Shown here piece by piece: positions 1-64,000 of a stretch of DNA of 64,000 nucleotides. The stretch comes from Candidatus Pelagibacter ubique HIMB058 (GTDB taxonomy: Bacteria; Pseudomonadota; Alphaproteobacteria; Pelagibacterales; Pelagibacteraceae). A program made the translations under genes and the position numbers. The stretch is taken from assembly GCA_000419545.1 (NCBI GenBank), contig ATTF01000003.1:1-64000 (forward strand). Direction: 5' to 3'. The notes below the pieces were generated by a model. That model was not told the DNA's origin, did no database searches, and was given only the letters and a program-made list of their open reading frames with translations. The stretch's first letter is position 1. Every line of letters begins with the position of its first letter.

Positions 1-314
1 AGAAGTTTTTTTGGAGTAAAAAAAGCGTCCAAGTTCACCTCTTGAGGAACAATTCCTAAAGATGCTCTAACTTGACGAGGATTTTTATCTAGGTCAAAAC
101 CCCAAACATTAACCTGACCTGAAGTTTTAATTACAGTTCCTCCTAGAATACTTAAAAAAGTAGTTTTACCAGCCCCATTAGGACCGAGTAAACCAAATAC
201 TTCTCCTTGCTTCACCTCAAAGGTAAGATCGGTTAGAGCTTTATTTTGTTTTTTGGTTTTTGAATTGGAATAAATTTTTGTTAGATTTTCAACAGTTAAT
301 GCATTTTTTGACAT
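1..314 (-). CDS. ABC transporter ATP-binding protein (partial, runs off left edge)
   Basis: Reverse complement from the ATG at 314 reads MSKNALTVENLTKIYSN...GEVFGLLGPNGAGKTTFLSILGG..., with a Walker A motif; ABC-2 type exporter ATPase style. Confidence 0.9.
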   Translation of the reverse strand, partial: MSKNALTVENLTKIYSNSKTKKQNKALTDLTFEVKQGEVFGLLGPNGAGKTTFLSILGGTVIKTSGQVNVWGFDLDKNPRQVRASLGIVPQEVNLDAFFTPKKL

Positions 315-357
315 GGTTTTTATAATCTTAGCTAAGATTTCAATGTAGTATGTATAT

Positions 358-3123
358 ATGAGTTCAATAAAAAAAACAGATCATTTTTACCTCATTGATG
401 GTTCAGGTTATATTTTTAGAGCTTATTACGCGTTACCACCTTTATCTAGAAAAAGCGATGGACTGCCAACAGGAGCAGTGAGTGGTTTTTGCTCTATGCT
501 CTTTAAACTTTTAGAAGATGCTAGATCGGATGACTCAAAAAATAAACCAACTCATTTTGCAGTAATATTTGATTCAGCTAGAAAAAATTTTCGAAATGAG
601 ATTTATAGTGAGTATAAAGCAAATAGAGCTGAAGCGCCCGATGATTTAGCGCCGCAATTTGAGTATATCAGAAAATCGGTTGAAGCTTTTAATTTACCTT
701 CTATTGAACTTATAAATTACGAAGCTGATGATTTAATTGCCACATATGCAAAAAAAATCACAGAAGCTGGTGCTACAGTAACAGTAATTTCTTCTGATAA
801 GGATTTAATGCAATTAGTTTCAAAAAAAGTAAGACTATTTGATCCTATGAAAAGTAAAGTAATAGGTGAAAAAGAAGTTCTAGAAAAATTTGGAGTAAAA
901 CCAAATCAAGTAATCGATGTTCAATCACTTGCTGGAGACAGTTCAGATAATGTACCAGGTGTCCCTGGCATAGGAATTAAAACGGCGTCAGAACTTATTA
1001 ATAAATATAAAACTCTTGAAAATCTACTCAACAAAGCATCTGAAATAAAACAAAACAAAAGAAGAGAAACTTTATTATCGAATAAAGATAAGGCTATGAT
1101 TAGTAAGCAATTAGTAACTTTAAAAAACGATGTTCCATTAAAAACTGATGCAACTGATTTTATTATTAAAGATATTAATAAGGAGAAACTCTATGAATTT
1201 TTAAGAGAAATGGAATTTAACAGGTTGCTTAGTCAAGCAATTAGTTTTTATGGTGAGCCTGGAAATAAAGATTTTAAAGAAAAAAATCAGATAAAAAGTA
1301 ATACTAAATTAAACACAAAATCGTATAAAACTATTTTAAAAGAAGATCAGCTCGACGAATTAATAAAAAAATTAAATGAAAAATCAGTTATTGCAGTTGA
1401 TACAGAAACAACATCATTAAATCCACAAGAAGCTGAATTAGTTGGTATATCAGTATGTTATGCACCCAACGAAGCTTATTATATTCCAGTTAAACATAAA
1501 GATGGAAAGACATTAAAAAAAGATCTTGTATTAAAAAAGCTAAAAGAGATTTTAGAAGATCCAAGTATAAAAAAAGTTGGACAGAATATAAAATATGATT
1601 TTATTATTTTTAAAAACCAAGGTGTCGAATTAAGCCCAATAGACGATACAATGTTACTCTCTTACACTTTAGATGCGGGTAACAACCGTCACAATATGGA
1701 TACTCTATCTGAAATACATTTAAGTCATAAAACTATTTCTTACAAAGATTTGGTTGGCACAGGTAAAAAACAACTCAATTTTTCTGAAGTTGATCTTAAA
1801 TCAGCTACAGAGTACGCAGCTGAGGATGCGGATGTAACTTTAAGATTATATGAGATTTTATCTGATAGAGTTTCTGAGGAAAAGTTAGAAAAAATCTATG
1901 AAGTATTCGAAAAACCAATGATAAAAATTCTCTCTAAGCTTGAGACTAATGGTATAAAAGTAGATGACGCTTATTTAAAAAAATTATCTAAAAAATTTGA
2001 AGAAAGATTAGTAAAAATTGAGAAAGACATTTATAAAATTTCAGGAAAAAAATTCAACATAGGGTCACCAAAACAGTTAGGTGAAATAATTTATAACGAT
2101 TTAAAAATAGCAAAATTAAAGAAAACAAAAAAAGGTAGTTTAGCTACTAGTGCTAAAATTTTAGAAGATTTAGCTTTAACAGGTCATAAATTTCCAAATT
2201 TAATTCTAGAATGGAGACAAGTATCCAAGCTCAAAAGCACTTATACAGATGCTTTGCAGGATCATATAAGCAAAAAAACAAAAAGAGTTCACACCTCATT
2301 TTTACTAGCTGCAACTAATACAGGAAGACTTGCATCTAGTGATCCTAATTTACAAAATATTCCAATAAAAACCACAGACGGTAAAGAAATTAGAAAAGCT
2401 TTTGTAGCAGATAAAAATAATACTCTTATTTCAGCAGATTATAACCAAATTGAAATGAGAATTCTTGCAGATATGGCGGATGTAAAAGAGTTAAAAAAAG
2501 CTTTTAAAAATAATCAAGACATTCATTCTTTAACAGCTAGCCAGGTATTTGATGTTCCTATTACAAAAGTAACAGAGGATTTTAGAAGAAAAGCAAAGGC
2601 TATAAATTTTGGAATAATTTATGGGATAACGCAATATGGTCTAGCTAAACAAATTTCAGTTTCTAATGAAGAAGCTTTGAGTTTTATAAATTCATATTTT
2701 AAAAAATTTCCTGAGATAAAAGACTATATGAACACAACGATCAAGACATGTAGAAAGCAAGGTTATGTAACAAATATTTTTGGTAGAAGAATTCATCTAA
2801 GAGGCATTAATGATAAAAATTTTAGTGTTAGAGCTTTTCAAGAAAGAGCTGCTATAAATGCTCCAATACAAGGTTCAGCTGCAGATATAATTAGATTAGC
2901 GATGATAAAAATTGATCAACTTCTTGAGGAAAAAAAGAAAGCTAAAATGCTTTTACAAATTCATGATGAATTAATTTTTGAATGTTTGAAAAAAGATGAA
3001 AACGAAGTAAAAAAAATTGTTAAAGAAGCCATGACGTCAGTTTCAAGCTCAGATCATCATATGTTTTCAATTCCTTTAGAAGTTAGTATTAATTCTGGTA
3101 GTAATTGGGGTGAAGCCCATTAA
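358..3123 (+). CDS. polA: DNA polymerase I
   Basis: 5'-3' exonuclease N-terminus, 3'-5' exonuclease motif VIAVDTETTSLNP, family A polymerase motifs (LISADYNQIEMRILA, RRKAKAINFGIIYG, QIHDELIFE). Confidence 0.97.
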   Translation: MSSIKKTDHFYLIDGSGYIFRAYYALPPLSRKSDGLPTGAVSGFCSMLFKLLEDARSDDSKNKPTHFAVIFDSARKNFRNEIYSEYKANRAEAPDDLAPQFEYIRKSVEAFNLPSIELINYEADDLIATYAKKITEAGATVTVISSDKDLMQLVSKKVRLFDPMKSKVIGEKEVLEKFGVKPNQVIDVQSLAGDSSDNVPGVPGIGIKTASELINKYKTLENLLNKASEIKQNKRRETLLSNKDKAMISKQLVTLKNDVPLKTDATDFIIKDINKEKLYEFLREMEFNRLLSQAISFYGEPGNKDFKEKNQIKSNTKLNTKSYKTILKEDQLDELIKKLNEKSVIAVDTETTSLNPQEAELVGISVCYAPNEAYYIPVKHKDGKTLKKDLVLKKLKEILEDPSIKKVGQNIKYDFIIFKNQGVELSPIDDTMLLSYTLDAGNNRHNMDTLSEIHLSHKTISYKDLVGTGKKQLNFSEVDLKSATEYAAEDADVTLRLYEILSDRVSEEKLEKIYEVFEKPMIKILSKLETNGIKVDDAYLKKLSKKFEERLVKIEKDIYKISGKKFNIGSPKQLGEIIYNDLKIAKLKKTKKGSLATSAKILEDLALTGHKFPNLILEWRQVSKLKSTYTDALQDHISKKTKRVHTSFLLAATNTGRLASSDPNLQNIPIKTTDGKEIRKAFVADKNNTLISADYNQIEMRILADMADVKELKKAFKNNQDIHSLTASQVFDVPITKVTEDFRRKAKAINFGIIYGITQYGLAKQISVSNEEALSFINSYFKKFPEIKDYMNTTIKTCRKQGYVTNIFGRRIHLRGINDKNFSVRAFQERAAINAPIQGSAADIIRLAMIKIDQLLEEKKKAKMLLQIHDELIFECLKKDENEVKKIVKEAMTSVSSSDHHMFSIPLEVSINSGSNWGEAH

Positions 3124-3162
3124 ACGCCTAAATTTTGACAATATAATTGAGAGAATAAAATT

Positions 3163-3861
3163 ATGGCTCAAACAATTGCACTAGTTGATGATGATAGAAA
3201 TATTCTAACCAGTATTAGTATTGCTTTGGAAAGAGAAGGATTCAAAGTTCAAACTTATATTGATGGAGAGTCTGCTTTAATAGGATTAACTAGAAATCCA
3301 CCAGATCTTGCAGTTTTAGATATTAAAATGCCAAGAATGGATGGAGAAGAGTTGCTTAAAAAACTCAAAAAGAAAATGTCGATACCAATAATTTTTTTAA
3401 CTTCAAAAGATGATGAAGTTGATGAATTACTCGGTTTAAAACTTGGGGCAGATGATTTTGTAAAAAAATCAGGAGGTTTTTCAACTAAAGTTTTAATTGA
3501 AAGAATTAGAGTTCAATTAAGAAAAAAAACAACTACGGTAGATGATACAAAAAATATAATTAGTCATGGCAAATTAAAACTTGATCCTGCACAGCTTGAA
3601 TGCGAATGGAATGGTAAAGCTTTACCTGACAAATTAACTACTACAGAATTTTTAATCGTTAAAGAGTTAGCTAAAAGGCCAGGTGTAATAAAAGAAAGAG
3701 CACATTTGATGGATATTGCTTATAAAGAAAACACTGAAATTGAAGACAGAACGATTGATAGTCACGTTAAAAGAATAAGAAAAAAGTTTAAAAAAGTAGA
3801 TGAAAAGTTTTCTGCAATTGAAACTAGATATGGAAGTGGGTATAGATGGAATGTTAGCTAA
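3163..3861 (+). CDS. Response regulator, OmpR/ChvI family
   Basis: Receiver domain (VDDDRNI, LDIKMPRMDG, FLTSKDD) and winged-helix C-terminus; next to a histidine kinase with 1-nt overlap. Confidence 0.92.
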   Translation: MAQTIALVDDDRNILTSISIALEREGFKVQTYIDGESALIGLTRNPPDLAVLDIKMPRMDGEELLKKLKKKMSIPIIFLTSKDDEVDELLGLKLGADDFVKKSGGFSTKVLIERIRVQLRKKTTTVDDTKNIISHGKLKLDPAQLECEWNGKALPDKLTTTEFLIVKELAKRPGVIKERAHLMDIAYKENTEIEDRTIDSHVKRIRKKFKKVDEKFSAIETRYGSGYRWNVS

Positions 3862-5381
3862 TGAAACAAAAAAAATCAGCTTCTATTCTAAAGAAGTTTT
3901 TAATAATTAATCTCACAGTTTTTTCTGTTTTAGGTCTTTTCACAATTATTTATCTTGAGGCAATTCAGCCAACTTTGGTTAATGAAAGATCCAACAATCA
4001 TAAAGTAGTAATTAATAACACCAAGGATAATCTTGAAAGACTTAATATAGAGTATACCAAAGAAGGGATAAGAGATTTTTTGCTTTCGACAAGATTCTTA
4101 TTTCAAAGTTTAGATCGTGTTCAGTTTTATGATTTATCAGGAAACTTGCTCGGCGATACAGATATTTTAGATTTAGACCAAAGTGTATTTACTGGATCAG
4201 ATATTATTTTTGAAGAAACATTAGGCAGTGAAACAATTACTCCGGAAATAGAAGAGAGGCTAGAGGAAGAAGAGAAAGATGAAATTAAAGATATTATAAA
4301 AAATAAATATAACGATGAAATAATGACACTAACAGAGGATGAAAAAAATAATTTTTTTGTTAGTACGCTTAGTATAATTAAATTTCAGAATAATGAGATT
4401 GGATATATTGTAGTCTCAGAACAAGCTAATGATATTATAACTGCTGTAAAAGAGAGAAAAGCATTTATTGTTAGAACAATGATTGCTGTAGCAATTGTAA
4501 TTTTAATTTTTTCACTTTTTTTAAATAAGTACATTTTAAAACCCATCGGTCTTTTAGTAAAGTTTAGTGATGGTATTAAAAAAAAATCTAATCATACAAT
4601 AGATATTAACAAAGTTTTTGTTAGAGATGATGAGATTGGAAAACTTACCCAGTCTATTGATGAAATGACAAAAGAATTACAACAGCGAACTAATAGAGCT
4701 GAAACTTTTTCCAATGACTTAGCACACGAAATAAGAAATCCACTTGCTTCTTTGAAAAGTGCCTCAGAACTTTTAGATAAAACAACTGAAAAAAATGAAG
4801 GTGAAAAATTACTTAAAATAATTAACCACGATGCAGAAAGAATAGAAAGGCTAATAACTGACTACACTCAGATGTTAAAAGATGAAGCTTCTTTATCTAG
4901 AGAAAAAATGGGTAAAATAAATTTAGCCGAAATTATCAACGATGTTGTTGAGGATTTTAATCAAGATCTAGTTAATCAAAATAAAAAGATTGAAATAGTT
5001 TTTAAGGATAAAATTAAAACAAAAAATGGTCATTATGTATTTGGTATAAGCAACCGACTAGAACAAGTTATTGCAAACTTGCTCGATAATTCTATTTCCT
5101 TTAGTCAAGATAATCAGAAAATTGAAATTGGTCTTGAAGAAACATCAACAAATATATTAATGAGCGTAAGAGATGAAGGACCTGGGTTTAGTGAAACATC
5201 ACCACAAAAAATCTTTAAGCGTTTTTACAGTAATAGACCAAAAAGCTTTGGAAAACATTCTGGTCTAGGATTAAATATTGTAAAAAATATAGTCCAATTG
5301 CACAAAGGAACAGTGGCAGCTTCAAATAGACTAAATAATAGGGGCGCTCAAGTAGAGGTTTTGCTTCCCAAATTATCATGA
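3861..5381 (+). CDS. Sensor histidine kinase, ChvG-like
   Basis: TM segments, HAMP-like region, H-box LAHEIRNPLASLKSA, N/G boxes (DNSISF, DEGPGFSE, GLGLNIVKNIV). Confidence 0.92.
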   Translation: MKQKKSASILKKFLIINLTVFSVLGLFTIIYLEAIQPTLVNERSNNHKVVINNTKDNLERLNIEYTKEGIRDFLLSTRFLFQSLDRVQFYDLSGNLLGDTDILDLDQSVFTGSDIIFEETLGSETITPEIEERLEEEEKDEIKDIIKNKYNDEIMTLTEDEKNNFFVSTLSIIKFQNNEIGYIVVSEQANDIITAVKERKAFIVRTMIAVAIVILIFSLFLNKYILKPIGLLVKFSDGIKKKSNHTIDINKVFVRDDEIGKLTQSIDEMTKELQQRTNRAETFSNDLAHEIRNPLASLKSASELLDKTTEKNEGEKLLKIINHDAERIERLITDYTQMLKDEASLSREKMGKINLAEIINDVVEDFNQDLVNQNKKIEIVFKDKIKTKNGHYVFGISNRLEQVIANLLDNSISFSQDNQKIEIGLEETSTNILMSVRDEGPGFSETSPQKIFKRFYSNRPKSFGKHSGLGLNIVKNIVQLHKGTVAASNRLNNRGAQVEVLLPKLS

Positions 5382-5429
5382 CATTAATTCTTGCTTAGAA
5401 ATACTATAGTTGATAATAACAACCGCAAT

Positions 5430-6719
5430 ATGGCTGAAGATTACAAAGTAAAAGATATCTCCCAAGCAGATTTTGGAAGAAAAGAAATTTCTCTAGCAGA
5501 AACTGAAATGCCAGGATTAATGGCATTAAGAAAAGAATATAAAGGGAAGCATCCACTTAAAGGTGCTAGAATTTTAGGATGCTTGCACATGACAATACAA
5601 ACAGCAGTATTAATTGAAACCTTAGTTGAACTTGGTGCTGAAGTTAGGTGGTCTTCATGTAATATTTTTTCAACTCAGGATCATGCAGCGGCAGCAATAG
5701 CGAAGGCTGGTATACCTGTGTTTGCATGGAAAGGTGAAACCGAAGAAGAATATTGGTGGTGCGTTAAACAAACTATCGAAGGTAAAAAAAATTGGATACC
5801 TAACATGATTTTAGATGATGGTGGCGATCTTACAGCATTAATGCACAAAGATTATAAAGATTTATTAAAGGGTATCAAAGGAGTATCAGAGGAAACGACA
5901 ACAGGTGTTTTAGCTCTTAAAAAAATGGAAGCTAATAATGAATTACTTATACCTGCTATTAATGTAAACGACTCGGTTACAAAATCAAAGTTTGATAATT
6001 TGTATGGATGCAGAGAGAGTTTAGTTGATGGTATTAAAAGAGCCACTGACGTTATGATGTCAGGTAAAGTTGCAATAGTTGCTGGATTTGGTGATGTAGG
6101 AAAAGGAAGTGCTGCTTCACTAAGACAAGCCGGAGCAAGAGTTATGGTTACAGAGACCGACCCGATTTGTGCCTTACAAGCGGCTATGGAAGGTTATGAA
6201 GTTGTTTTAATGGACGATGCAATTAAAGATGCTGACATCGTAGTAACAGCGACTGGAAATAAAGATATTGTAACTGCAGACCACATGAGAAACATGAAAG
6301 ATCGGGCTATACTTTGTAACATTGGTCACTTTGATAATGAAATTCAAGTTGAAGCTTTAAAAAATTATAAATGGGATGAAATAAAACCACAAGTTCATGA
6401 AATAGAACTTCCAAGTAAAAAAAGAATTATTTTATTGGCTGAAGGCAGATTAGTAAACTTAGGATGTGCAACAGGACACCCAAGTTTTGTTATGAGTGCA
6501 TCATTTACCAACCAAGTTATTGCTCAAATAGAGCTTTGGAATAATTCTGATAAATATGAAAAGAAAGTTTATGTTTTACCAAAACATTTAGATGAAAAGG
6601 TTGCGATGTTACATTTAGAAAAAGTTGGTGCTAAATTAACTAAAATGTCAAAAGATCAAGCCGATTATATTAGCGTTAAACCATCAGGACCATTTAAACC
6701 AGATACTTATCGCTACTAG
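5430..6719 (+). CDS. ahcY: Adenosylhomocysteinase
   Basis: Canonical SAHase sequence ([47 protein letters not shown]-terminal PDTYRY). Start refined to the internal ATG ([11 protein letters not shown]). Confidence 0.96.
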
Positions 6720-6729
6720 TTAGTAGCTA

Positions 6730-7182
6730 ATGATTGTAAAATCTTTAGATCATCTCAACAAAATATCAGAAATAATTTTAAAAAAATTAGATAAGAAAGA
6801 TTGCTTATTTTTAATTGGCGAAATAGGTGTAGGAAAAACTACGCTGACAAGATATTTGATCAATAATCTACAAAAACAAAAAGGACTAAGTTTAACTGAA
6901 GTTTTAAGCCCAACATTTAACTTATTATATGAGTATGAAATAAATGATTTCAAAATTATGCATTACGATCTTTACCGAATTAAAGAGACAAAAGAATTAA
7001 AACATTTAGGAATTTTCTCTGAAGAGTTAGACGCTGTAAAAATAGTAGAATGGCCTGACCTAATAAAAACACCTCTTCAAGACAAATTAGAAGTACATTT
7101 AAGATATGGTGATAAAGAAAATGAGAGAGAAATAGAATTTAAAGGACAAGGAAAATGGGAAAATTTTAAGAATGAAATATAA
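6730..7182 (+). CDS. tsaE: tRNA threonylcarbamoyladenosine biosynthesis ATPase TsaE
   Basis: Walker A GEIGVGKTTLTR, SPTFNLLYEY, HYDLYRI motifs. Confidence 0.93.
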   Translation: MIVKSLDHLNKISEIILKKLDKKDCLFLIGEIGVGKTTLTRYLINNLQKQKGLSLTEVLSPTFNLLYEYEINDFKIMHYDLYRIKETKELKHLGIFSEELDAVKIVEWPDLIKTPLQDKLEVHLRYGDKENEREIEFKGQGKWENFKNEI

Positions 7183-8134
7183 ATTAAAAAAAATTTCAGG
7201 AGATGCTTCATTTAGAGAATTTTACAGACTTAAAAAGAATAATAGTTCCTCAATTATAGTGAATGCAAAAAAAGATAAATACAAAAATCTAATTGTCTAT
7301 ACTGTTGTAAATAATATCCTTAATTCACATAAGATTAACGCACCAAAACTATTAAGCAATCATATTAAAAATAATATGATTGAAATCTCTGATTTAGGTG
7401 AAAAATCGTTTTATGATCATGTAGTAAGAAAAAAAAATAAATTATCAGACTATAAATCATTAATTAACTTATTAATTAAAATTCAAAAAATTAAAACTAA
7501 GCCTCAATATAAGTTAGGTAAAAACAAAGTTAAAATCATGAAATATTCTCTTTCAAATTTACATAAGGAGTCCGATTTATTTTTTGATTGGTATTTGAAA
7601 TATACAATGAAAAAAAAGAATGTAAGTAAAATAAAAAAAACTTTAAGAGCTGAGTTAAATAATATTTACAAAAAATTAAAATTTAGAAATGATACCTTTG
7701 TACACAGAGATTTTCATGTATCTAACATTATGTATTACAAAAAAAAATTAGGAGTTATAGATAGCCAAGATGCTTTAATCGGAAATCCGCTTTATGATGT
7801 TGCATCTTTAATAGATGATGTAAGAATTAAATTACCTCCTATTTTGCAAGATAAGTTATTTAATTATTATTATAAATCTTCAAAATTAAAAAAAGAAAAC
7901 ATTCATAACTTAAAAAATGATTTTGATATTCTCTCAGTACAAAGAAATCTGAAGATCCTAGGTATTTTTGTCAGATTACATAAACGAGATAGAAAATCTA
8001 ATTATCTAAAATATTTGCCTTATACATGGTCTTTAATTAATCGAAGACTTAAGAATTCAGTTTTTAACGATTTTTATATTTTGATTAATAAAATTTTACC
8101 AATAAATAAATTAAAAAATTTAAAGAAAATATAA
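7172..8134 (+). CDS. Aminoglycoside phosphotransferase-family kinase (AmgK-like sugar kinase)
   Basis: Kinase motifs FVHRDFHVSNIMYY and GVIDSQDALIGNPLYDVASL; directly followed by a MurU-like nucleotidyltransferase. Confidence 0.82.
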   Translation: MKYKLKKISGDASFREFYRLKKNNSSSIIVNAKKDKYKNLIVYTVVNNILNSHKINAPKLLSNHIKNNMIEISDLGEKSFYDHVVRKKNKLSDYKSLINLLIKIQKIKTKPQYKLGKNKVKIMKYSLSNLHKESDLFFDWYLKYTMKKKNVSKIKKTLRAELNNIYKKLKFRNDTFVHRDFHVSNIMYYKKKLGVIDSQDALIGNPLYDVASLIDDVRIKLPPILQDKLFNYYYKSSKLKKENIHNLKNDFDILSVQRNLKILGIFVRLHKRDRKSNYLKYLPYTWSLINRRLKNSVFNDFYILINKILPINKLKNLKKI

Positions 8135-8136
8135 TA

Positions 8137-8829
8137 ATGAAACATGGAATGGTATTAGCTGCTGGTTTAGGAAAAAGAATGCAGCCGCTGACTTTAAAAA
8201 CACCAAAGCCTCTTTTAGAAATTAATAAGATAAGTTTATTGGAAAGGGCAATAAACTTACTAATAAAGTCAGGCGTAGAAGAAATCAGTATTAATGTTCA
8301 TCATTTACCTGAACAAATTGAAAAATTCATCAGAGAAAAAAAATTTAAAGTAGAAGTTAGTATTTCAAAAGAAACAGATGCTTTGTTAGATACAGGTGGA
8401 GGAATTCTCGAAGCAACCAAACATTTTGGTGATAATCCTTTTTATGTAATAAACCCTGATACTCTCTGGAGTGATAGGTATATCGAGGAAGTTAAAAGAC
8501 TTGAAGACAGTTATTTTAAAAATAAAAAACCAACGTTATTGTTGGTTAACAAAAAGCTTTCTTTTGATGGATCTTTTAAAGGTGATTTTAATTTAACCAA
8601 CAATCAAATCACAAGAGACGAAAAAAATGATTTTATATTTACAGGTCTTCAAATTATAAAGAGGAACTTTTTGACCTCTGAAAACTCAAAAGTATTTTCA
8701 ATGAATAAAATATGGAATGATTTAATAGCTAACAAAGAGTTGTATGGAATAGAAAGTAATTTAAAGTTCTATCATTTAAATACACATGAAATGTATTTAA
8801 AAATTTCAAATATCAAAATTACTGATTAA
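8137..8829 (+). CDS. Nucleotidyltransferase, MurU-like
   Basis: N-terminus MVLAAGLGKRMQPLTLKTPKPLLEI; LDTGGGI; NPDTLW. Confidence 0.87.
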   Translation: MKHGMVLAAGLGKRMQPLTLKTPKPLLEINKISLLERAINLLIKSGVEEISINVHHLPEQIEKFIREKKFKVEVSISKETDALLDTGGGILEATKHFGDNPFYVINPDTLWSDRYIEEVKRLEDSYFKNKKPTLLLVNKKLSFDGSFKGDFNLTNNQITRDEKNDFIFTGLQIIKRNFLTSENSKVFSMNKIWNDLIANKELYGIESNLKFYHLNTHEMYLKISNIKITD

Positions 8830-9538
8830 AAATTATTTCTTTAGCTCTATCTTTATCTAGGTAATAATATTTTTCTATTTCCAAATTATCACCAAATTCA
8901 ATCACCAAAGGATTACCAGTTGGAATCTCGAGTTCATTTATTTTAGTATCTGAAATATTGAATAAATATTTGCATAATGCTCTTAAAGAATTTCCATGTG
9001 CTGATATTAAAATGTTTTTATTTTTTTGAAGATTTTCTTTAATTTCTTTTTCATAAAATGGAACAACTCTATCGTATGTATCTTTTAGAGACTCGGTAAA
9101 TGGAACCATGCCAACAGGGATGCTAGCATTTAAAGGACTAAATAAGTTTTGATACTCGCTTTTTTCTTCCATTGCTGGTGGAGATATATCCCAAGATCTT
9201 CTATATTTCTTAAATTGTTCTTCACCAATTTTGTTCTTTGTTTCTTCCTTATTTAATCCGGTTAGCGAACCATAATGTCTTTCGTTCAATTGCCAAGCAG
9301 TATTAAATTTGAGTTCTAAGTTATTCTTTTTTAAGATTGTTGTAAGAGTTTTAATAGCCCTTTTAAGATAAGATGTATAAGAGATATCAATTGAGATATT
9401 TAGATCTTTTATGATCTGACCTGATTTTTCAGCTTCATCAATTCCCTTATCAGAAAGATCCACATCTACCCATCCAGTGAATCTATTCTCTGCGTTCCAA
9501 ATGCTTTGACCATGTCTTGTAAGAATTAGTTTAGTCAT
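8819..9538 (-). CDS. gpmA: 2,3-bisphosphoglycerate-dependent phosphoglycerate mutase
   Basis: LTRHGQSIWNAENRFTGWVDVDLS, NERHYGSLTGLNK, SAHGNSLRALCKYL. Confidence 0.95.
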   Translation of the reverse strand: MTKLILTRHGQSIWNAENRFTGWVDVDLSDKGIDEAEKSGQIIKDLNISIDISYTSYLKRAIKTLTTILKKNNLELKFNTAWQLNERHYGSLTGLNKEETKNKIGEEQFKKYRRSWDISPPAMEEKSEYQNLFSPLNASIPVGMVPFTESLKDTYDRVVPFYEKEIKENLQKNKNILISAHGNSLRALCKYLFNISDTKINELEIPTGNPLVIEFGDNLEIEKYYYLDKDRAKEIIFNQ

Positions 9539-9578
9539 AATAGTTAAAATAGATATTATGTACTATATTAACTAGATA

Positions 9579-9974
9579 ATGAAAAATATTATATTTAAAC
9601 CTTTAGAATATTTATATTATTTTTCATTAGTCATCTTAATAATTTTATATTTATTTCCTGGGAGTTTAATTGGATATTTCCTGTATGGAAATTTAGGGCA
9701 ACAACCAGATTTAATACCTAATCCTATTGGGACATCAATTAATCACCTTATCTTCTTTAGCTACATTACATTATTAGCTTTGATACTTAGATCTAGAACA
9801 AAAAATATTCTTAATAATTTTAAAACTTTAATAATACTTTCTATTATTCTAGAATTACTTCACACCGTAGTTCCCAATAGAGCTTTTGAAACTTATGATT
9901 TAATAGCTAATGTTTTGGGTGTAATTATAATTTTGATACTTCAAAAAATATTAAAATGGCCAAATTTATCTTAA
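9579..9974 (+). CDS. VanZ-like small membrane protein
   Basis: Multiple TM segments; ELLHTVVPNRAFETYDLIANVLGVIIG-like VanZ signature. Confidence 0.6.
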   Translation: MKNIIFKPLEYLYYFSLVILIILYLFPGSLIGYFLYGNLGQQPDLIPNPIGTSINHLIFFSYITLLALILRSRTKNILNNFKTLIILSIILELLHTVVPNRAFETYDLIANVLGVIIILILQKILKWPNLS

Positions 9975-10459
9975 AAGTTATTTTAATGTCTTACCTTTTT
10001 CAAATTGCGAATGCAGAGGAAATTAAAGGTTTAGCCAAAATAATTGATGGAGATACAGTTCATATCAATTCAAAAAAAATACGACTAGAAGGTATTGATG
10101 CCCCAGAAATTAAACAACAATGTAAAAAAAATTTTCTTAAAATTTCAGCATATATTGGTTTTAACTTCACCAAAGACTATTCTTGTGGAGTAGTTTCAAA
10201 AAATAAACTAATTGAAAAAATTAATAATACAGAAATTAATTGTATCTCAACTTCTAAAGATAGGTATAAAAGATATTTAGCTACTTGCTATAAAGAAAAA
10301 ATTAATCTTAATAAATGGATGGTAAGACGAGGATATGCTGTAGCTTATAAAAGATATTCTAAAGATTATGTAAGAGATGAAAATTATGCGAGAGAAAATA
10401 AGTTAGGTATTTGGCAAGGCAAATTTATAAGACCAGAAAAATGGAGAAAGCTTAATTAA
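9956..10459 (+). CDS. Thermonuclease (SNase-like) family protein, secreted
   Basis: Signal peptide; IIDGDTVHINSKKIRLEGIDAPE and C-terminal YARENKLGIWQGKFIRPEKWR. Confidence 0.88.
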   Translation: MAKFILKVILMSYLFQIANAEEIKGLAKIIDGDTVHINSKKIRLEGIDAPEIKQQCKKNFLKISAYIGFNFTKDYSCGVVSKNKLIEKINNTEINCISTSKDRYKRYLATCYKEKINLNKWMVRRGYAVAYKRYSKDYVRDENYARENKLGIWQGKFIRPEKWRKLN

Positions 10460-10479
10460 ATTTTAGTATAACTTTAAAA

Positions 10480-11079
10480 GTGATTCACTTTAAAAAAATT
10501 ATACTTTTTATTATTTTTTTTATTCTCTCAGCTTGCTCATCTATTCCTAAAAATACTCAAAATAGTTGCGCTATATTTGAAGAAAGATATCTTTGGTACA
10601 AGCACGCAAAAGCCTCTTATGAAAGATGGGGGGCGCCTATACATCTTCAGTTAGCTTTTGTTAAAAAAGAAAGTGATTTTAATTGGCTCGCAAAACCTCC
10701 AAGAACTAAACTATTTAAAGTAATACCGTTTAAGAGACCGTCATCTTCTTTTGGATATTCTCAAGCGGTTAAAGGGACATGGGAACAATATAAGAGGGAA
10801 ACAAATAGTCCTTTAGCAACGCGCGCTAGGTTTAAGGACTCAGTAGATTTTATAGGTTGGTATATTTATAAAACAAATGAAATTTTAAGAATTTCAAAAA
10901 AGGATGCGTATAGACAGTATCTTGCCTATTACAAAGGTTGGGGAGATTATAAAAATTATTCAAAAGACAAAAAAGCAATTATTTATGCAAAGTCAGTTAA
11001 AGATATGGCCAACAAATATAGAAAACAATTAACTCTTTGTAAGAAAAATTTAGATAAAAATAAGTATATTATTTTTTAA
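10480..11079 (+). CDS. Lipoprotein with SLT/lysozyme-like domain (putative lytic transglycosylase)
   Basis: Lipobox LSACSS; FVKKESDFNW...SSFGYSQAVKGTWEQY; YYKGWGDYKNYS. GTG start. Confidence 0.75.
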   Translation: MIHFKKIILFIIFFILSACSSIPKNTQNSCAIFEERYLWYKHAKASYERWGAPIHLQLAFVKKESDFNWLAKPPRTKLFKVIPFKRPSSSFGYSQAVKGTWEQYKRETNSPLATRARFKDSVDFIGWYIYKTNEILRISKKDAYRQYLAYYKGWGDYKNYSKDKKAIIYAKSVKDMANKYRKQLTLCKKNLDKNKYIIF

Positions 11080-14000
11080 GTTGTTTATTTAATTCAATCT
11101 CAACAGCATCTATCCTTTGAGTATTTTTACCAATGATTGAATAAATTGTAGGTATTACATAAAGAGTAAAAAATGTTGAAAATAACATTCCACCAAATAT
11201 TGTTATTCCAACTGTTAATCTGCTTGCTGCGCCAGGACCGGATCCTAAAATTAAAGGCAAGACACCGAATATTGTTGAAAGACTTGTCATTAAGATAGGT
11301 CTTAATCTTATAGTTGCGGCTTCAATAATTGAAGTTTCTAAATTCTTTCCTTCTTTTCTAAGTTGGTTTGCAAACTCAACAATTAGAATTCCATTCTTCG
11401 CTGACAAGCCAATTAAAATAATTAATGCTATCTGGCTATAAACATTAAGTGATGAACCAACAACGAGTAAGCCTAATAGTCCTCCTAAGATAGCCATAGG
11501 CACCGTCAACATAATAGTTAAAGGATGTCTCCAACTTTCAAATTGAGCACACATAGCTAGATAAGCAGTGATTAAGGCTAAAGCAAAGATTACGTAAAGT
11601 TCTGTATTAGTTTTTTTATATTCCTCACTTTCTCCTTTGTAAGCAATTTTTGCTTGAGGAGTGTTTTCTTCAACTACATTAACTAAAAATTTTAATGCTT
11701 CATCAAGCGAATAATCTCCAACAAGTCTTGCAGAAATTGTTACAGCTTTTTGTCTATTATATCTTGCTAAAAACGGTGACTGACCTTTTTCATCATATTG
11801 AACTAAATTAGAGACTGAAACCAATTTCCCATTGTTTTTAGATCTAACAAAAACTTTACTTATACTCTCAGGTTCTTGTCTATCTTTGATATCACCTTGT
11901 AAAATAATTGAATATTCTTTTCCATCTCTAGTGAAATTAGTAACTCTTTTTGATCCAAATATTGTTTCAATAGTTCTTCCAATCTCTTCAGTGGATACGC
12001 CTAAATCAGCAGCTTTCTTTTGATCTATTTGAACATTAAGTTGAGGCTTATTTAGATCAAAATCATCTTGTATTGATGTTAACCCAGGATTTTTTCTCGC
12101 TTCTCTTTTTATGATATCTTTCCATTCAATTAATTGATCATAGGTATTTCCTAAAATTACAAATTGAACAGGGCTCTCCACACCACCAGTTCTTATACCT
12201 TGTGGCATAATTGGAAAGGCAAGTACTCCAGGTACTTTTGAAATTTCTCTAAATGACTCTCTCATAATCTTAACACCATGACGATCTCTTTTTGCCCATG
12301 GCTCTAGTAGCACAATTATAAAACCACTATTAACTTGTTTTGCTGATTTTCCAAAACCAGGAACTCGCATAATTAATTTTCTGTATTCTCCTTTACCAAC
12401 TTTAGGTAGCAGCAAACTTTCAATATCTTCAGCTCTATCTTTAGTAAAATTAAATCCGGACCCTTGTGGAGCTTTAACAATCACAAAAAAAGCACCTCTG
12501 TCTTCAGGCGCAATTAGTTCTTTTGGCGCAAAATTAAAAAAGAATAAAGTTAAAGCTAATGTACCTGCTAAAAAAGAAATAATAATTTTTTTCTTATTTA
12601 TCCATCCAATTAAGGATTGTTTATATATTTGAGTAAGATTTTTTAAGAAGCTTTCAAATTTCAAAACAATTTTTGATTTGTTCATCTTCTTATTTAAGAA
12701 CTTGCTTCCAAGCATTGGACTTAATGATAAGGCGACAAAACTTGAGATAACGACAGCTGAAGCCAATGTAATTGCGGTTTGAGTAAATAGTACGCCTGTT
12801 ATACCTTTGATAAAAACTAAAGGAACAAATACAGCCACCAAGACAACAGTGGTTGCGATAATTGCAAAAGATACTTGTTTTGCACCTTTATAGGCAGCAA
12901 CTAAAGGCGTATCACCAAGCTCAATACGTCTTACTATATTTTCTAACATCACAATCGCATCATCTACGACGATACCAATGGCAAGTACTAACGCCATTAA
13001 AGTAAAGAGGTTAATAGAGAAATCAAAAATATAGATTGATAGAAATGTAGAAATTAAAGAAACAGGTAAAGCTATTAACGGAACTATTAGAGCTCTTAAA
13101 TTTCCAAGGAACAGATAAATAATTATTGTAACAAGTATTAGTGCAATAATTAATGTTTTATATACTTCACTTATTGCAGCTTTGATGTAATTGCTCCGAT
13201 CAAAAGAAACTTCTAAAGTGGTTCCAGGTGGAAGTGTAGGTTTTATTTCTTCAATTTTGTCTTTCACACCATTTGCTACAGCAATGGTGTTTGCATCTGA
13301 CTGTTGGTAAATTCCAATTCCTACTACTTGTTTTCCATTTCCCTTAAACAAAGTTCGAGTGGACTCGGCTCCTAATTCTACACGAGCAACATCAGATAAA
13401 GTGATTATAGAACCATCGTTTGCTCTTTTTAAAGGAAGTTTTTTATAATTATCTAAATCCTTATAAGCTTTATCTAACTTTATTGTTAGATCGATATCTT
13501 TAGATTCTATTCTACCTGCAGGAAATTCTACGTTTTCTTTTCTTAATGCATTTTCAACTTCTTGAGTTGTTATATCTCGTGCAGCAAGTGCTATAGGATC
13601 TAACCAAACTCTTAATGATAATTCTCTTTGACCACCCAATCTAACTCTACCTACGCCTTCAACAGTTGAAAAATTATCTGTTAAATATCTATCTGCATAA
13701 TCAGTTAGTTCTAAGTCTGTCATTGTTTCAGAATTAAATGACAACCACATTGTAGTTCTCATTCCTGCACTTTGTTTATAAATTTCTGGTTGTTCAGCCC
13801 CGTCTGGCAAATTATCAAGAACTCGTGCTACAGAACTTCTTACGTCATTTGCTACATCATCTAAGTCGAGACCAGTATCAAATGTAAGAGTAATTCTTGA
13901 ACTTTCATCTTCACTAAAAGAATCTATAGTTTCAAGTCCTGGAGTTCCTCCAACAAAATCTTCTAATTTTTGAGTAATTTGCGTATCAACAATTTCTGCA

Positions 14001-14164
14001 GAAGCTCCTCTGTACTCAGTTTGAATAGTAACTACTGGTGGTTGAACGTCTGGAAGTTCATCTGTAGGAATTTCTTGAAAAGTAACTAGGCCAAATATAA
14101 CAAGCACTAAACTCATTACAGAAGCCACTACCGGTCTTTTAATTGATAAATCTGTAAGAAACAT
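11069..14164 (-). CDS. RND-family efflux pump inner-membrane transporter (AcrB/MexB/HAE1-like)
   Basis: 1031 aa; MFLTDLSIKRPVVASVMSLVLVIFG..., VLAIGIVVDDAIVMLENIVRRIE, full two-repeat topology. Confidence 0.95.
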   Translation of the reverse strand: MFLTDLSIKRPVVASVMSLVLVIFGLVTFQEIPTDELPDVQPPVVTIQTEYRGASAEIVDTQITQKLEDFVGGTPGLETIDSFSEDESSRITLTFDTGLDLDDVANDVRSSVARVLDNLPDGAEQPEIYKQSAGMRTTMWLSFNSETMTDLELTDYADRYLTDNFSTVEGVGRVRLGGQRELSLRVWLDPIALAARDITTQEVENALRKENVEFPAGRIESKDIDLTIKLDKAYKDLDNYKKLPLKRANDGSIITLSDVARVELGAESTRTLFKGNGKQVVGIGIYQQSDANTIAVANGVKDKIEEIKPTLPPGTTLEVSFDRSNYIKAAISEVYKTLIIALILVTIIIYLFLGNLRALIVPLIALPVSLISTFLSIYIFDFSINLFTLMALVLAIGIVVDDAIVMLENIVRRIELGDTPLVAAYKGAKQVSFAIIATTVVLVAVFVPLVFIKGITGVLFTQTAITLASAVVISSFVALSLSPMLGSKFLNKKMNKSKIVLKFESFLKNLTQIYKQSLIGWINKKKIIISFLAGTLALTLFFFNFAPKELIAPEDRGAFFVIVKAPQGSGFNFTKDRAEDIESLLLPKVGKGEYRKLIMRVPGFGKSAKQVNSGFIIVLLEPWAKRDRHGVKIMRESFREISKVPGVLAFPIMPQGIRTGGVESPVQFVILGNTYDQLIEWKDIIKREARKNPGLTSIQDDFDLNKPQLNVQIDQKKAADLGVSTEEIGRTIETIFGSKRVTNFTRDGKEYSIILQGDIKDRQEPESISKVFVRSKNNGKLVSVSNLVQYDEKGQSPFLARYNRQKAVTISARLVGDYSLDEALKFLVNVVEENTPQAKIAYKGESEEYKKTNTELYVIFALALITAYLAMCAQFESWRHPLTIMLTVPMAILGGLLGLLVVGSSLNVYSQIALIILIGLSAKNGILIVEFANQLRKEGKNLETSIIEAATIRLRPILMTSLSTIFGVLPLILGSGPGAASRLTVGITIFGGMLFSTFFTLYVIPTIYSIIGKNTQRIDAVEIELNKQLKK

Positions 14165-14165
14165 A

Positions 14166-15038
14166 TTATTTTGGATTTATTACTTTTATTTTAGCTTTAT
14201 TCCTAACTTTAGAAACACCTTCGCTTATAACTACATCTCCTTCAGATAAACCTGATAGAACAGAAACTTTCCCAAAATTTCGTTTTCCAATTTTTATATT
14301 CTTTTGTTCTGCAGTGTCATTGTTAACAATAAAAACAAATGCAGTATCGCCCTGAATAGTAACAGCGCTTTCCGGAATACCTATTTGATCTGTCTCATTA
14401 TAAATTACTTTAACCGTCATTAATTGACCTGGGATAATTTTAAATTCTGAGTTATCAACTAATATTCTTGCCAGAATAGATCTTGTAGAAGGGTCTATTC
14501 TTGAACTCACAGACTCAACCTTTCCCTCAAAAACTTTTTCAAAGGCTGAGTTTGTTATCTCCGTTTTTAATCCTGGTTTAAGAACGCTTACATAATTTTC
14601 TGGAACTTTTATATCTATTACAATTTTTTTTAGATCATCTAATGTAATTATCAAACTGTTTGAACCAAGCACTCCTTGAGCTATTTCTCTAGTTCCAAGT
14701 TTACCTTCAAAGTCAGCTTTAATTTCCGTTCCATCTAAAAGTTTTGTAATTACTTCATCTTTTTTTACAAATCTATTATCAACATTCAATTCACCATCAA
14801 TATTAGTTCTGGTAATACGATAAGTTTTAGAATTTTGGGCAATCGCAGTACCGAATGTTTCAATACTGTTATAAAAAAGAGATTTTTCAACCACAGTTGT
14901 AATTACCCCTGGCGCAGGTCTTACACTAAATTTCTTTTTGAAGTGTAAACCTATAAAATATCTAGCTGCAATAACTGCAAAAACTATTATAAAAAATATT
15001 ATTAAAAAAACTTTTAATTTAGTTGATGTAATTTTCAT
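14166..15038 (-). CDS. RND efflux periplasmic adaptor (membrane fusion protein)
   Basis: N-terminal TM plus barrel-sandwich HlyD-like architecture; adjacent to RND pump. Confidence 0.88.
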   Translation of the reverse strand: MKITSTKLKVFLIIFFIIVFAVIAARYFIGLHFKKKFSVRPAPGVITTVVEKSLFYNSIETFGTAIAQNSKTYRITRTNIDGELNVDNRFVKKDEVITKLLDGTEIKADFEGKLGTREIAQGVLGSNSLIITLDDLKKIVIDIKVPENYVSVLKPGLKTEITNSAFEKVFEGKVESVSSRIDPSTRSILARILVDNSEFKIIPGQLMTVKVIYNETDQIGIPESAVTIQGDTAFVFIVNNDTAEQKNIKIGKRNFGKVSVLSGLSEGDVVISEGVSKVRNKAKIKVINPK

Positions 15039-15856
15039 TATTCTTTAAGTCCGTATTCTGCCCATGACCCGTCATAGATCATTGGTTTTTTACCACTTAT
15101 AATAGAATTAGCTAGGCCTAAAATACAAGCCGTTACACCTGAACCGCACGTAAAAGCCATCTCTTTTTCTAAAGATATATTATTATCTGTAAAAACCTTA
15201 GTCAGATCATCTTTGTTTTTGAATGTTTTATTCTCAGAATTAATTAATTCTGTAAATGGTAAATTTATAGATCCACTAATATTTCCACTTCTAAGCTCAG
15301 CTCTTGGTTCTGGCTGTAAACCTAGAAATCTTTGTTTGCCTCTAGCATCAATTAACTGAAACTTTTTTTTAATAATATTTTCGTTAACTATATTTTTATC
15401 GATTACCATGTTTTTATTTTCATTTGCTGTGTAATTGGTAGTTAAAAATTTGACTAAATTTTTATCAACTGGTCTTTTCTCATCAGACCACTTTTTAAAG
15501 CCTCCATCTAATACTGATACTAAACTAGGATCATGGCCAAAATATAAAAAATTATACCAAACTCTACAGGAGCTTATGACATCTGAATTATCATAAACTA
15601 TAACGTGGTCACTATTATTAATACCAAGTTCAGAAACATTTTTTTCCCAATCATTTTTTTTACTCAACATGTGGGGTAATTTTGAACTCTGGTCAGAATT
15701 TTTATCTAAATCAAAAAATATTGCATTCTTGATGTGGTTTTCTTGATACTCTTTTAAAGCATCTCTATTAGTATTTGGTAAATGCCAGCTTGCATCTAAA
15801 ATTTTAACATGGTCTAAATTTTCATTTAACCAGTCAGTTGTAACTAGTTGTTTCAT
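15038..15856 (-). CDS. 3-mercaptopyruvate/thiosulfate sulfurtransferase (tandem rhodanese)
   Basis: VTTDWLNENLDHVKILDASWHLP; active-site loop CGSGVTACI. Confidence 0.93.
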   Translation of the reverse strand: MKQLVTTDWLNENLDHVKILDASWHLPNTNRDALKEYQENHIKNAIFFDLDKNSDQSSKLPHMLSKKNDWEKNVSELGINNSDHVIVYDNSDVISSCRVWYNFLYFGHDPSLVSVLDGGFKKWSDEKRPVDKNLVKFLTTNYTANENKNMVIDKNIVNENIIKKKFQLIDARGKQRFLGLQPEPRAELRSGNISGSINLPFTELINSENKTFKNKDDLTKVFTDNNISLEKEMAFTCGSGVTACILGLANSIISGKKPMIYDGSWAEYGLKE

Positions 15857-16302
15857 TATCTATTTTTTTCAATGTATTTTTGATGATATTCTTCTGCTTT
15901 ACAGTAGTTTTTTATTTCTGAAATATTTGTTTGAACTTTTCCATCATGTTTTTTGTTATACTCGTCAAAAACTTCTAAAGCTTCCTTTTTTTGTGTTTCG
16001 TTTTCATAAAATATTTCACTTCTATATTGTGTACCAACATCGGGGTATTGCATGTCTTTTTGTGTTGGATCATGCATTTTAAAAAATAAATCTAAAATTT
16101 TTCTATAAGAGATGACTTTTTCATCGAATGTTAATTGTACAACTTCTGCATGACCTGAATTTCCTGTGCAAACTTCTTCATAAGTTACTTTCGGATTATG
16201 ACCACCAGCGTAACCAACTTCAGTTTGAATAATGCCAGGTTTATTTTTAAAGTTTTCCTCAGGTTTCCAAAAACATCCAAGAGCGAGTGTACATTTCTGC
16301 AT
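15856..16302 (-). CDS. msrA: Peptide-methionine (S)-S-oxide reductase
   Basis: LALGCFWKPEENF, VGYAGGHNPKVTYEEVCTGNSGHAEVVQ, EEYHQKYIEKN. Confidence 0.94.
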   Translation of the reverse strand: MQKCTLALGCFWKPEENFKNKPGIIQTEVGYAGGHNPKVTYEEVCTGNSGHAEVVQLTFDEKVISYRKILDLFFKMHDPTQKDMQYPDVGTQYRSEIFYENETQKKEALEVFDEYNKKHDGKVQTNISEIKNYCKAEEYHQKYIEKNR

Positions 16303-16341
16303 AAGTTAATTAGTATAATAAGTTATTGAAAGGATAGTAAA

Positions 16342-17223
16342 TTGTTATCACAAAATCAAATAGGCGTATTGTACATGGTTGGAAGCGTTATTTGCTTCTC
16401 CATAATGGATATTTGTGTGAAGTGGTTAGATTATTATCCAATTGGGCAAGTTCTCTTCTTAAGATTTTTTATAGGGTTTATTCCTATTATCTTTATTATT
16501 CCTAAGGAAAAAATATTTACATTTTATAAAACTAATAGACCAGGCCTGCATGCATTCAGGGCTATCTGCGGTGCCTTAGCAATTATTGCTTTATTTTTTG
16601 GATTAAGAGAATTGCCATTAGCAGATGTCGTATCACTTACTTTTGGTGGACCAATTTTCGTAACAATTGCATCAATTATTTTTCTTTCTGAAAAGGTGGG
16701 AATAAGAAGGTGGTCAGCTGTGTTCCTCGGCTTTTTAGGGATGCTACTAATTGTTCAACCAGCTTTTACTGATTTGAATTATTACTACATTACCCCGATT
16801 GTATTTTGTATATTTTTTGCTTGTGTAGCTATAAGTGTAAGGTCTTTATCCAAAACAGAAGCTAATTATACAATAGCATTTTATTTTACGTTTCTATGTG
16901 CTGCTTTAGGCTTATGTACAGTTTTCTTTAGTGATTGGGTTATGCCAACACCAATAGATTTTGCATTATTTTTTGTTCTAGGGTTGTGTGGCAGTGTAGC
17001 AAATTTATTGTTAACTCAAAGTTATAGATTAGCAGAGGCATCATTAGTAACTCCAATTAAATATCTAAGTTTAGTCTTTGCTATTTTATTTGGTTATTTT
17101 ATATGGAGTGAAGTTCCAAAAATTTTAACACTACTTGGAGCAGCGCTAGTCATAATCAGCTCATTAATAATTTTCATGAGAGAAAATAAATTGAAAAAGC
17201 AAATCGTTGCACCTAGAACATGA
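16342..17223 (+). CDS. EamA/DMT-family transporter
   Basis: 10-TM EamA repeats; TTG start likely. Confidence 0.87.
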   Translation: MLSQNQIGVLYMVGSVICFSIMDICVKWLDYYPIGQVLFLRFFIGFIPIIFIIPKEKIFTFYKTNRPGLHAFRAICGALAIIALFFGLRELPLADVVSLTFGGPIFVTIASIIFLSEKVGIRRWSAVFLGFLGMLLIVQPAFTDLNYYYITPIVFCIFFACVAISVRSLSKTEANYTIAFYFTFLCAALGLCTVFFSDWVMPTPIDFALFFVLGLCGSVANLLLTQSYRLAEASLVTPIKYLSLVFAILFGYFIWSEVPKILTLLGAALVIISSLIIFMRENKLKKQIVAPRT

Positions 17224-17864
17224 GCAATTTCTACACTAAGGGTAAACCCCCACATTACTGGACTAAAGCCAAAAAAATTTTATCAAGAAAAGACAAGGTT
17301 ATGAAAAAATTAATCAATAACTATAAAGATGGAAATTTAATCACACGAAACGATGTTTTTTTCTCACTTTGTAAAAGCATAATAGGCCAGCAAATAAGTG
17401 TAGCTGCTGCTAATTCTGTTTTTTTAAAATTTAAAAAAAAATGTAAAAATAAAATTAATGCGAGAACAGTAAATAAATTGTCTTTTAATAGTTTAAAGAG
17501 CTGTGGCTTAAGCAAACAAAAAGTTAAGGGTATAAAAGATTTAGCTAAAAGAATTCTAGACAAAAGTTTTAAACCGAGTTTGATTAAAAATATGACAGAC
17601 GAAGAAGCAATTGAATATCTTTCTAATTTAAGACAAATAGGGAGATGGTCTGCTGAAATGATACTCTTATTTACTTTTAACAGATCTAATATATGGCCTT
17701 TACAGGATATAGGCCTATTAAGAGCTGTCTCAAATAATTATAATAAAAAATATTTTCCGCCTAAAAGCTTCTTAGATAAATTATATAAAAAATTTACACC
17801 TTATTGCTCGGTGGCCACTTGGTATCTGTGGAGATCAATAGATAACGAGCCAATACAGTATTAA
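17220..17864 (+). CDS. HhH-GPD DNA glycosylase (AlkA-like 3-methyladenine DNA glycosylase II)
   Basis: SIIGQQISVAAANSVF, LRQIGRWSAEMILLF, PLQDIGLLRAV. Confidence 0.88.
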   Translation: MSNFYTKGKPPHYWTKAKKILSRKDKVMKKLINNYKDGNLITRNDVFFSLCKSIIGQQISVAAANSVFLKFKKKCKNKINARTVNKLSFNSLKSCGLSKQKVKGIKDLAKRILDKSFKPSLIKNMTDEEAIEYLSNLRQIGRWSAEMILLFTFNRSNIWPLQDIGLLRAVSNNYNKKYFPPKSFLDKLYKKFTPYCSVATWYLWRSIDNEPIQY

Positions 17865-18148
17865 GCACCTTCTACCGTTTGGTGGTGTCTGACTGCATGT
17901 CCTTTTAAGATATCGTGGGCTTCTTGATATTCTTTTGAATTGTAGAATAAATTAGCTTCTTCATATGATGGAAATTCTATTACAACTGTTCTAGGTGACG
18001 TCTCACCCTCATTGGTTGTTGTTTTTCCACCTCTGATTAGAAACTTACCTTTATATTTTTCAACTGCGGCTCTAGCTTTCACAGCGTATTCTTTAAGTTT
18101 ACCCTCATTTGTAATACTTTTATAAACACAAACTACATAACCTTTCAT
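17861..18148 (-). CDS. DUF1330 family protein
   Basis: MKGYVVCVYKSITNEGKLKEYAVKARAAVEKYKGKFLIRGG...VVIEFPSYEEANLFYNSKEYQEA is DUF1330-like. Confidence 0.85.
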   Translation of the reverse strand: MKGYVVCVYKSITNEGKLKEYAVKARAAVEKYKGKFLIRGGKTTTNEGETSPRTVVIEFPSYEEANLFYNSKEYQEAHDILKGHAVRHHQTVEGA

Positions 18149-18181
18149 TTACAACTCCTACAAAATAAATTAACTTTTTTC

Positions 18182-18709
18182 ATGGCAGATAAACTTATCA
18201 TTGATTGGAAAGAGTATAATCTAATCGTAGAAAAATTAGCAATACAAATTCATCAAAGCGGATTTAAACCTGACATGCTTATTGGAATAATGAGAGGAGG
18301 AGCTCCCATTATAGATGTATTAAGCAGAGTATTTAAACTTAAATGTGCTTATCTAGCTGTAGAGTCTTATTCTGGCGAAGGTACAGAAGACCAACAAGGT
18401 GAATTAGTTTTTTCTAGAGAAATGAGCTCAACTGTTCAAGAAATGAAGGGAAACATACTTCTTTGTGATGATTTATCAGACACGGGTGTAACGCTAAATA
18501 AAAGTATTGATTGGTTAAAGAAATACCCAGCACTAAAAGGAAATATAAAGGAAATTAAAACAGCTGTTCTTTGGAAGAAAAAAGACTCAACTTTTGAACC
18601 AGATTTTTGCGCTCAAAAACTAGATAGCAATCCGTGGATAGTTCAGCCTTTTGAACATTACGAAGAAATTCGTGTAGAAGATTTAATTAAAAAACATCAA
18701 GGAAGCTAA
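18182..18709 (+). CDS. Purine phosphoribosyltransferase family protein
   Basis: PRTase loop ILLCDDLSDTGVTL; IGIMRGGAPIIDVLSR. Confidence 0.88.
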   Translation: MADKLIIDWKEYNLIVEKLAIQIHQSGFKPDMLIGIMRGGAPIIDVLSRVFKLKCAYLAVESYSGEGTEDQQGELVFSREMSSTVQEMKGNILLCDDLSDTGVTLNKSIDWLKKYPALKGNIKEIKTAVLWKKKDSTFEPDFCAQKLDSNPWIVQPFEHYEEIRVEDLIKKHQGS

Positions 18710-18732
18710 AGGGCCAGCGTGAACCGGCCCTA
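18710..18732. terminator. Bidirectional intrinsic terminator hairpin
   Basis: AGGGCC-agcgtgaacc-GGCCCT stem between convergent genes ending at 18709 (+) and 18739 (-). Confidence 0.75.
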
Positions 18733-18738
18733 AAATCA

Positions 18739-20049
18739 TTAAGCTACGTAAAAGCTTAAAACACTAGCTACTGCAATAACCCAAATTGCAGGTGAAGTTT
18801 TACCAAACTTACCAGTAAAAATTCTTATTAATGCATAAGCAATGAAAGCTAAAGCAATACCGTTAGAAATAGAATACGTGAGTGGCATTACTATCATTGC
18901 AAGTACAGCAGGACCTGACTCTGCTATATCATTCCACTCTATGTCCGTAATATTTCTTACGAATAAAATTGAAACATAAAGTAAAGCTGCTCCATCTATT
19001 TCTTTTGGCAAACTAGTTGCTAAAGGTGCAAAAAATAAACAAGCTAAGAATAAAACACCAATGACTAATGAAGTCATTCCTGTTCTTCCACCTGCTTTTA
19101 CACCAGCTCCAGACTCAACATAACTTGTTACAGTTGTTGTACCCATCATAGCACCAGCTACTGTTCCAACACTGTCCGATAACATTGCTTTGTCAATATC
19201 TTGAACTTTACCTTTTCTATCAACTTTACCTGCAACGTTAGCAACAGATGTAAGCGTTCCTGTTGTATCGAAAAAGTCGATAAATAATAAAGTAAAAATA
19301 ATTGAAGCCATACCAGCTGAGAATGCAGCTTTAAGATCAAACTCAAACAAGTAAGTCATTGGAGGAATTGATCCTACTACTCCATTAAACTTAGCTAAAC
19401 CAGATACCCATGCGATAATACTAAAGAGTAAAATACCAATTATAATATTTCCTCTAACTTTCATTTTCTCTAAAACGATCATGAACACGAAAGTTGCACA
19501 CGCTAGAAGTACTAAAGGATTTTTAATGTCACCTAATGTAACTAAAGTCACAGGGTGATCACCTACTACTCCCATAATCTCTAAACCAATGATTGCTAAA
19601 AACAATCCGATACCTGCACCAATTCCAAGTTTTAAACTTTTTGGAATTGAATTGATTAGCCAAGCTCTAATTGGTGTTAGTGATATTGCCAAGAAGATTA
19701 CACCAGCCACAAGTACAGCTCCTAAGGCTGCTTGAGGTGTATAACCTTGTCCAGCAACTACACCATACGCAACAAAGGCGTTGATACCCATTCCTGGCGC
19801 TAAACCAACTGGCCAAGTTTTTCCATGGAAAGCCATGATAAAACATGCCAAGGCGGTTGCTAAAATTGTTGCAGTAAATACTGCTCCAAAATCAAAAAAA
19901 CCTTTTTCTGTTCCAGCAAATTCACCAGAAAGAATAAAAGGATTTAAGAACATAATATATGCCATCGTAAGAAACGTCGTTACGCCAGCAATTACTTCAG
20001 TTCTAAAATTAGTTTTGTGTTTTCTATACTCAAAATATTTATTTAACAT
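18739..20049 (-). CDS. NCS2/AzgA-type purine permease
   Basis: EVIAGVTTFLTMAYIMFLNPFIL, GLAPGMGINAFVAY, FIDFFDTTGTLTSVA. Confidence 0.92.
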   Translation of the reverse strand: MLNKYFEYRKHKTNFRTEVIAGVTTFLTMAYIMFLNPFILSGEFAGTEKGFFDFGAVFTATILATALACFIMAFHGKTWPVGLAPGMGINAFVAYGVVAGQGYTPQAALGAVLVAGVIFLAISLTPIRAWLINSIPKSLKLGIGAGIGLFLAIIGLEIMGVVGDHPVTLVTLGDIKNPLVLLACATFVFMIVLEKMKVRGNIIIGILLFSIIAWVSGLAKFNGVVGSIPPMTYLFEFDLKAAFSAGMASIIFTLLFIDFFDTTGTLTSVANVAGKVDRKGKVQDIDKAMLSDSVGTVAGAMMGTTTVTSYVESGAGVKAGGRTGMTSLVIGVLFLACLFFAPLATSLPKEIDGAALLYVSILFVRNITDIEWNDIAESGPAVLAMIVMPLTYSISNGIALAFIAYALIRIFTGKFGKTSPAIWVIAVASVLSFYVA

Positions 20050-20183
20050 CGAAAGACCTCCCGTTGATGCTGAATACTCTATATCTATTTTAAAATCTTA
20101 ATTAATTTGGAATTTTCAGAAATTTTACAACCTATACTCAATATTTCTGTTTATAAGTTTTAGGTATAAAATAACGACTCAAA

Positions 20184-20486
20184 ATGAAATTAAAAAAATT
20201 ATTTTTGCTTATTTTTTTCACACTTTTTCTCAGTGCTTGCCAAACTGTATCAACAAAAATAGATGAAACTACAGAGCAAGAAAAAAAGGAATTAAGCAAA
20301 TGGTTAAACAAACCAGAGAGTGATCTTAAAAGTTTTTTTGGACAGCCAGACAAAGTAGAGTTTTTAAAAACTAGAAACAGGAACTATGTCTATATAACTG
20401 AGAAATATAAGATTAAATGTGAGAGAAAATTTGAGATTAACCCTAAAAATATGGTAGTAGGCTTTAGCAGTAAGAACTGTTTTTAA
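20184..20486 (+). CDS. Small hypothetical lipoprotein
   Basis: Signal peptide with lipobox LSACQ; 100 aa. Confidence 0.65.
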   Translation: MKLKKLFLLIFFTLFLSACQTVSTKIDETTEQEKKELSKWLNKPESDLKSFFGQPDKVEFLKTRNRNYVYITEKYKIKCERKFEINPKNMVVGFSSKNCF

Positions 20487-20489
20487 AGC

Positions 20490-21812
20490 ATGGACATAAA
20501 AAATAAATCTCAATTCATAGAGTATTTTTCTAAAGGAATTAAAAGCCAAAATAACCTTAAGATAGGTGTCGAGCATGAAAGGTTTTTGTTTGAAGGAGAA
20601 AATAAGAAAAGAATTTCTTATGAGACTTTAAAAAAACTTTTTGAAAATTTAAAAGTTAATGGCTGGGAACCTCTATATGAAAAAGAAAATATTATTGGCA
20701 TGCAAAGAGATAATCAACAAATTACTACAGAGCCAGGATTACAGTGCGAATTGTCTGGTGCACCGCTAGAAAATATTCACCAAGTTTGTAGCGAGAGCTC
20801 AAAATTTTTAAAAGAAATAGAAACTGCAAGCAAAGGATTAAATATTAATACTGTATCAATTGGTTTTGATCCTTTTAATAATTTATCAGATATCCCGCAG
20901 AGTCCAAAAAGCAGATATAAAATAATGACCAAAGAAATGCCTAAGGGAGGTAAGCAGAGTTTGGAAATGATGTATAGAACTTGCGGCATACAAATTAATT
21001 ATGATTACACTTCAGAAGAAAACTTTGAAAAAATTTTTAGATTAGGAAATTATTTAACACCTCTAACAATTGCCTTGTATTCAAATTCACCTTTCGAGTC
21101 AGGTAAACCGGTTGGTTATTACTCATATAGAAATAAAGTTTGGCAAAATACTTCTCGAGGAGGAATAATGCCTATAGCTTTTGAAAAAGTAAACTTTGAA
21201 AAATATTTTGACCATGTCATTGAGTATCCAATTTTATTTGCAATAAGAGAAAAAAATTATATTGAACCTAATGGGCAACCTTTCAAAGATTTTATTTTAG
21301 GTAACTTTTCAAATCTTAAAGATGAGGCGAGCCTACAAGATTTTGAAACTCATCTTGCTACTATATTTACAGAAGTAAGATTAAAACAATTTATTGAAGT
21401 AAGATCTTTAGATGCTTGCGATTGGGAATGTCTATGCGATGGTCCAGCTTTTTTTACAGGGATATTTTATAAAGGGCTTGATGAAGCTTTCGAGATCGCA
21501 ATGAAATGGAAAAAAGAAAATGTAATGAATGCATATTTAGAGTCTCCTAAAAAAGGTCTCGAAACAGAACTTGAAGGAAAAAAATTACATGAGTGGGGAA
21601 ATATATTTTTCGATATTGCTAAAAGAGGTTTAGTAGAAAGAAAGCAGGTAAATTCTAAAGGAAATGATGAAACGGTTTATTTAAAACATGTTGAAAATGT
21701 AATTAAAAATAAAAAGAATAGAGCACAACTTTTATTGGATCAATACAAGAAGACTAACAACTTAGATTTTTTTAAAAATGAAAAAGAAAATTTTAATTAT
21801 TCAGGGTTCTAG
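20490..21812 (+). CDS. gshA: Glutamate-cysteine ligase (plant/alphaproteobacterial type)
   Basis: GVEHERFLF, TTEPGLQCELSGAP, MMYRTCGIQINYDY, FIEVRSLDACDW. Confidence 0.92.
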   Translation: MDIKNKSQFIEYFSKGIKSQNNLKIGVEHERFLFEGENKKRISYETLKKLFENLKVNGWEPLYEKENIIGMQRDNQQITTEPGLQCELSGAPLENIHQVCSESSKFLKEIETASKGLNINTVSIGFDPFNNLSDIPQSPKSRYKIMTKEMPKGGKQSLEMMYRTCGIQINYDYTSEENFEKIFRLGNYLTPLTIALYSNSPFESGKPVGYYSYRNKVWQNTSRGGIMPIAFEKVNFEKYFDHVIEYPILFAIREKNYIEPNGQPFKDFILGNFSNLKDEASLQDFETHLATIFTEVRLKQFIEVRSLDACDWECLCDGPAFFTGIFYKGLDEAFEIAMKWKKENVMNAYLESPKKGLETELEGKKLHEWGNIFFDIAKRGLVERKQVNSKGNDETVYLKHVENVIKNKKNRAQLLLDQYKKTNNLDFFKNEKENFNYSGF

Positions 21813-22704
21813 TTTAAAGAAAATAAATATTAAAACTGATACCTCTTTTTTCTTAGGCTTAGAGGCTCAAAGAAGAAGTTATCAAATCTTTTATTACGAA
21901 CCTAAAGATCTAAGTTTTATCAACGGCAAAGTGACAGCCTTATGTTCAAAGGTAAAATTTGAAGATAATCCAAAACAACCAGTTAAAGTACTCAACAAAA
22001 CAGTATTAAATCTTTTGCAAGCTAAACTGATATTAATACGTAGTGAGCCTCCATTTAACCAGCAATATATTAATACGACATTTATTTTGGAGCATATCTC
22101 AAAAAAAGTAAGAATTATCAATCACCCAAAAGCTTTAAGGGAAGTTCCTGAGAAACTTTTTTCTCTAAGATTAACTCAGTACATGCCTCAGACTTTAATC
22201 AGTGAAAACTTGAATGAAATTAAAACTTTTTTAAAAAGTAATAAAAAAATAGTTATGAAGCCTATCGAAAGTTACAGTGGAAATGATGTAAAACTCATAA
22301 CTAAATTCAATAAATCATTAATAAATAAATTTATAAGAAAATATCACCATTTAATGTTTCAAAAGTTTATTCCTCAGATTTCAAAGGGAGATAAAAGAGT
22401 ATTTATAATTAATGGGAAAATAAAAGGAGCTATCTCTAGGCTTCCAAAAAAAGGAAGCATACTCTCTAATATGAGCAAAGGAGCATCCGCAAAAAAAATA
22501 GAGATTAGTCAGCACGAAATGAAGATAAGTAAGATCGTAGCTACAGAATTAAAAAAACAAAATATTTATTTTGCAGGTATAGACTTTATCCAAGGTAAGC
22601 TTATTGGAGATATAAATGTTACAAGCCCCACAGGTTTGAAAACTTATTACGATTTAACAGGTGTTAACTTAGCTAAGCACTTTTTTGATAATCTTAAAAA
22701 TTAA
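21778..22704 (+). CDS. gshB: ATP-grasp glutathione synthetase-like protein
   Basis: ATP-grasp features (VMKPIESYSGNDVKLI, FQKFIPQISKGDKRVFIINGKIKGAI, DINVTSPTGL); overlaps gshA. Confidence 0.88.
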   Translation: MKKKILIIQGSSLKKINIKTDTSFFLGLEAQRRSYQIFYYEPKDLSFINGKVTALCSKVKFEDNPKQPVKVLNKTVLNLLQAKLILIRSEPPFNQQYINTTFILEHISKKVRIINHPKALREVPEKLFSLRLTQYMPQTLISENLNEIKTFLKSNKKIVMKPIESYSGNDVKLITKFNKSLINKFIRKYHHLMFQKFIPQISKGDKRVFIINGKIKGAISRLPKKGSILSNMSKGASAKKIEISQHEMKISKIVATELKKQNIYFAGIDFIQGKLIGDINVTSPTGLKTYYDLTGVNLAKHFFDNLKN

Positions 22705-22713
22705 ACTCTCTTA

Positions 22714-23343
22714 ATGGCAATCACAGAATTATATTTTTACGCATTCGCTATGTTCATTCTATTTTTAACGCCTGGACCAGTATGGATTGTTCTTTTAGCT
22801 CGAATTTTTTCTAATGGTTGGGCAGGAGGTTTTCCATTAGCCTTAGGTGTTATCATAGCAGATTTTACATGGTCATTTTTGGCTGTTATTTCGATAGCAT
22901 CAGTAACAGAGGCAATACCTTCGATAACTGAAATCTTAAAGATAGTAGCTGCAGGATTTTTTTTATTTCTTTCTTATAAATTATGGAAGAAGGACACGTA
23001 TAAAGTTAAAGATATAAAAAATACAAAATTAAAAATTAAATATAACTCAGTTTATCTAGAGAGTTTTATAACTGGTCTTTTAGTAAATTTTTCAAATCCA
23101 AAAGCTATTTTATTCTACATTAGTATTATGCCAGGGTTTTTTGCTCTAGATCAAATAACTAACAATGATGCTTTATTAATCGCATCAACATCTGCTTTGA
23201 TACCTTTTTTTGGAAACATTGGATTAATAGCGCTAGTTTCTCCAGTTAGAAAACTTATGAAAAGTCGTTCAGCTCAAAAAAAATTAAATAGAATTAGTTC
23301 TGTTTTACTATTTCTTGTAGCGATAATGATTATAGTTTTCTGA
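22714..23343 (+). CDS. LysE/RhtB family translocator
   Basis: MFILFLTPGPVWIVLLAR, NFSNPKAILFYISIMPGF. Confidence 0.9.
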   Translation: MAITELYFYAFAMFILFLTPGPVWIVLLARIFSNGWAGGFPLALGVIIADFTWSFLAVISIASVTEAIPSITEILKIVAAGFFLFLSYKLWKKDTYKVKDIKNTKLKIKYNSVYLESFITGLLVNFSNPKAILFYISIMPGFFALDQITNNDALLIASTSALIPFFGNIGLIALVSPVRKLMKSRSAQKKLNRISSVLLFLVAIMIIVF

Positions 23344-23351
23344 TTCTATTA

Positions 23352-23990
23352 CTAATTTTGCAATTGTTCTTCGTTCGGATCAGATTTTTTGCTTAAGATA
23401 TTAGCATAGCTATGATTAACATCTCTATGTCCAGCTTCATCTTCTCTAATAACTTTAATCACATCTTTGAGAGTAGAATTAAGAGGCAGGTTCCAATAAT
23501 CAATAGCAACCTTTGGTGCTTTTACATTTTTGATTTTGCCATTTTCTATTTCATCTAAATATTGAGAATAACTAATAACTGCTTCCTCTTCAAAATAACC
23601 AACAATTCTGTGTGCTGTTCTTGGAGAAATTAGGTAAATGATTAAATATAAAATAATAAAAATAAATTGAGCTAAAATTATAAGAAATCTCTCAAGCACA
23701 TTTGGTTTGGCAATATTAATAAATGTCATTAAATGCATTCTTTCATTTTCTGCTTCATCGAGTAGAGTTTTAATCCAACCTTTATCGTCTTGTATTCTTC
23801 TTAAGGATTTTAAGTGAAGCAACATTCCTCCAACCATACCTGGAACAGCAGCAACGGTTTCTAATACAACAGCTCTATGGCCGTATTTTTTTTTAAAAAA
23901 TGTGTCTGCAATAAATCTTAATAATTTAGTAAAACCCAGCGCTATCCTGTCACTTAAATTTTCTGGTTTGTGGTGCGATTCTATTCTCAT
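23352..23990 (-). CDS. Alternative oxidase (AOX, di-iron ubiquinol oxidase)
   Basis: AOX signature blocks LETVAAVPGMVGGML, DEAENERMHLMTF, FEEEAVISY, IREDEAGHRDVNH. Start placed at the internal ATG (MRIESHHK), because the upstream TTG lies inside a 12-bp hairpin. Confidence 0.92.
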   Translation of the reverse strand: MRIESHHKPENLSDRIALGFTKLLRFIADTFFKKKYGHRAVVLETVAAVPGMVGGMLLHLKSLRRIQDDKGWIKTLLDEAENERMHLMTFINIAKPNVLERFLIILAQFIFIILYLIIYLISPRTAHRIVGYFEEEAVISYSQYLDEIENGKIKNVKAPKVAIDYWNLPLNSTLKDVIKVIREDEAGHRDVNHSYANILSKKSDPNEEQLQN

Positions 23991-24000
23991 AATTTTAATG

Positions 24001-24029
24001 TACTTGCGGAGTGTTTTACTCCGCAAGTA
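24001..24029 (-). terminator. Intrinsic terminator/attenuator hairpin between hsp20 and AOX
   Basis: Perfect 12-bp stem TACTTGCGGAGT-gtttt-ACTCCGCAAGTA. Confidence 0.7.
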
Positions 24030-24037
24030 AGGTAAAC

Positions 24038-24481
24038 TTATTTAATTTCAATAAGTCTTTTTTTCTTCATTTCCGGTATGATTTTTTCACAAGAAATTGT
24101 AAGCAAACCATCTTTAAGCTCAGCACCATTTACTTTCACATCATCTGCAATTGTAAATGATCTAGCAAAAGATCTTTGCGAGATTCCTCGATGAATAACC
24201 TCATCACCGTCTTTTTCTTCAGATCTCTTAATGTCTTTTGTCTTAACAGTTAAAAGATTATCTTCATATTCAACTTCAACATCGTTTTTGTTAAAGCCAG
24301 CAACCGCTACTTCAATAGCGTACTTGTCATTGCCTACTTTTCGGATGTTATATGGCGGATAATTGCTTTGCATAGCAAGACTGCCATTTCCCAACATAGA
24401 CTCGAATTGATCAAACATGTCATCAAATCCGATGCTATAAGGTCTAAGTGAATTAAAGATCGATAGATCCTTACTTGTCAT
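24038..24481 (-). CDS. Hsp20/IbpA small heat-shock protein
   Basis: Alpha-crystallin domain (YPPYNIRKVGNDKYAIEVAVAGFNKNDVEVEYEDNLLTV); SD ggagga upstream of ATG at 24481. Confidence 0.93.
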   Translation of the reverse strand: MTSKDLSIFNSLRPYSIGFDDMFDQFESMLGNGSLAMQSNYPPYNIRKVGNDKYAIEVAVAGFNKNDVEVEYEDNLLTVKTKDIKRSEEKDGDEVIHRGISQRSFARSFTIADDVKVNGAELKDGLLTISCEKIIPEMKKKRLIEIK

Positions 24482-24571
24482 ATATCCTCCTTTGTTAGCA
24501 AGGTTAATTGTCAGCCCCATTTGGCAACCAACAATTTATATGTAGTAAGTGTTTTTAAATTTTCAAGATTG

Positions 24572-26656
24572 TTACTTTAAAATTTTTGCAGTTTTTAAAA
24601 TAAAAGAATATTCTTCAGCTAATTCTTTTATTGCGTTGTCTCTTCCACTCATACCGCCGTGGCCAGCTGCTTCCATTTTACACTTTAGCAATTGAGTATT
24701 ATTATCAGTCTTAGTTTCTCTTAGTTTTGCAATATATTTCACTGGTTCAGAATACAGTACCCTATTATCAAATAATGAAGTTGTAATAAGCATCGCAGGG
24801 TAATCTTTTTTATCGATGTTATTATAGGGAGCGTAAGATAAAATATATTCAAAGTATTCTTTACTCTTGATGGGATTTCCCCAAAGCTCCCATTCAGCAG
24901 GCGTTAAAGGTAATTTTTCATTTAACATCGTTGTCATTGTGTCAACGAAAGGAACTAGTAAAAGCATTGAAAAAAATAAGTCAGGAGCCATATTTGCTAC
25001 CGCGCCACCTGTAAGTCCACCAGCACTTCCACCATAAAAACAAATCCCACCCTTATGAGTATATTGTTGATCAATAAGATGATTTGCACACGCGATGTAA
25101 TCTAAAAAAGTGTTTCTCTTTAATTTCTTTTTACCTTCTTCATGCCAAATATCTCCTAAATCACCCCCACCTCTAATGTGTGCTATAGCAAAAGTAATAC
25201 CTCTATCTATTAAACAGAATCTTGAAGCACTAAAGCCAGGTGATACGCTGTGTTTGTAAGCGCCATAAGCGTACAATAAAACTTTTGATTTACTGTCTTG
25301 TTTTGCATCTTTTAATCTTACAAGACTTATTGGTATTAACCTTCCATCATGAGATTTAGCTTTTATTCTCTCAACAACATATTTACTAGGATCGTGTCCA
25401 GAAGGGATTTCAGTTTCTTTAACTAATTTTTTTTCTTTAGTGACTATATCGTACTCGTAAACTCTACCTGGTGTTGCCATACTTTCCCAACCAACTCTAA
25501 TCTTTGTAGTATTTGTATCTCGCTGCATTAGTGATGCACCCGGAACACCTATTGCTTCGTCTGAGATTTTAATCTCTTCTTCTTTATTAGTTTTTATGTT
25601 TCTTACAAAAAGTTTTGGAATAGCATCTGATTTTTCACCTCTTAAAATATATTCATCTAAAAAATCTAAACCACCTATTACGGTTTCTTTTTTGGCAGGA
25701 ATATAAACTTCTAAGTTTTGAATTTGATCAGTCTTACATCTTAGAACTTTGTAATCTCTAGCATCTTCGTTGGTATGCACATAAAAATAACCTTTCCAGG
25801 CATCTAGCGAATATCGAACATCTTTTTTTCTAGCTTGAAATAATTTAGGTTTGAAATCTTCAACATCAGAAGGGAAGAAATATTCTTCAGTTGTAATGTG
25901 GTCCGAAGTAGAAATTATAAAATATTTTTCATCTGATGAGAGACTAATTCCACACGTGAATGTTTCATCTTTCTCTTCAAAAATTAACCTATCTTCATTA
26001 ACAGAAGTCCCTAAAATATGTTTGAAAATCTGACGGGGTCTGTGAAATTTATCTAATTTTGAATAGAAAAAACTTTTACTATCAAGTGACCAAGTTATTC
26101 CTCCACTTGTATTTTCTATAGTATCATTTTCATTTTTGCCTGTTCTTAAATCTCTTAAGTAAATTGTATAATATTCAGAACCTTTTAAGTCTAAAGAGTA
26201 AGCCATGTAATTATCACAGTGGGATGTGCTTACTGAACCTACTCCAAAATATTCTGAACCATAATTTTTCTTTTCTAAATCTCCATCAAAATAAACTTCT
26301 TCAGGTTTTGACCCATCTATTAATTGTCTTATTCTTTTCCCGTAATTTCCTTTTGCCTCAGTTTTAGTCCAGTAATAATATTTTTTGTCTTTATATTTTA
26401 GAGAAGTGTCATCTAATTTGATCTTTGATTTTATCTCGGTAAATAAACTTTTTTGAAGCTCTTTAGTGTCACCGAAGTATTCTTCAGTAATTTTGTTATT
26501 TGCACTGATGTAGTCTTTTACTTCAGGATCAAGTTTATTAGCGTCTTTTAATACCTCAAGAATATTTGGCTGATCAACCCATGCGTATTCATCCTCTAAA
26601 AGGATATCGTGGTATTTTTTCTCACTCTTAATCTTTTTGAGTTTTGGTATAATCAT
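24572..26656 (-). CDS. Prolyl oligopeptidase family protease (oligopeptidase B)
   Basis: S9A motifs: AYGAYKHSVSPGFSASR, IAHIRGGGDLGDIWHEEGK, GGSAGGLTGGAVANMAPDLF. Confidence 0.94.
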   Translation of the reverse strand: MIIPKLKKIKSEKKYHDILLEDEYAWVDQPNILEVLKDANKLDPEVKDYISANNKITEEYFGDTKELQKSLFTEIKSKIKLDDTSLKYKDKKYYYWTKTEAKGNYGKRIRQLIDGSKPEEVYFDGDLEKKNYGSEYFGVGSVSTSHCDNYMAYSLDLKGSEYYTIYLRDLRTGKNENDTIENTSGGITWSLDSKSFFYSKLDKFHRPRQIFKHILGTSVNEDRLIFEEKDETFTCGISLSSDEKYFIISTSDHITTEEYFFPSDVEDFKPKLFQARKKDVRYSLDAWKGYFYVHTNEDARDYKVLRCKTDQIQNLEVYIPAKKETVIGGLDFLDEYILRGEKSDAIPKLFVRNIKTNKEEEIKISDEAIGVPGASLMQRDTNTTKIRVGWESMATPGRVYEYDIVTKEKKLVKETEIPSGHDPSKYVVERIKAKSHDGRLIPISLVRLKDAKQDSKSKVLLYAYGAYKHSVSPGFSASRFCLIDRGITFAIAHIRGGGDLGDIWHEEGKKKLKRNTFLDYIACANHLIDQQYTHKGGICFYGGSAGGLTGGAVANMAPDLFFSMLLLVPFVDTMTTMLNEKLPLTPAEWELWGNPIKSKEYFEYILSYAPYNNIDKKDYPAMLITTSLFDNRVLYSEPVKYIAKLRETKTDNNTQLLKCKMEAAGHGGMSGRDNAIKELAEEYSFILKTAKILK

Positions 26657-26669
26657 ATTAGGAAATTAT

Positions 26670-27179
26670 ATGAATACTTTACTAATAGGAATTATCATCT
26701 TTGTCATTGTTTATCTTTTTTTAAACTGGTTTGCGCGAACTAGTTCAAAGAAAATTGCGACTACTATTAAAAAAATTGCAGTATATTTTTCACTTATTTT
26801 AGCAGCGCTATTAACTTTTGCGGGTAAATATATTTTTTCACTTCCTTTTTTATTAGTGATTTTAAGTGGCTTAAAAATCAAGGGCTTAACTGTTTTACAA
26901 ATGATGCAGCTTTGGAGATTAATTCAGTTTTTGAAAAATTCTGGAAGATTTTCTCAGGGTCAATTTGGTCAGACACAAGGTTCTTCAAGTGTTACTAATG
27001 ATGAAGCTTATAAACTATTAGGTCTAAAAAGAGGCTGTACTAAAGAAGATGTTTTAAAGGCTGCCAACCAATTACAAAAAAAAATTCATCCAGATATGAA
27101 CCGTGAAGTAAAAACAGAGAGACTGAGCCAGCTGGTTAATGAAGCTAAAGATAAGATTATTAAGACTGATTTTTCTTAA
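26670..27179 (+). CDS. J-domain membrane protein
   Basis: C-terminal DEAYKLLGLKRGCTKEDVLKAANQLQKKIHPD, TM N-terminus; start refined to ATG after aggaaat. Confidence 0.8.
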   Translation: MNTLLIGIIIFVIVYLFLNWFARTSSKKIATTIKKIAVYFSLILAALLTFAGKYIFSLPFLLVILSGLKIKGLTVLQMMQLWRLIQFLKNSGRFSQGQFGQTQGSSSVTNDEAYKLLGLKRGCTKEDVLKAANQLQKKIHPDMNREVKTERLSQLVNEAKDKIIKTDFS

Positions 27180-28128
27180 GTAATTCTATTGAAGAATTTA
27201 AAACTTTTTCAAAAGATATTTTTTCTGATCCCAATGTATCATGAGTAGTGGTTTCTTCTGTTTCACCTTCAGGTACAATCACATTAATAAAGTTTGAGTA
27301 TTTACCGTAAGCCTGCACAGGACTATCCATAAATAATGCTAAACATTTTATTTTAAGGGCAGCAGCTATATGTAGCCATCCTGTATCATTACCTAAATAA
27401 AGATCACAGTTTTTTATGATAGGTAAAGTTTCACTAATTTTTAAATTTTCAAATGAAGTACAGTTTTTTCCAATTGAAGAATTTAAAATCTCATTAACAA
27501 GGTCTTTGTCATTACTGCCTGCCGCTATATAAAATCTTGAGGGGATTTGTTCATTTATTTTTTCGCAAACTTTAATATAATTTTTAATATTCCAACGTTT
27601 TGTGGGACCACTTGCAGATATACCAAGACAAATATGTTTAAAATCTTTTGAAAAATTTAACTTAGCTTTTTTTATTTTTTCCTCAGAGATATTTAAATAA
27701 GGTTGTGTAGATACAACAGTATCAATTTCATATTCAGTAAAAATTTTTGCAGATGTAACTATATTATCTTTTTTTCTAAAAAGAGGGTATTGAGAAATCT
27801 TTTTGATACCTGCAATTTTTGAAATCAAAAAATATCTAAGTGAACTATTAAAAATAAAAACTTTATCAAAATTTTTAGATTTAAGTTCATTACTTAATTT
27901 AAAAAAACCTGACATACCGTCGTGAGAACCAGTATTATTTTTTGACCGATCTAAAGTAATGATCTCATCAATATGCTTATCTTCAGCGAGAAGTTGATGG
28001 GCACGTGAATTTTCTTTAACTAATATGGATACTGGAGTTTGGTATTTTTTTGAAATGGCATGGATATAAGGTAAATAAATTACCATATCTCCCATACCAA
28101 TTTTTGGTTGAATGACTAAAACTTTCAT
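27160..28128 (-). CDS. Glycosyltransferase family 9 (heptosyltransferase-like)
   Basis: MKVLVIQPKIGMGDMVIYLPYIHAI..., CDLYLGNDTGWLHIAAAL. Confidence 0.9.
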   Translation of the reverse strand: MKVLVIQPKIGMGDMVIYLPYIHAISKKYQTPVSILVKENSRAHQLLAEDKHIDEIITLDRSKNNTGSHDGMSGFFKLSNELKSKNFDKVFIFNSSLRYFLISKIAGIKKISQYPLFRKKDNIVTSAKIFTEYEIDTVVSTQPYLNISEEKIKKAKLNFSKDFKHICLGISASGPTKRWNIKNYIKVCEKINEQIPSRFYIAAGSNDKDLVNEILNSSIGKNCTSFENLKISETLPIIKNCDLYLGNDTGWLHIAAALKIKCLALFMDSPVQAYGKYSNFINVIVPEGETEETTTHDTLGSEKISFEKVLNSSIELLKKNQS

Positions 28129-28175
28129 TTTTAATTTTATTAATATAACTTAGATAAAAAAAATTAGGTAAGATT

Positions 28176-29060
28176 ATGATCAAAAAAGGAATATACGCAG
28201 CAAGCTTAAGTGTCTTAAATGAAAATGGCACACTGAATATTAATGAAACAATCTTACATGCTGAAAGTGCAATACGTAGTGGTCTTCATGGAGTTTTCTT
28301 TTTTGGTTCAACTGGTCAAAGTCAATTAATTTCAATTAATGAGAAAAAAGAATTTATTGCGAAAATAGCAAGTCATAAACTTAGAAAGCAATTTTTTTTA
28401 GGAACTGGATGTAATTCTCTAAACGATAATATTGATTTAGTTAAATATGCCATGGAGTATGATTTTAGAGATTTCTTAATTATGCCACCTGCATATTATA
28501 AAGGTAATACCGACGAGGGAGTTTTTGAATTTTATAAAAAAATAATTACTGCAACTCCTAAAGTTAAGATCATTTTATATAACTTTGAAAAATTAAGTGG
28601 CTATAAGTTTTCAGCCGAAGCAGTGACTAAGCTTGTTAAAGCATTTCCAGATAATATTATTGGATGCAAAGACTCAAGTTATAATCTGTTTGAAACTCTT
28701 AAACTACCAAACTTTTTAATGTTTCCAGGATCAGAAGCAAAATTACTTAAGGGATTAAATCTTGGATGTTCTGGATGTATATCAGCAGTAACTAATGTAA
28801 CTCATTCTCTTGCCCGAAAGGTATTTGATGATTTTGAGAACAAGAAAGAACAATCTAAAAATGAACAGCTGATTAACGTGAGAGAAACGTTTGATCAATA
28901 CAATCTTATTTCAGCTTTACATAGTTACTTATCTTTAAGCCATGATAAATATAAGCATCTTTTACCACCACTAGTTTTACTCCCAGAAGAAAAGTGTAAA
29001 GAGCTAGTTGCTAAACTAGAGGGTTTGAAATTTAACCCCCAAGAAAATTTAGCAGCTTAA
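28176..29060 (+). CDS. Dihydrodipicolinate synthase/N-acetylneuraminate lyase family aldolase
   Basis: FFFGSTGQSQLIS, ILYNFEKLSGYKF, IIGCKDSSYN. Confidence 0.87.
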   Translation: MIKKGIYAASLSVLNENGTLNINETILHAESAIRSGLHGVFFFGSTGQSQLISINEKKEFIAKIASHKLRKQFFLGTGCNSLNDNIDLVKYAMEYDFRDFLIMPPAYYKGNTDEGVFEFYKKIITATPKVKIILYNFEKLSGYKFSAEAVTKLVKAFPDNIIGCKDSSYNLFETLKLPNFLMFPGSEAKLLKGLNLGCSGCISAVTNVTHSLARKVFDDFENKKEQSKNEQLINVRETFDQYNLISALHSYLSLSHDKYKHLLPPLVLLPEEKCKELVAKLEGLKFNPQENLAA

Positions 29061-29151
29061 TTAAACTATAAATTGTTAAGAGCTTTTTATATAGAGAATA
29101 AACAGCAGGCTATCTCTAAACTTGATAAACTGTTAATGAGTTAAAACAAGC

Positions 29152-30273
29152 ATGAAAAAAAAGAAAAAAAATCTTAAGAAAAGGAAAAAATTACCTAGGA
29201 AAGTTGTGAGAAAAAAACCTAGTAAAAAATCAAAAATTAAGAATAGAAAAAAGTCAAATAAACCTAAAAAGAAAGTAGTAAAAAAAACTAAAGTATTTCA
29301 AAAAGCAAAATCATTTTTTTCTTTTAAATTTAATTTTCAAAAATCAGTTACAAACACCATAAACAATCTATCTAATAAGATCTCAAACTTTACAAAGAGT
29401 ATTAAGGAGAGAAGTGAAAGACAAAAGCAGCTTAAGCTCAAGGCGATGGAGCGGGAAAAAGCTGAAGCTCAAAAAAAATTAGTCGAAGCCGAGGAACAAG
29501 CATTAAGAGCGAAGGAACTTGAACTAAGACAAGAAGAGCGATTAGAAAGAGAGAGAAAAAAGGATCTTCAAAGATTTATTAAACTTGAGCAAGCAGAGTT
29601 ACATCGTGAACAAATAGAGAAACAGAAGAAAATTCAAGAACAATTAAGAATAGAGAAAAAAATTGAGCAATTTAAAAAACGTGAAGAATTAGAAATTAAA
29701 AATCTTGAGAAATACGTTTTAAAACAACAACGTGAATCATATTCAGATGTTCAAGAGCGAATACAGAAAATTAAAGAAAAATACAAAGCCCTAAGAGAAC
29801 AAAAAGTTTTAGATGAATTAAAAGAAAGACTAAACAAGCTTGGCATAAAAATAGAAGACCAAGAAAGCAAAGAATCTTTGCTTGAAAAAGAACGAATTCA
29901 TAATGAGGAAAGACAAAAAGTAGAGCTAGCTTTAGAAAGCTTTTATAGATCAGCTCATAGTTTATGTTTCCAAATTAACAAACGTTATATCCCAAGATAC
30001 TTAAGTATTTTAAGAGTAACAGACAGACGTTTTGATACAGGAGAAATCTTTATTAAGTGGGATGAAGCTTCGGATGAGGATTGGCTGTTATTAATTTATA
30101 TTAAAAAAAATATCGAGAATAATGATGTAGTTGTAATAGAAGACAAATCAAATCCAGAGCAAAGTGCAGTACATGAATTTCAACCTAATGAAATTTTTAA
30201 AGCATCTGATGTGATGGTTGATGCACTTACAAAATTATTAGATCAAGAGAGAAATAAAAGAAAAGCTAGTTAG
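29152..30273 (+). CDS. Hypothetical protein: very basic N-terminus plus long coiled coil
   Basis: Open frame of 373 aa; extreme K/R-rich first ~70 residues, then heptad-like E/K/Q-rich region and a conserved-looking C-terminal domain. Confidence 0.7.
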   Translation: MKKKKKNLKKRKKLPRKVVRKKPSKKSKIKNRKKSNKPKKKVVKKTKVFQKAKSFFSFKFNFQKSVTNTINNLSNKISNFTKSIKERSERQKQLKLKAMEREKAEAQKKLVEAEEQALRAKELELRQEERLERERKKDLQRFIKLEQAELHREQIEKQKKIQEQLRIEKKIEQFKKREELEIKNLEKYVLKQQRESYSDVQERIQKIKEKYKALREQKVLDELKERLNKLGIKIEDQESKESLLEKERIHNEERQKVELALESFYRSAHSLCFQINKRYIPRYLSILRVTDRRFDTGEIFIKWDEASDEDWLLLIYIKKNIENNDVVVIEDKSNPEQSAVHEFQPNEIFKASDVMVDALTKLLDQERNKRKAS

Positions 30274-30454
30274 CCTTATCTCTTGTTTTTTTATTAATCT
30301 TATTTCCAAAATCCCTAATCTTTTCCCATTCACTTTGTTTAGATTTTTTCTCAGCTTTATAAGAAACAATGAGTGGAAAAATAATCAAGGCAATGATGAT
30401 TACAATACAAGAAATTATAAGGGGCAGTGGAATATCCATGCCCCTTATTATCAT
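30266..30454 (-). CDS. Small single-TM protein
   Basis: 62 aa with one hydrophobic segment IISCIVIIIALIIFPLIVSY. Confidence 0.5.
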   Translation of the reverse strand: MIIRGMDIPLPLIISCIVIIIALIIFPLIVSYKAEKKSKQSEWEKIRDFGNKINKKTRDKAN

Positions 30455-30477
30455 AGAAAACTAAATTTAAGAATAGT

Positions 30478-30681
30478 TTAACTATCCTGGCAGTTTTTTT
30501 TATTAATTCTTTTGTCGAAGTCTTTAATTGCGTCTTTACTTACAAACCAAACATAAGAAGACTCTTGTAGTTGATTAGCAGAAGATGCCGTACATCTTTT
30601 GCCAATTTTTACCTTGGCCATGTTTCCGCTTGCACAATTAGTTAACAAAAGTAATAACGATAAAATAGATAATATTTTCAT
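30478..30681 (-). CDS. Small lipoprotein
   Basis: 67 aa with signal peptide and lipobox LTNCASG. Confidence 0.55.
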   Translation of the reverse strand: MKILSILSLLLLLTNCASGNMAKVKIGKRCTASSANQLQESSYVWFVSKDAIKDFDKRINKKNCQDS

Positions 30682-30791
30682 AATTACAGAAGTAATAAAG
30701 AAGTCTGGATTTTGCTTGGCATAAATTAGTCAAAAAAAAGAAAAATTTATCTTTGTTGAAATAAAACTCTTTAAAGATTATTGTTCACTAT

Positions 30792-31184
30792 ATGGCAGAT
30801 CATATTTATAAAACAAAAGTTTACTATGAGGATACTGATGCCGGAGGTATCGTTTATTATGCTAGGTATTTACACTTCATTGAACGCGCACGAACTGAGA
30901 TGATATATGATCATTTTAAGCTCAACCATAAACAGTTGAAAGATCAATTTAATGCAATCTTTGTAGTTAGAGAATGTAATGTAAAATACCTAAAATCTGC
31001 GAATTTTGAAGACCATCTACAGGTTAAAACGAAGGTTATAAAAAAATCACCTGTAAGGCTTAACTTATTACAAGAAGTGTCCAGAGATAATGAAACACTA
31101 GTTACAGCACAGGTTGAATTAGCTGTTATAGACAGTAATGGGTCTGTTAGTAAACTTCCGAAAGATTTATTAGAAAAAATATAA
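30792..31184 (+). CDS. ybgC: Acyl-CoA thioester hydrolase, YbgC family
   Basis: YYEDTDAGGIVYYARYLHFIERARTEM. Confidence 0.93.
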   Translation: MADHIYKTKVYYEDTDAGGIVYYARYLHFIERARTEMIYDHFKLNHKQLKDQFNAIFVVRECNVKYLKSANFEDHLQVKTKVIKKSPVRLNLLQEVSRDNETLVTAQVELAVIDSNGSVSKLPKDLLEKI

Positions 31185-31291
31185 ATTTGACTAATAGCAG
31201 ACAAATCTTTGCCTAAATCTATCGCTAAATTCAAATCAAGTTTGCAATTTTAGCATTACTTAACCCACTAAAAATAAACTAAAAAGGAAAT

Positions 31292-31411
31292 ATGAAATTA
31301 AAAGCACTTAAAAAAAGTAAAAACAAATCTACGACTAGAAAATTAAAAAGAGTTTCTTTATACGAGCTTCAAAACTCGCCAAAAGCTTTACTTTTTAGAG
31401 CAAGAGCTTAA
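31292..31411 (+). CDS. Candidate small basic protein (39 aa)
   Basis: ATG after aaaaggaaat; reads MKLKALKKSKNKSTTRKLKRVSLYELQNSPKALLFRARA, followed by a strong terminator. Confidence 0.45.
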   Translation: MKLKALKKSKNKSTTRKLKRVSLYELQNSPKALLFRARA

Positions 31412-31435
31412 CATCTTTCCTCCATAACTATTTAG

Positions 31436-31457
31436 TGGCCTAATGAACATTAGGCCA
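31436..31457 (+). terminator. Intrinsic terminator
   Basis: TGGCCTAATG-aa-CATTAGGCCA inverted repeat followed by TTGTTTTT. Confidence 0.8.
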
Positions 31458-31490
31458 TTGTTTTTAGGGCCATAATTGTTAAATTAATCT

Positions 31491-31979
31491 GTGAAAACTA
31501 AGAAACAAAATAACAAAGTAGCCATCATTATGGGCTCACAGAGTGATTATTCCGTAATGAAAGACTGCGAAAAAATCCTCAAATTACTAAAAGTTAAATA
31601 CCAAACTTTAATAGTCAGTGCCCACCGAACTCCAAAGCGAATGTTTCAATTTGCAGAAACAGCAGAAAAAAATGGTTTTGGTGTGATCGTAGCTGGGGCA
31701 GGCGGAGCTGCACATTTAGCAGGCATGGTTGCTTCTTTAACCACTTTACCAGTTCTTGGAGTACCTATGGAGACTAAAAAAATTAAAGGTCTAGATAGTT
31801 TACTATCTATGGCACAAATGCCGAAAGGTGTACCCGTGGGTTGTCTTGCAATAGATGGAGCTTTCAATGCAGGTATTCTTGCCGCTTCAATAATTGGTAA
31901 CTTTGATACAAAAGTAAAGTCAAATTTAGAAAGATGGAGAAGACTCCAAACTCAATCTATTAAAAAAAAACCTAAATAA
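31491..31979 (+). CDS. purE: N5-carboxyaminoimidazole ribonucleotide mutase
   Basis: IMGSQSDYSVMKDCEKIL, SAHRTPKRMFQFA, GAGGAAHLAGMVASLT; GTG start. Confidence 0.95.
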   Translation: MKTKKQNNKVAIIMGSQSDYSVMKDCEKILKLLKVKYQTLIVSAHRTPKRMFQFAETAEKNGFGVIVAGAGGAAHLAGMVASLTTLPVLGVPMETKKIKGLDSLLSMAQMPKGVPVGCLAIDGAFNAGILAASIIGNFDTKVKSNLERWRRLQTQSIKKKPK

Positions 31980-31982
31980 TAA

Positions 31983-32984
31983 ATGTCTGACATCACTTTA
32001 GGGATTATAGGCTCAGGACAATTAGGTTCATTACTTTGTCAGGCGGCTAAAAAACTCAATGTAAAAACTGTAGTGATATCTGATGATGAACAAGGCCCTG
32101 CACAAAATTATTCTAATGAATTTATTTATTCTAAATACGATGATGAAAGTAAGATAAAAGAATTTATTGATAAAGTTGATATCGTAACCTTTGAATTTGA
32201 AAATATCCCAGTAGATATCTTAAAAAAAATAGAACTAAAGAAAAAAGTCTTTCCTAAACCTGAAATAAATAAAATAATCCAAAATAGAAAGTTAGAAAAA
32301 ACATTTGTAAATGATTTAGGCATAAAAACTACAGACTGGTCTTTTATTAAACAGGCTGGAGATGTCGTAAAGAATAAAAACTTGTTACCTGGAATTTTAA
32401 AGTCAAATACACTTGGTTATGATGGGCACGGTCAATTTGTTCTAAACTCTCTTGACGATGTAAAAAAAGATTGGTGCTTTACTGCTGATTACATTTTAGA
32501 AAAGAAAGTAAACTTAAAGAAAGAAATATCAGTTGTAATTACAAGATACTTGAATGGCGAAACTTATATTTATGAACCCATAGAAAATATTCATAAAGAC
32601 CAAATTTTAAATCATTCAAAAATCCCTGCTGATATAAATAAGGAAATTTTTACTAAGGCACAGAGTAATGCAAAACTTATTGCAGAAAAATTAGATTACG
32701 TTGGCACTATGTGCGTTGAATATTTCATCGACCAAGATGATAATTTACTAGTCAATGAAATTGCACCAAGAGTTCATAATTCAGGTCACTTAACAATAAA
32801 CGCATTTAATGTCAGCCAATTTGAAAATCATGTAAGAGCAGTATGTGATTTAGGTCTAGAAAAAGTGGAAAAAATTTCTAATGCTGAAATGTTCAATGTT
32901 TTAGGAAAAGATATTGAAACTTATAGATCAAAAACATTTAACAAAGATGAATTTTTTTATGACTACGGAAAAAAAAACCATTAA
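31983..32984 (+). CDS. purK: N5-carboxyaminoimidazole ribonucleotide synthase (reading frame apparently truncated by a homopolymer frameshift; canonical C-terminus continues in another frame to 33027)
   Basis: LGIIGSGQLGSLLCQAAKKL, VNEIAPRVHNSGHLTINA; see the frameshift finding. Confidence 0.93.
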   Translation: MSDITLGIIGSGQLGSLLCQAAKKLNVKTVVISDDEQGPAQNYSNEFIYSKYDDESKIKEFIDKVDIVTFEFENIPVDILKKIELKKKVFPKPEINKIIQNRKLEKTFVNDLGIKTTDWSFIKQAGDVVKNKNLLPGILKSNTLGYDGHGQFVLNSLDDVKKDWCFTADYILEKKVNLKKEISVVITRYLNGETYIYEPIENIHKDQILNHSKIPADINKEIFTKAQSNAKLIAEKLDYVGTMCVEYFIDQDDNLLVNEIAPRVHNSGHLTINAFNVSQFENHVRAVCDLGLEKVEKISNAEMFNVLGKDIETYRSKTFNKDEFFYDYGKKNH

Positions 32985-33027
32985 AGAAAAAAGAAAAATG
33001 GGACACCTTACAGTTTTAAAAAAATAA

Positions 33028-33837
33028 TTATTTAATTGTTATTCTATGCATAACCCTTCTGCAGTTCTTGATCTCACTAGCCATATGCAGAATGCTTAAA
33101 TTATCCCAAAGACAGATATCACCTTTAGTCCACTCATATGAAAATATGAACTCTTCTTTGTTTACGTGATCTACTAAATAATTTTTTAAATATTCAGCCT
33201 CATCTTCTTTTACGTTTTTAATTTTCATTAAATGTCCTGGTGAAACATATAAGGTTTTTTTGCCATCAACAGTAATAACAATTGGATGCTCAGCCTCCAT
33301 GCTCTCTGAAGATTTGATGCCCATTTCTTTTTCTCGTTCAAGTCTTGTGACCGCTATAGGACCTGCTGATGAAAAAACTCCAGTAGCATCTTTAATTTTT
33401 TCTTTAATATCATCTGGTAATTTGTCGTAAGCATTAAAACCAGATGAGAATATAGTATTACCTTGACCTACTGGTATCTCTTTACCCATTAACATTGTAT
33501 ACCTTGGCCTATCATCAAATAAATAGCTTGTGTCTTGGTGGAGCCAACTAGATCCAAAGCTTAAATTTTTATCATCAGGTTTTCTCTCGATTACGTTTAT
33601 ATATGGGAATTTTTCATCTAGGCCTTTAAGTCTTGGGTATACAACAGGCTGGCCTATAGTTTTTGCAAAGTTTTGATATGTTTCAGGGTCAAGATTTTGC
33701 TCTTTAATAAATATCACTCCGTATTGGTTTAAAATCTTTTTTATTTCTGTTGCTTGTTCTTGATCAAGAGATTTTAAATTAATGTCGTTGATATAAGCTC
33801 CAACATTATTTTTTCCTGGTGAGATAGATAAATTCAT
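33028..33837 (-). CDS. TauD/TfdA family Fe(II)/2-oxoglutarate dioxygenase
   Basis: GVIFIKEQNLDPETYQNFAKTIG, WLHQDTSY (HxD), GDICLWDNLSILHMA, RRVMHRITI. Confidence 0.9.
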   Translation of the reverse strand: MNLSISPGKNNVGAYINDINLKSLDQEQATEIKKILNQYGVIFIKEQNLDPETYQNFAKTIGQPVVYPRLKGLDEKFPYINVIERKPDDKNLSFGSSWLHQDTSYLFDDRPRYTMLMGKEIPVGQGNTIFSSGFNAYDKLPDDIKEKIKDATGVFSSAGPIAVTRLEREKEMGIKSSESMEAEHPIVITVDGKKTLYVSPGHLMKIKNVKEDEAEYLKNYLVDHVNKEEFIFSYEWTKGDICLWDNLSILHMASEIKNCRRVMHRITIK

Positions 33838-34464
33838 TTAATTCAAAGGTTTAATTAAAGCAGGGTCGTTATTTACAGGGTTATTAATATCTTTTGATAT
33901 CTCATGGAACTTTAGTTCTGGTGGCTTAATCGAGTTTAAAATTTCCATGGCATCTTTTTTAACATTTAAATAGTTGTTTATTTGACTTTGATTAATAATT
34001 AAAGGCTCTCTATGGTGAATTGCACTTATTTTTTCAGTAGCTTCTCTAGTGATCAAGCAAAATTGGTTGTTTTGGTAAATAGCTGCAAAAAACATTAGTT
34101 CATCGTTTTCTTTAGTAAAATAATATGGAGTTTTAGTTTTATCTTCTCTTTTCCATTCATAATAGCCATCTGCTGGTACAATACATCTTGAGGTTTGAAT
34201 AAGGTTTTTAAATGTAACTTTTTCCATCAATGTTTCTTTTCTAGCATTGATTAGAGGAGAAAACTTATCAAGCTTCTTTGACCAAGCAGGGACTAATCCC
34301 CATTCACATAATTCAAGTGCTTTTCCATTTGTATAAGATTTAATAATTGGAAGTTGCTGGGTAGGATGAGCATTATAATTATCACTATCCTCAACTTTAA
34401 TATTCGTTTTAACGATATCGACTGTTTTAGTAACAGGCTTTCTTATCGTATATCTTCCGCACAT
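33838..34464 (-). CDS. SRAP (YedK/HMCES-like) family protein
   Basis: MCGRYTIRKP; INARKETLMEKVTF; RCIVPADGYYEWKR; ITREATEKISAIHHREPLII. Confidence 0.93.
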   Translation of the reverse strand: MCGRYTIRKPVTKTVDIVKTNIKVEDSDNYNAHPTQQLPIIKSYTNGKALELCEWGLVPAWSKKLDKFSPLINARKETLMEKVTFKNLIQTSRCIVPADGYYEWKREDKTKTPYYFTKENDELMFFAAIYQNNQFCLITREATEKISAIHHREPLIINQSQINNYLNVKKDAMEILNSIKPPELKFHEISKDINNPVNNDPALIKPLN

Positions 34465-34573
34465 TATTTTTTCTTTTTTTCCCTTTTTAGTTTTCTTTTT
34501 TCTTTTAAAGTTAATTTTGCCTTTTTCATTACGCTTGAATCTTTGAAACTTTTTCCACTATATCTTTTAGACA

Positions 34574-35413
34574 TTAGGTCTCCACAATTTCATATTTCTG
34601 TTCTCCAAGATGATCCACTTTAAGATGGAGCTTATCACCTACTTGAAGAAACTTTTGTGGTTTTTGCTCCATGCCAGTTCCTGCAGGAGTGCCCGTCGAT
34701 ATAATAGTGCCGGGCTTTAAAGTTAAATATTTACTAATATGTGAAATTAGAAATTTTACTTTAAATATCATATTTTTAGTATTTCCGCTTTGTCTAACTT
34801 CACCATTTACACTTAAAGATAAATTAATATCGTTTATATCTTTAATATGTTCTTTAGTTACTAAAATTCCACCCGCAGGAGCACACCAGGATTTTCCAAG
34901 TGTCCAATGTCCATTACCAATTACTTTTTGAACATGACGGTCAGAAATATCATTTAAAATAAAATAACCAAAAACATGATCAAGTGCCTCATCTTCTGAA
35001 ACATTAGAAGCCTCTTTTCCTATAACCACAGCAAGTTCGACTTCGTAGTCTAGTTTTTCTTGTGTTTTATTTTTTTTAATTGGATCAAAAGGTCCTTGGA
35101 GACAATCGGGACTTTTATTGAATACAATTGGATAGTCTGGAAGTTTAGATCCTGTTTGTTCAGCATGAAGTGAATAATTTAAACCGATGCAAAGAATATT
35201 GCTTGGTCTGTTAATGCAAGAACCTATTCTGACACCTTCTTTAATCTCAGGTAATTCTTCTAATTTAATCTGTTCTAATTTTTTTAAATTATTAAAGTTT
35301 ATTGTTTCAGGATTTAAATCTTCAATATGAGAGGAGAGATCCCGCATAATATTATTAGCATCTAAGGCAGCAACTTTTTCATGCCCAAGATCTCCTACTC
35401 TTAATAATTTCAT
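34574..35413 (-). CDS. Fumarylacetoacetate hydrolase family protein
   Basis: CIGLNYSLHAEQTG, LDYEVELAVVIGKEASNV, ISTGTPAGTGMEQKP. Confidence 0.92.
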   Translation of the reverse strand: MKLLRVGDLGHEKVAALDANNIMRDLSSHIEDLNPETINFNNLKKLEQIKLEELPEIKEGVRIGSCINRPSNILCIGLNYSLHAEQTGSKLPDYPIVFNKSPDCLQGPFDPIKKNKTQEKLDYEVELAVVIGKEASNVSEDEALDHVFGYFILNDISDRHVQKVIGNGHWTLGKSWCAPAGGILVTKEHIKDINDINLSLSVNGEVRQSGNTKNMIFKVKFLISHISKYLTLKPGTIISTGTPAGTGMEQKPQKFLQVGDKLHLKVDHLGEQKYEIVET

Positions 35414-35437
35414 GTAATAATTTTAGATAAGAATTAT

Positions 35438-35887
35438 CTATTTTACAAATTTTTTAATTCTCTCTTCTGTGGTTGTATCAGGACCAGAATAAGGAGTTTC
35501 GTAAGAATTTGTACGAGTTAAAACATCAATTCCTTTTGTAAAAATAAAGATAAAGAAAATTATAAAAAATACTGCAAAAATTTTTGCTGGATTATAGTTT
35601 CCAGATTGAAAAACACTAATAGGTTGTTCTTGTTTTTTATGAAAAAATTTAAACGTTAAATAGACAGCTATGATTAAACCGATGTGTCCCATAACAACAC
35701 CAGCCCAACCAAAGATGAACGAAGTGATTGAAAAAACATATAAACTGAACACAGTTGACCAGACAAAAGACAATACGATTAATATTTGTAATCTAACTGC
35801 TTTAGGCAAACTTCTAAGGTCATTCTTAGAGTCATCGAACATAATATTCGCGCTCTCAATCATAAAAGCTTTAAATTTATCAATCAT
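35438..35887 (-). CDS. Hypothetical membrane protein
   Basis: 149 aa with about 3 hydrophobic segments. Confidence 0.65.
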   Translation of the reverse strand: MIDKFKAFMIESANIMFDDSKNDLRSLPKAVRLQILIVLSFVWSTVFSLYVFSITSFIFGWAGVVMGHIGLIIAVYLTFKFFHKKQEQPISVFQSGNYNPAKIFAVFFIIFFIFIFTKGIDVLTRTNSYETPYSGPDTTTEERIKKFVK

Positions 35888-35924
35888 ATTTGACTTATAT
35901 CTTTTATGACAAAAAAGTAAATTA

Positions 35925-36509
35925 CTACAATTGTTGTGCAGTATTTCTTACTTTTTCCATATGTTTTTCAAATATCTCTTTAGGCATATCAGGTAAGACT
36001 TCATAGAAACGAAGGTATTTAACTTTCATTCCGCATAAGCCACCAAAGACCATTTTTTTAATTCTTCTTGGAATTTGTTGAATAATTGCTGAAACAAAAA
36101 AACTAGGTCCACCATAAGTCATACTTATGATTGCAGTCTTACCTTTAAGCATGTTTGGTACTGGAAAACCGTAGTTTCGAAAAACTTTTTTATATTTAAA
36201 TGCCCATGGTGGAGTAAAAACATTTGCAATAAAATTTTCAGTAGCAGAATTCATTATGTAGTTATGGCAAGGACTCATTACCATCATAATATCAGCTTGC
36301 TCTAATCTTTTTCGATAATCTAGAATTTGTTCATCAGGTCCGCCACCATCCCAGAATTTTATTTGTTTTTCGTCATAGATATTTACTAGATCAATTTCAT
36401 GTCCTTTTTTTTTAGCTTCTTCTATGAAGGTGTCTCTTATTGCTGCATTAAAACTTGAACCAGATTTATATCTATTGTGACCAAAAATAATGAATATTTT
36501 TTTTGACAT
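35925..36509 (-). CDS. Flavodoxin-like NAD(P)H oxidoreductase
   Basis: KIFIIFGHNRYKSGSSFNAAIRDTFIEEAKKKGHEIDLVNIYDE; SMTYGGPSFF. Confidence 0.8.
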   Translation of the reverse strand: MSKKIFIIFGHNRYKSGSSFNAAIRDTFIEEAKKKGHEIDLVNIYDEKQIKFWDGGGPDEQILDYRKRLEQADIMMVMSPCHNYIMNSATENFIANVFTPPWAFKYKKVFRNYGFPVPNMLKGKTAIISMTYGGPSFFVSAIIQQIPRRIKKMVFGGLCGMKVKYLRFYEVLPDMPKEIFEKHMEKVRNTAQQL

Positions 36510-36673
36510 TAGTCACTGTCTATATCTTTTTCTTTTTCTTTCCAGAAAAAAATACCACTACCAATACCAATCGCTATAGCCGAAACCACCCAGGCATATT
36601 CCTGTTCGCTGTAAAGCACTAAACCACCAAATACAATAAGGATTATTCCAAGCGTTTTATTATTCATTGACAT
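36509..36673 (-). CDS. Small membrane protein
   Basis: Reverse strand reads MSMNNKTLGIILIVFGGLVLYSEQEYAWVVSAIAIGIGSGIFFWKEKEKDIDSD; abuts the oxidoreductase gene. Confidence 0.55.
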   Translation of the reverse strand: MSMNNKTLGIILIVFGGLVLYSEQEYAWVVSAIAIGIGSGIFFWKEKEKDIDSD

Positions 36674-36711
36674 TTAATATGCTTATATTAAAGTTTGATT
36701 ATCCATAAGTC

Positions 36712-36978
36712 ATGGAAAAAAAGACTCGGCATTCGCATGCCGGACTCCATAAGGGAGTTGCAAAGCGGTTGAAGAAAGGAGATGTGATGGATAGATTTTC
36801 ACGTTTGCTTGGTAAGTTCAGCCGAGAAAAGTCAGAGGCTAAACTAGCAAGCGCACTTAATAAAAAAGCTGAAGCTCCAGCAGCAAATGCTAATGGAACA
36901 TCAGGCTATTTGATTAAGGAAGGTCCAAATGCTGGGAAAATTCTCAAGCATTTAAAAACTGACCAATCAAAACTTTAA
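36712..36978 (+). CDS. Hypothetical basic protein
   Basis: 88 aa; followed by a terminator hairpin. Confidence 0.6.
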   Translation: MEKKTRHSHAGLHKGVAKRLKKGDVMDRFSRLLGKFSREKSEAKLASALNKKAEAPAANANGTSGYLIKEGPNAGKILKHLKTDQSKL

Positions 36979-36989
36979 CTAATCTTATG

Positions 36990-37013
36990 GAGTGGGGTTT
37001 CAATACCCCACTC
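36990..37013 (+). terminator. Hairpin, probable terminator
   Basis: 9-bp perfect stem GAGTGGGGT-ttcaat-ACCCCACTC; U tract is weak. Confidence 0.55.
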
Positions 37014-37033
37014 AAGTCTTTAATATCTCATTA

Positions 37034-38125
37034 ATGGATAAACAAAATTTCTACGATCTAAATTTTGATCAATTAAAAAATTTCCTAATTGAAAATGCAG
37101 AAGTAGATGCAAAAAAAGCTAAGATGCGTGCACAGCAAATGTTTAATGCTGTTTATAAAAAAAATATCAAAAGCTTTGAAGAGCTTACAACTTTTGGTCT
37201 TGAGCTTCGAGATAAAATTAAAAATTTAATATCTTTAGAAAAACCTAAAATTATTGATGTGCAAAAATCAAAAGACGGGACAATTAAATTTCTTCTTGAG
37301 CTTAAAGACAAAAGAAATGTAGAGACAGTTCTTATTCCAGATAAAACACTTAGTCGATATACCATATGTTTATCTGTTTCTGTTGGTTGTTATTTATCAT
37401 GTGAGTTTTGTGCAACTGCACAAATTTCGAAAAGTTTAGTTAGAAATTTAAGTCCAGGTGAAATTATTTCACAAATTATTTTATGCAAAGACTACATAGA
37501 TGACTGGTCTACTCAAAAGAAAATAACTAACCAAGTATTAATGGGCGAAGGAAGTCCATTTTTTAATTTAGACAACGTAAAAGTTGCAATTGATAATTCA
37601 AAAAATAAAGATGGATTAGAATATGGAAGAACAAGAATTACAGTAAGCACAGTTGGAGTTGGAATTAAAAAAGATGATATGAATGCTATTGAATGGGCTG
37701 CTAAAGAATTAGATGTATACTTAGCTTGGAGCCTTCACAGTTCAATACCAAAACACAGATCAGAGATCATGCCTATTAATGATAAATATTCAATCGACTC
37801 TCTTATTCCTCAATTAAAAAAATATTATGACCAGACTAAACTTCCTATTTTTATTGAGTGGATTTGTTTGGAAGAAAATATGACTGATGAGCATGCAAAA
37901 GAACTGATTAAGATTATGAAAAAAGTCCCCTCAAAACTAAATTTAATTGAATTTAATCCTTTATCTAACAAAGATTTCAAACCTGCCTCTCAAGAAAATA
38001 TAGATAAGTTTTCTAAAACTATTCAAGATAATGGTTTCTTATCTTTGTTTAGAAGAAGCAGAGGAAGAGACATTAATGCATCTTGCGGTTCTCTAGCAAA
38101 TAAGAAAGCTGTCGCTAATGGATAA
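37034..38125 (+). CDS. rlmN: 23S rRNA (adenine2503-C2)-methyltransferase
   Basis: Radical SAM motif CEFCAT; VLMGEGSPFFNLDNV; SLHSSIPKHRSEIMPIN; LFRRSRGRDINASCGSL. Start refined past the upstream hairpin. Confidence 0.93.
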   Translation: MDKQNFYDLNFDQLKNFLIENAEVDAKKAKMRAQQMFNAVYKKNIKSFEELTTFGLELRDKIKNLISLEKPKIIDVQKSKDGTIKFLLELKDKRNVETVLIPDKTLSRYTICLSVSVGCYLSCEFCATAQISKSLVRNLSPGEIISQIILCKDYIDDWSTQKKITNQVLMGEGSPFFNLDNVKVAIDNSKNKDGLEYGRTRITVSTVGVGIKKDDMNAIEWAAKELDVYLAWSLHSSIPKHRSEIMPINDKYSIDSLIPQLKKYYDQTKLPIFIEWICLEENMTDEHAKELIKIMKKVPSKLNLIEFNPLSNKDFKPASQENIDKFSKTIQDNGFLSLFRRSRGRDINASCGSLANKKAVANG

Positions 38126-39068
38126 GGCTTTTATTTTTTTAGGTGCAACAGTAGCAGATGCAGCAGCAAGACCTTTACATTGGGTTTATGATCCTAAGAA
38201 ATTAAAAAGTTATATAAAAAATAAAAAAGAAATCACTTTTTTAAAACAAAATAAAAGTCCTTTTTATTCTATCAAAACAGGAAACGTCTCTGGTTATAAT
38301 GATGTGGGCCAAGTTATGTTTAAGACTTTAGCAAAAGCACAACAGAAATCTGAAGTTTTAAAAAAATTTAAAAAAAATATTATCAAAAATTTTGGTCCAG
38401 GCTCTGCTTATTGGAGGAACCTTAAACTTAGAAAAAAATATAAAAAGATTAAGTGGAAAAAACCTATGAATGGTCCTTGGATCCATCAAAATATACTTGA
38501 AACAATTCAAAATATTAAAGCAAAGAAAAGCATCACAGGTGGAACAAAAGTCAACGAGTCCGATGGTTACTGCGCTGCACTTCCTTATTATCTTTATAAC
38601 AATAATGAAAAAGATTTAAAAAAAGTGATCAAAAGCGTAGCTAATTCTAAGATTAATGAAACCTATGCTATGGCTAAATTAAAGATTATAGATTTAGCTG
38701 CTAATGGTGAGAAAATGCCTATTCAAACATTTGTTAAGAAATATAAAAAAAATAGATATTTCAAGGATGTAATTACTAATATTAAAAAAGTATTAAGACA
38801 TAAAAGTCAAAACCACATAAGTGTTGTTAAAAAATTTGGAAAAGCCTGCAGCTATCCAGGAACCTTTATGGGTTCAGTTCATGCCATGATTACCTCTAAA
38901 ACATATAAAGATGCAGTGCATAAAACTATTAAGGCTGGCGGTTGTAATTGTAGTAGAGCCAATTTTGTTGGAGCTTACTTTGCAGCGTTAAAAGGTTTAG
39001 AAAATATTCCATCTTCATGGATTAAAAAAACACTTCCAGCTAAAAACATTTTAAAATTTATTAATTAA
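38118..39068 (+). CDS. ADP-ribosylglycohydrolase superfamily protein (J1-crystallin/SelJ-like)
   Basis: FLGATVADAAARPLHWVYDP; GGCNCSRANFVGAYFAALKGLENIPSSW. Confidence 0.82.
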   Translation: MDKAFIFLGATVADAAARPLHWVYDPKKLKSYIKNKKEITFLKQNKSPFYSIKTGNVSGYNDVGQVMFKTLAKAQQKSEVLKKFKKNIIKNFGPGSAYWRNLKLRKKYKKIKWKKPMNGPWIHQNILETIQNIKAKKSITGGTKVNESDGYCAALPYYLYNNNEKDLKKVIKSVANSKINETYAMAKLKIIDLAANGEKMPIQTFVKKYKKNRYFKDVITNIKKVLRHKSQNHISVVKKFGKACSYPGTFMGSVHAMITSKTYKDAVHKTIKAGGCNCSRANFVGAYFAALKGLENIPSSWIKKTLPAKNILKFIN

Positions 39069-40245
39069 TACTTCGCCTATAAAGATCTGCTCTTAGTGAG
39101 ACAAGAATTACAATTATGATCATTGGTAAGCAGATTAAATTAATAGTATTCCATGAAAAATTTATAATTGAGTAACCCGCTGAAAGACTTGCAATAGACT
39201 GCGTTCCAAACACTAAAATATCATTAAAACCTTGTACTTTAAATTTCTCATTTTTATTATAATTTAAAACTAATAAGCTCGTAGAAGAAATAAATATAAA
39301 GTTCCATCCCACTCCAAGAAGTATAAGTGAAGTCAAATAATTAAGGAAACTTTGATCATAGAAACTTAATAAAACACAAAATAAATAAATAACTGCACCG
39401 CTATAAATGATTTTTGAATGACCAAATTTTTTAATTAAACTACCAGTTACCAATGATGGAAGAAACATGCCAACTATGTGCAACTGAATAACTATACTTG
39501 TAGAGCCAAGAGTAAATCCATGCATCTTAAACATACTGATAGGTGTGGCAGTCATTAAAAAAGACATAATCGCATATGCAAAAGCAGCTGAAACTATTGC
39601 CTGAAGAACTAAAGGATTTTTAAGTAATTCGAGATAAGATCTCTGAGATTTAATACTTTTTGTCTTAATGTTTTCTTTTTTCTTAGGATTGTAAAAAGTT
39701 AGAAATAAAATAGGTAAAGCAGTAAGAATAGCTAAGGCAATATAAGAACCGACATATAAGTGGTTAGTGAAAATATCTTTAGCAAAATTTGCAACATTTG
39801 GGCCAATTAAAGCTGAGATGATACCAGCTAATAGCAATATAGAAATAGCTTTAGCACTATTTTTTTTTGAAGTAGTTTCAGCAGCCGCAAATCTGTATTG
39901 ATGTGTAAAAGCAATTCCAGTTCCAATAACAAATGTACATAAACAAAATAAGAAAAAACTCTCTATATAAATTGAGTAGGCTGCTAATAATGCAACAAAA
40001 CTGGTATAGCTTGCAGAAAGAATAAAACCTTTTTTTCTTCCAATCTTGCTCATAATTTTTGCAGCAAAAATTGTGAAAATAGCTGTTCCTACAATTGAAA
40101 GTGAAGTGGGCAAAGTTGCTAAAGAACTAATTGGAGAAATTTTTAAACCAATAATACCACTTATAAAAATCGTTATAGGTGGAGCAGTAAAAGAAAATAT
40201 TTGGCACAAAGTTAAAACTGTAAGATTTTTATTTTTCATAAGCAA
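39061..40245 (-). CDS. MFS transporter
   Basis: 12-TM hydrophobicity pattern; KIMSKIGRKKGFI cytoplasmic loop. Confidence 0.85.
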   Translation of the reverse strand: MLMKNKNLTVLTLCQIFSFTAPPITIFISGIIGLKISPISSLATLPTSLSIVGTAIFTIFAAKIMSKIGRKKGFILSASYTSFVALLAAYSIYIESFFLFCLCTFVIGTGIAFTHQYRFAAAETTSKKNSAKAISILLLAGIISALIGPNVANFAKDIFTNHLYVGSYIALAILTALPILFLTFYNPKKKENIKTKSIKSQRSYLELLKNPLVLQAIVSAAFAYAIMSFLMTATPISMFKMHGFTLGSTSIVIQLHIVGMFLPSLVTGSLIKKFGHSKIIYSGAVIYLFCVLLSFYDQSFLNYLTSLILLGVGWNFIFISSTSLLVLNYNKNEKFKVQGFNDILVFGTQSIASLSAGYSIINFSWNTINLICLPMIIIVILVSLRADLYRRSIN

Positions 40246-40309
40246 AATATCTGTCTTATATAATAATTAGTTTTAAATAGTTAATGTATTTTATAGAAAG
40301 AACTTAATA

Positions 40310-40339
40310 TTGATTTGTAATTTGATTTATTGCTATAAT
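40310..40339 (+). promoter_or_regulatory. Candidate sigma70 promoter for the MBL-rhodanese gene
   Basis: TTGATT -18 nt- TATAAT, with -10 ending 8 nt before the ATG at 40348 (would give a near-leaderless mRNA). Confidence 0.4.
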
Positions 40340-40347
40340 GCTTAGTA

Positions 40348-41343
40348 ATGATCTTTAGACAGTTATTTGACGCAAAATCTCATACTTATACATATCTAAT
40401 AGCATCTAACAAAGGTCGTGAAGCGTTAATCATTGATCCTGTTTTAGAAAATGTAAATCAATACATTAAGCTTCTTAGAGAACTAGATTTAAAACTAGTA
40501 AAAGTAATTGATACTCATATTCATGCTGACCATATTTCTGGAATAGCAGAACTTAGAGACAAAACAAATTGTGTAACAATCATGGGAGACAAAACTCCTG
40601 CAGACGTTGTTGCCATGCGAGTAGCAGATGAAGAAAGAATTAAATTTGATGGTATCGAGCTACAGGCTTTATATACACCAGGTCACACAGCTGAAAGTTT
40701 TAGCTTTTTAATGAAGGATAGAGTTTTTACTGGTGACACATTACTTATAAGAGGGACAGGCCGAACAGATTTTCAAAACGGAAGTTCAAAAGATTCTTAT
40801 AATTCAATTTTCAATAAATTATTGAAATTACCGGAAGAGACTTTTGTTTATCCTGCGCACGATTACAAAGGTGAGATGGTGAGCACAATTGGTGAAGAGA
40901 AAAAATATAATCCAAGATTACAGGTTAAATCAGTAAACGAATATATAGATATAATGAATAACTTAAACCTACCTGACCCTGAAATGATGGATGTCGCTAT
41001 ACCAAATAATTTAAAGCTCGGTATCGATTTTAAAACTCAAAAAGTAAATAATGGTGTAGATCAAAAAAAATTTAATGAACTTCAAAAAGAAAAAGAAGCA
41101 GTAATAATTGATCTAAGAGAAAAAACAGAAATTAAAAAGGAAGCCGGAATAGCAAATAGTAAAGTTGTTATGATGGATAAAGTTAATGAATATTTATCTG
41201 AGAATACAGAAGATCTTAAGAACAAAAAATTACTTTTCTATTGTGCAAGAGGACATCGTTCGACTTTAGCAGTGCAAATTGCAAAATCTTATAATCTAAG
41301 CAACTGCTATCATTTAATTGGTGGATTAGAAAATAAAGCTTAA
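40348..41343 (+). CDS. ETHE1-like MBL-fold persulfide dioxygenase fused to rhodanese domain
   Basis: DTHIHADHISGIAEL, YTPGHTAESFSFL, VYPAHDYKG, C-terminal rhodanese with FYCARGHRS. Confidence 0.9.
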   Translation: MIFRQLFDAKSHTYTYLIASNKGREALIIDPVLENVNQYIKLLRELDLKLVKVIDTHIHADHISGIAELRDKTNCVTIMGDKTPADVVAMRVADEERIKFDGIELQALYTPGHTAESFSFLMKDRVFTGDTLLIRGTGRTDFQNGSSKDSYNSIFNKLLKLPEETFVYPAHDYKGEMVSTIGEEKKYNPRLQVKSVNEYIDIMNNLNLPDPEMMDVAIPNNLKLGIDFKTQKVNNGVDQKKFNELQKEKEAVIIDLREKTEIKKEAGIANSKVVMMDKVNEYLSENTEDLKNKKLLFYCARGHRSTLAVQIAKSYNLSNCYHLIGGLENKA

Positions 41344-42003
41344 TTATTTAGAAGGGTCTTTAACTTTTCTTAAGTATGGTTTTACAGCATTCCAACCATC
41401 AGGGAATAATTTTTTAGCTTCTTCATCTTTTACAGCAGGAACAATAATTACATCATCACCTTTTTTCCAATCAGCAGGTGTAGCAACTTTGTGTTTTGCT
41501 GTTAATTGCATTGAGTCAATTGATCTTAAAATTTCTAAAAAGTTTCTACCTGTTGCCATTGGATAAGTTAGGTAAAGCCCAATTCTTTTATCAGGTCTAA
41601 TTATAAATACAGTTCTCACAGTTTGATTATCTACTGCAGTTCTTCCCATTGAAGTTACTCCAGCATCATCTTCAAGCATGTTATATAATTTTGCTACCTC
41701 TAATTTTTCATCTGCAATAATTGGATAAGTCACCGTATGGCTAGTGACATCTTTAATATCATCTAACCATTTAATGTGATCAGAAACTGGATCAACGCTT
41801 AAACCTATAACCTTTACATTTCTTTTTTCAAATTCAGGTTTTAGACTAGCTAAAGAGCCAAGCTCAGTTGTACAAACTGGCGTGAAGTCTTTAGGGTGCG
41901 AGAATAATACTCCCCAGCTATCACCTAACCATTCGTGAAATGAGATATCACCTATAGTTGTTTTAGCTTTGAAATCAGGAGCTAAACTATTGATTTTTAA
42001 CAT
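41344..42003 (-). CDS. 1-Cys (Prx6-type) peroxiredoxin
   Basis: LFSHPKDFTPVCTTELGSLA; LTYPMATGRNFLEILRSIDSMQLT. Confidence 0.94.
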   Translation of the reverse strand: MLKINSLAPDFKAKTTIGDISFHEWLGDSWGVLFSHPKDFTPVCTTELGSLASLKPEFEKRNVKVIGLSVDPVSDHIKWLDDIKDVTSHTVTYPIIADEKLEVAKLYNMLEDDAGVTSMGRTAVDNQTVRTVFIIRPDKRIGLYLTYPMATGRNFLEILRSIDSMQLTAKHKVATPADWKKGDDVIIVPAVKDEEAKKLFPDGWNAVKPYLRKVKDPSK

Positions 42004-42056
42004 GTTAGATTTATACAATGCCCTAAAAAAAACTCAATTAATTATTAATTAACCAT

Positions 42057-42635
42057 ATGTCCAAATTTGTCTCAAAAAAATTATCTGTAATTATTTTGTT
42101 TGTTTTACTCTCTTCTGCGTTATCAGCAGCTAATAAAGAGTATAAAAAGATGCATGAAAGTCATCATGGCAGTCATGGAACGCATAAACATGATGAAGTT
42201 AATATGCCTGGTCTTCAGGGAAAAGATACTACTGAGGCTGAAGTTAATGATTTAAAAAATATTTTTAAAAATCATAAAAAGATTAAAAGAGAAGTGATTA
42301 ATATTGAAAATGGCATAAAAACTATAACAGAGTCAAAAGATGAAAAAGTAAGGCAATCAATAATAGATCATGTGACTATGATGGTAACTCGAATGCAAGA
42401 AGGCAAAAACCCAGAAGTTATGATCCAGTCTCCAACATTAACAAAGCTATTTGATTATTATCAGGAGATAGACACAGAAATTGAACTTTCAGATGATGGT
42501 ATCGCTTTAATCCAAACTTCAAAAAATCCAAAAGTTGTGGAATTGCTACAAAAACATGCCTCAGAAATTAATGATATGGTGGATAGAGGAATGCAGGCTG
42601 TTCATGAACGAATGATGCGTTCAAAAAATAATTAA
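42057..42635 (+). CDS. Exported His-rich hypothetical protein
   Basis: Signal peptide ending ALSAA; HESHHGSHGTHKHDE segment; next to YeeE/YedE genes. Confidence 0.72.
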   Translation: MSKFVSKKLSVIILFVLLSSALSAANKEYKKMHESHHGSHGTHKHDEVNMPGLQGKDTTEAEVNDLKNIFKNHKKIKREVINIENGIKTITESKDEKVRQSIIDHVTMMVTRMQEGKNPEVMIQSPTLTKLFDYYQEIDTEIELSDDGIALIQTSKNPKVVELLQKHASEINDMVDRGMQAVHERMMRSKNN

Positions 42636-42669
42636 GCAAAAAAAATAAATTAATATATAAACCGTAGCG

Positions 42670-43089
42670 ATGACGATCATTAATTTTACACCTGTATCAG
42701 CTTTTATTGGCGGTCTTGTAATTGGCATAGCTGTTATGCTCTTCTTTGCTTTTAATGGCAGACTTGTTGGTATCAGTGGTATCGCTAGAAACTTCTTAAA
42801 TTCAAACGATAAAAGATTTGATAATTTTTTATTTTTAATTGGCTTAATATTGGGTCCAATTATTTATCAATTATTTTCTAAAGAAGCAGTCACTATAAAT
42901 ATTACGAATTCAACTTACCTATTAGGTATCGCAGGATTATTAGTTGGACTTGGCACTAGTATTGGAAATGGTTGTACAAGTGGACATGGTATCTGTGGTA
43001 TTAGCAGATTTTCTTTAAGATCAATTATAGCAACGATAACTTTTATGATTTTTGGAATTTTAACAGTGTTTGTAACTAATTTAATATGA
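42670..43089 (+). CDS. YeeE/YedE family sulfur-compound transporter, half 1
   Basis: GLVIGIAVMLFFAFNGRLVGISGI; GIGNGCTSGHGICGISRFSLRS-type motif. Confidence 0.9.
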   Translation: MTIINFTPVSAFIGGLVIGIAVMLFFAFNGRLVGISGIARNFLNSNDKRFDNFLFLIGLILGPIIYQLFSKEAVTINITNSTYLLGIAGLLVGLGTSIGNGCTSGHGICGISRFSLRSIIATITFMIFGILTVFVTNLI

Positions 43090-43499
43090 GCAAATTAACT
43101 TCTTTAATTGCTGGAATAATATTTGGAATAGGTCTTACAATCTCTGAAATGATTAATCCTGAAAAAGTTTTAGGTTTTTTAAATTTATTTGGAGGTTGGG
43201 ATCCTTCTCTTGCTTTTGTGATGGTAGGAGCATTAGTAGTTACAACGCCATTTATTTTTATCTACAAAAAGCAAAAGCCTTTATTCGCAGAAAGTTTTTC
43301 ATTATCGCAAAAAAAAGATCTAGATAATAAACTTATCATAGGAGCAGTTTTATTTGGTGCTGGTTGGGGATTAGCAGGTTTATGTCCGGGGCCAGCCATT
43401 TCATCATTAGCGATAATGAATATAAGCTCTGTTATTTTTGTTGTTGCAATGTTTCTTGGATTTTATTTATCTAAATTTATAAATGTACAAAGTTCTTAA
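43086..43499 (+). CDS. YeeE/YedE family sulfur-compound transporter, half 2
   Basis: GIIFGIGLTISEMINPEKVLGFLNLFGGWDPSLAFVM; GAGWGLAGLCPGPAISSL. Confidence 0.9.
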   Translation: MSKLTSLIAGIIFGIGLTISEMINPEKVLGFLNLFGGWDPSLAFVMVGALVVTTPFIFIYKKQKPLFAESFSLSQKKDLDNKLIIGAVLFGAGWGLAGLCPGPAISSLAIMNISSVIFVVAMFLGFYLSKFINVQSS

Positions 43500-44796
43500 A
43501 AATAGTTGGGCTTTATTTGCTGGCTTTGCCATTCTAGCAACAGCTCACGGCTTTCAAGGAAATCTTTTAGGAGTTAGATCTGTAATAGAAGAATTTAATT
43601 ATCTTGCTACAGGATCATTAATGTCAGGATACTTTGTAGGATATTTCGTTGGAGCAAACTTAGTTCCTAATTTAGTTTCAAGAGTAGGGCACATCAGAGT
43701 TTTTGCGGCCGCCGCCTCATTAGCCTCATTAAGTTCATTGATACATGCAACTTTTGTTTTTCCAACAGTTTGGATCTTAGCAAGATTTTTAACTGGTTTT
43801 TCTATGATCGGAATATTTATCATAGTTGAGAGCTGGTTAAACGATAGAGCAAATAATAGAACAAGAGGACAGGTATTATCTCTTTATATGTTTATTACTT
43901 ACTTTGCTTTTGCAACAGGGAACATTTTACTTAACGTAAGTAGTCCGGTTAAGTATGAGCCTTTTATTTTAATTTCAATTTTATTCTCAGTTGCATTAGT
44001 TCCAATTCTATTAACGAAAAGAAAACCACCTAAATTTAAAAAAACAAGTTCAATGAAAATTAAAGAACTTTATAAAGCTTCACCCTTTGGAACTTTAGCA
44101 ATGCTATGCGTTGGATTTATTTATTCTGCAATTTTAACTTTATCTTCTGTGTATGCCACAAAGATGAACTTATCTATCTTTGAAGTTTCAATTTTATTAA
44201 TTTTAATAACATTAGCTGGTGCATTCTTTCAGTGGCCACTTGGATATATCTCAGACAAAATGGATAGAAGAAAAGTAATTATCGTAAGTGCTTTATTTGC
44301 AATAACATTTTCTATTTTAGCAATATTATTTTCAGGAACATCTTTACCTAATGCATTTACTCAAAATCTTACAAAATTTAATTACTTCTCAACTGCTTTA
44401 GATAAAGGAAAATTATTTATATTTGTTACGTTACTAGCAGGAACAACTTTAACCTTATTCCCAATTATACTTGCCTACGTTAATGACAATATTTCAAAAG
44501 ATAAGTTCGTAGCAGCTGGAGCTGGTTTAAATATTATTTTTGGATTGGGCGCTATGGGAGGACCAATACTATGCAGTTTGTCTATGCAGACATTTGGACC
44601 TAATGGTTTCTTTCTATATGTTATTTTCTTTCTATCTATTCTAACTTTATTTGGGATTTATAGAGTTAACGTTAATACCTATGAAGAAAACCCTGACTCA
44701 ACATTTACGGCCTTACCAAAAGACATAACTCCTCTAGGTATTGAACTTGATCCAGATACTGCTGTTGATTTATCTAATCAAGAAGTTAAAAACTAA
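43483..44796 (+). CDS. MFS transporter
   Basis: 437 aa, 12 TM; GYISDKMDRRKVIIVSALFA; overlaps YeeE half 2 by 17 nt. Confidence 0.88.
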   Translation: MYKVLKNSWALFAGFAILATAHGFQGNLLGVRSVIEEFNYLATGSLMSGYFVGYFVGANLVPNLVSRVGHIRVFAAAASLASLSSLIHATFVFPTVWILARFLTGFSMIGIFIIVESWLNDRANNRTRGQVLSLYMFITYFAFATGNILLNVSSPVKYEPFILISILFSVALVPILLTKRKPPKFKKTSSMKIKELYKASPFGTLAMLCVGFIYSAILTLSSVYATKMNLSIFEVSILLILITLAGAFFQWPLGYISDKMDRRKVIIVSALFAITFSILAILFSGTSLPNAFTQNLTKFNYFSTALDKGKLFIFVTLLAGTTLTLFPIILAYVNDNISKDKFVAAGAGLNIIFGLGAMGGPILCSLSMQTFGPNGFFLYVIFFLSILTLFGIYRVNVNTYEENPDSTFTALPKDITPLGIELDPDTAVDLSNQEVKN

Positions 44797-46042
44797 GGTA
44801 TTTTACCTCACCTATTTCTAGAGTGTCATAACGATCAAAAAATACTACGCTATCTCTAAAATAAGTTACTCTTCTTAATATTAGATCTACCTTTTTTTTA
44901 CCTTCTAGGTATTTTTTTAGTTCATCTACTGTCTTAATGGCATTACCATCAACTCTTAGAATAATATCTCTAGTTCTAAGTATTCCACTTGCTAGCCCAG
45001 CATCTATACTTTGTACAACTAAATGACCGTCTGAGTTAAACATTTCTTCAGAGACACCGGAATATGTATCAGAAAATTTATTCTCAATTAACGCATTAGA
45101 GACTATTAAACCCACTCTGTCACTGTATGAACCTTTAGACTTTAACTTCACATTTAAATTCATCTCTTTATTATTTCTCAAGATAGTAAGCTTAACCTCG
45201 TTTAGCCCTCTTGATTGTGTAGATAATTGTGTTGGATTTGAAACTTCGAAGTTATTTATAGATTTTACAATATCACCTACTTTTAGTTTTGAATCTTTAT
45301 TTAGGACTTTTGAAACTTTTAAGTGATTATCTAAGTTATCATTAGATGCAAATAAGACTTGAAAATTTAAAGGTGAAGGATCTTTACCTTCAGCTTGAAG
45401 CTCAATGATCTTACAAAAATGAATTGAAGGTACTGCAAAATTAAGTCCTTCAGTGTCATCTAAACCAAAAGAACTCATACCTATTACTTTTCCAGTAGCA
45501 ATACTAATCAAAGGCCCACCAGAGTTACCGGGGTTAATGGGAGTATCAGTTTGAATTGCCTCAAAGGTTGCCAACTTTTCATAACGTATTCCTGAAATTA
45601 TTCCTCTCGTTATTGTAAAATCTTTAGAGTAAGGATGACCAAAGGCAACAGTATTATCTCCTTGTTTGTAATTTTGCTTACAATCTATTTCAGCTTCAAT
45701 TGCGTTTTTAGGAATAAGATTAGGATCTACTTTTAAAATAGCAAAGTCTAATTCTTTATCTATGTAAACTTGTTCAGCAGAAATGGGACTTTCATTTTTA
45801 AAATTAACTCTATTCGTAGCTGGTGAAGAACCTGCTACATGAGAATTAGTTATAATAAGCCCTTCTTTTTTATTAACTAAAAAACCCGTACCTGATCCTG
45901 CATAACCATCACCGATAAATGGTTTAATAATAGAGTTTTGAATTTTAACTGTATATTTATTTGCCTTTTCTAAAATATCAGTAAGTGATGCAGCATATAG
46001 AGGCTGAATGGAAAATATTAAAATAACTATAAGTTTTTTCAT
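44786..46042 (-). CDS. Periplasmic trypsin-like serine protease with PDZ domain(s) (S1C/DegP-like)
   Basis: Signal peptide; ITNSHVAG, DFAILKV, TPINPGNSGGPLIS catalytic motifs; C-terminal PDZ-like repeats. Confidence 0.88.
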   Translation of the reverse strand: MKKLIVILIFSIQPLYAASLTDILEKANKYTVKIQNSIIKPFIGDGYAGSGTGFLVNKKEGLIITNSHVAGSSPATNRVNFKNESPISAEQVYIDKELDFAILKVDPNLIPKNAIEAEIDCKQNYKQGDNTVAFGHPYSKDFTITRGIISGIRYEKLATFEAIQTDTPINPGNSGGPLISIATGKVIGMSSFGLDDTEGLNFAVPSIHFCKIIELQAEGKDPSPLNFQVLFASNDNLDNHLKVSKVLNKDSKLKVGDIVKSINNFEVSNPTQLSTQSRGLNEVKLTILRNNKEMNLNVKLKSKGSYSDRVGLIVSNALIENKFSDTYSGVSEEMFNSDGHLVVQSIDAGLASGILRTRDIILRVDGNAIKTVDELKKYLEGKKKVDLILRRVTYFRDSVVFFDRYDTLEIGEVKYLSF

Positions 46043-46293
46043 TAATTATCCATTGAAAAGTATTTAGCTAGTTCTTCTTTGTGATACTTATAAATGTACC
46101 TATCAACAAGGTCCCAATACTTTTGTGATTTACTACTAATACCTCTTTTTAATAATTTTGTATGATAGTTTACAGCAGAATCAAAAACGAATTTATTATT
46201 TATAATTTTAATATTTATTCTTTCCCAGTTATCAGCTAGTTCGTTACAAAAATACTCGTTAACTTCATGCTCATTATATAAATTTATTTTCAT
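46042..46293 (-). CDS. Hypothetical protein
   Basis: 83 aa, 1-nt overlaps with both neighbours. Confidence 0.6.
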   Translation of the reverse strand: MKINLYNEHEVNEYFCNELADNWERINIKIINNKFVFDSAVNYHTKLLKRGISSKSQKYWDLVDRYIYKYHKEELAKYFSMDN

Positions 46294-46883
46294 TAATCTT
46301 TTTTATCTTTTTTTTTACTAAAAACTTTAAACCCTAGATAACCTATTGCTGCTCCTATAGGAGCTAAAACCCATCCTCCATTAACAGCAATCATTACCCC
46401 AGCTAATTTACCCGCAACTCCTAATGATCCACCTGCTACTGCACCTAGAGCAGCACCTGCACCTGCGCCAATCAATGGTTTTGAAACTGTTTTTTCTGCT
46501 AATTGAACAGGAGTGCTAGACTTTAATTTTTCTAACTTCTCTTTAGCTATTCTAATTTTCTCAAGTTTTTCTTGTTCTTCTTTCCTTATTTTTTCAATTC
46601 GTTCTTGTTCAATTTGTTTTAACTTTTTATTAATTGAAAAAATTACAAATAAAGACACTAAGATTAAGATTACAGGTCTGATGAGTATAAAGTTTACACC
46701 AAATACATCATCAGGAAATCTCTCTTTAAATTCTAAATAACTGAAATATTCGCTAGGTACATAGAATATTGAAATAATGATTAATACTGGAATAGAAGTA
46801 ATTAGAAAATTTGATTTTATTATATCAATTAGTTTTCCTAAAAATAGTTTAGTAGTAAAGAATTTTATTATTCCTTTAATCAT
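46293..46883 (-). CDS. Hypothetical membrane protein: two N-terminal TMs, coiled coil, glycine-zipper C-terminus
   Basis: KIRKEEQEKLEKIRIAKEKLEKL coiled coil; GAGAGAALGAVAGGSLGVAGKLAG glycine-rich segment. Confidence 0.7.
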   Translation of the reverse strand: MIKGIIKFFTTKLFLGKLIDIIKSNFLITSIPVLIIISIFYVPSEYFSYLEFKERFPDDVFGVNFILIRPVILILVSLFVIFSINKKLKQIEQERIEKIRKEEQEKLEKIRIAKEKLEKLKSSTPVQLAEKTVSKPLIGAGAGAALGAVAGGSLGVAGKLAGVMIAVNGGWVLAPIGAAIGYLGFKVFSKKKDKKD

Positions 46884-46885
46884 AT

Positions 46886-47275
46886 TTAGTTATCGAGAGG
46901 TCCTAAATCGTAATTGTGATTATATTCACAGCCACAAGCTTTACAAGAACATTTAATCCATCCACATTTTTTACATAGCGAGAAGGAAATAGAATTAATA
47001 TTTCTTTTACAATTATAACAGTGAGTTTTTCTCATTTTCTTTTTAGCATTTAATAATAAATCTATTTTTTTATCGTATAAACTTTTATCCTCAGAAGTAG
47101 GTTTTATAATTTGAGTTTTGACATAAAGAGTAAAAACTCCCATACGATCTTCTTTGAGCAGGTAAAGCCTTACTTCATTGTTTTTATCGATACCTTCTTG
47201 GTAATCTTTATCGTAAATAATTCCACCAAGATCTTTATGAACTCCAAAGAAAATATTGTCTTTAATTTTTTCCAT
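46886..47275 (-). CDS. Hypothetical zinc-ribbon protein
   Basis: CYNCKRNINSISFSLCKKCGWIKCSCKACGC; overlaps the cysteine desulfurase ORF by 14 nt. Confidence 0.7.
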   Translation of the reverse strand: MEKIKDNIFFGVHKDLGGIIYDKDYQEGIDKNNEVRLYLLKEDRMGVFTLYVKTQIIKPTSEDKSLYDKKIDLLLNAKKKMRKTHCYNCKRNINSISFSLCKKCGWIKCSCKACGCEYNHNYDLGPLDN

Positions 47276-48392
47276 TTAATTGACTTATTAATTCTTTTAA
47301 ATCATCAAAACTAGTTTCTCTCCCGAAACTTATTCGAAAAGACTCATCTATTTGTTGATCATTTAACTTTAAAGCAGTTAATACGTGAGATCTGGTAATA
47401 GTTCCTGATGTGCACGCGGAACCTGTTGACATTGCGATATGAGGCATTTGATTAAATAAAGCTAAAGCTTCTTTATTTTTTATTCTAATATTTAGATTAT
47501 TTGGAACTCTAGAGCTAACATCACCATTAATTTCAAAATCCATTTTTGATTTAATTAGCTCAGATAGCATTACAGATTTCAATTTCTTAAAGTGTTCATA
47601 ATACTGAATTTTATTTTTTTTTAAATCAGCGCAAGCTTCACCTAGTCCTACACAAAGAGCAGGAGATAATGTTCCACTTCTAATCCCCATTTCTTGCCCT
47701 CCACCATCTATCATTGGTTTTAAAATGTTCTTAATTGATTTTGATAAATATAAAGCACCTATTCCTTTTGGCCCATAAATTTTATGTCCTGATATAGATG
47801 CAGCATGTAAATTGAATAACTCAACATCAACCGAAGTTGTCCCTAATGATTGAGCAATGTCACTATGAAAGATAGCATTATATTTTTTACAAAGCTCACC
47901 TATTTCTTTTAATGGCTGCAGTACACCGATTTCATTGTTGGCATGCATAATACTGACTAAAGAAGGTTTTACTTTTAACAAGTTCTCTAAATCTTCAAGA
48001 TTTATTAAGCCTGCTTCATTTACATCTAGATAATGAACTTTAATGTTTTGTTGTTCTAAATAATAACAACTTTCAAGCACGCATTTATGCTCGGTCTTAC
48101 AAGTAATAATTTGAAAGTCAGTTGTAAAATAATTTTGAGCTATACTTTTAATGGCTAGATTATTTGACTCAGTTGCACCTGAAGTAAATACAATTTCGTT
48201 AGGTTCGGCATTGATTAGTTTAGCTACTTGTTCTCTTGTTTTTTCAACAACCTCGTTAGTTTCTCTTCCTAAAGAATGATTGTTTGAATGTGGATTTGCA
48301 AATTTCTCTGAAAAATAAGGTAGCATCTTTTTTAAAACTTTATCGCTTACGGGTGTTGTGCTTTGATAATCTAGAAATATTTTTTTGCTCAT
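47262..48392 (-). CDS. IscS/NifS-like cysteine desulfurase; candidate SspA/DndA
   Basis: LDYQSTTPVS, SGATESNNLAIKS, SGHKIYGPKGIGALYL (PLP Lys), STGSACTSG (catalytic Cys); divergent to the sspBCD-like operon. Confidence 0.93.
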   Translation of the reverse strand: MSKKIFLDYQSTTPVSDKVLKKMLPYFSEKFANPHSNNHSLGRETNEVVEKTREQVAKLINAEPNEIVFTSGATESNNLAIKSIAQNYFTTDFQIITCKTEHKCVLESCYYLEQQNIKVHYLDVNEAGLINLEDLENLLKVKPSLVSIMHANNEIGVLQPLKEIGELCKKYNAIFHSDIAQSLGTTSVDVELFNLHAASISGHKIYGPKGIGALYLSKSIKNILKPMIDGGGQEMGIRSGTLSPALCVGLGEACADLKKNKIQYYEHFKKLKSVMLSELIKSKMDFEINGDVSSRVPNNLNIRIKNKEALALFNQMPHIAMSTGSACTSGTITRSHVLTALKLNDQQIDESFRISFGRETSFDDLKELISQLNGKN

Positions 48393-48448
48393 TTAGGACT
48401 GATTCTGTTTTATTTTTGTTCTATTCTATAAACAACCTCTTAAAAATG

Positions 48449-48479
48449 TTGATAATATTACCTTTTTTAACATTATAAT
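48449..48479 (+). promoter_or_regulatory. Candidate promoter for the DUF4007-led operon
   Basis: TTGATA -19 nt- TATAAT in the 127-bp divergent intergenic region; an AATGTT/AACATT inverted repeat overlaps it. Confidence 0.4.
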
Positions 48480-48519
48480 TTACTATTCTATCTATATATT
48501 AGGAATTGGTAATTCTAAC

Positions 48520-49461
48520 ATGAATTTTACCAATTACACTATGTTAAGAGGACCTTTAGGAAAAGCAAAATATAAACCGAAATTTTCAGGGCATGACACT
48601 TTCCCTTTTAGATATGCATGGCTAACAAAGATTGCCCATTATTTAGAAGAGGGTGATGTTAAAAAAATCAAAGAATTTGAACGATATAAACTGCAAACCA
48701 TGTCTGAGTTCGGCGTTGGTTTAAACATGGTTAAAAGCATGAGACACTGGTCTCTTGCAACAAAGGTATGTGATAAAAATTTTGGGTTAACTGATTTTGG
48801 TAAGTTTATTTTTTCAAAAAAAAAGGCCGCAGATCCTTATTTAGAAAAAAATGAAACACTTTGGTTGTTGCATTGGATGATTGCTAGCGACTCTAGCTTA
48901 ACAACATGGTTTTATCTATTTAACTATCATCCTTCAATAATTGTTAACCGTGAACAAGTGGCAAATGAATTATTACAAATAGGTAAATTCTCTAAGTGGA
49001 AAGGTATCAGCCCTAATACAATTAAAAGAGATGTAGATTGTTTTATAAGAACGTATTTAGTTTCACATAAGAAAGGTGAAATTACGGAAGATAGTATTGA
49101 ATGTCCATTAGCAGAGTTAGGACTATTACAACAAACATATACTAAAAATGAGTTCGAGCTTCATAAAGGGCCTAAATCAAGTTTAAGCCAAGGTATATTT
49201 GAATTCGCACTAAATGATTATTGGTCTAAACAAAATAATCAAATAATTACATTTGAAAAATTAATGTATGACTATGGATCACCTGGAAAAGTATTTCAGC
49301 TAGATGAAAAATCATTAGAAGAGTACCTTGATAACATGGGTCAAAGTGCTAATAAAATTTTTCAATTTGATAAAGGAGCAGGTGGTTTAAGACAAATATC
49401 AAAAATTAAAGATGTTAAACAAAGCCAATTATTAAGTAACTGCTACAGGAGAGTTGCTTAA
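48520..49461 (+). CDS. DUF4007 family protein; candidate SspB-like component
   Basis: FSGHDTFPFRYAWLTKIAHYL, FGVGLNMVKSMRHWSLATKV, DPYLEKNETLWLLHWMIASD are DUF4007 hallmarks. Confidence 0.85.
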   Translation: MNFTNYTMLRGPLGKAKYKPKFSGHDTFPFRYAWLTKIAHYLEEGDVKKIKEFERYKLQTMSEFGVGLNMVKSMRHWSLATKVCDKNFGLTDFGKFIFSKKKAADPYLEKNETLWLLHWMIASDSSLTTWFYLFNYHPSIIVNREQVANELLQIGKFSKWKGISPNTIKRDVDCFIRTYLVSHKKGEITEDSIECPLAELGLLQQTYTKNEFELHKGPKSSLSQGIFEFALNDYWSKQNNQIITFEKLMYDYGSPGKVFQLDEKSLEEYLDNMGQSANKIFQFDKGAGGLRQISKIKDVKQSQLLSNCYRRVA

Positions 49462-52400
49462 TGGATTTATTTAATTACCAAAATCAAAATATTAAAAATC
49501 ATTTTCAAAGATCCACAAGAATTGACAATGATCTAACTAAAGATTTTTTAGATCATTTTATTTTTCATTCCACAGGAAAAAAAGTTCTTAATCAAATTAC
49601 TTCCTCAATTAATAATTCAAATCAATGCGCATTTACATTAACAGGACCTTACGGTACAGGAAAAAGCTCACTCGCCCTTTTTTTACAAGCATTACTAAGC
49701 AGTGATAGCAAAATAAAAAAACAAGCAACTCAAATAGCTAACTTCTCTAAGACATCTGGATTTACAAAATTATTTCTTAAAAAAAAATGGTTTATCATAA
49801 AAATTATTGGATCAAAAAATGATCCATTAGAAAGTTTAGCTGAAACTATCGATCAAACTGTAAAAGAGAAATGGATTTCTAAAGGAATACTATCTGCACT
49901 TAAAACAAGAACTAAACCAAAAATTAATAATATAATCGAAAAATTAAAAACACTTACAGAAGAATTAGAGAAAAAAAATTATGCGCTATTAATTTTAGCT
50001 GATGAGATGGGAAAGTTTCTTGACTATTCTTCAAGCGTTGGTTCTGACTTAAATTTATTTCAAGAAATTGCGGAAAATTTTTCAAATCTTAAATTAAATA
50101 AAAAAGGCTTACCTATCTTTGCTGGTATTCTTCATCAACCTTTTGAAGAATACGCATCGAACCTAGGAAGATCAGTTCAAGAAGATTGGCAAAAAGTTCA
50201 AGGGAGGTTTGAAGATATTCCTTTTTCTATTAATGCCGAAGAAAGCATTAACCTTATTTCATCAGCTATAAATGCTAAAAATAAAGCATTCCCAGAGGCG
50301 CGTAAAAATTGTGAGATTGTAGCTAAAGCCATTAATGGAAAAAAAAATAATATTTTATCGCAAGGTTTAATAAAAGCTTACCCTCTTCACCCTGTTGTAA
50401 CATTATTGTTAGGCCCTATTTCTAAACAACGTTTTGGGCAAAATGAAAGATCTATATTTACCTTTCTTAATTCAGGGGAAAGCTTTGGCTTTTTAAGTTT
50501 TATTAATGACGACAAAACAAAACCTAAAACAGTTTACACGCCAGACTTATTATTTGATTACTTATCAAATAATCTTGAACCAAGTATTTTAGCTTCAAAT
50601 TTAGGTCATGCTTGGTCAGAAGCATCAGAAGCTATTCGTAGGGCAGAAACTTTAGATGACGCAGAAAGCATCAAGTTAGCTAAGAGCATTACGTTAATAG
50701 ATCTTTTTGGAAAAAATATATCACTCAATGCAAGTAAAGAAGTGTTAGCGACATGCTTAAGTTCAAAAGCTAATATAACTAAAAAACTTGAAGAACTTGA
50801 AAAGAAGAAAGTTGTAATCTTTAGGAAATTCAAAAAAGCCTATGCTTTATTTTCTGGTTCAGATATTGATTTAGATGATTTAACTAAAATTAATAAACAA
50901 AAAATTGTTGATGATCATGAGATTATTTTATCTCAACTCCCAGCTCTTACCCCAGCAATTGCAAAAAAACATTTTCACGAAACAGGAACTCAAAGATTAT
51001 TTCAAAAATTTTGTATTGTACTTTCTTCTGTTAAAAAAGCAGTAGAAGACATAATTAGATTAGATATTTCAAAAATTAGCGCGGGTTCATTTGTATATGT
51101 AATAAAAAATAATGCTGATAGCAAAAAAGAATTTGAAGATAAATTTGTAGAACTATCTAAAATAAAGTTTCCTAAACCAACAATATTAGGTTTTAGCAAA
51201 GGAGAAAGCGAATTCGTTGGTTATGCTCTTGAAATAGCATCTCTTAAAAGAGTTAGAACAACTGTAAGTGCAATAGAAGGAGATGCAGTTGCTAAGAAAG
51301 AATTAACAGGAAGATTAAATGCTTATCAAAATCTTCTAATTACTGCTTTACAAAATAATTTTGAGCAGGCTGATTGGTATTTTAATAATCTAAAATTAAA
51401 AAAAGATAATCTTTCAACTATTGCCTCAGCTGTAAGCTCACAAGTATTTCACCAAACACCTATTTTACATAATGAGCTAATCAACAGAGAAAAACTATCT
51501 ACTAGTGCAGTTTCAGGATCGTTGAACCTTATTATGAGAATTTTTAATTCTAGCGACAAGGAAGATTTAGGTATGGAGTCTCATCCGGCTGAATACGGAA
51601 TGTATTTATCTTTAATTAAAAAAAATAATTTACACATAAAAACAAAAGACGGATATCAATTAGCTAAACCTTCTAAAGATAATATTGGTCTTTATCAGTT
51701 GTATAATCTGTTCAATGATTATTTAAAAAATAAAAAAGAACCTGTAAGTGTTCAGGAAATTTTTAATATTTTTTCTGCTCAACCTTATGGTGTTAAGACA
51801 GGAATTTTGCCTTTACTTGTAAGTTTATTTTATAAAATTAACGAAGGCTCGTTGGCTCTTTACAATATTGATGAAACTGGAAGAGAGTCCTTAATTACAG
51901 AGCACACTCAACAAATAGCGGAAAAGTTTTACCAATTGCCTGAAGATATTAAGATCATGCATGTAAAAATTGAGGGTGAAAAGCAAGAGATACTTAATAG
52001 CTTTAAAGATTATGTTGAACAAAACTATCTTAAGAAAAAGATTGAAAACCCAACGCCTTTAAATGTTTTGAAACCTTTAGTTCTTCGTGCTTATAATCTT
52101 CCAACCTTTGCCAAGAAAACTAGAGCTTTTAAAAACAAAAAAGTAATGATGTTAAGAGATGAATTAATTAGCTCTCAAAATCCTTATGAACTTCTTTATA
52201 AAAAAATACCTGTAATTTGTGATGAGAAAAATCCAAAAGAATTAGTGACGGTATTTAAATCAATATTTAATGAACTAGATCAAGTTTATCAAAATATGAT
52301 CGAGAACATGAAAAGTACTATTTTAGATGTATTCAAAACGGACAGAAATATTTCAGATATTGATTTTGAGACAGTTAAAAATTGGGCTGAAAAAGTAGGC

Positions 52401-52838
52401 GAAAATGATCCTTTCTCTGCTAGGTATAAGGAATTTGAAAGTGAGCAAGAATGGATCGAACAGATAATATCTTATGCAGCAGCAAAACCTGCTAATGAAT
52501 GGACAGATAAAGATTATGATCAAGCAGTACTAAAAGTAGAGGACATGGTTAGACACTTTATAATGTCTTACCGATTATATAATCTTAGACAACAACACAG
52601 TGATACAAAGATTATCGATATAGCTATCTTTGAAGGAAAAAAACCTACGAGGTCATCAAAATTTTATAAATTTGACCCAAAAAATAATTCATCAGTAGAA
52701 AAAATTACTTCAGAAGTTTTATCTTTGTTAAATAGAGAAGAAATATCTGAGTCCGAAAAAGGTGAAGTTGTTTTGAATGTTCTTAAGAAAATTATGAAGT
52801 TTGAAAACACTAAAAAAGAAAAGAAAGATACTGCATGA
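49461..52838 (+). CDS. Large P-loop ATPase (1125 aa); candidate SspC-like component
   Basis: Walker A LTGPYGTGKSSLALFL, Walker B ALLILADEMGKFL; 1-nt overlap with the DUF4007 gene, 4-nt overlap with the PP-loop gene. Confidence 0.85.
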   Translation: MDLFNYQNQNIKNHFQRSTRIDNDLTKDFLDHFIFHSTGKKVLNQITSSINNSNQCAFTLTGPYGTGKSSLALFLQALLSSDSKIKKQATQIANFSKTSGFTKLFLKKKWFIIKIIGSKNDPLESLAETIDQTVKEKWISKGILSALKTRTKPKINNIIEKLKTLTEELEKKNYALLILADEMGKFLDYSSSVGSDLNLFQEIAENFSNLKLNKKGLPIFAGILHQPFEEYASNLGRSVQEDWQKVQGRFEDIPFSINAEESINLISSAINAKNKAFPEARKNCEIVAKAINGKKNNILSQGLIKAYPLHPVVTLLLGPISKQRFGQNERSIFTFLNSGESFGFLSFINDDKTKPKTVYTPDLLFDYLSNNLEPSILASNLGHAWSEASEAIRRAETLDDAESIKLAKSITLIDLFGKNISLNASKEVLATCLSSKANITKKLEELEKKKVVIFRKFKKAYALFSGSDIDLDDLTKINKQKIVDDHEIILSQLPALTPAIAKKHFHETGTQRLFQKFCIVLSSVKKAVEDIIRLDISKISAGSFVYVIKNNADSKKEFEDKFVELSKIKFPKPTILGFSKGESEFVGYALEIASLKRVRTTVSAIEGDAVAKKELTGRLNAYQNLLITALQNNFEQADWYFNNLKLKKDNLSTIASAVSSQVFHQTPILHNELINREKLSTSAVSGSLNLIMRIFNSSDKEDLGMESHPAEYGMYLSLIKKNNLHIKTKDGYQLAKPSKDNIGLYQLYNLFNDYLKNKKEPVSVQEIFNIFSAQPYGVKTGILPLLVSLFYKINEGSLALYNIDETGRESLITEHTQQIAEKFYQLPEDIKIMHVKIEGEKQEILNSFKDYVEQNYLKKKIENPTPLNVLKPLVLRAYNLPTFAKKTRAFKNKKVMMLRDELISSQNPYELLYKKIPVICDEKNPKELVTVFKSIFNELDQVYQNMIENMKSTILDVFKTDRNISDIDFETVKNWAEKVGENDPFSARYKEFESEQEWIEQIISYAAAKPANEWTDKDYDQAVLKVEDMVRHFIMSYRLYNLRQQHSDTKIIDIAIFEGKKPTRSSKFYKFDPKNNSSVEKITSEVLSLLNREEISESEKGEVVLNVLKKIMKFENTKKEKKDTA

Positions 52839-53686
52839 CAAAGACAAGACATGTTTTAGGATTAAGTGGTGGTAAAGATAGCGCAGCCTTAGCTATTCAT
52901 ATCGATAAAAATTATCCAGATATTCCAGTAGAATATTTTTTTACTGATACAGGTTATGAGCTTCAAGAAACTTATGACTTTTTAAATAAATTAAAGACAA
53001 GACTAAAAAAACCAATTCACTATATTAAACCTAAAAATAATTTTGATTATTATATGAAAAAATATAATAATTTTCTTCCTTCAGCCACTGCAAGATGGTG
53101 CACGATTGAGATGAAGTTGAAACCTTTTGAAAATTGGATCAAAGATAGCTTAAAAGAGGGAACAGAAATTATTACTTATGTAGGAATACGCTTCGACGAA
53201 AGAGGAAGAGTTGGTTACAAGCCAACCAATCCATTAATAAAAGCGAAGTTCCCATTTATAGATGACATGATCGATAGAGAAGGAGTAATTTCTATATTAG
53301 AAGACTCAGGATTAGGTTTGCCTGATTATTATAAATGGAGATCAAGATCAGGTTGTTCGTTTTGCTTCTTTCAAAGAAAAATTGAATGGGTAGGTCTAAA
53401 AGAAAATCATCCAGAGAAATTTGCTTACGCTAAAAAATTAGAGAAGAATGCCAAAGATCACGAGAGCCCATTTACATGGAATCAACGAGAGTCCCTTGAA
53501 GAATTAGAGCAACCGGAAAGAGTAGCTAAAATTAAATCTAATTATGAAAAACAATTAGAAAATTTAAGACAAAAAAAAGCAGATAAAATAAAAAACAATC
53601 CTTTTTTGAAAGACGAAGAAATTATTGTTGATGATAATATCGCCAATGATGATGTCTCAAGTTCTTGTCTAATTTGTCACAAATAA
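52835..53686 (+). CDS. PAPS reductase-like PP-loop ATP pyrophosphatase; candidate SspD/DndC-like
   Basis: LGLSGGKDSAALAIHI PP-loop; ARWCTIEMK; SGCSFCFFQRK; C-terminal CLIC (possible Fe-S ligands). Confidence 0.9.
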   Translation: MTKTRHVLGLSGGKDSAALAIHIDKNYPDIPVEYFFTDTGYELQETYDFLNKLKTRLKKPIHYIKPKNNFDYYMKKYNNFLPSATARWCTIEMKLKPFENWIKDSLKEGTEIITYVGIRFDERGRVGYKPTNPLIKAKFPFIDDMIDREGVISILEDSGLGLPDYYKWRSRSGCSFCFFQRKIEWVGLKENHPEKFAYAKKLEKNAKDHESPFTWNQRESLEELEQPERVAKIKSNYEKQLENLRQKKADKIKNNPFLKDEEIIVDDNIANDDVSSSCLICHK

Positions 53687-53689
53687 TTT

Positions 53690-54658
53690 ATGTCCAAATA
53701 CCCTTTTAGTTTAGAGAGAAGTAATCTTCTTGGAACAGAAGCCTTTAGGAATTTATTAGGTGAAAGTTTAAGAGATGCTAAAGAACAAGTCATAATTTTT
53801 ACCGCTTATATTAAAATGATAGGAGTTGAGTGGTTAGAAAAACAATTAACAAACAAAAATGTTAAGTGCGTGGTAGTTTCTAGGTGGGAAAAAAGTGATC
53901 TTGCCCAAGGCTCTTCAGATTTAGAATGTTATGAAGTTTGTAAAAAAAATAATTGGCAATTTAAAATTTTAAATGATTTGCATGCAAAACTAATGTTAGT
54001 GGATAACAAAAGTTTATTTATAGGAAGCCCAAACTTAACTGGAAAAGGTATGAGTTTAGTTCCTGTTTCAAATAAAGAAATGGGTATTAAAGTTACAGCT
54101 ACAGACACAGATACAAAGATTATTAGCAGCTTATTAGAAGAAGCAATTTTAATTAACGAAGATATTTATTCTAACTTAAAGGAGTGGAAGAAAAATTTGC
54201 CTGAGATCAAAAAGACTGTTTACCCAGACTTTCCTGAAACATTAAAAACCAAACTAAGAGAAAATTTAGATAAGATTTGGGTTCACAACTTCCCTTGGTC
54301 TAAAGCAGAAGATTTATTAAATTTAAGAGAAAACAATGAAAATGTAAAACATGACTTAATTTTACTTGGTTTAAAAACACAAGAAAGAAACAAGGACATC
54401 ATCAAATCAAATTTCAAAATTTCTAAAGTCTACAAGTGGTTCTTAAATCAATTAAAAAAACAAAAAAAAGAAGAAATATTTTTTGGAGAACTATCATCGA
54501 TAATTCATGATTCTTTGCTAGATGATCCAACGCCCTACAGACAAGATGTCAAAAAATTACAAGTTAATTTTTTGTCTTATTTGAAATTATTTTTGCAAGA
54601 TGAAATTAAAGTTGATACTCCTTATAAAAAATCAGAGCGAATAATTTTAATAAAATGA
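53690..54658 (+). CDS. Phospholipase D-family (single HKD) nuclease-like protein
   Basis: HKD motif HAKLMLVDNKSLFIGSPNLTGKG. Confidence 0.85.
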   Translation: MSKYPFSLERSNLLGTEAFRNLLGESLRDAKEQVIIFTAYIKMIGVEWLEKQLTNKNVKCVVVSRWEKSDLAQGSSDLECYEVCKKNNWQFKILNDLHAKLMLVDNKSLFIGSPNLTGKGMSLVPVSNKEMGIKVTATDTDTKIISSLLEEAILINEDIYSNLKEWKKNLPEIKKTVYPDFPETLKTKLRENLDKIWVHNFPWSKAEDLLNLRENNENVKHDLILLGLKTQERNKDIIKSNFKISKVYKWFLNQLKKQKKEEIFFGELSSIIHDSLLDDPTPYRQDVKKLQVNFLSYLKLFLQDEIKVDTPYKKSERIILIK

Positions 54659-56418
54659 ATTTAGATAAGTTAAAACTTGAAAATATTTTACTGCAATTAG
54701 GAGACGAGATTTTAATAAAAGTTATTGGAAAACAAAGAATAAAAACTTTGTCAAAACTCACTAATAAATCGATAAACTCTATAATGATGGTAGAGTTATT
54801 AAAAAAGAGGTTGGGTAATCAAATTTTTTCAGACTCAATACTTAGAGGAAATATAATTTTTTCACTTAAAGAGGAATATAAATCATACTTATTTTACGGA
54901 GATGAAAGTAAAACAATTGATCAAGAAGATTTAAAAAAAATGATTAATGCATCTTGGGATAGAAGGTTTAATTATTTTAAGCGTCTAATAGAAATTTTTG
55001 ATTTAGATGAAAGTTATTTACCAGAAATACCCTATCATAGAGAACAGGATATTATTGTAGAGTCAAAAAATCAGAACAGTTCTAATAATTTAAACTTTTT
55101 TCAAAAAATTTTAAGAAAAATAAAATTGATATTTCAAAAAATTTTTAGGTTTTTTTTTAATAAAAAAGAATTATCAAACAATTCTAATTTATTTGATTTT
55201 CAAAACAGGGTTAAGAACAAGATTTTAAAAGCTATATCAAACAATATTAAAAGAATGATTATTCATATGCCCACGGGTTCGGGAAAAACAAGAACTACGA
55301 TTTCTTCAATAATTGATTTAATGAATAATAAAAATAACTATACCGCAGTTTGGTTAGCACACACTGATGAATTATGTGAACAGGCGATCGAAACATTCAC
55401 AAATTTATGGAGCCTAGAAGGAAAAGGAATATTAAAAATTTCTAGATTAGATAAGAATTTAAAATTAGAATTAAACAATAATAAAAACTTAATTGTATCA
55501 ACTTATCAAAAATTATCATCTATGAGGACTGGATCAGAGGAAAAAATAAGAGTTTTAGAATCACTTAGAAGAAATTTATCGATAATAATTGCAGATGAGG
55601 CACACATGTTACCCGCAGAGACTTTTAATGACTCAATAAACTTTTTAGACAGTGTAAGTGGAACTTTTATAATTGGTTTATCAGCAACACCCGGTAGAGG
55701 AGTTATAGAAAAACAAAATCAGCAACTAGCAAATTTCTTCAATAAATTTAAAATAACTATAACAAATGAAGAAGACAAAGAACTTGAAGATCCTATTAGA
55801 TATTTACAAGAAAGAAAAATTTTAGCAAATATAAAGGCATTTAATATTGCTACAAATTTTAATTTTGAACTAAGTGATGATCAAAAATTAAATATATTAA
55901 ATAATTTTCAAATTAATGATTTAATAATTAAACAAATGGAAAAAGATGAAGAGAGAAACCTTTGTATAATTTCTCATCTCATCGATCTTGTGAACAAAGG
56001 AAAATCAACTATCGTTTTTGCTTGTTCTTTAGAACATTCAAAATTATTGAATGAAGTATGTATCTTATTAGATATCAAATGTGCTTCAATCGATGATAAA
56101 ACTTCATTTAATAGTAGAAAAAAATTTATAGAAGATTTTAAAAACAAAAAAATAGATATCATTTTTAATTACGGAGTTCTCTCAACGGGATTTGATGCAC
56201 CAAATACAAATGCTATTATGATTGCTAGACCAACTGCTTCACCGATTATGTACTCTCAAATGCTTGGAAGAGGTTTAAGAGGGAGTGAAGTAAATGGGAA
56301 TGATGAATGCTGGTTAATAGACCTAAAAGATAATTTAAAAGGTTTACCAGATGAGAGAAATTGTTTTACACTTTATAATCAATATTATAACAAAATAGAA
56401 AATTATAATTTAAATTAA
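54655..56418 (+). CDS. Superfamily II DEAD/DEAH-type helicase
   Basis: HMPTGSGKTRTTISS, IIADEAHMLPA, LSATPGRG, STGFDAPNTNAIMIARPTASPIMYSQMLGRGLRG. Confidence 0.93.
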   Translation: MNLDKLKLENILLQLGDEILIKVIGKQRIKTLSKLTNKSINSIMMVELLKKRLGNQIFSDSILRGNIIFSLKEEYKSYLFYGDESKTIDQEDLKKMINASWDRRFNYFKRLIEIFDLDESYLPEIPYHREQDIIVESKNQNSSNNLNFFQKILRKIKLIFQKIFRFFFNKKELSNNSNLFDFQNRVKNKILKAISNNIKRMIIHMPTGSGKTRTTISSIIDLMNNKNNYTAVWLAHTDELCEQAIETFTNLWSLEGKGILKISRLDKNLKLELNNNKNLIVSTYQKLSSMRTGSEEKIRVLESLRRNLSIIIADEAHMLPAETFNDSINFLDSVSGTFIIGLSATPGRGVIEKQNQQLANFFNKFKITITNEEDKELEDPIRYLQERKILANIKAFNIATNFNFELSDDQKLNILNNFQINDLIIKQMEKDEERNLCIISHLIDLVNKGKSTIVFACSLEHSKLLNEVCILLDIKCASIDDKTSFNSRKKFIEDFKNKKIDIIFNYGVLSTGFDAPNTNAIMIARPTASPIMYSQMLGRGLRGSEVNGNDECWLIDLKDNLKGLPDERNCFTLYNQYYNKIENYNLN

Positions 56419-58193
56419 TGTTTAAAAAATCTACTTCAAATAACAGACCACCAATCGTTCCAGTTAAAACTGCTATTAATGCATTTATTGCCTCCGGTTA
56501 CAAAAGCACCTCAGCAGCTGTCTCAGAAATTATAGATAACTCTATTGAGGCAGAAGCTAAAAACATAGAATTAATTGTTTTTGATGAACTAAATAATAAG
56601 GGAATAAAAAAAATAAAAAAAATTGTAATGGTTGATGACGGTATTGGAATGGATGAAAACACTTTAGCTAAAAGTTTACAATTTGGAAATGGGTCGAGAT
56701 TAGAGTCAAGAAAAAGCTTAGGTAGATTTGGAATTGGTCTCCCAAATTCCTCTGTTAGTCAATGCAATAGAGTAGATGTTTACTCATGGAGAAATAATAA
56801 GACATTACATACTTACTTAAGTGTTGATGAGATTAATAAAAATGACAATCAAAATATTAATGAAATAAAAGAAAACGAGCTTCCAAATGAGATTAAAAAA
56901 GAGATTAATAGTCTAGGAAAAAACGGGACAGTAGTAATATGGTCAGATTGTGCAAGATTAGATGTAGCGAAGGCAGAAACTCTCTATAATAGGATCACAA
57001 AAGATATCAGCAGAACTTATAGATACTTTTTAGATAAAAAAAATAAGAAATTTAAAACAATCAACATCACTTACAAAATTGCGAATAGCGAATACTTAAA
57101 AAGTTTTAAACCCAATGATCCTATGTACCTTATGGAAAATTCCACAACTCCTGATTATGAAAAGCAGGCTATTATGGCTTTACGGACAAAAGACGATGAT
57201 AACAATGAGGGAAATATTGAAGTAAAAATACAAGATCCATTAACTGGGAAAGACGTAAAAGCAAATGTCACTTTTAGATATTCTTCTATTAAGCCAGAAA
57301 TTTATAATAAAGAGAGAAACGCAACTAGTAAATTCATGACTCATTTAAAAAGAAATCAAGGTATATCTTTTGTACGTGCTGGAAGAGAGATAGATTTTGG
57401 AACATTTGAATTTTTCGATCCCTCTCAAACTACAGAGAGATGGTGGGGGTGTGAAATAATGTTTGATCCTATACTAGATGAAGTTTTTGGTGTTTCAAAT
57501 AATAAACAAGGTGTAAAGAATATGAATTATTTAGACGTTACACAAAAAAAAGATTTAGATATATCTGATGAAGAGATTAACGAAAGTCCTAAGTTATTAT
57601 TAAGACAAGAAATATCAAAACGTTTTAAAAAATTTAAAGATAGTTATCAAAAAAAACGTAATCAGATATTAAAAGATACTCCTGATAAAGGAAATAGAGC
57701 TAAGACGACTTTTGATGAGGTGGTTAAAGGAAGAAAAGTTGTTACAAATTCTAAAATTCTTGGCGCTGGAAAAAGTGAAACACAAAAGACAAATGAATGG
57801 AAAGAATTAATAAAAAAAAGAGCTGAAGCTGCTGGTCAAAGTTTAACACCTAAGCAAATAGATGACTTAATCAAGGATAACAAGTCACTAGAAGTTTCAA
57901 TCGAAAAAGGAAGCTGGGAAGCAAACCAGTTTTTTACTATTGAAGTAACAGGTGCTACAGCAGTAATAAAAGTTAATACATCTCATCCATTTTATGAAAT
58001 GATGTATAAACCTTTAGAAGAAAGTGATGATAAGAAAATTACAGAAGTACTCGATTTGCTCTTAATGTCATGGGCAAGGCTCGAAGACGAACTTGTAGTC
58101 AAAGACATTGAACAAAAAGATTTCAGTAAAATCAGAGATAGATGGGGACAACATCTACTAGATACGTTAGATAAACTAAATAAACTAAATTAA
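56418..58193 (+). CDS. GHKL ATPase, MORC/MutL-like
   Basis: N box AVSEIIDNSIEA, G1 MVDDGIGMDE, G2 GRFGIGLPNSSVSQ. Confidence 0.88.
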   Translation: MFKKSTSNNRPPIVPVKTAINAFIASGYKSTSAAVSEIIDNSIEAEAKNIELIVFDELNNKGIKKIKKIVMVDDGIGMDENTLAKSLQFGNGSRLESRKSLGRFGIGLPNSSVSQCNRVDVYSWRNNKTLHTYLSVDEINKNDNQNINEIKENELPNEIKKEINSLGKNGTVVIWSDCARLDVAKAETLYNRITKDISRTYRYFLDKKNKKFKTINITYKIANSEYLKSFKPNDPMYLMENSTTPDYEKQAIMALRTKDDDNNEGNIEVKIQDPLTGKDVKANVTFRYSSIKPEIYNKERNATSKFMTHLKRNQGISFVRAGREIDFGTFEFFDPSQTTERWWGCEIMFDPILDEVFGVSNNKQGVKNMNYLDVTQKKDLDISDEEINESPKLLLRQEISKRFKKFKDSYQKKRNQILKDTPDKGNRAKTTFDEVVKGRKVVTNSKILGAGKSETQKTNEWKELIKKRAEAAGQSLTPKQIDDLIKDNKSLEVSIEKGSWEANQFFTIEVTGATAVIKVNTSHPFYEMMYKPLEESDDKKITEVLDLLLMSWARLEDELVVKDIEQKDFSKIRDRWGQHLLDTLDKLNKLN

Positions 58194-59956
58194 TTAATTT
58201 TTTTTATTTCTTCTATTGCTTTAGGGTAAGAAATAATTGTTAAATCCCCTCTAGCTCTTGATAGACCTGTATATATTTTTTGTATATTCTCTTTATTCAC
58301 TTCTTTAAAATTTACTAGTATTACTGCTCTTTTTTCAAGACCTTTGAAACTTCTTATGTCAGAAAATGTTATGTCATTTTCTTCTTTAGGGTCGATGTAT
58401 GGCAGAGAGTACTCGTAAGCTCCAATAACCTTACAGCCTAATTTATTTAATTCTTTAGTCATTGAAGTTGTTGAATTGTTAGCACTAGGTCTCATGCTAT
58501 CTACACCAAGAACCGCAATATCTTTTGGTTTGAATTTATCAACTTCTATTAAGTGTTTAATCTTTTTAACCGTTTTATGCACTATTTCATCAAAAGAATT
58601 AGCTTCTACAAGTTCTATCTCTCTTCCTAAATTAGATTTACTATGCTTTGAATAAAATAAATTAATTTCAGGAAAATACTTTTTGATTAGCTTTGATAAA
58701 AAATTACTGATCATAGAACTATTTCTGTAATTGGCATTAAAATTAAACATAGGAAAATTAATTTTAGCTGGTTCTCTTAATATCTCACTCATACTCTCTT
58801 CAATTGTAGTCTGAAGAGGATCGTAGAAGAAAAATAATTTACCATCATCTTTAATAATTGTATTTAAGGCACTAAACCAATTTTTATTAAAATCTTGTGC
58901 TTCATCGACTATAACTAAATCAAATTTTTCATCAGGAAATTTTTCAAATAAGCTTGTACACATTTGAGGAGTGTAAACATCGAAATGCTCTCTAAGTTCA
59001 TCAGCTGTTGCTCCCCGCTTTACATTATTCATTGTAAAACTTAATCTGTCTGCTGTTTGTTTTATAAATTGATCAATGGAATAAATTCTAAAGTTTTTTG
59101 AAGATCTGTCTGAATTTCTAGATAATATTTTTAAAAACTGACAAAGGCCTTTTGTCTTAGTTAAAATTAAAACTTTTTTATCATCATAAATAGGGTTACA
59201 GGCAATTTTAGCAGCAATAATAGTTTTACCTGTCCCAGCTAATCCTTCAATAATCATTTTTTGATTTTGAAACACTGATAGTAGAAATGATTGTTGATCT
59301 TGATCAAATTCAAGATCTTGTGCATGCTCTCCGTATTTTACAATGTGTTTAAACGGACTCTCAAGATCATCTCCATAAAGAAATTTTCTAATATATTTTT
59401 TTTCATTATCCCCCATAGGATATTCATTCCTATTAAGGTCAAATAATTTATTTAAAGATTGCTCCAAATTTTGAAAATCTTCTGCCCAGATAAGCATCTC
59501 AGGTTTAATGTCTTGACCAGTAAATCCTATTGGTCTTGGTGTATTAGGAAAAATTGCACCGCAAACTGTTATTAATGAATCAACATTAACTACTTTTGAT
59601 AAAATTTTAAGAAGTTTGTATTTTCCGTCTGTTGCTTGAGCTATGGGGTCTTTATTAAGAACTTTGTTATTTTGATACCATTTTTTTTCAGTGGCATTAA
59701 AGGTTATATTTCCTCCCTTACACTCTAGGAACATCATTCCTTTTGTAGGATGTAGAATAATAAAATCACTGTATTCTCCTTCTCTCAAACTACCAAATTT
59801 ATTTCTGTAAATAAATTTAGGACCACAAAGAACCTCAACTTGATCGTCAAAACTATCTGCTAATTTTTTGTAAACCTCGTATTCAGTCTGTCTTCCTTTT
59901 TTTTCCATTTCGTCAGTACCTAGATATGGAAAGATTGAAGGAAAAATTTTACTCAT
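58190..59956 (-). CDS. NERD-domain / UvrD-like SF1 helicase
   Basis: N-terminal NERD-type region (GREGEYSDFIILHPTKGMMFLECKG-like); GLAGTGKTIIAAKIA; LVIVDEAQDF; NANYRNS; IRSFKGLEKRAVILV; YTGLSRARGDLTI. Confidence 0.9.
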   Translation of the reverse strand: MSKIFPSIFPYLGTDEMEKKGRQTEYEVYKKLADSFDDQVEVLCGPKFIYRNKFGSLREGEYSDFIILHPTKGMMFLECKGGNITFNATEKKWYQNNKVLNKDPIAQATDGKYKLLKILSKVVNVDSLITVCGAIFPNTPRPIGFTGQDIKPEMLIWAEDFQNLEQSLNKLFDLNRNEYPMGDNEKKYIRKFLYGDDLESPFKHIVKYGEHAQDLEFDQDQQSFLLSVFQNQKMIIEGLAGTGKTIIAAKIACNPIYDDKKVLILTKTKGLCQFLKILSRNSDRSSKNFRIYSIDQFIKQTADRLSFTMNNVKRGATADELREHFDVYTPQMCTSLFEKFPDEKFDLVIVDEAQDFNKNWFSALNTIIKDDGKLFFFYDPLQTTIEESMSEILREPAKINFPMFNFNANYRNSSMISNFLSKLIKKYFPEINLFYSKHSKSNLGREIELVEANSFDEIVHKTVKKIKHLIEVDKFKPKDIAVLGVDSMRPSANNSTTSMTKELNKLGCKVIGAYEYSLPYIDPKEENDITFSDIRSFKGLEKRAVILVNFKEVNKENIQKIYTGLSRARGDLTIISYPKAIEEIKKIN

Positions 59957-60066
59957 GATATTGATTAAGTTTTAATTTAGTGTTAACATAGCTTATTCAG
60001 GTTCATCCTGCGAGTCTCAGAAATCTCTTTAAAATTCTGCTTTTCATTAGAAAATATTAATAATCA

Positions 60067-60101
60067 GTAGGTTTTTCCTACGGCTAACGCATATGCGTTG
60101 G
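60067..60101 (+). promoter_or_regulatory. Tandem hairpins in the leader of the 60123 gene
   Basis: GTAGG-ttttt-CCTAC, then perfect 14-nt palindrome AACGCATATGCGTT, about 21 nt upstream of the ATG. Confidence 0.5.
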
Positions 60102-60122
60102 ATAAATATAATAGGAGATATT

Positions 60123-60671
60123 ATGAATATAATTAGTAATAAAAAATTAGAGGCAAATAGAAGAAACGCCCTTAAATCAACAGGTCCAAAGACTAAAGAA
60201 GGTAAGCTTTTTGCTAGTCAAAATGCTTTAAAACATGGCTTAAATGCTAAGCAATTAGTCATTGGAGAAAATCTTAAAGAGTTTGAAGAATACCGTGATC
60301 AAATGATTGCAGCTTTAAAACCTAAGGGGATTTTAGAAGAGCAAATCGTATTTAAGATAATCGATGTAGGTTTTAGGCTCAGAAGAATAGGGATTATAGA
60401 AGCTGGTATTTATAATCAGGAAATTCTTCATCATGAGGCCGATAAATATAAGAATAAAATGGCAGAAAAAATTGAGCTTAATGAAGAAGGAGAACCTATC
60501 CAGACATCTAATCTATCCATAAATTTAAAAGGTCTTGCTTTTGCACGAGACTGTAAATATGGAAGCTCAATTTTAAAGCTTAATACCATAGAGGATAAGC
60601 TTATGAGCAAATATTATAAGCAAATAGAAATACTAAAAACAATGAGGAAAGAACATGACTTGGAGAAATAA
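60123..60671 (+). CDS. Conserved hypothetical protein with 'NRRNALKSTGPKT-EGK-NALKHGL' N-terminal motif
   Basis: LEANRRNALKSTGPKTKEGKLFASQNALKHGLNA; SD aggaga before the ATG at 60123 (refined from 60093). Confidence 0.78.
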   Translation: MNIISNKKLEANRRNALKSTGPKTKEGKLFASQNALKHGLNAKQLVIGENLKEFEEYRDQMIAALKPKGILEEQIVFKIIDVGFRLRRIGIIEAGIYNQEILHHEADKYKNKMAEKIELNEEGEPIQTSNLSINLKGLAFARDCKYGSSILKLNTIEDKLMSKYYKQIEILKTMRKEHDLEK

Positions 60672-61170
60672 TAGCGATCATCTAAAATATACTTGTAAGT
60701 GGAGAAACTCTAATCTTGGCAAAACGAAGCCAAATAACCTTTATTTTGCAAGGTTAATTAAAAAAGAAACTGAAGATTTTCTGAGAGAAAATAAGAGTTA
60801 CTTATTAACTTATAAGCCAGAGACTTATTATGCGATGAAAAATCAGAAGCTTCCTAAAAAATATCAAAAGAAGCAAAGGATAAACATTGCTCCAGTAAAT
60901 GCTTTTGTTCCCCCACAGTCTAAGCTTTCTGCGGAAGAATTGCAGAAACAAATGGAAAAAGAAAGTGAATTACAAAAGGAAAAAGAAGCAAAAGCTTATG
61001 AAAAGAAACAAGCTTTACAAAAAGAAAAGGAGAGAATCAAAAGGAATCAAGAAGCTTTTGCACGTGAAAAAAGATATATTTCTTTTTGCAATCCATACGA
61101 GCCAATTAATAAAAATCGGCTTGGGCATTCAAAAATAATTAAAAAGAAAAAAAATTTTAATTATTATTGA
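60655..61170 (+). CDS. Hypothetical protein, K/E/Q-rich coiled coil
   Basis: 171 aa; overlaps the 60123 gene by 17 nt. Confidence 0.6.
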   Translation: MTWRNNSDHLKYTCKWRNSNLGKTKPNNLYFARLIKKETEDFLRENKSYLLTYKPETYYAMKNQKLPKKYQKKQRINIAPVNAFVPPQSKLSAEELQKQMEKESELQKEKEAKAYEKKQALQKEKERIKRNQEAFAREKRYISFCNPYEPINKNRLGHSKIIKKKKNFNYY

Positions 61171-61309
61171 CTATTTAATTTCAATATAATATTATGACTT
61201 TACAAGCTAATATTGTTTTAGATGCTTTGTGTCGGAATATAAAATATATCTCAATACATCATTAAAACGTTAGCTTCAGTAAACAAAAAATAACTGGAGG
61301 CAAACGAAA

Positions 61310-61684
61310 ATGAAAAAAAATAAAAAAAAAAATAAGAAGGTAAAGGAAAATAACGTTATTCCTTTTAAACAAGACTCAAAATCAATTGAAAGGCATAAAC
61401 CTGAAGAATTAAAAGAGAATGAAATAACTCGGGTAAATGACCATTTTAAAAAAAATTTTGAAGAACTTGAAAAATTTGCAGATGAAGCAAGATTAAGTTC
61501 AAGTGATCTTTGGTACAGAATATTATTCTATGCAAAGCAAAGACACATTCATGCAACTTCCTATGCAGACTACAAGATTAATGACGAGTTGAGTACAAAA
61601 GAGGTAACTGGAAACTTTGCAGAATTTACTAATAAACAGTTTCCTGAGCTTAAAATAACTGAAAGTGATAAAAAGTTGCATTAA
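61310..61684 (+). CDS. Hypothetical protein
   Basis: 124 aa with ggagg SD; just upstream of rmuC. Confidence 0.6.
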   Translation: MKKNKKKNKKVKENNVIPFKQDSKSIERHKPEELKENEITRVNDHFKKNFEELEKFADEARLSSSDLWYRILFYAKQRHIHATSYADYKINDELSTKEVTGNFAEFTNKQFPELKITESDKKLH

Positions 61685-61687
61685 ATT

Positions 61688-62743
61688 ATGACAATAAATA
61701 TTTTTAGTATCGAATTATTAATTGGTTTAATTTTAGGTTTGTTATTAGGTTTTGTAGCAAAAACTCTTTATTCTAAGGAAGAGAAAAAAGAGGACACAAG
61801 CGACTATGCCCAAAATTTGAAAGATCTTAAAGAAAAAATTGAAGCATACGAAAAAACTAATAGTGAAGACCGAGGTGCAGTTCAAACGCTTTTGACAGCA
61901 GTAAACACAGGCCAAACAAAAGTTGTGGAAGAAGCTGAAAGAATAGCTAATACTTTTATTTCAGGTGGAGGTCAGAGACAAGGTGTTTGGGGTGAGATGG
62001 TCTTAAATAATATCTTAACAAATAATCTTGGATTTAGAGAAGGTCATGAATTTGTCACTCAAAAAAACTTTAGTACTGATGAGGGAAATCTTCAGCCTGA
62101 TGTGATTATCAATTTTCCAGATGGTAAATCGGTAATTGTTGATAGCAAAGTAAGCTTAACCGCATTTGACGAATACTCAAATTCTGATGATGAAAGCGCT
62201 AAAGAAAATGCGCTTAATAGGCACAAACAGTCACTTAAAAATCATATCGATACTTTAAACCGAAAAGACTATCAGGGCATAAAAGATCTAAAAACCTTAG
62301 ATACAATCATTATGTTTTGTCCTAATGAAAAAGCAATAACTGAACTTCCCAATGAAGGTGGCAAGAGGTTAATGGAATATGCTTTAAGTAAAAAAGTAAC
62401 TTTATGTGGTCCTTCAATGCTATTTTATACGTTAAAGGTTGCAGAGTATTTTTGGAATACTGATAAACAATCCAAAAATCTTTCTAATGTAATTGATCTA
62501 GCTACTAAGATCAGCAACCAGGCAGTAGATATCTATACGAGCGCAAAAAAAGCGCAAGATGCGATTAAGAAAACTTCTGACGGTGTAACTGAAGTTATGG
62601 ATAAAATTAAAGATGGAAGAGGAAGTTTCCTAAGTAAAATTTCACGGATGAATAAAATTGGAGGTCTTACACCTAAAAAACTTCCACCAAGTGATGTTGT
62701 AGATGATGAGGAAGACCAAATGAAAATTGAGGATAAAAAATAA
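61688..62743 (+). CDS. rmuC: DNA recombination protein RmuC
   Basis: GGGQRQGVWGEMVLNNIL...LQPDVIINFPDGKSVIVDSKVSLTAFDEY. Confidence 0.93.
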   Translation: MTINIFSIELLIGLILGLLLGFVAKTLYSKEEKKEDTSDYAQNLKDLKEKIEAYEKTNSEDRGAVQTLLTAVNTGQTKVVEEAERIANTFISGGGQRQGVWGEMVLNNILTNNLGFREGHEFVTQKNFSTDEGNLQPDVIINFPDGKSVIVDSKVSLTAFDEYSNSDDESAKENALNRHKQSLKNHIDTLNRKDYQGIKDLKTLDTIIMFCPNEKAITELPNEGGKRLMEYALSKKVTLCGPSMLFYTLKVAEYFWNTDKQSKNLSNVIDLATKISNQAVDIYTSAKKAQDAIKKTSDGVTEVMDKIKDGRGSFLSKISRMNKIGGLTPKKLPPSDVVDDEEDQMKIEDKK

Positions 62744-62744
62744 A

Positions 62745-64000
62745 ATGAACTTTGTATTCGCTGACCTTGAAACTTCAGGTGCAAGCACATCATTTGATTG
62801 TGTTCTGGAAGCTTGTTTCATTCTAACAAATGATAGACTTCAAGAGCTTGACCGTATTCATATAAAGAACAGGCTTGAAGAGGGATTAGTTCCAAATCTT
62901 GGTGCATTAAATGTTACCGGCTTTGATGTAAACTGGCTTAAACAAAATCCAAGTCCCTACCAATCTAATCAGATTTTAGAAAAAAAACTTTTAAGTTGGG
63001 GTCCAGTAGTTTTTTTGGGTTTTAATTCTCAATTGTTCGATTGGGTTTTCTTATCAAAAACATTTTTTAGGTATTTAAAACCACCTTATTTTTTGAATAC
63101 CAAAGGTAATAAGATTGGAGATGTTTTACCAGTTATCAGAGCTGCAAAATTAGTTGATAGTTCTGTTATTGAAACAAAACTAACAGAAAAAGGTAATCCA
63201 AGTTTTAAACTAAGTGATTTAATGAAACACCAAGATGCGCACGGAGCCGTACCTGATACTGAAGCTGTAAAGTCTTTGTCTGAAATCATACTAAAAAATC
63301 CGAAGACCAAACCTATTTGGGATTCATCGCTTATGACTTTAAGCCGTCAAGATTGTGGAAATGTTTTAACTAAAGAAAAAATAGTAACAAACACAGAGTG
63401 GTTCTATGGACGCCTTCGCATGTATGTGACTAAATTTTTATTTAGTCACCCTGTATATGTTGCTTGGGCTATGTGCTGGGATCTTCAACATTCACCGGAA
63501 GATTATATAAAATTGGAATATAAAGATTTAAAAGTTGCTTTAAATAAGCAACCAAAAGTTATTAGAACAATTAAAACTAATAGATCTCCAGTTTTATTAA
63601 ATCCTTCATATGGCCTAAAGACAGATCCGTATAAAAATATTTCACCAGATGAAATACAAAAAAGAGTCCACATTTTAGATAACTCGCCAGAATTTATAGA
63701 ACGAATTAATAGTATTCTCACAGAAATACATGAGGAGAAATCTTCAAAAAATGAGAATAAAGAAAATTTACAGCCAGAGGAAACTTTATACTCAGGTGGC
63801 TTTGCATCGCCATCAGATAGTTCATTGATGGAAAAATTTCATTTGGCTGATTGGAAGGAAAAGGTTCCTTTAATAGAAAAATTTAGTGATGAACGATATA
63901 GTTTTTTTGCAAAAAGATTGATTTATCAAGAAGCTTCGGATGTTCTTCCCGAAAACTTTAAGAAAGAAATTATGAAAAATATCGCTGATCGTTTGTTTTC
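62745..64000 (+). CDS. sbcB: Exodeoxyribonuclease I-like 3'-5' exonuclease (partial, runs off right edge; absent from the ORF track)
   Basis: MNFVFADLETSGASTSFDCVLEACF...; DAHGAVPDTEAVKSL; the frame stays open across the stretch I translated. Confidence 0.85.
   Translation, partial: MNFVFADLETSGASTSFDCVLEACFILTNDRLQELDRIHIKNRLEEGLVPNLGALNVTGFDVNWLKQNPSPYQSNQILEKKLLSWGPVVFLGFNSQLFDWVFLSKTFFRYLKPPYFLNTKGNKIGDVLPVIRAAKLVDSSVIETKLTEKGNPSFKLSDLMKHQDAHGAVPDTEAVKSLSEIILKNPKTKPIWDSSLMTLSRQDCGNVLTKEKIVTNTEWFYGRLRMYVTKFLFSHPVYVAWAMCWDLQHSPEDYIKLEYKDLKVALNKQPKVIRTIKTNRSPVLLNPSYGLKTDPYKNISPDEIQKRVHILDNSPEFIERINSILTEIHEEKSSKNENKENLQPEETLYSGGFASPSDSSLMEKFHLADWKEKVPLIEKFSDERYSFFAKRLIYQEASDVLPENFKKEIMKNIADRLF

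What the first reader, a model, noticed from the sequence alone, without database searches (positions are those of the whole stretch)
47262..59956. Candidate SspABCD-type phosphorothioation island with PLD nuclease, SF2 helicase and MORC-like GHKL ATPase
Seen in sequence: an IscS-like cysteine desulfurase (-) diverges from a six-gene + strand operon of DUF4007 protein, large P-loop ATPase, PAPS-reductase PP-loop protein, single-HKD PLD protein, SF2 helicase and GHKL ATPase. Gene junctions overlap by 1-4 nt or are 3 nt apart. A NERD-UvrD helicase converges on it. Established knowledge: cysteine desulfurase plus a DndC-like PP-loop enzyme is the sulfur-transfer core of Dnd and Ssp DNA phosphorothioation, and SspABCD pairs with restriction modules SspE or SspFGH. 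Inference: desulfurase/DUF4007/ATPase/PP-loop = SspABCD-like, and the next three genes = a restriction module possibly equivalent to SspFGH. I cannot verify SspFGH domain identities here. If they differ, this is a new restriction partner set.
Basis: partly seen in the sequence, partly recalled or inferred. Interest (0 to 1): 0.93.

Follow-up and report, generated by a model that had tools for sequence, protein, structure and literature searches.

The report
Sulfur-DNA defence with MORC-type restriction trio
This is a bacterial anti-virus gene island that very probably marks its own DNA with sulfur and pairs that mark with a recurring but apparently unnamed three-gene attack module (a DNA-cutting PLD nuclease, a DNA motor and a MORC-like ATPase), which may account for many of the sulfur-marking systems whose weapon is still unknown.

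Summary
In detail: sspA (-) diverges from an unbroken + strand operon sspB-sspC-sspD-PLD-SF2 helicase-GHKL at 47262-58193, and a NERD-UvrD helicase converges on it. SspA-D identity is strong (PADLOC E 1e-86 to 2e-276; SspB crystal structure E 3e-24). The other three genes are not SspFGH or SspE. They form a distinct trio: a PLD/HKD nuclease, a RadD/SauUSI-like SF2 motor and a MORC-like GHKL ATPase. The trio recurs beside sspBCD in at least 10 phyla. Of 54 loci found through the GHKL protein, 45 carry sspB, sspC and sspD, and all 54 carry the helicase. In 398 Pseudomonadota genomes, all 8 full-length GHKL homologues lie in sspD-bearing genomes, within about 10 kb of sspD (P = 9e-14). Among 41 complete sspBCD loci found through SspD, 18 have the trio and 6 have SspFGH. 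A 2021 study could assign no partner to 84% of sspBCD loci, and this trio fills a large part of that gap. I propose a third Ssp restriction module: an ATP-driven PLD nuclease gated by a MORC-type clamp. Whether phosphorothioate blocks it or triggers it is not decided. The chemistry and the anti-phage activity are inferred and untested.

The parts
47262..48392 (-). sspA, IscS/DndA-type cysteine desulfurase (376 aa)
   Evidence: PADLOC SspA 1.7e-137; Aminotran_5 5e-77; matches the solved 'SspA complex protein' 6m4j at 1e-68
48393..48519 (.). 127-bp divergent intergenic region, presumed promoters of sspA and of the sspBCD-trio operon
   Evidence: Position only; promoters not tested
48520..49461 (+). 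sspB, DUF4007 protein (SspB is a DNA-nicking enzyme in the studied systems)
   Evidence: PF13182 3.5e-74; PADLOC SspB 1.8e-86; SspB crystal structure 6juf 3.2e-24
49461..52838 (+). sspC, large BrxC-related P-loop ATPase
   Evidence: PADLOC SspC 2.1e-276 over residues 9-1055, BrxC 1.7e-72; Walker A GPYGTGKS
52835..53686 (+). sspD, PAPS-reductase-like PP-loop sulfurtransferase with a C-terminal CxxC tail
   Evidence: PADLOC SspD 4.7e-119; SGGKDS and tail motif
53690..54658 (+). trio gene 1: single-HKD PLD-family nuclease with a C-terminal helical domain
   Evidence: PLDc_2 2.8e-10; H98, K100, S113, N115, T117, N128, E130 invariant in 36 homologues; model pLDDT 90, best folds NucT, Zucchini, Nuc
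54655..56418 (+). trio gene 2: SF2 helicase-like DNA motor (RadD/SauUSI/PbeA-like)
   Evidence: ResIII 6.9e-27; RadD model 1.6e-34; PbeA 2.6e-26 over residues 163-545; profile against PDB RadD 1.1e-39, 7clg 4.8e-21
56418..58193 (+). trio gene 3: MORC-like GHKL ATPase (GHKL + S5-like + helical and alpha/beta C-terminal part)
   Evidence: HATPase_c_3 4.1e-24; profile against PDB: MORC2/3/4 best, 7.5e-10; model pLDDT 88, matches MORC2, SMCHD1, MutL
58190..59956 (-). converging NERD-UvrD helicase; neighbour, probably a separate defence gene
   Evidence: NERD 2.3e-06; PADLOC RTasNERD-Hel 2e-52; almost never found at related loci
46886..47275 (-). 129-aa zinc-finger-like ORF overlapping the 3' end of sspA, possibly co-transcribed; membership uncertain
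   Evidence: Repeated CxxC motifs; no homologue in any of the related loci

Best explanation
The island encodes an Ssp-type DNA phosphorothioation system with a third, apparently unnamed restriction module. SspA takes sulfur from cysteine and SspD transfers it to the DNA backbone at sites chosen by the SspB nickase and the SspC ATPase (inferred by homology to studied systems). The PLD-SF2-GHKL trio is the attack arm. The PLD protein is a dimeric nuclease that makes one active site per dimer, the SF2 protein is an ATP-driven DNA motor, and the MORC-like GHKL protein is an ATP-gated clamp that loops or grips DNA and licenses cleavage (inferred from folds, motifs and the CglI, SauUSI and MORC analogues). 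The most likely logic is restriction of DNA that lacks the sulfur mark, with the mark acting as a self tag. Shown here: gene identities, intact catalytic motifs, operon structure, and recurrent linkage of the trio to sspBCD across phyla. Not shown: sulfur in DNA, nuclease activity, phage defence, and the sign of the coupling. The stated confidence is for SspABCD plus a functionally coupled restriction trio; for the 'attacks unmarked DNA' step alone it is about 0.55.
For: Strong SspA-D matches. Linkage: sspBCD plus SF2-GHKL-PLD lie together on plasmids of Bacteroidota, Cyanobacteriota, Alphaproteobacteria and Spirochaetota. Of 54 GHKL loci with at least 7 kb on both sides, 45 have SspB+C+D, 54 have SF2 and 34 have PLD. 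In 398 Pseudomonadota genomes, all 8 full-length GHKL homologues occur in sspD genomes on the same contig (P = 9e-14). Of 41 complete sspBCD loci found through SspD, 18 carry the trio and 6 carry SspFGH. The trio evolves as a unit (GHKL-SF2 distance correlation 0.95, with PLD 0.67-0.70), SspB-C-D evolve as another unit (0.83-0.95), and the two are more loosely coupled (0.32-0.51): exchangeable modules of one system. The active sites are conserved. PLD plus SF2 is an established nuclease-motor pair in CglI (PMC5737866), SauUSI (PMC7913695) and PbeA (PMC6459918). MORC-SF2-nuclease operons are established in restriction-modification contexts (PMC2292703).
Against: No experiment. A few GHKL-SF2 pairs occur without sspBCD; at least two of these Chloroflexota genomes have no SspD, and the pairs lack PLD. 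Nine of the 54 loci replace PLD with an unrelated protein and have a helicase without a DEAH box, so the chemistry is not uniform. Nothing here shows whether the mark blocks or triggers the trio: SspFGH attacks unmarked DNA, whereas SspE and PbeABCD need the mark (PMC8092258, PMC6459918).
Confidence: 0.82

Rival explanations
1. Same parts, opposite logic: the trio is inactive until it senses phosphorothioate in host DNA, like SspE or PbeABCD, and then stops phage replication.
For: SspE and PbeABCD, the latter with a PLD-SF2 protein, both depend on the mark and are not toxic without it (PMC6459918, PMC8092258). The trio helicase's best PADLOC match is PbeA.
Against: SF2-GHKL pairs in genomes without SspD lack the PLD gene, which fits a nuclease that is dangerous without the mark. 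This is weak evidence.
Confidence: 0.35
2. Two independent defence systems that merely share a defence island.
For: Defence genes cluster, and the window island is a 22-kb insertion relative to two relatives. The modification and trio modules have partly separate histories.
Against: Translationally coupled operon. 45 of 54 GHKL loci have all of sspB, sspC and sspD. In Pseudomonadota all 8 full-length GHKL homologues co-occur with sspD. Chance sharing would give many trio loci beside other systems.
Confidence: 0.07
3. The trio is a distant SspFGH.
For: Three genes, at least two predicted ATPases (GHKL, SF2), same position next to sspBCD.
Against: No PADLOC SspE/F/G/H hit, although PADLOC's SspH model fires on real SspH. 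Different domains. Some loci carry both SspFGH and a trio variant, for example L008, L031-L033 and L052, so they are separate entities.
Confidence: 0.02
4. The trio is mainly a repair or anti-oxidation accessory of phosphorothioated DNA and not a restriction module.
For: The helicase resembles the repair helicase RadD and the GHKL fold resembles MutL.
Against: Mobile, plasmid-borne, patchy distribution; it occupies the slot held by SspFGH or Pbe modules elsewhere.
Confidence: 0.06

Closest known systems
SspABCD-SspFGH (Vibrio anguillarum FF-93)
   Same: Same modification genes; a three-gene partner with ATPases beside sspBCD
   Different: SspF/G/H (Walker-A protein, protein without known domain, FtsK-like) are unrelated to PLD, SF2 helicase and GHKL
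SspABCD-SspE
   Same: Same modification genes
   Different: SspE is one DUF262-DUF1524 nickase; the own genome has no SspE match
DndCDEA-PbeABCD
   Same: PT system with a PLD (HKD) nuclease plus SF2 helicase as the attack arm
   Different: PbeA fuses PLD and SF2 and works with an ABC ATPase (PbeC) and DndE-like PbeD; here PLD and SF2 are separate genes and a MORC-like GHKL protein stands in the ATPase slot
MORC/paraMORC restriction-modification operons (Iyer 2008)
   Same: GHKL ATPase, SF2 helicase and nuclease, sometimes HKD, in one operon
   Different: Those pair with DNA methylases; this one pairs with DNA sulfur modification. The passages read do not mention phosphorothioation
CglI / NgoAVII and SauUSI
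   Same: PLD-fold nuclease driven by an SF2 motor; in CglI separate subunits, as here
   Different: No GHKL subunit and no phosphorothioation; CglI and SauUSI use sequence- or methyl-recognition domains
BREX type 4
   Same: DUF4007, PAPS reductase and BrxC/SspC homologues
   Different: Needs PglZ and BrxL, which are absent here

Membership tests
Ssp phosphorothioation module (SspABCD) | SspA-type cysteine desulfurase | tested here: met
   PADLOC SspA 1.7e-137; 6m4j 1e-68; note that DndA scores equally
Ssp phosphorothioation module (SspABCD) | SspB (DUF4007) | tested here: met
   PADLOC 1.8e-86; 6juf 3.2e-24
Ssp phosphorothioation module (SspABCD) | SspC ATPase | tested here: met
   PADLOC 2.1e-276, full length
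Ssp phosphorothioation module (SspABCD) | SspD PP-loop enzyme | tested here: met
   PADLOC 4.7e-119, SGGKDS
Ssp phosphorothioation module (SspABCD) | Phosphorothioate in DNA (C-PS-CA in studied systems) | not testable with these tools
   Needs LC-MS/MS or iodine cleavage
SspFGH | SspF, SspG, SspH homologues | tested here: not met
   No hit for the trio; SspH model works on L105
SspE | DUF262-DUF1524 SspE homologue | tested here: not met
   PDLC02783 finds nothing in the window's own genome
PbeABCD | Fused PLD-SF2 PbeA with PbeC ABC ATPase | tested here: not met
   PLD and SF2 are separate genes; helicase-only partial PbeA hit, no PbeC hit
MORC/paraMORC R-M operon | GHKL with MORC-like N-terminus plus SF2 helicase plus nuclease | tested here: met
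MORC/paraMORC R-M operon | Linked DNA methylase as the modification | tested here: not met
   No methylase in 44786-59956; sspBCD stands in that place
BREX type 4 | PglZ and BrxL | tested here: not met
   No PADLOC PglZ or BrxL hit in the island
DISARM | DrmA/DrmB with DrmC | tested here: not met
   Only weak DrmC hits through the generic PLD domain, no DrmA or DrmB

The most novel reading that the evidence does not exclude
A widespread third class of Ssp restriction module in which a bacterial MORC-type ATPase reads a sulfur mark on the DNA backbone and gates an SF2-driven PLD nuclease. It would be the commonest known partner of sspBCD and would link MORC ATPases to an epigenetic mark other than methylation.
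Probability: 0.55. Interest if true: 0.85.

Novelty: new variant of a known kind. Interest (0 to 1): 0.72.

Why it matters
Wang et al. 2021 found that 2,211 of 2,678 sspBCD loci had neither SspE nor SspFGH and asked whether other restriction partners exist. The trio gives that question a concrete answer that can be tested in one plasmid experiment, and it is commoner than SspFGH in the SspD-anchored sample here. It also gives a bacterial MORC homologue tied to a backbone mark, a simple setting for asking how MORC ATPases respond to DNA modification. Going by its models, the detection library used here (PADLOC-DB 2.0.0 of 2023) would show these loci as sspBCD without a named partner.

Tried and rejected
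SspFGH homology: rejected by domain content and PADLOC (PMC8092258). DISARM through DrmC: only the generic PLD domain scores, no DrmA or DrmB. BREX-4: no PglZ or BrxL. NERD-UvrD helicase as a member: almost no linkage elsewhere. The 129-aa zinc-finger ORF as a conserved member, prompted by the desulfurase-linked zinc finger of BREX-4 (PMC12839542): no homologue in any related locus. Viral contigs with the GHKL protein: nothing; phage records: only two weak partial matches. Rfam: no match in the window. Seeking prior description: searches for Ssp with GHKL, MORC, PLD or DUF4007 found no paper that describes this trio with Ssp. Subscription papers and preprints were not searchable.

Full report
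OBSERVATION. The NERD-UvrD gene, 58190-59956 (-), overlaps the end of the GHKL gene by 4 nt. All reading frames and catalytic motifs are intact.

MODIFICATION HALF. All four proteins match their Ssp namesakes: PADLOC SspA 1.7e-137 (DndA scores equally), SspB 1.8e-86, SspC 2.1e-276 along residues 9-1055, SspD 4.7e-119. SspB matches the solved SspB 6juf at 3.2e-24. SspD carries SGGKDS and ends in a CxxC tail shared by distant homologues. That SspABCD-type genes make single-stranded phosphorothioates is established for other members (PMC8092258) and is inferred here.

ATTACK HALF. The remaining three proteins match no SspE, SspF, SspG or SspH model, although the SspH model gives E = 0 on a true SspH of another locus. 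The published SspFGH proteins are a Walker-A protein, an unassigned protein and an FtsK-like protein (PMC8092258). The trio is instead: (i) a single-HKD PLD protein whose H98, K100, S113, N115, T117, N128 and E130 are invariant in 36 homologues, with a model (pLDDT 90) closest to NucT, Zucchini and Nuc; (ii) an SF2 motor closest to RadD and to the PLD-helicase structure 7clg, which I take to be SauUSI, and to PbeA; (iii) a GHKL ATPase whose profile finds human MORC2, MORC3 and MORC4 first among solved structures and whose model (pLDDT 88) matches Hsp90, MORC2, SMCHD1 and MutL.

RECURRENCE. Translated search of plasmids with the GHKL protein gave 38 records, 18 of them covering at least 80% of the query. 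Inspected neighbourhoods in Hymenobacter, Roseobacter, Geminocystis, Trichormus, Planktothrix, Pannonibacter, Mesorhizobium, Treponema and Cyanobacterium HL-69 carry ssp genes with helicase, GHKL and PLD (profile scan). A scan of 85,462 species genomes found 274 relatives; the best 80 were fetched. Of the 54 with at least 7 kb on both sides, 45 have SspB+C+D, 3 have two, 2 have one and 4 have none; SF2 is in all 54 and PLD in 34. By record titles they span Pseudomonadota, Actinomycetota, Cyanobacteriota, Chloroflexota, Bacteroidota, Spirochaetota, Bacillota, Armatimonadota, Acidobacteriota, Gemmatimonadota and others.

INDEPENDENT DIRECTION. To avoid choosing loci by the GHKL gene, I searched SspD in samples of four phyla, fetched the surroundings and scanned them. 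Complete sspBCD loci, with the genomes that were reached through GHKL and the window left out: Pseudomonadota trio 7, SspFGH 3 of 12; Cyanobacteriota trio 7, SspFGH 2 of 14 (one trio, L122, is seen whole in L006, the same 55,266-bp plasmid); Bacteroidota trio 4, SspFGH 1 of 13; Actinomycetota 0 of 2, plus one trio beside a truncated sspBCD. Total trio 18, SspFGH 6 of 41. In the same 398 Pseudomonadota genomes, full-length GHKL homologues occur in 8, all of them with SspD on the same contig; Fisher P = 9e-14. SspE was not counted in this census.

MODULARITY. In 57 loci with all six genes, pairwise distances correlate at 0.95 for GHKL-SF2, 0.67-0.70 with PLD, 0.83-0.95 within SspB-C-D, and 0.32-0.51 between the two groups. 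These behave as two cassettes that usually travel together and sometimes swap. Other sspBCD loci hold PbeA plus PbeC, PglZ or SspFGH in the partner position.

MECHANISM. PLD nucleases such as BfiI and R.CglI form one active site per dimer. In CglI a PLD nuclease and a separate SF2 ATPase form R2H2 and cut after ATP-driven translocation (PMC5737866); in SauUSI the two are fused, and target recognition starts translocation and shredding (PMC7913695). Iyer et al. proposed that MORC-type GHKL proteins loop DNA between recognition and cut sites (PMC2292703). By analogy, the SF2 motor and GHKL clamp would survey DNA and the PLD dimer would cut DNA that lacks the sulfur mark. This is inference. The opposite sign, activation by the mark as in SspE and PbeABCD, is not excluded. 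Two Chloroflexota genomes with SF2-GHKL pairs have no SspD and the pairs lack the PLD gene, which fits the protective reading weakly; a third genome (L068) has PLD but no SspD match.

HOST AND MOBILITY. The genome is about 1.1 Mb at about 30% GC. Among 151 genomes searched (this one and its relatives) only this one has SspD. In two same-genus genomes the syntenic genes run from window position 39065 directly to 61283 with about 2 kb between them, so the system sits in a 22-kb insertion.

NOVELTY. GHKL-SF2-HKD operons with methylases have been known since 2008 (PMC2292703). The phosphorothioate and BREX surveys of 2024 and 2026 do not mention GHKL or MORC. No held paper found here describes this trio with Ssp. 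Prior description in a subscription paper cannot be excluded. I class it as a new variant of a known kind.

Noticed in passing
window 39061-61283: A 22-kb stretch absent at the syntenic place in two same-genus genomes (L151, L152); the ssp island is part of this insertion.
   Followed up: partly
window 40348-43499: Sulfur-handling genes near the island: beta-lactamase-rhodanese fusion, 1-Cys peroxiredoxin, YeeE/YedE sulfur transporter halves. May or may not bear on sulfur supply.
   Followed up: no
window 46886-47275 and 46293-46883: A 129-aa zinc-finger-like ORF overlapping the end of sspA and a 196-aa membrane protein; no homologues at related loci.
   Followed up: partly
L100, L113, L140, L141, L144, L146: sspBCD beside a PbeA-like helicase and a PbeC-like ABC ATPase: PbeA confirmed by PADLOC in L100, PbeC in L100, L113, L140 and L144; the rest inferred from matching layout. 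An Ssp-Pbe pairing, where Pbe was described with Dnd.
   Followed up: partly
L121 (cyanobacterium): sspBCD, a DndB-like gene and sspA lie between Cas12k and TnsB genes, so the phosphorothioation genes look like cargo of a type V-K CRISPR-associated transposon.
   Followed up: no
L008, L011, L031-L034, L038, L043, L046, L051, L052, L060, L081, L093: A trio variant in which the helicase has lost its DEAH box and PLD is replaced by an unrelated ~360-aa protein; some of these loci also carry SspFGH.
   Followed up: partly
L040, L048, L054, L061 (Chloroflexota): SF2-GHKL pairs without PLD or ssp genes; in L048 next to rhamnose-catabolism genes, with a similar layout in the others.
   Followed up: partly
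G858, G803, G820, G828 (small cyanobacterial genomes of about 2 Mb): Three to seven SspD-like genes per genome, without sspB or sspC nearby in the two loci examined (L132, L133).
   Followed up: no
L139, L143, L147 (Bacteroidota): sspBCD with other GHKL-type or unassigned large proteins (601 aa and 820-832 aa), possibly further partner sets.
   Followed up: no
L097: sspBCD facing a protein with DndH/SspH-like segments that is neither standard.
   Followed up: no
window 53690-58193: Gene order PLD-SF2-GHKL, whereas almost all other loci have SF2-GHKL-PLD.
   Followed up: no
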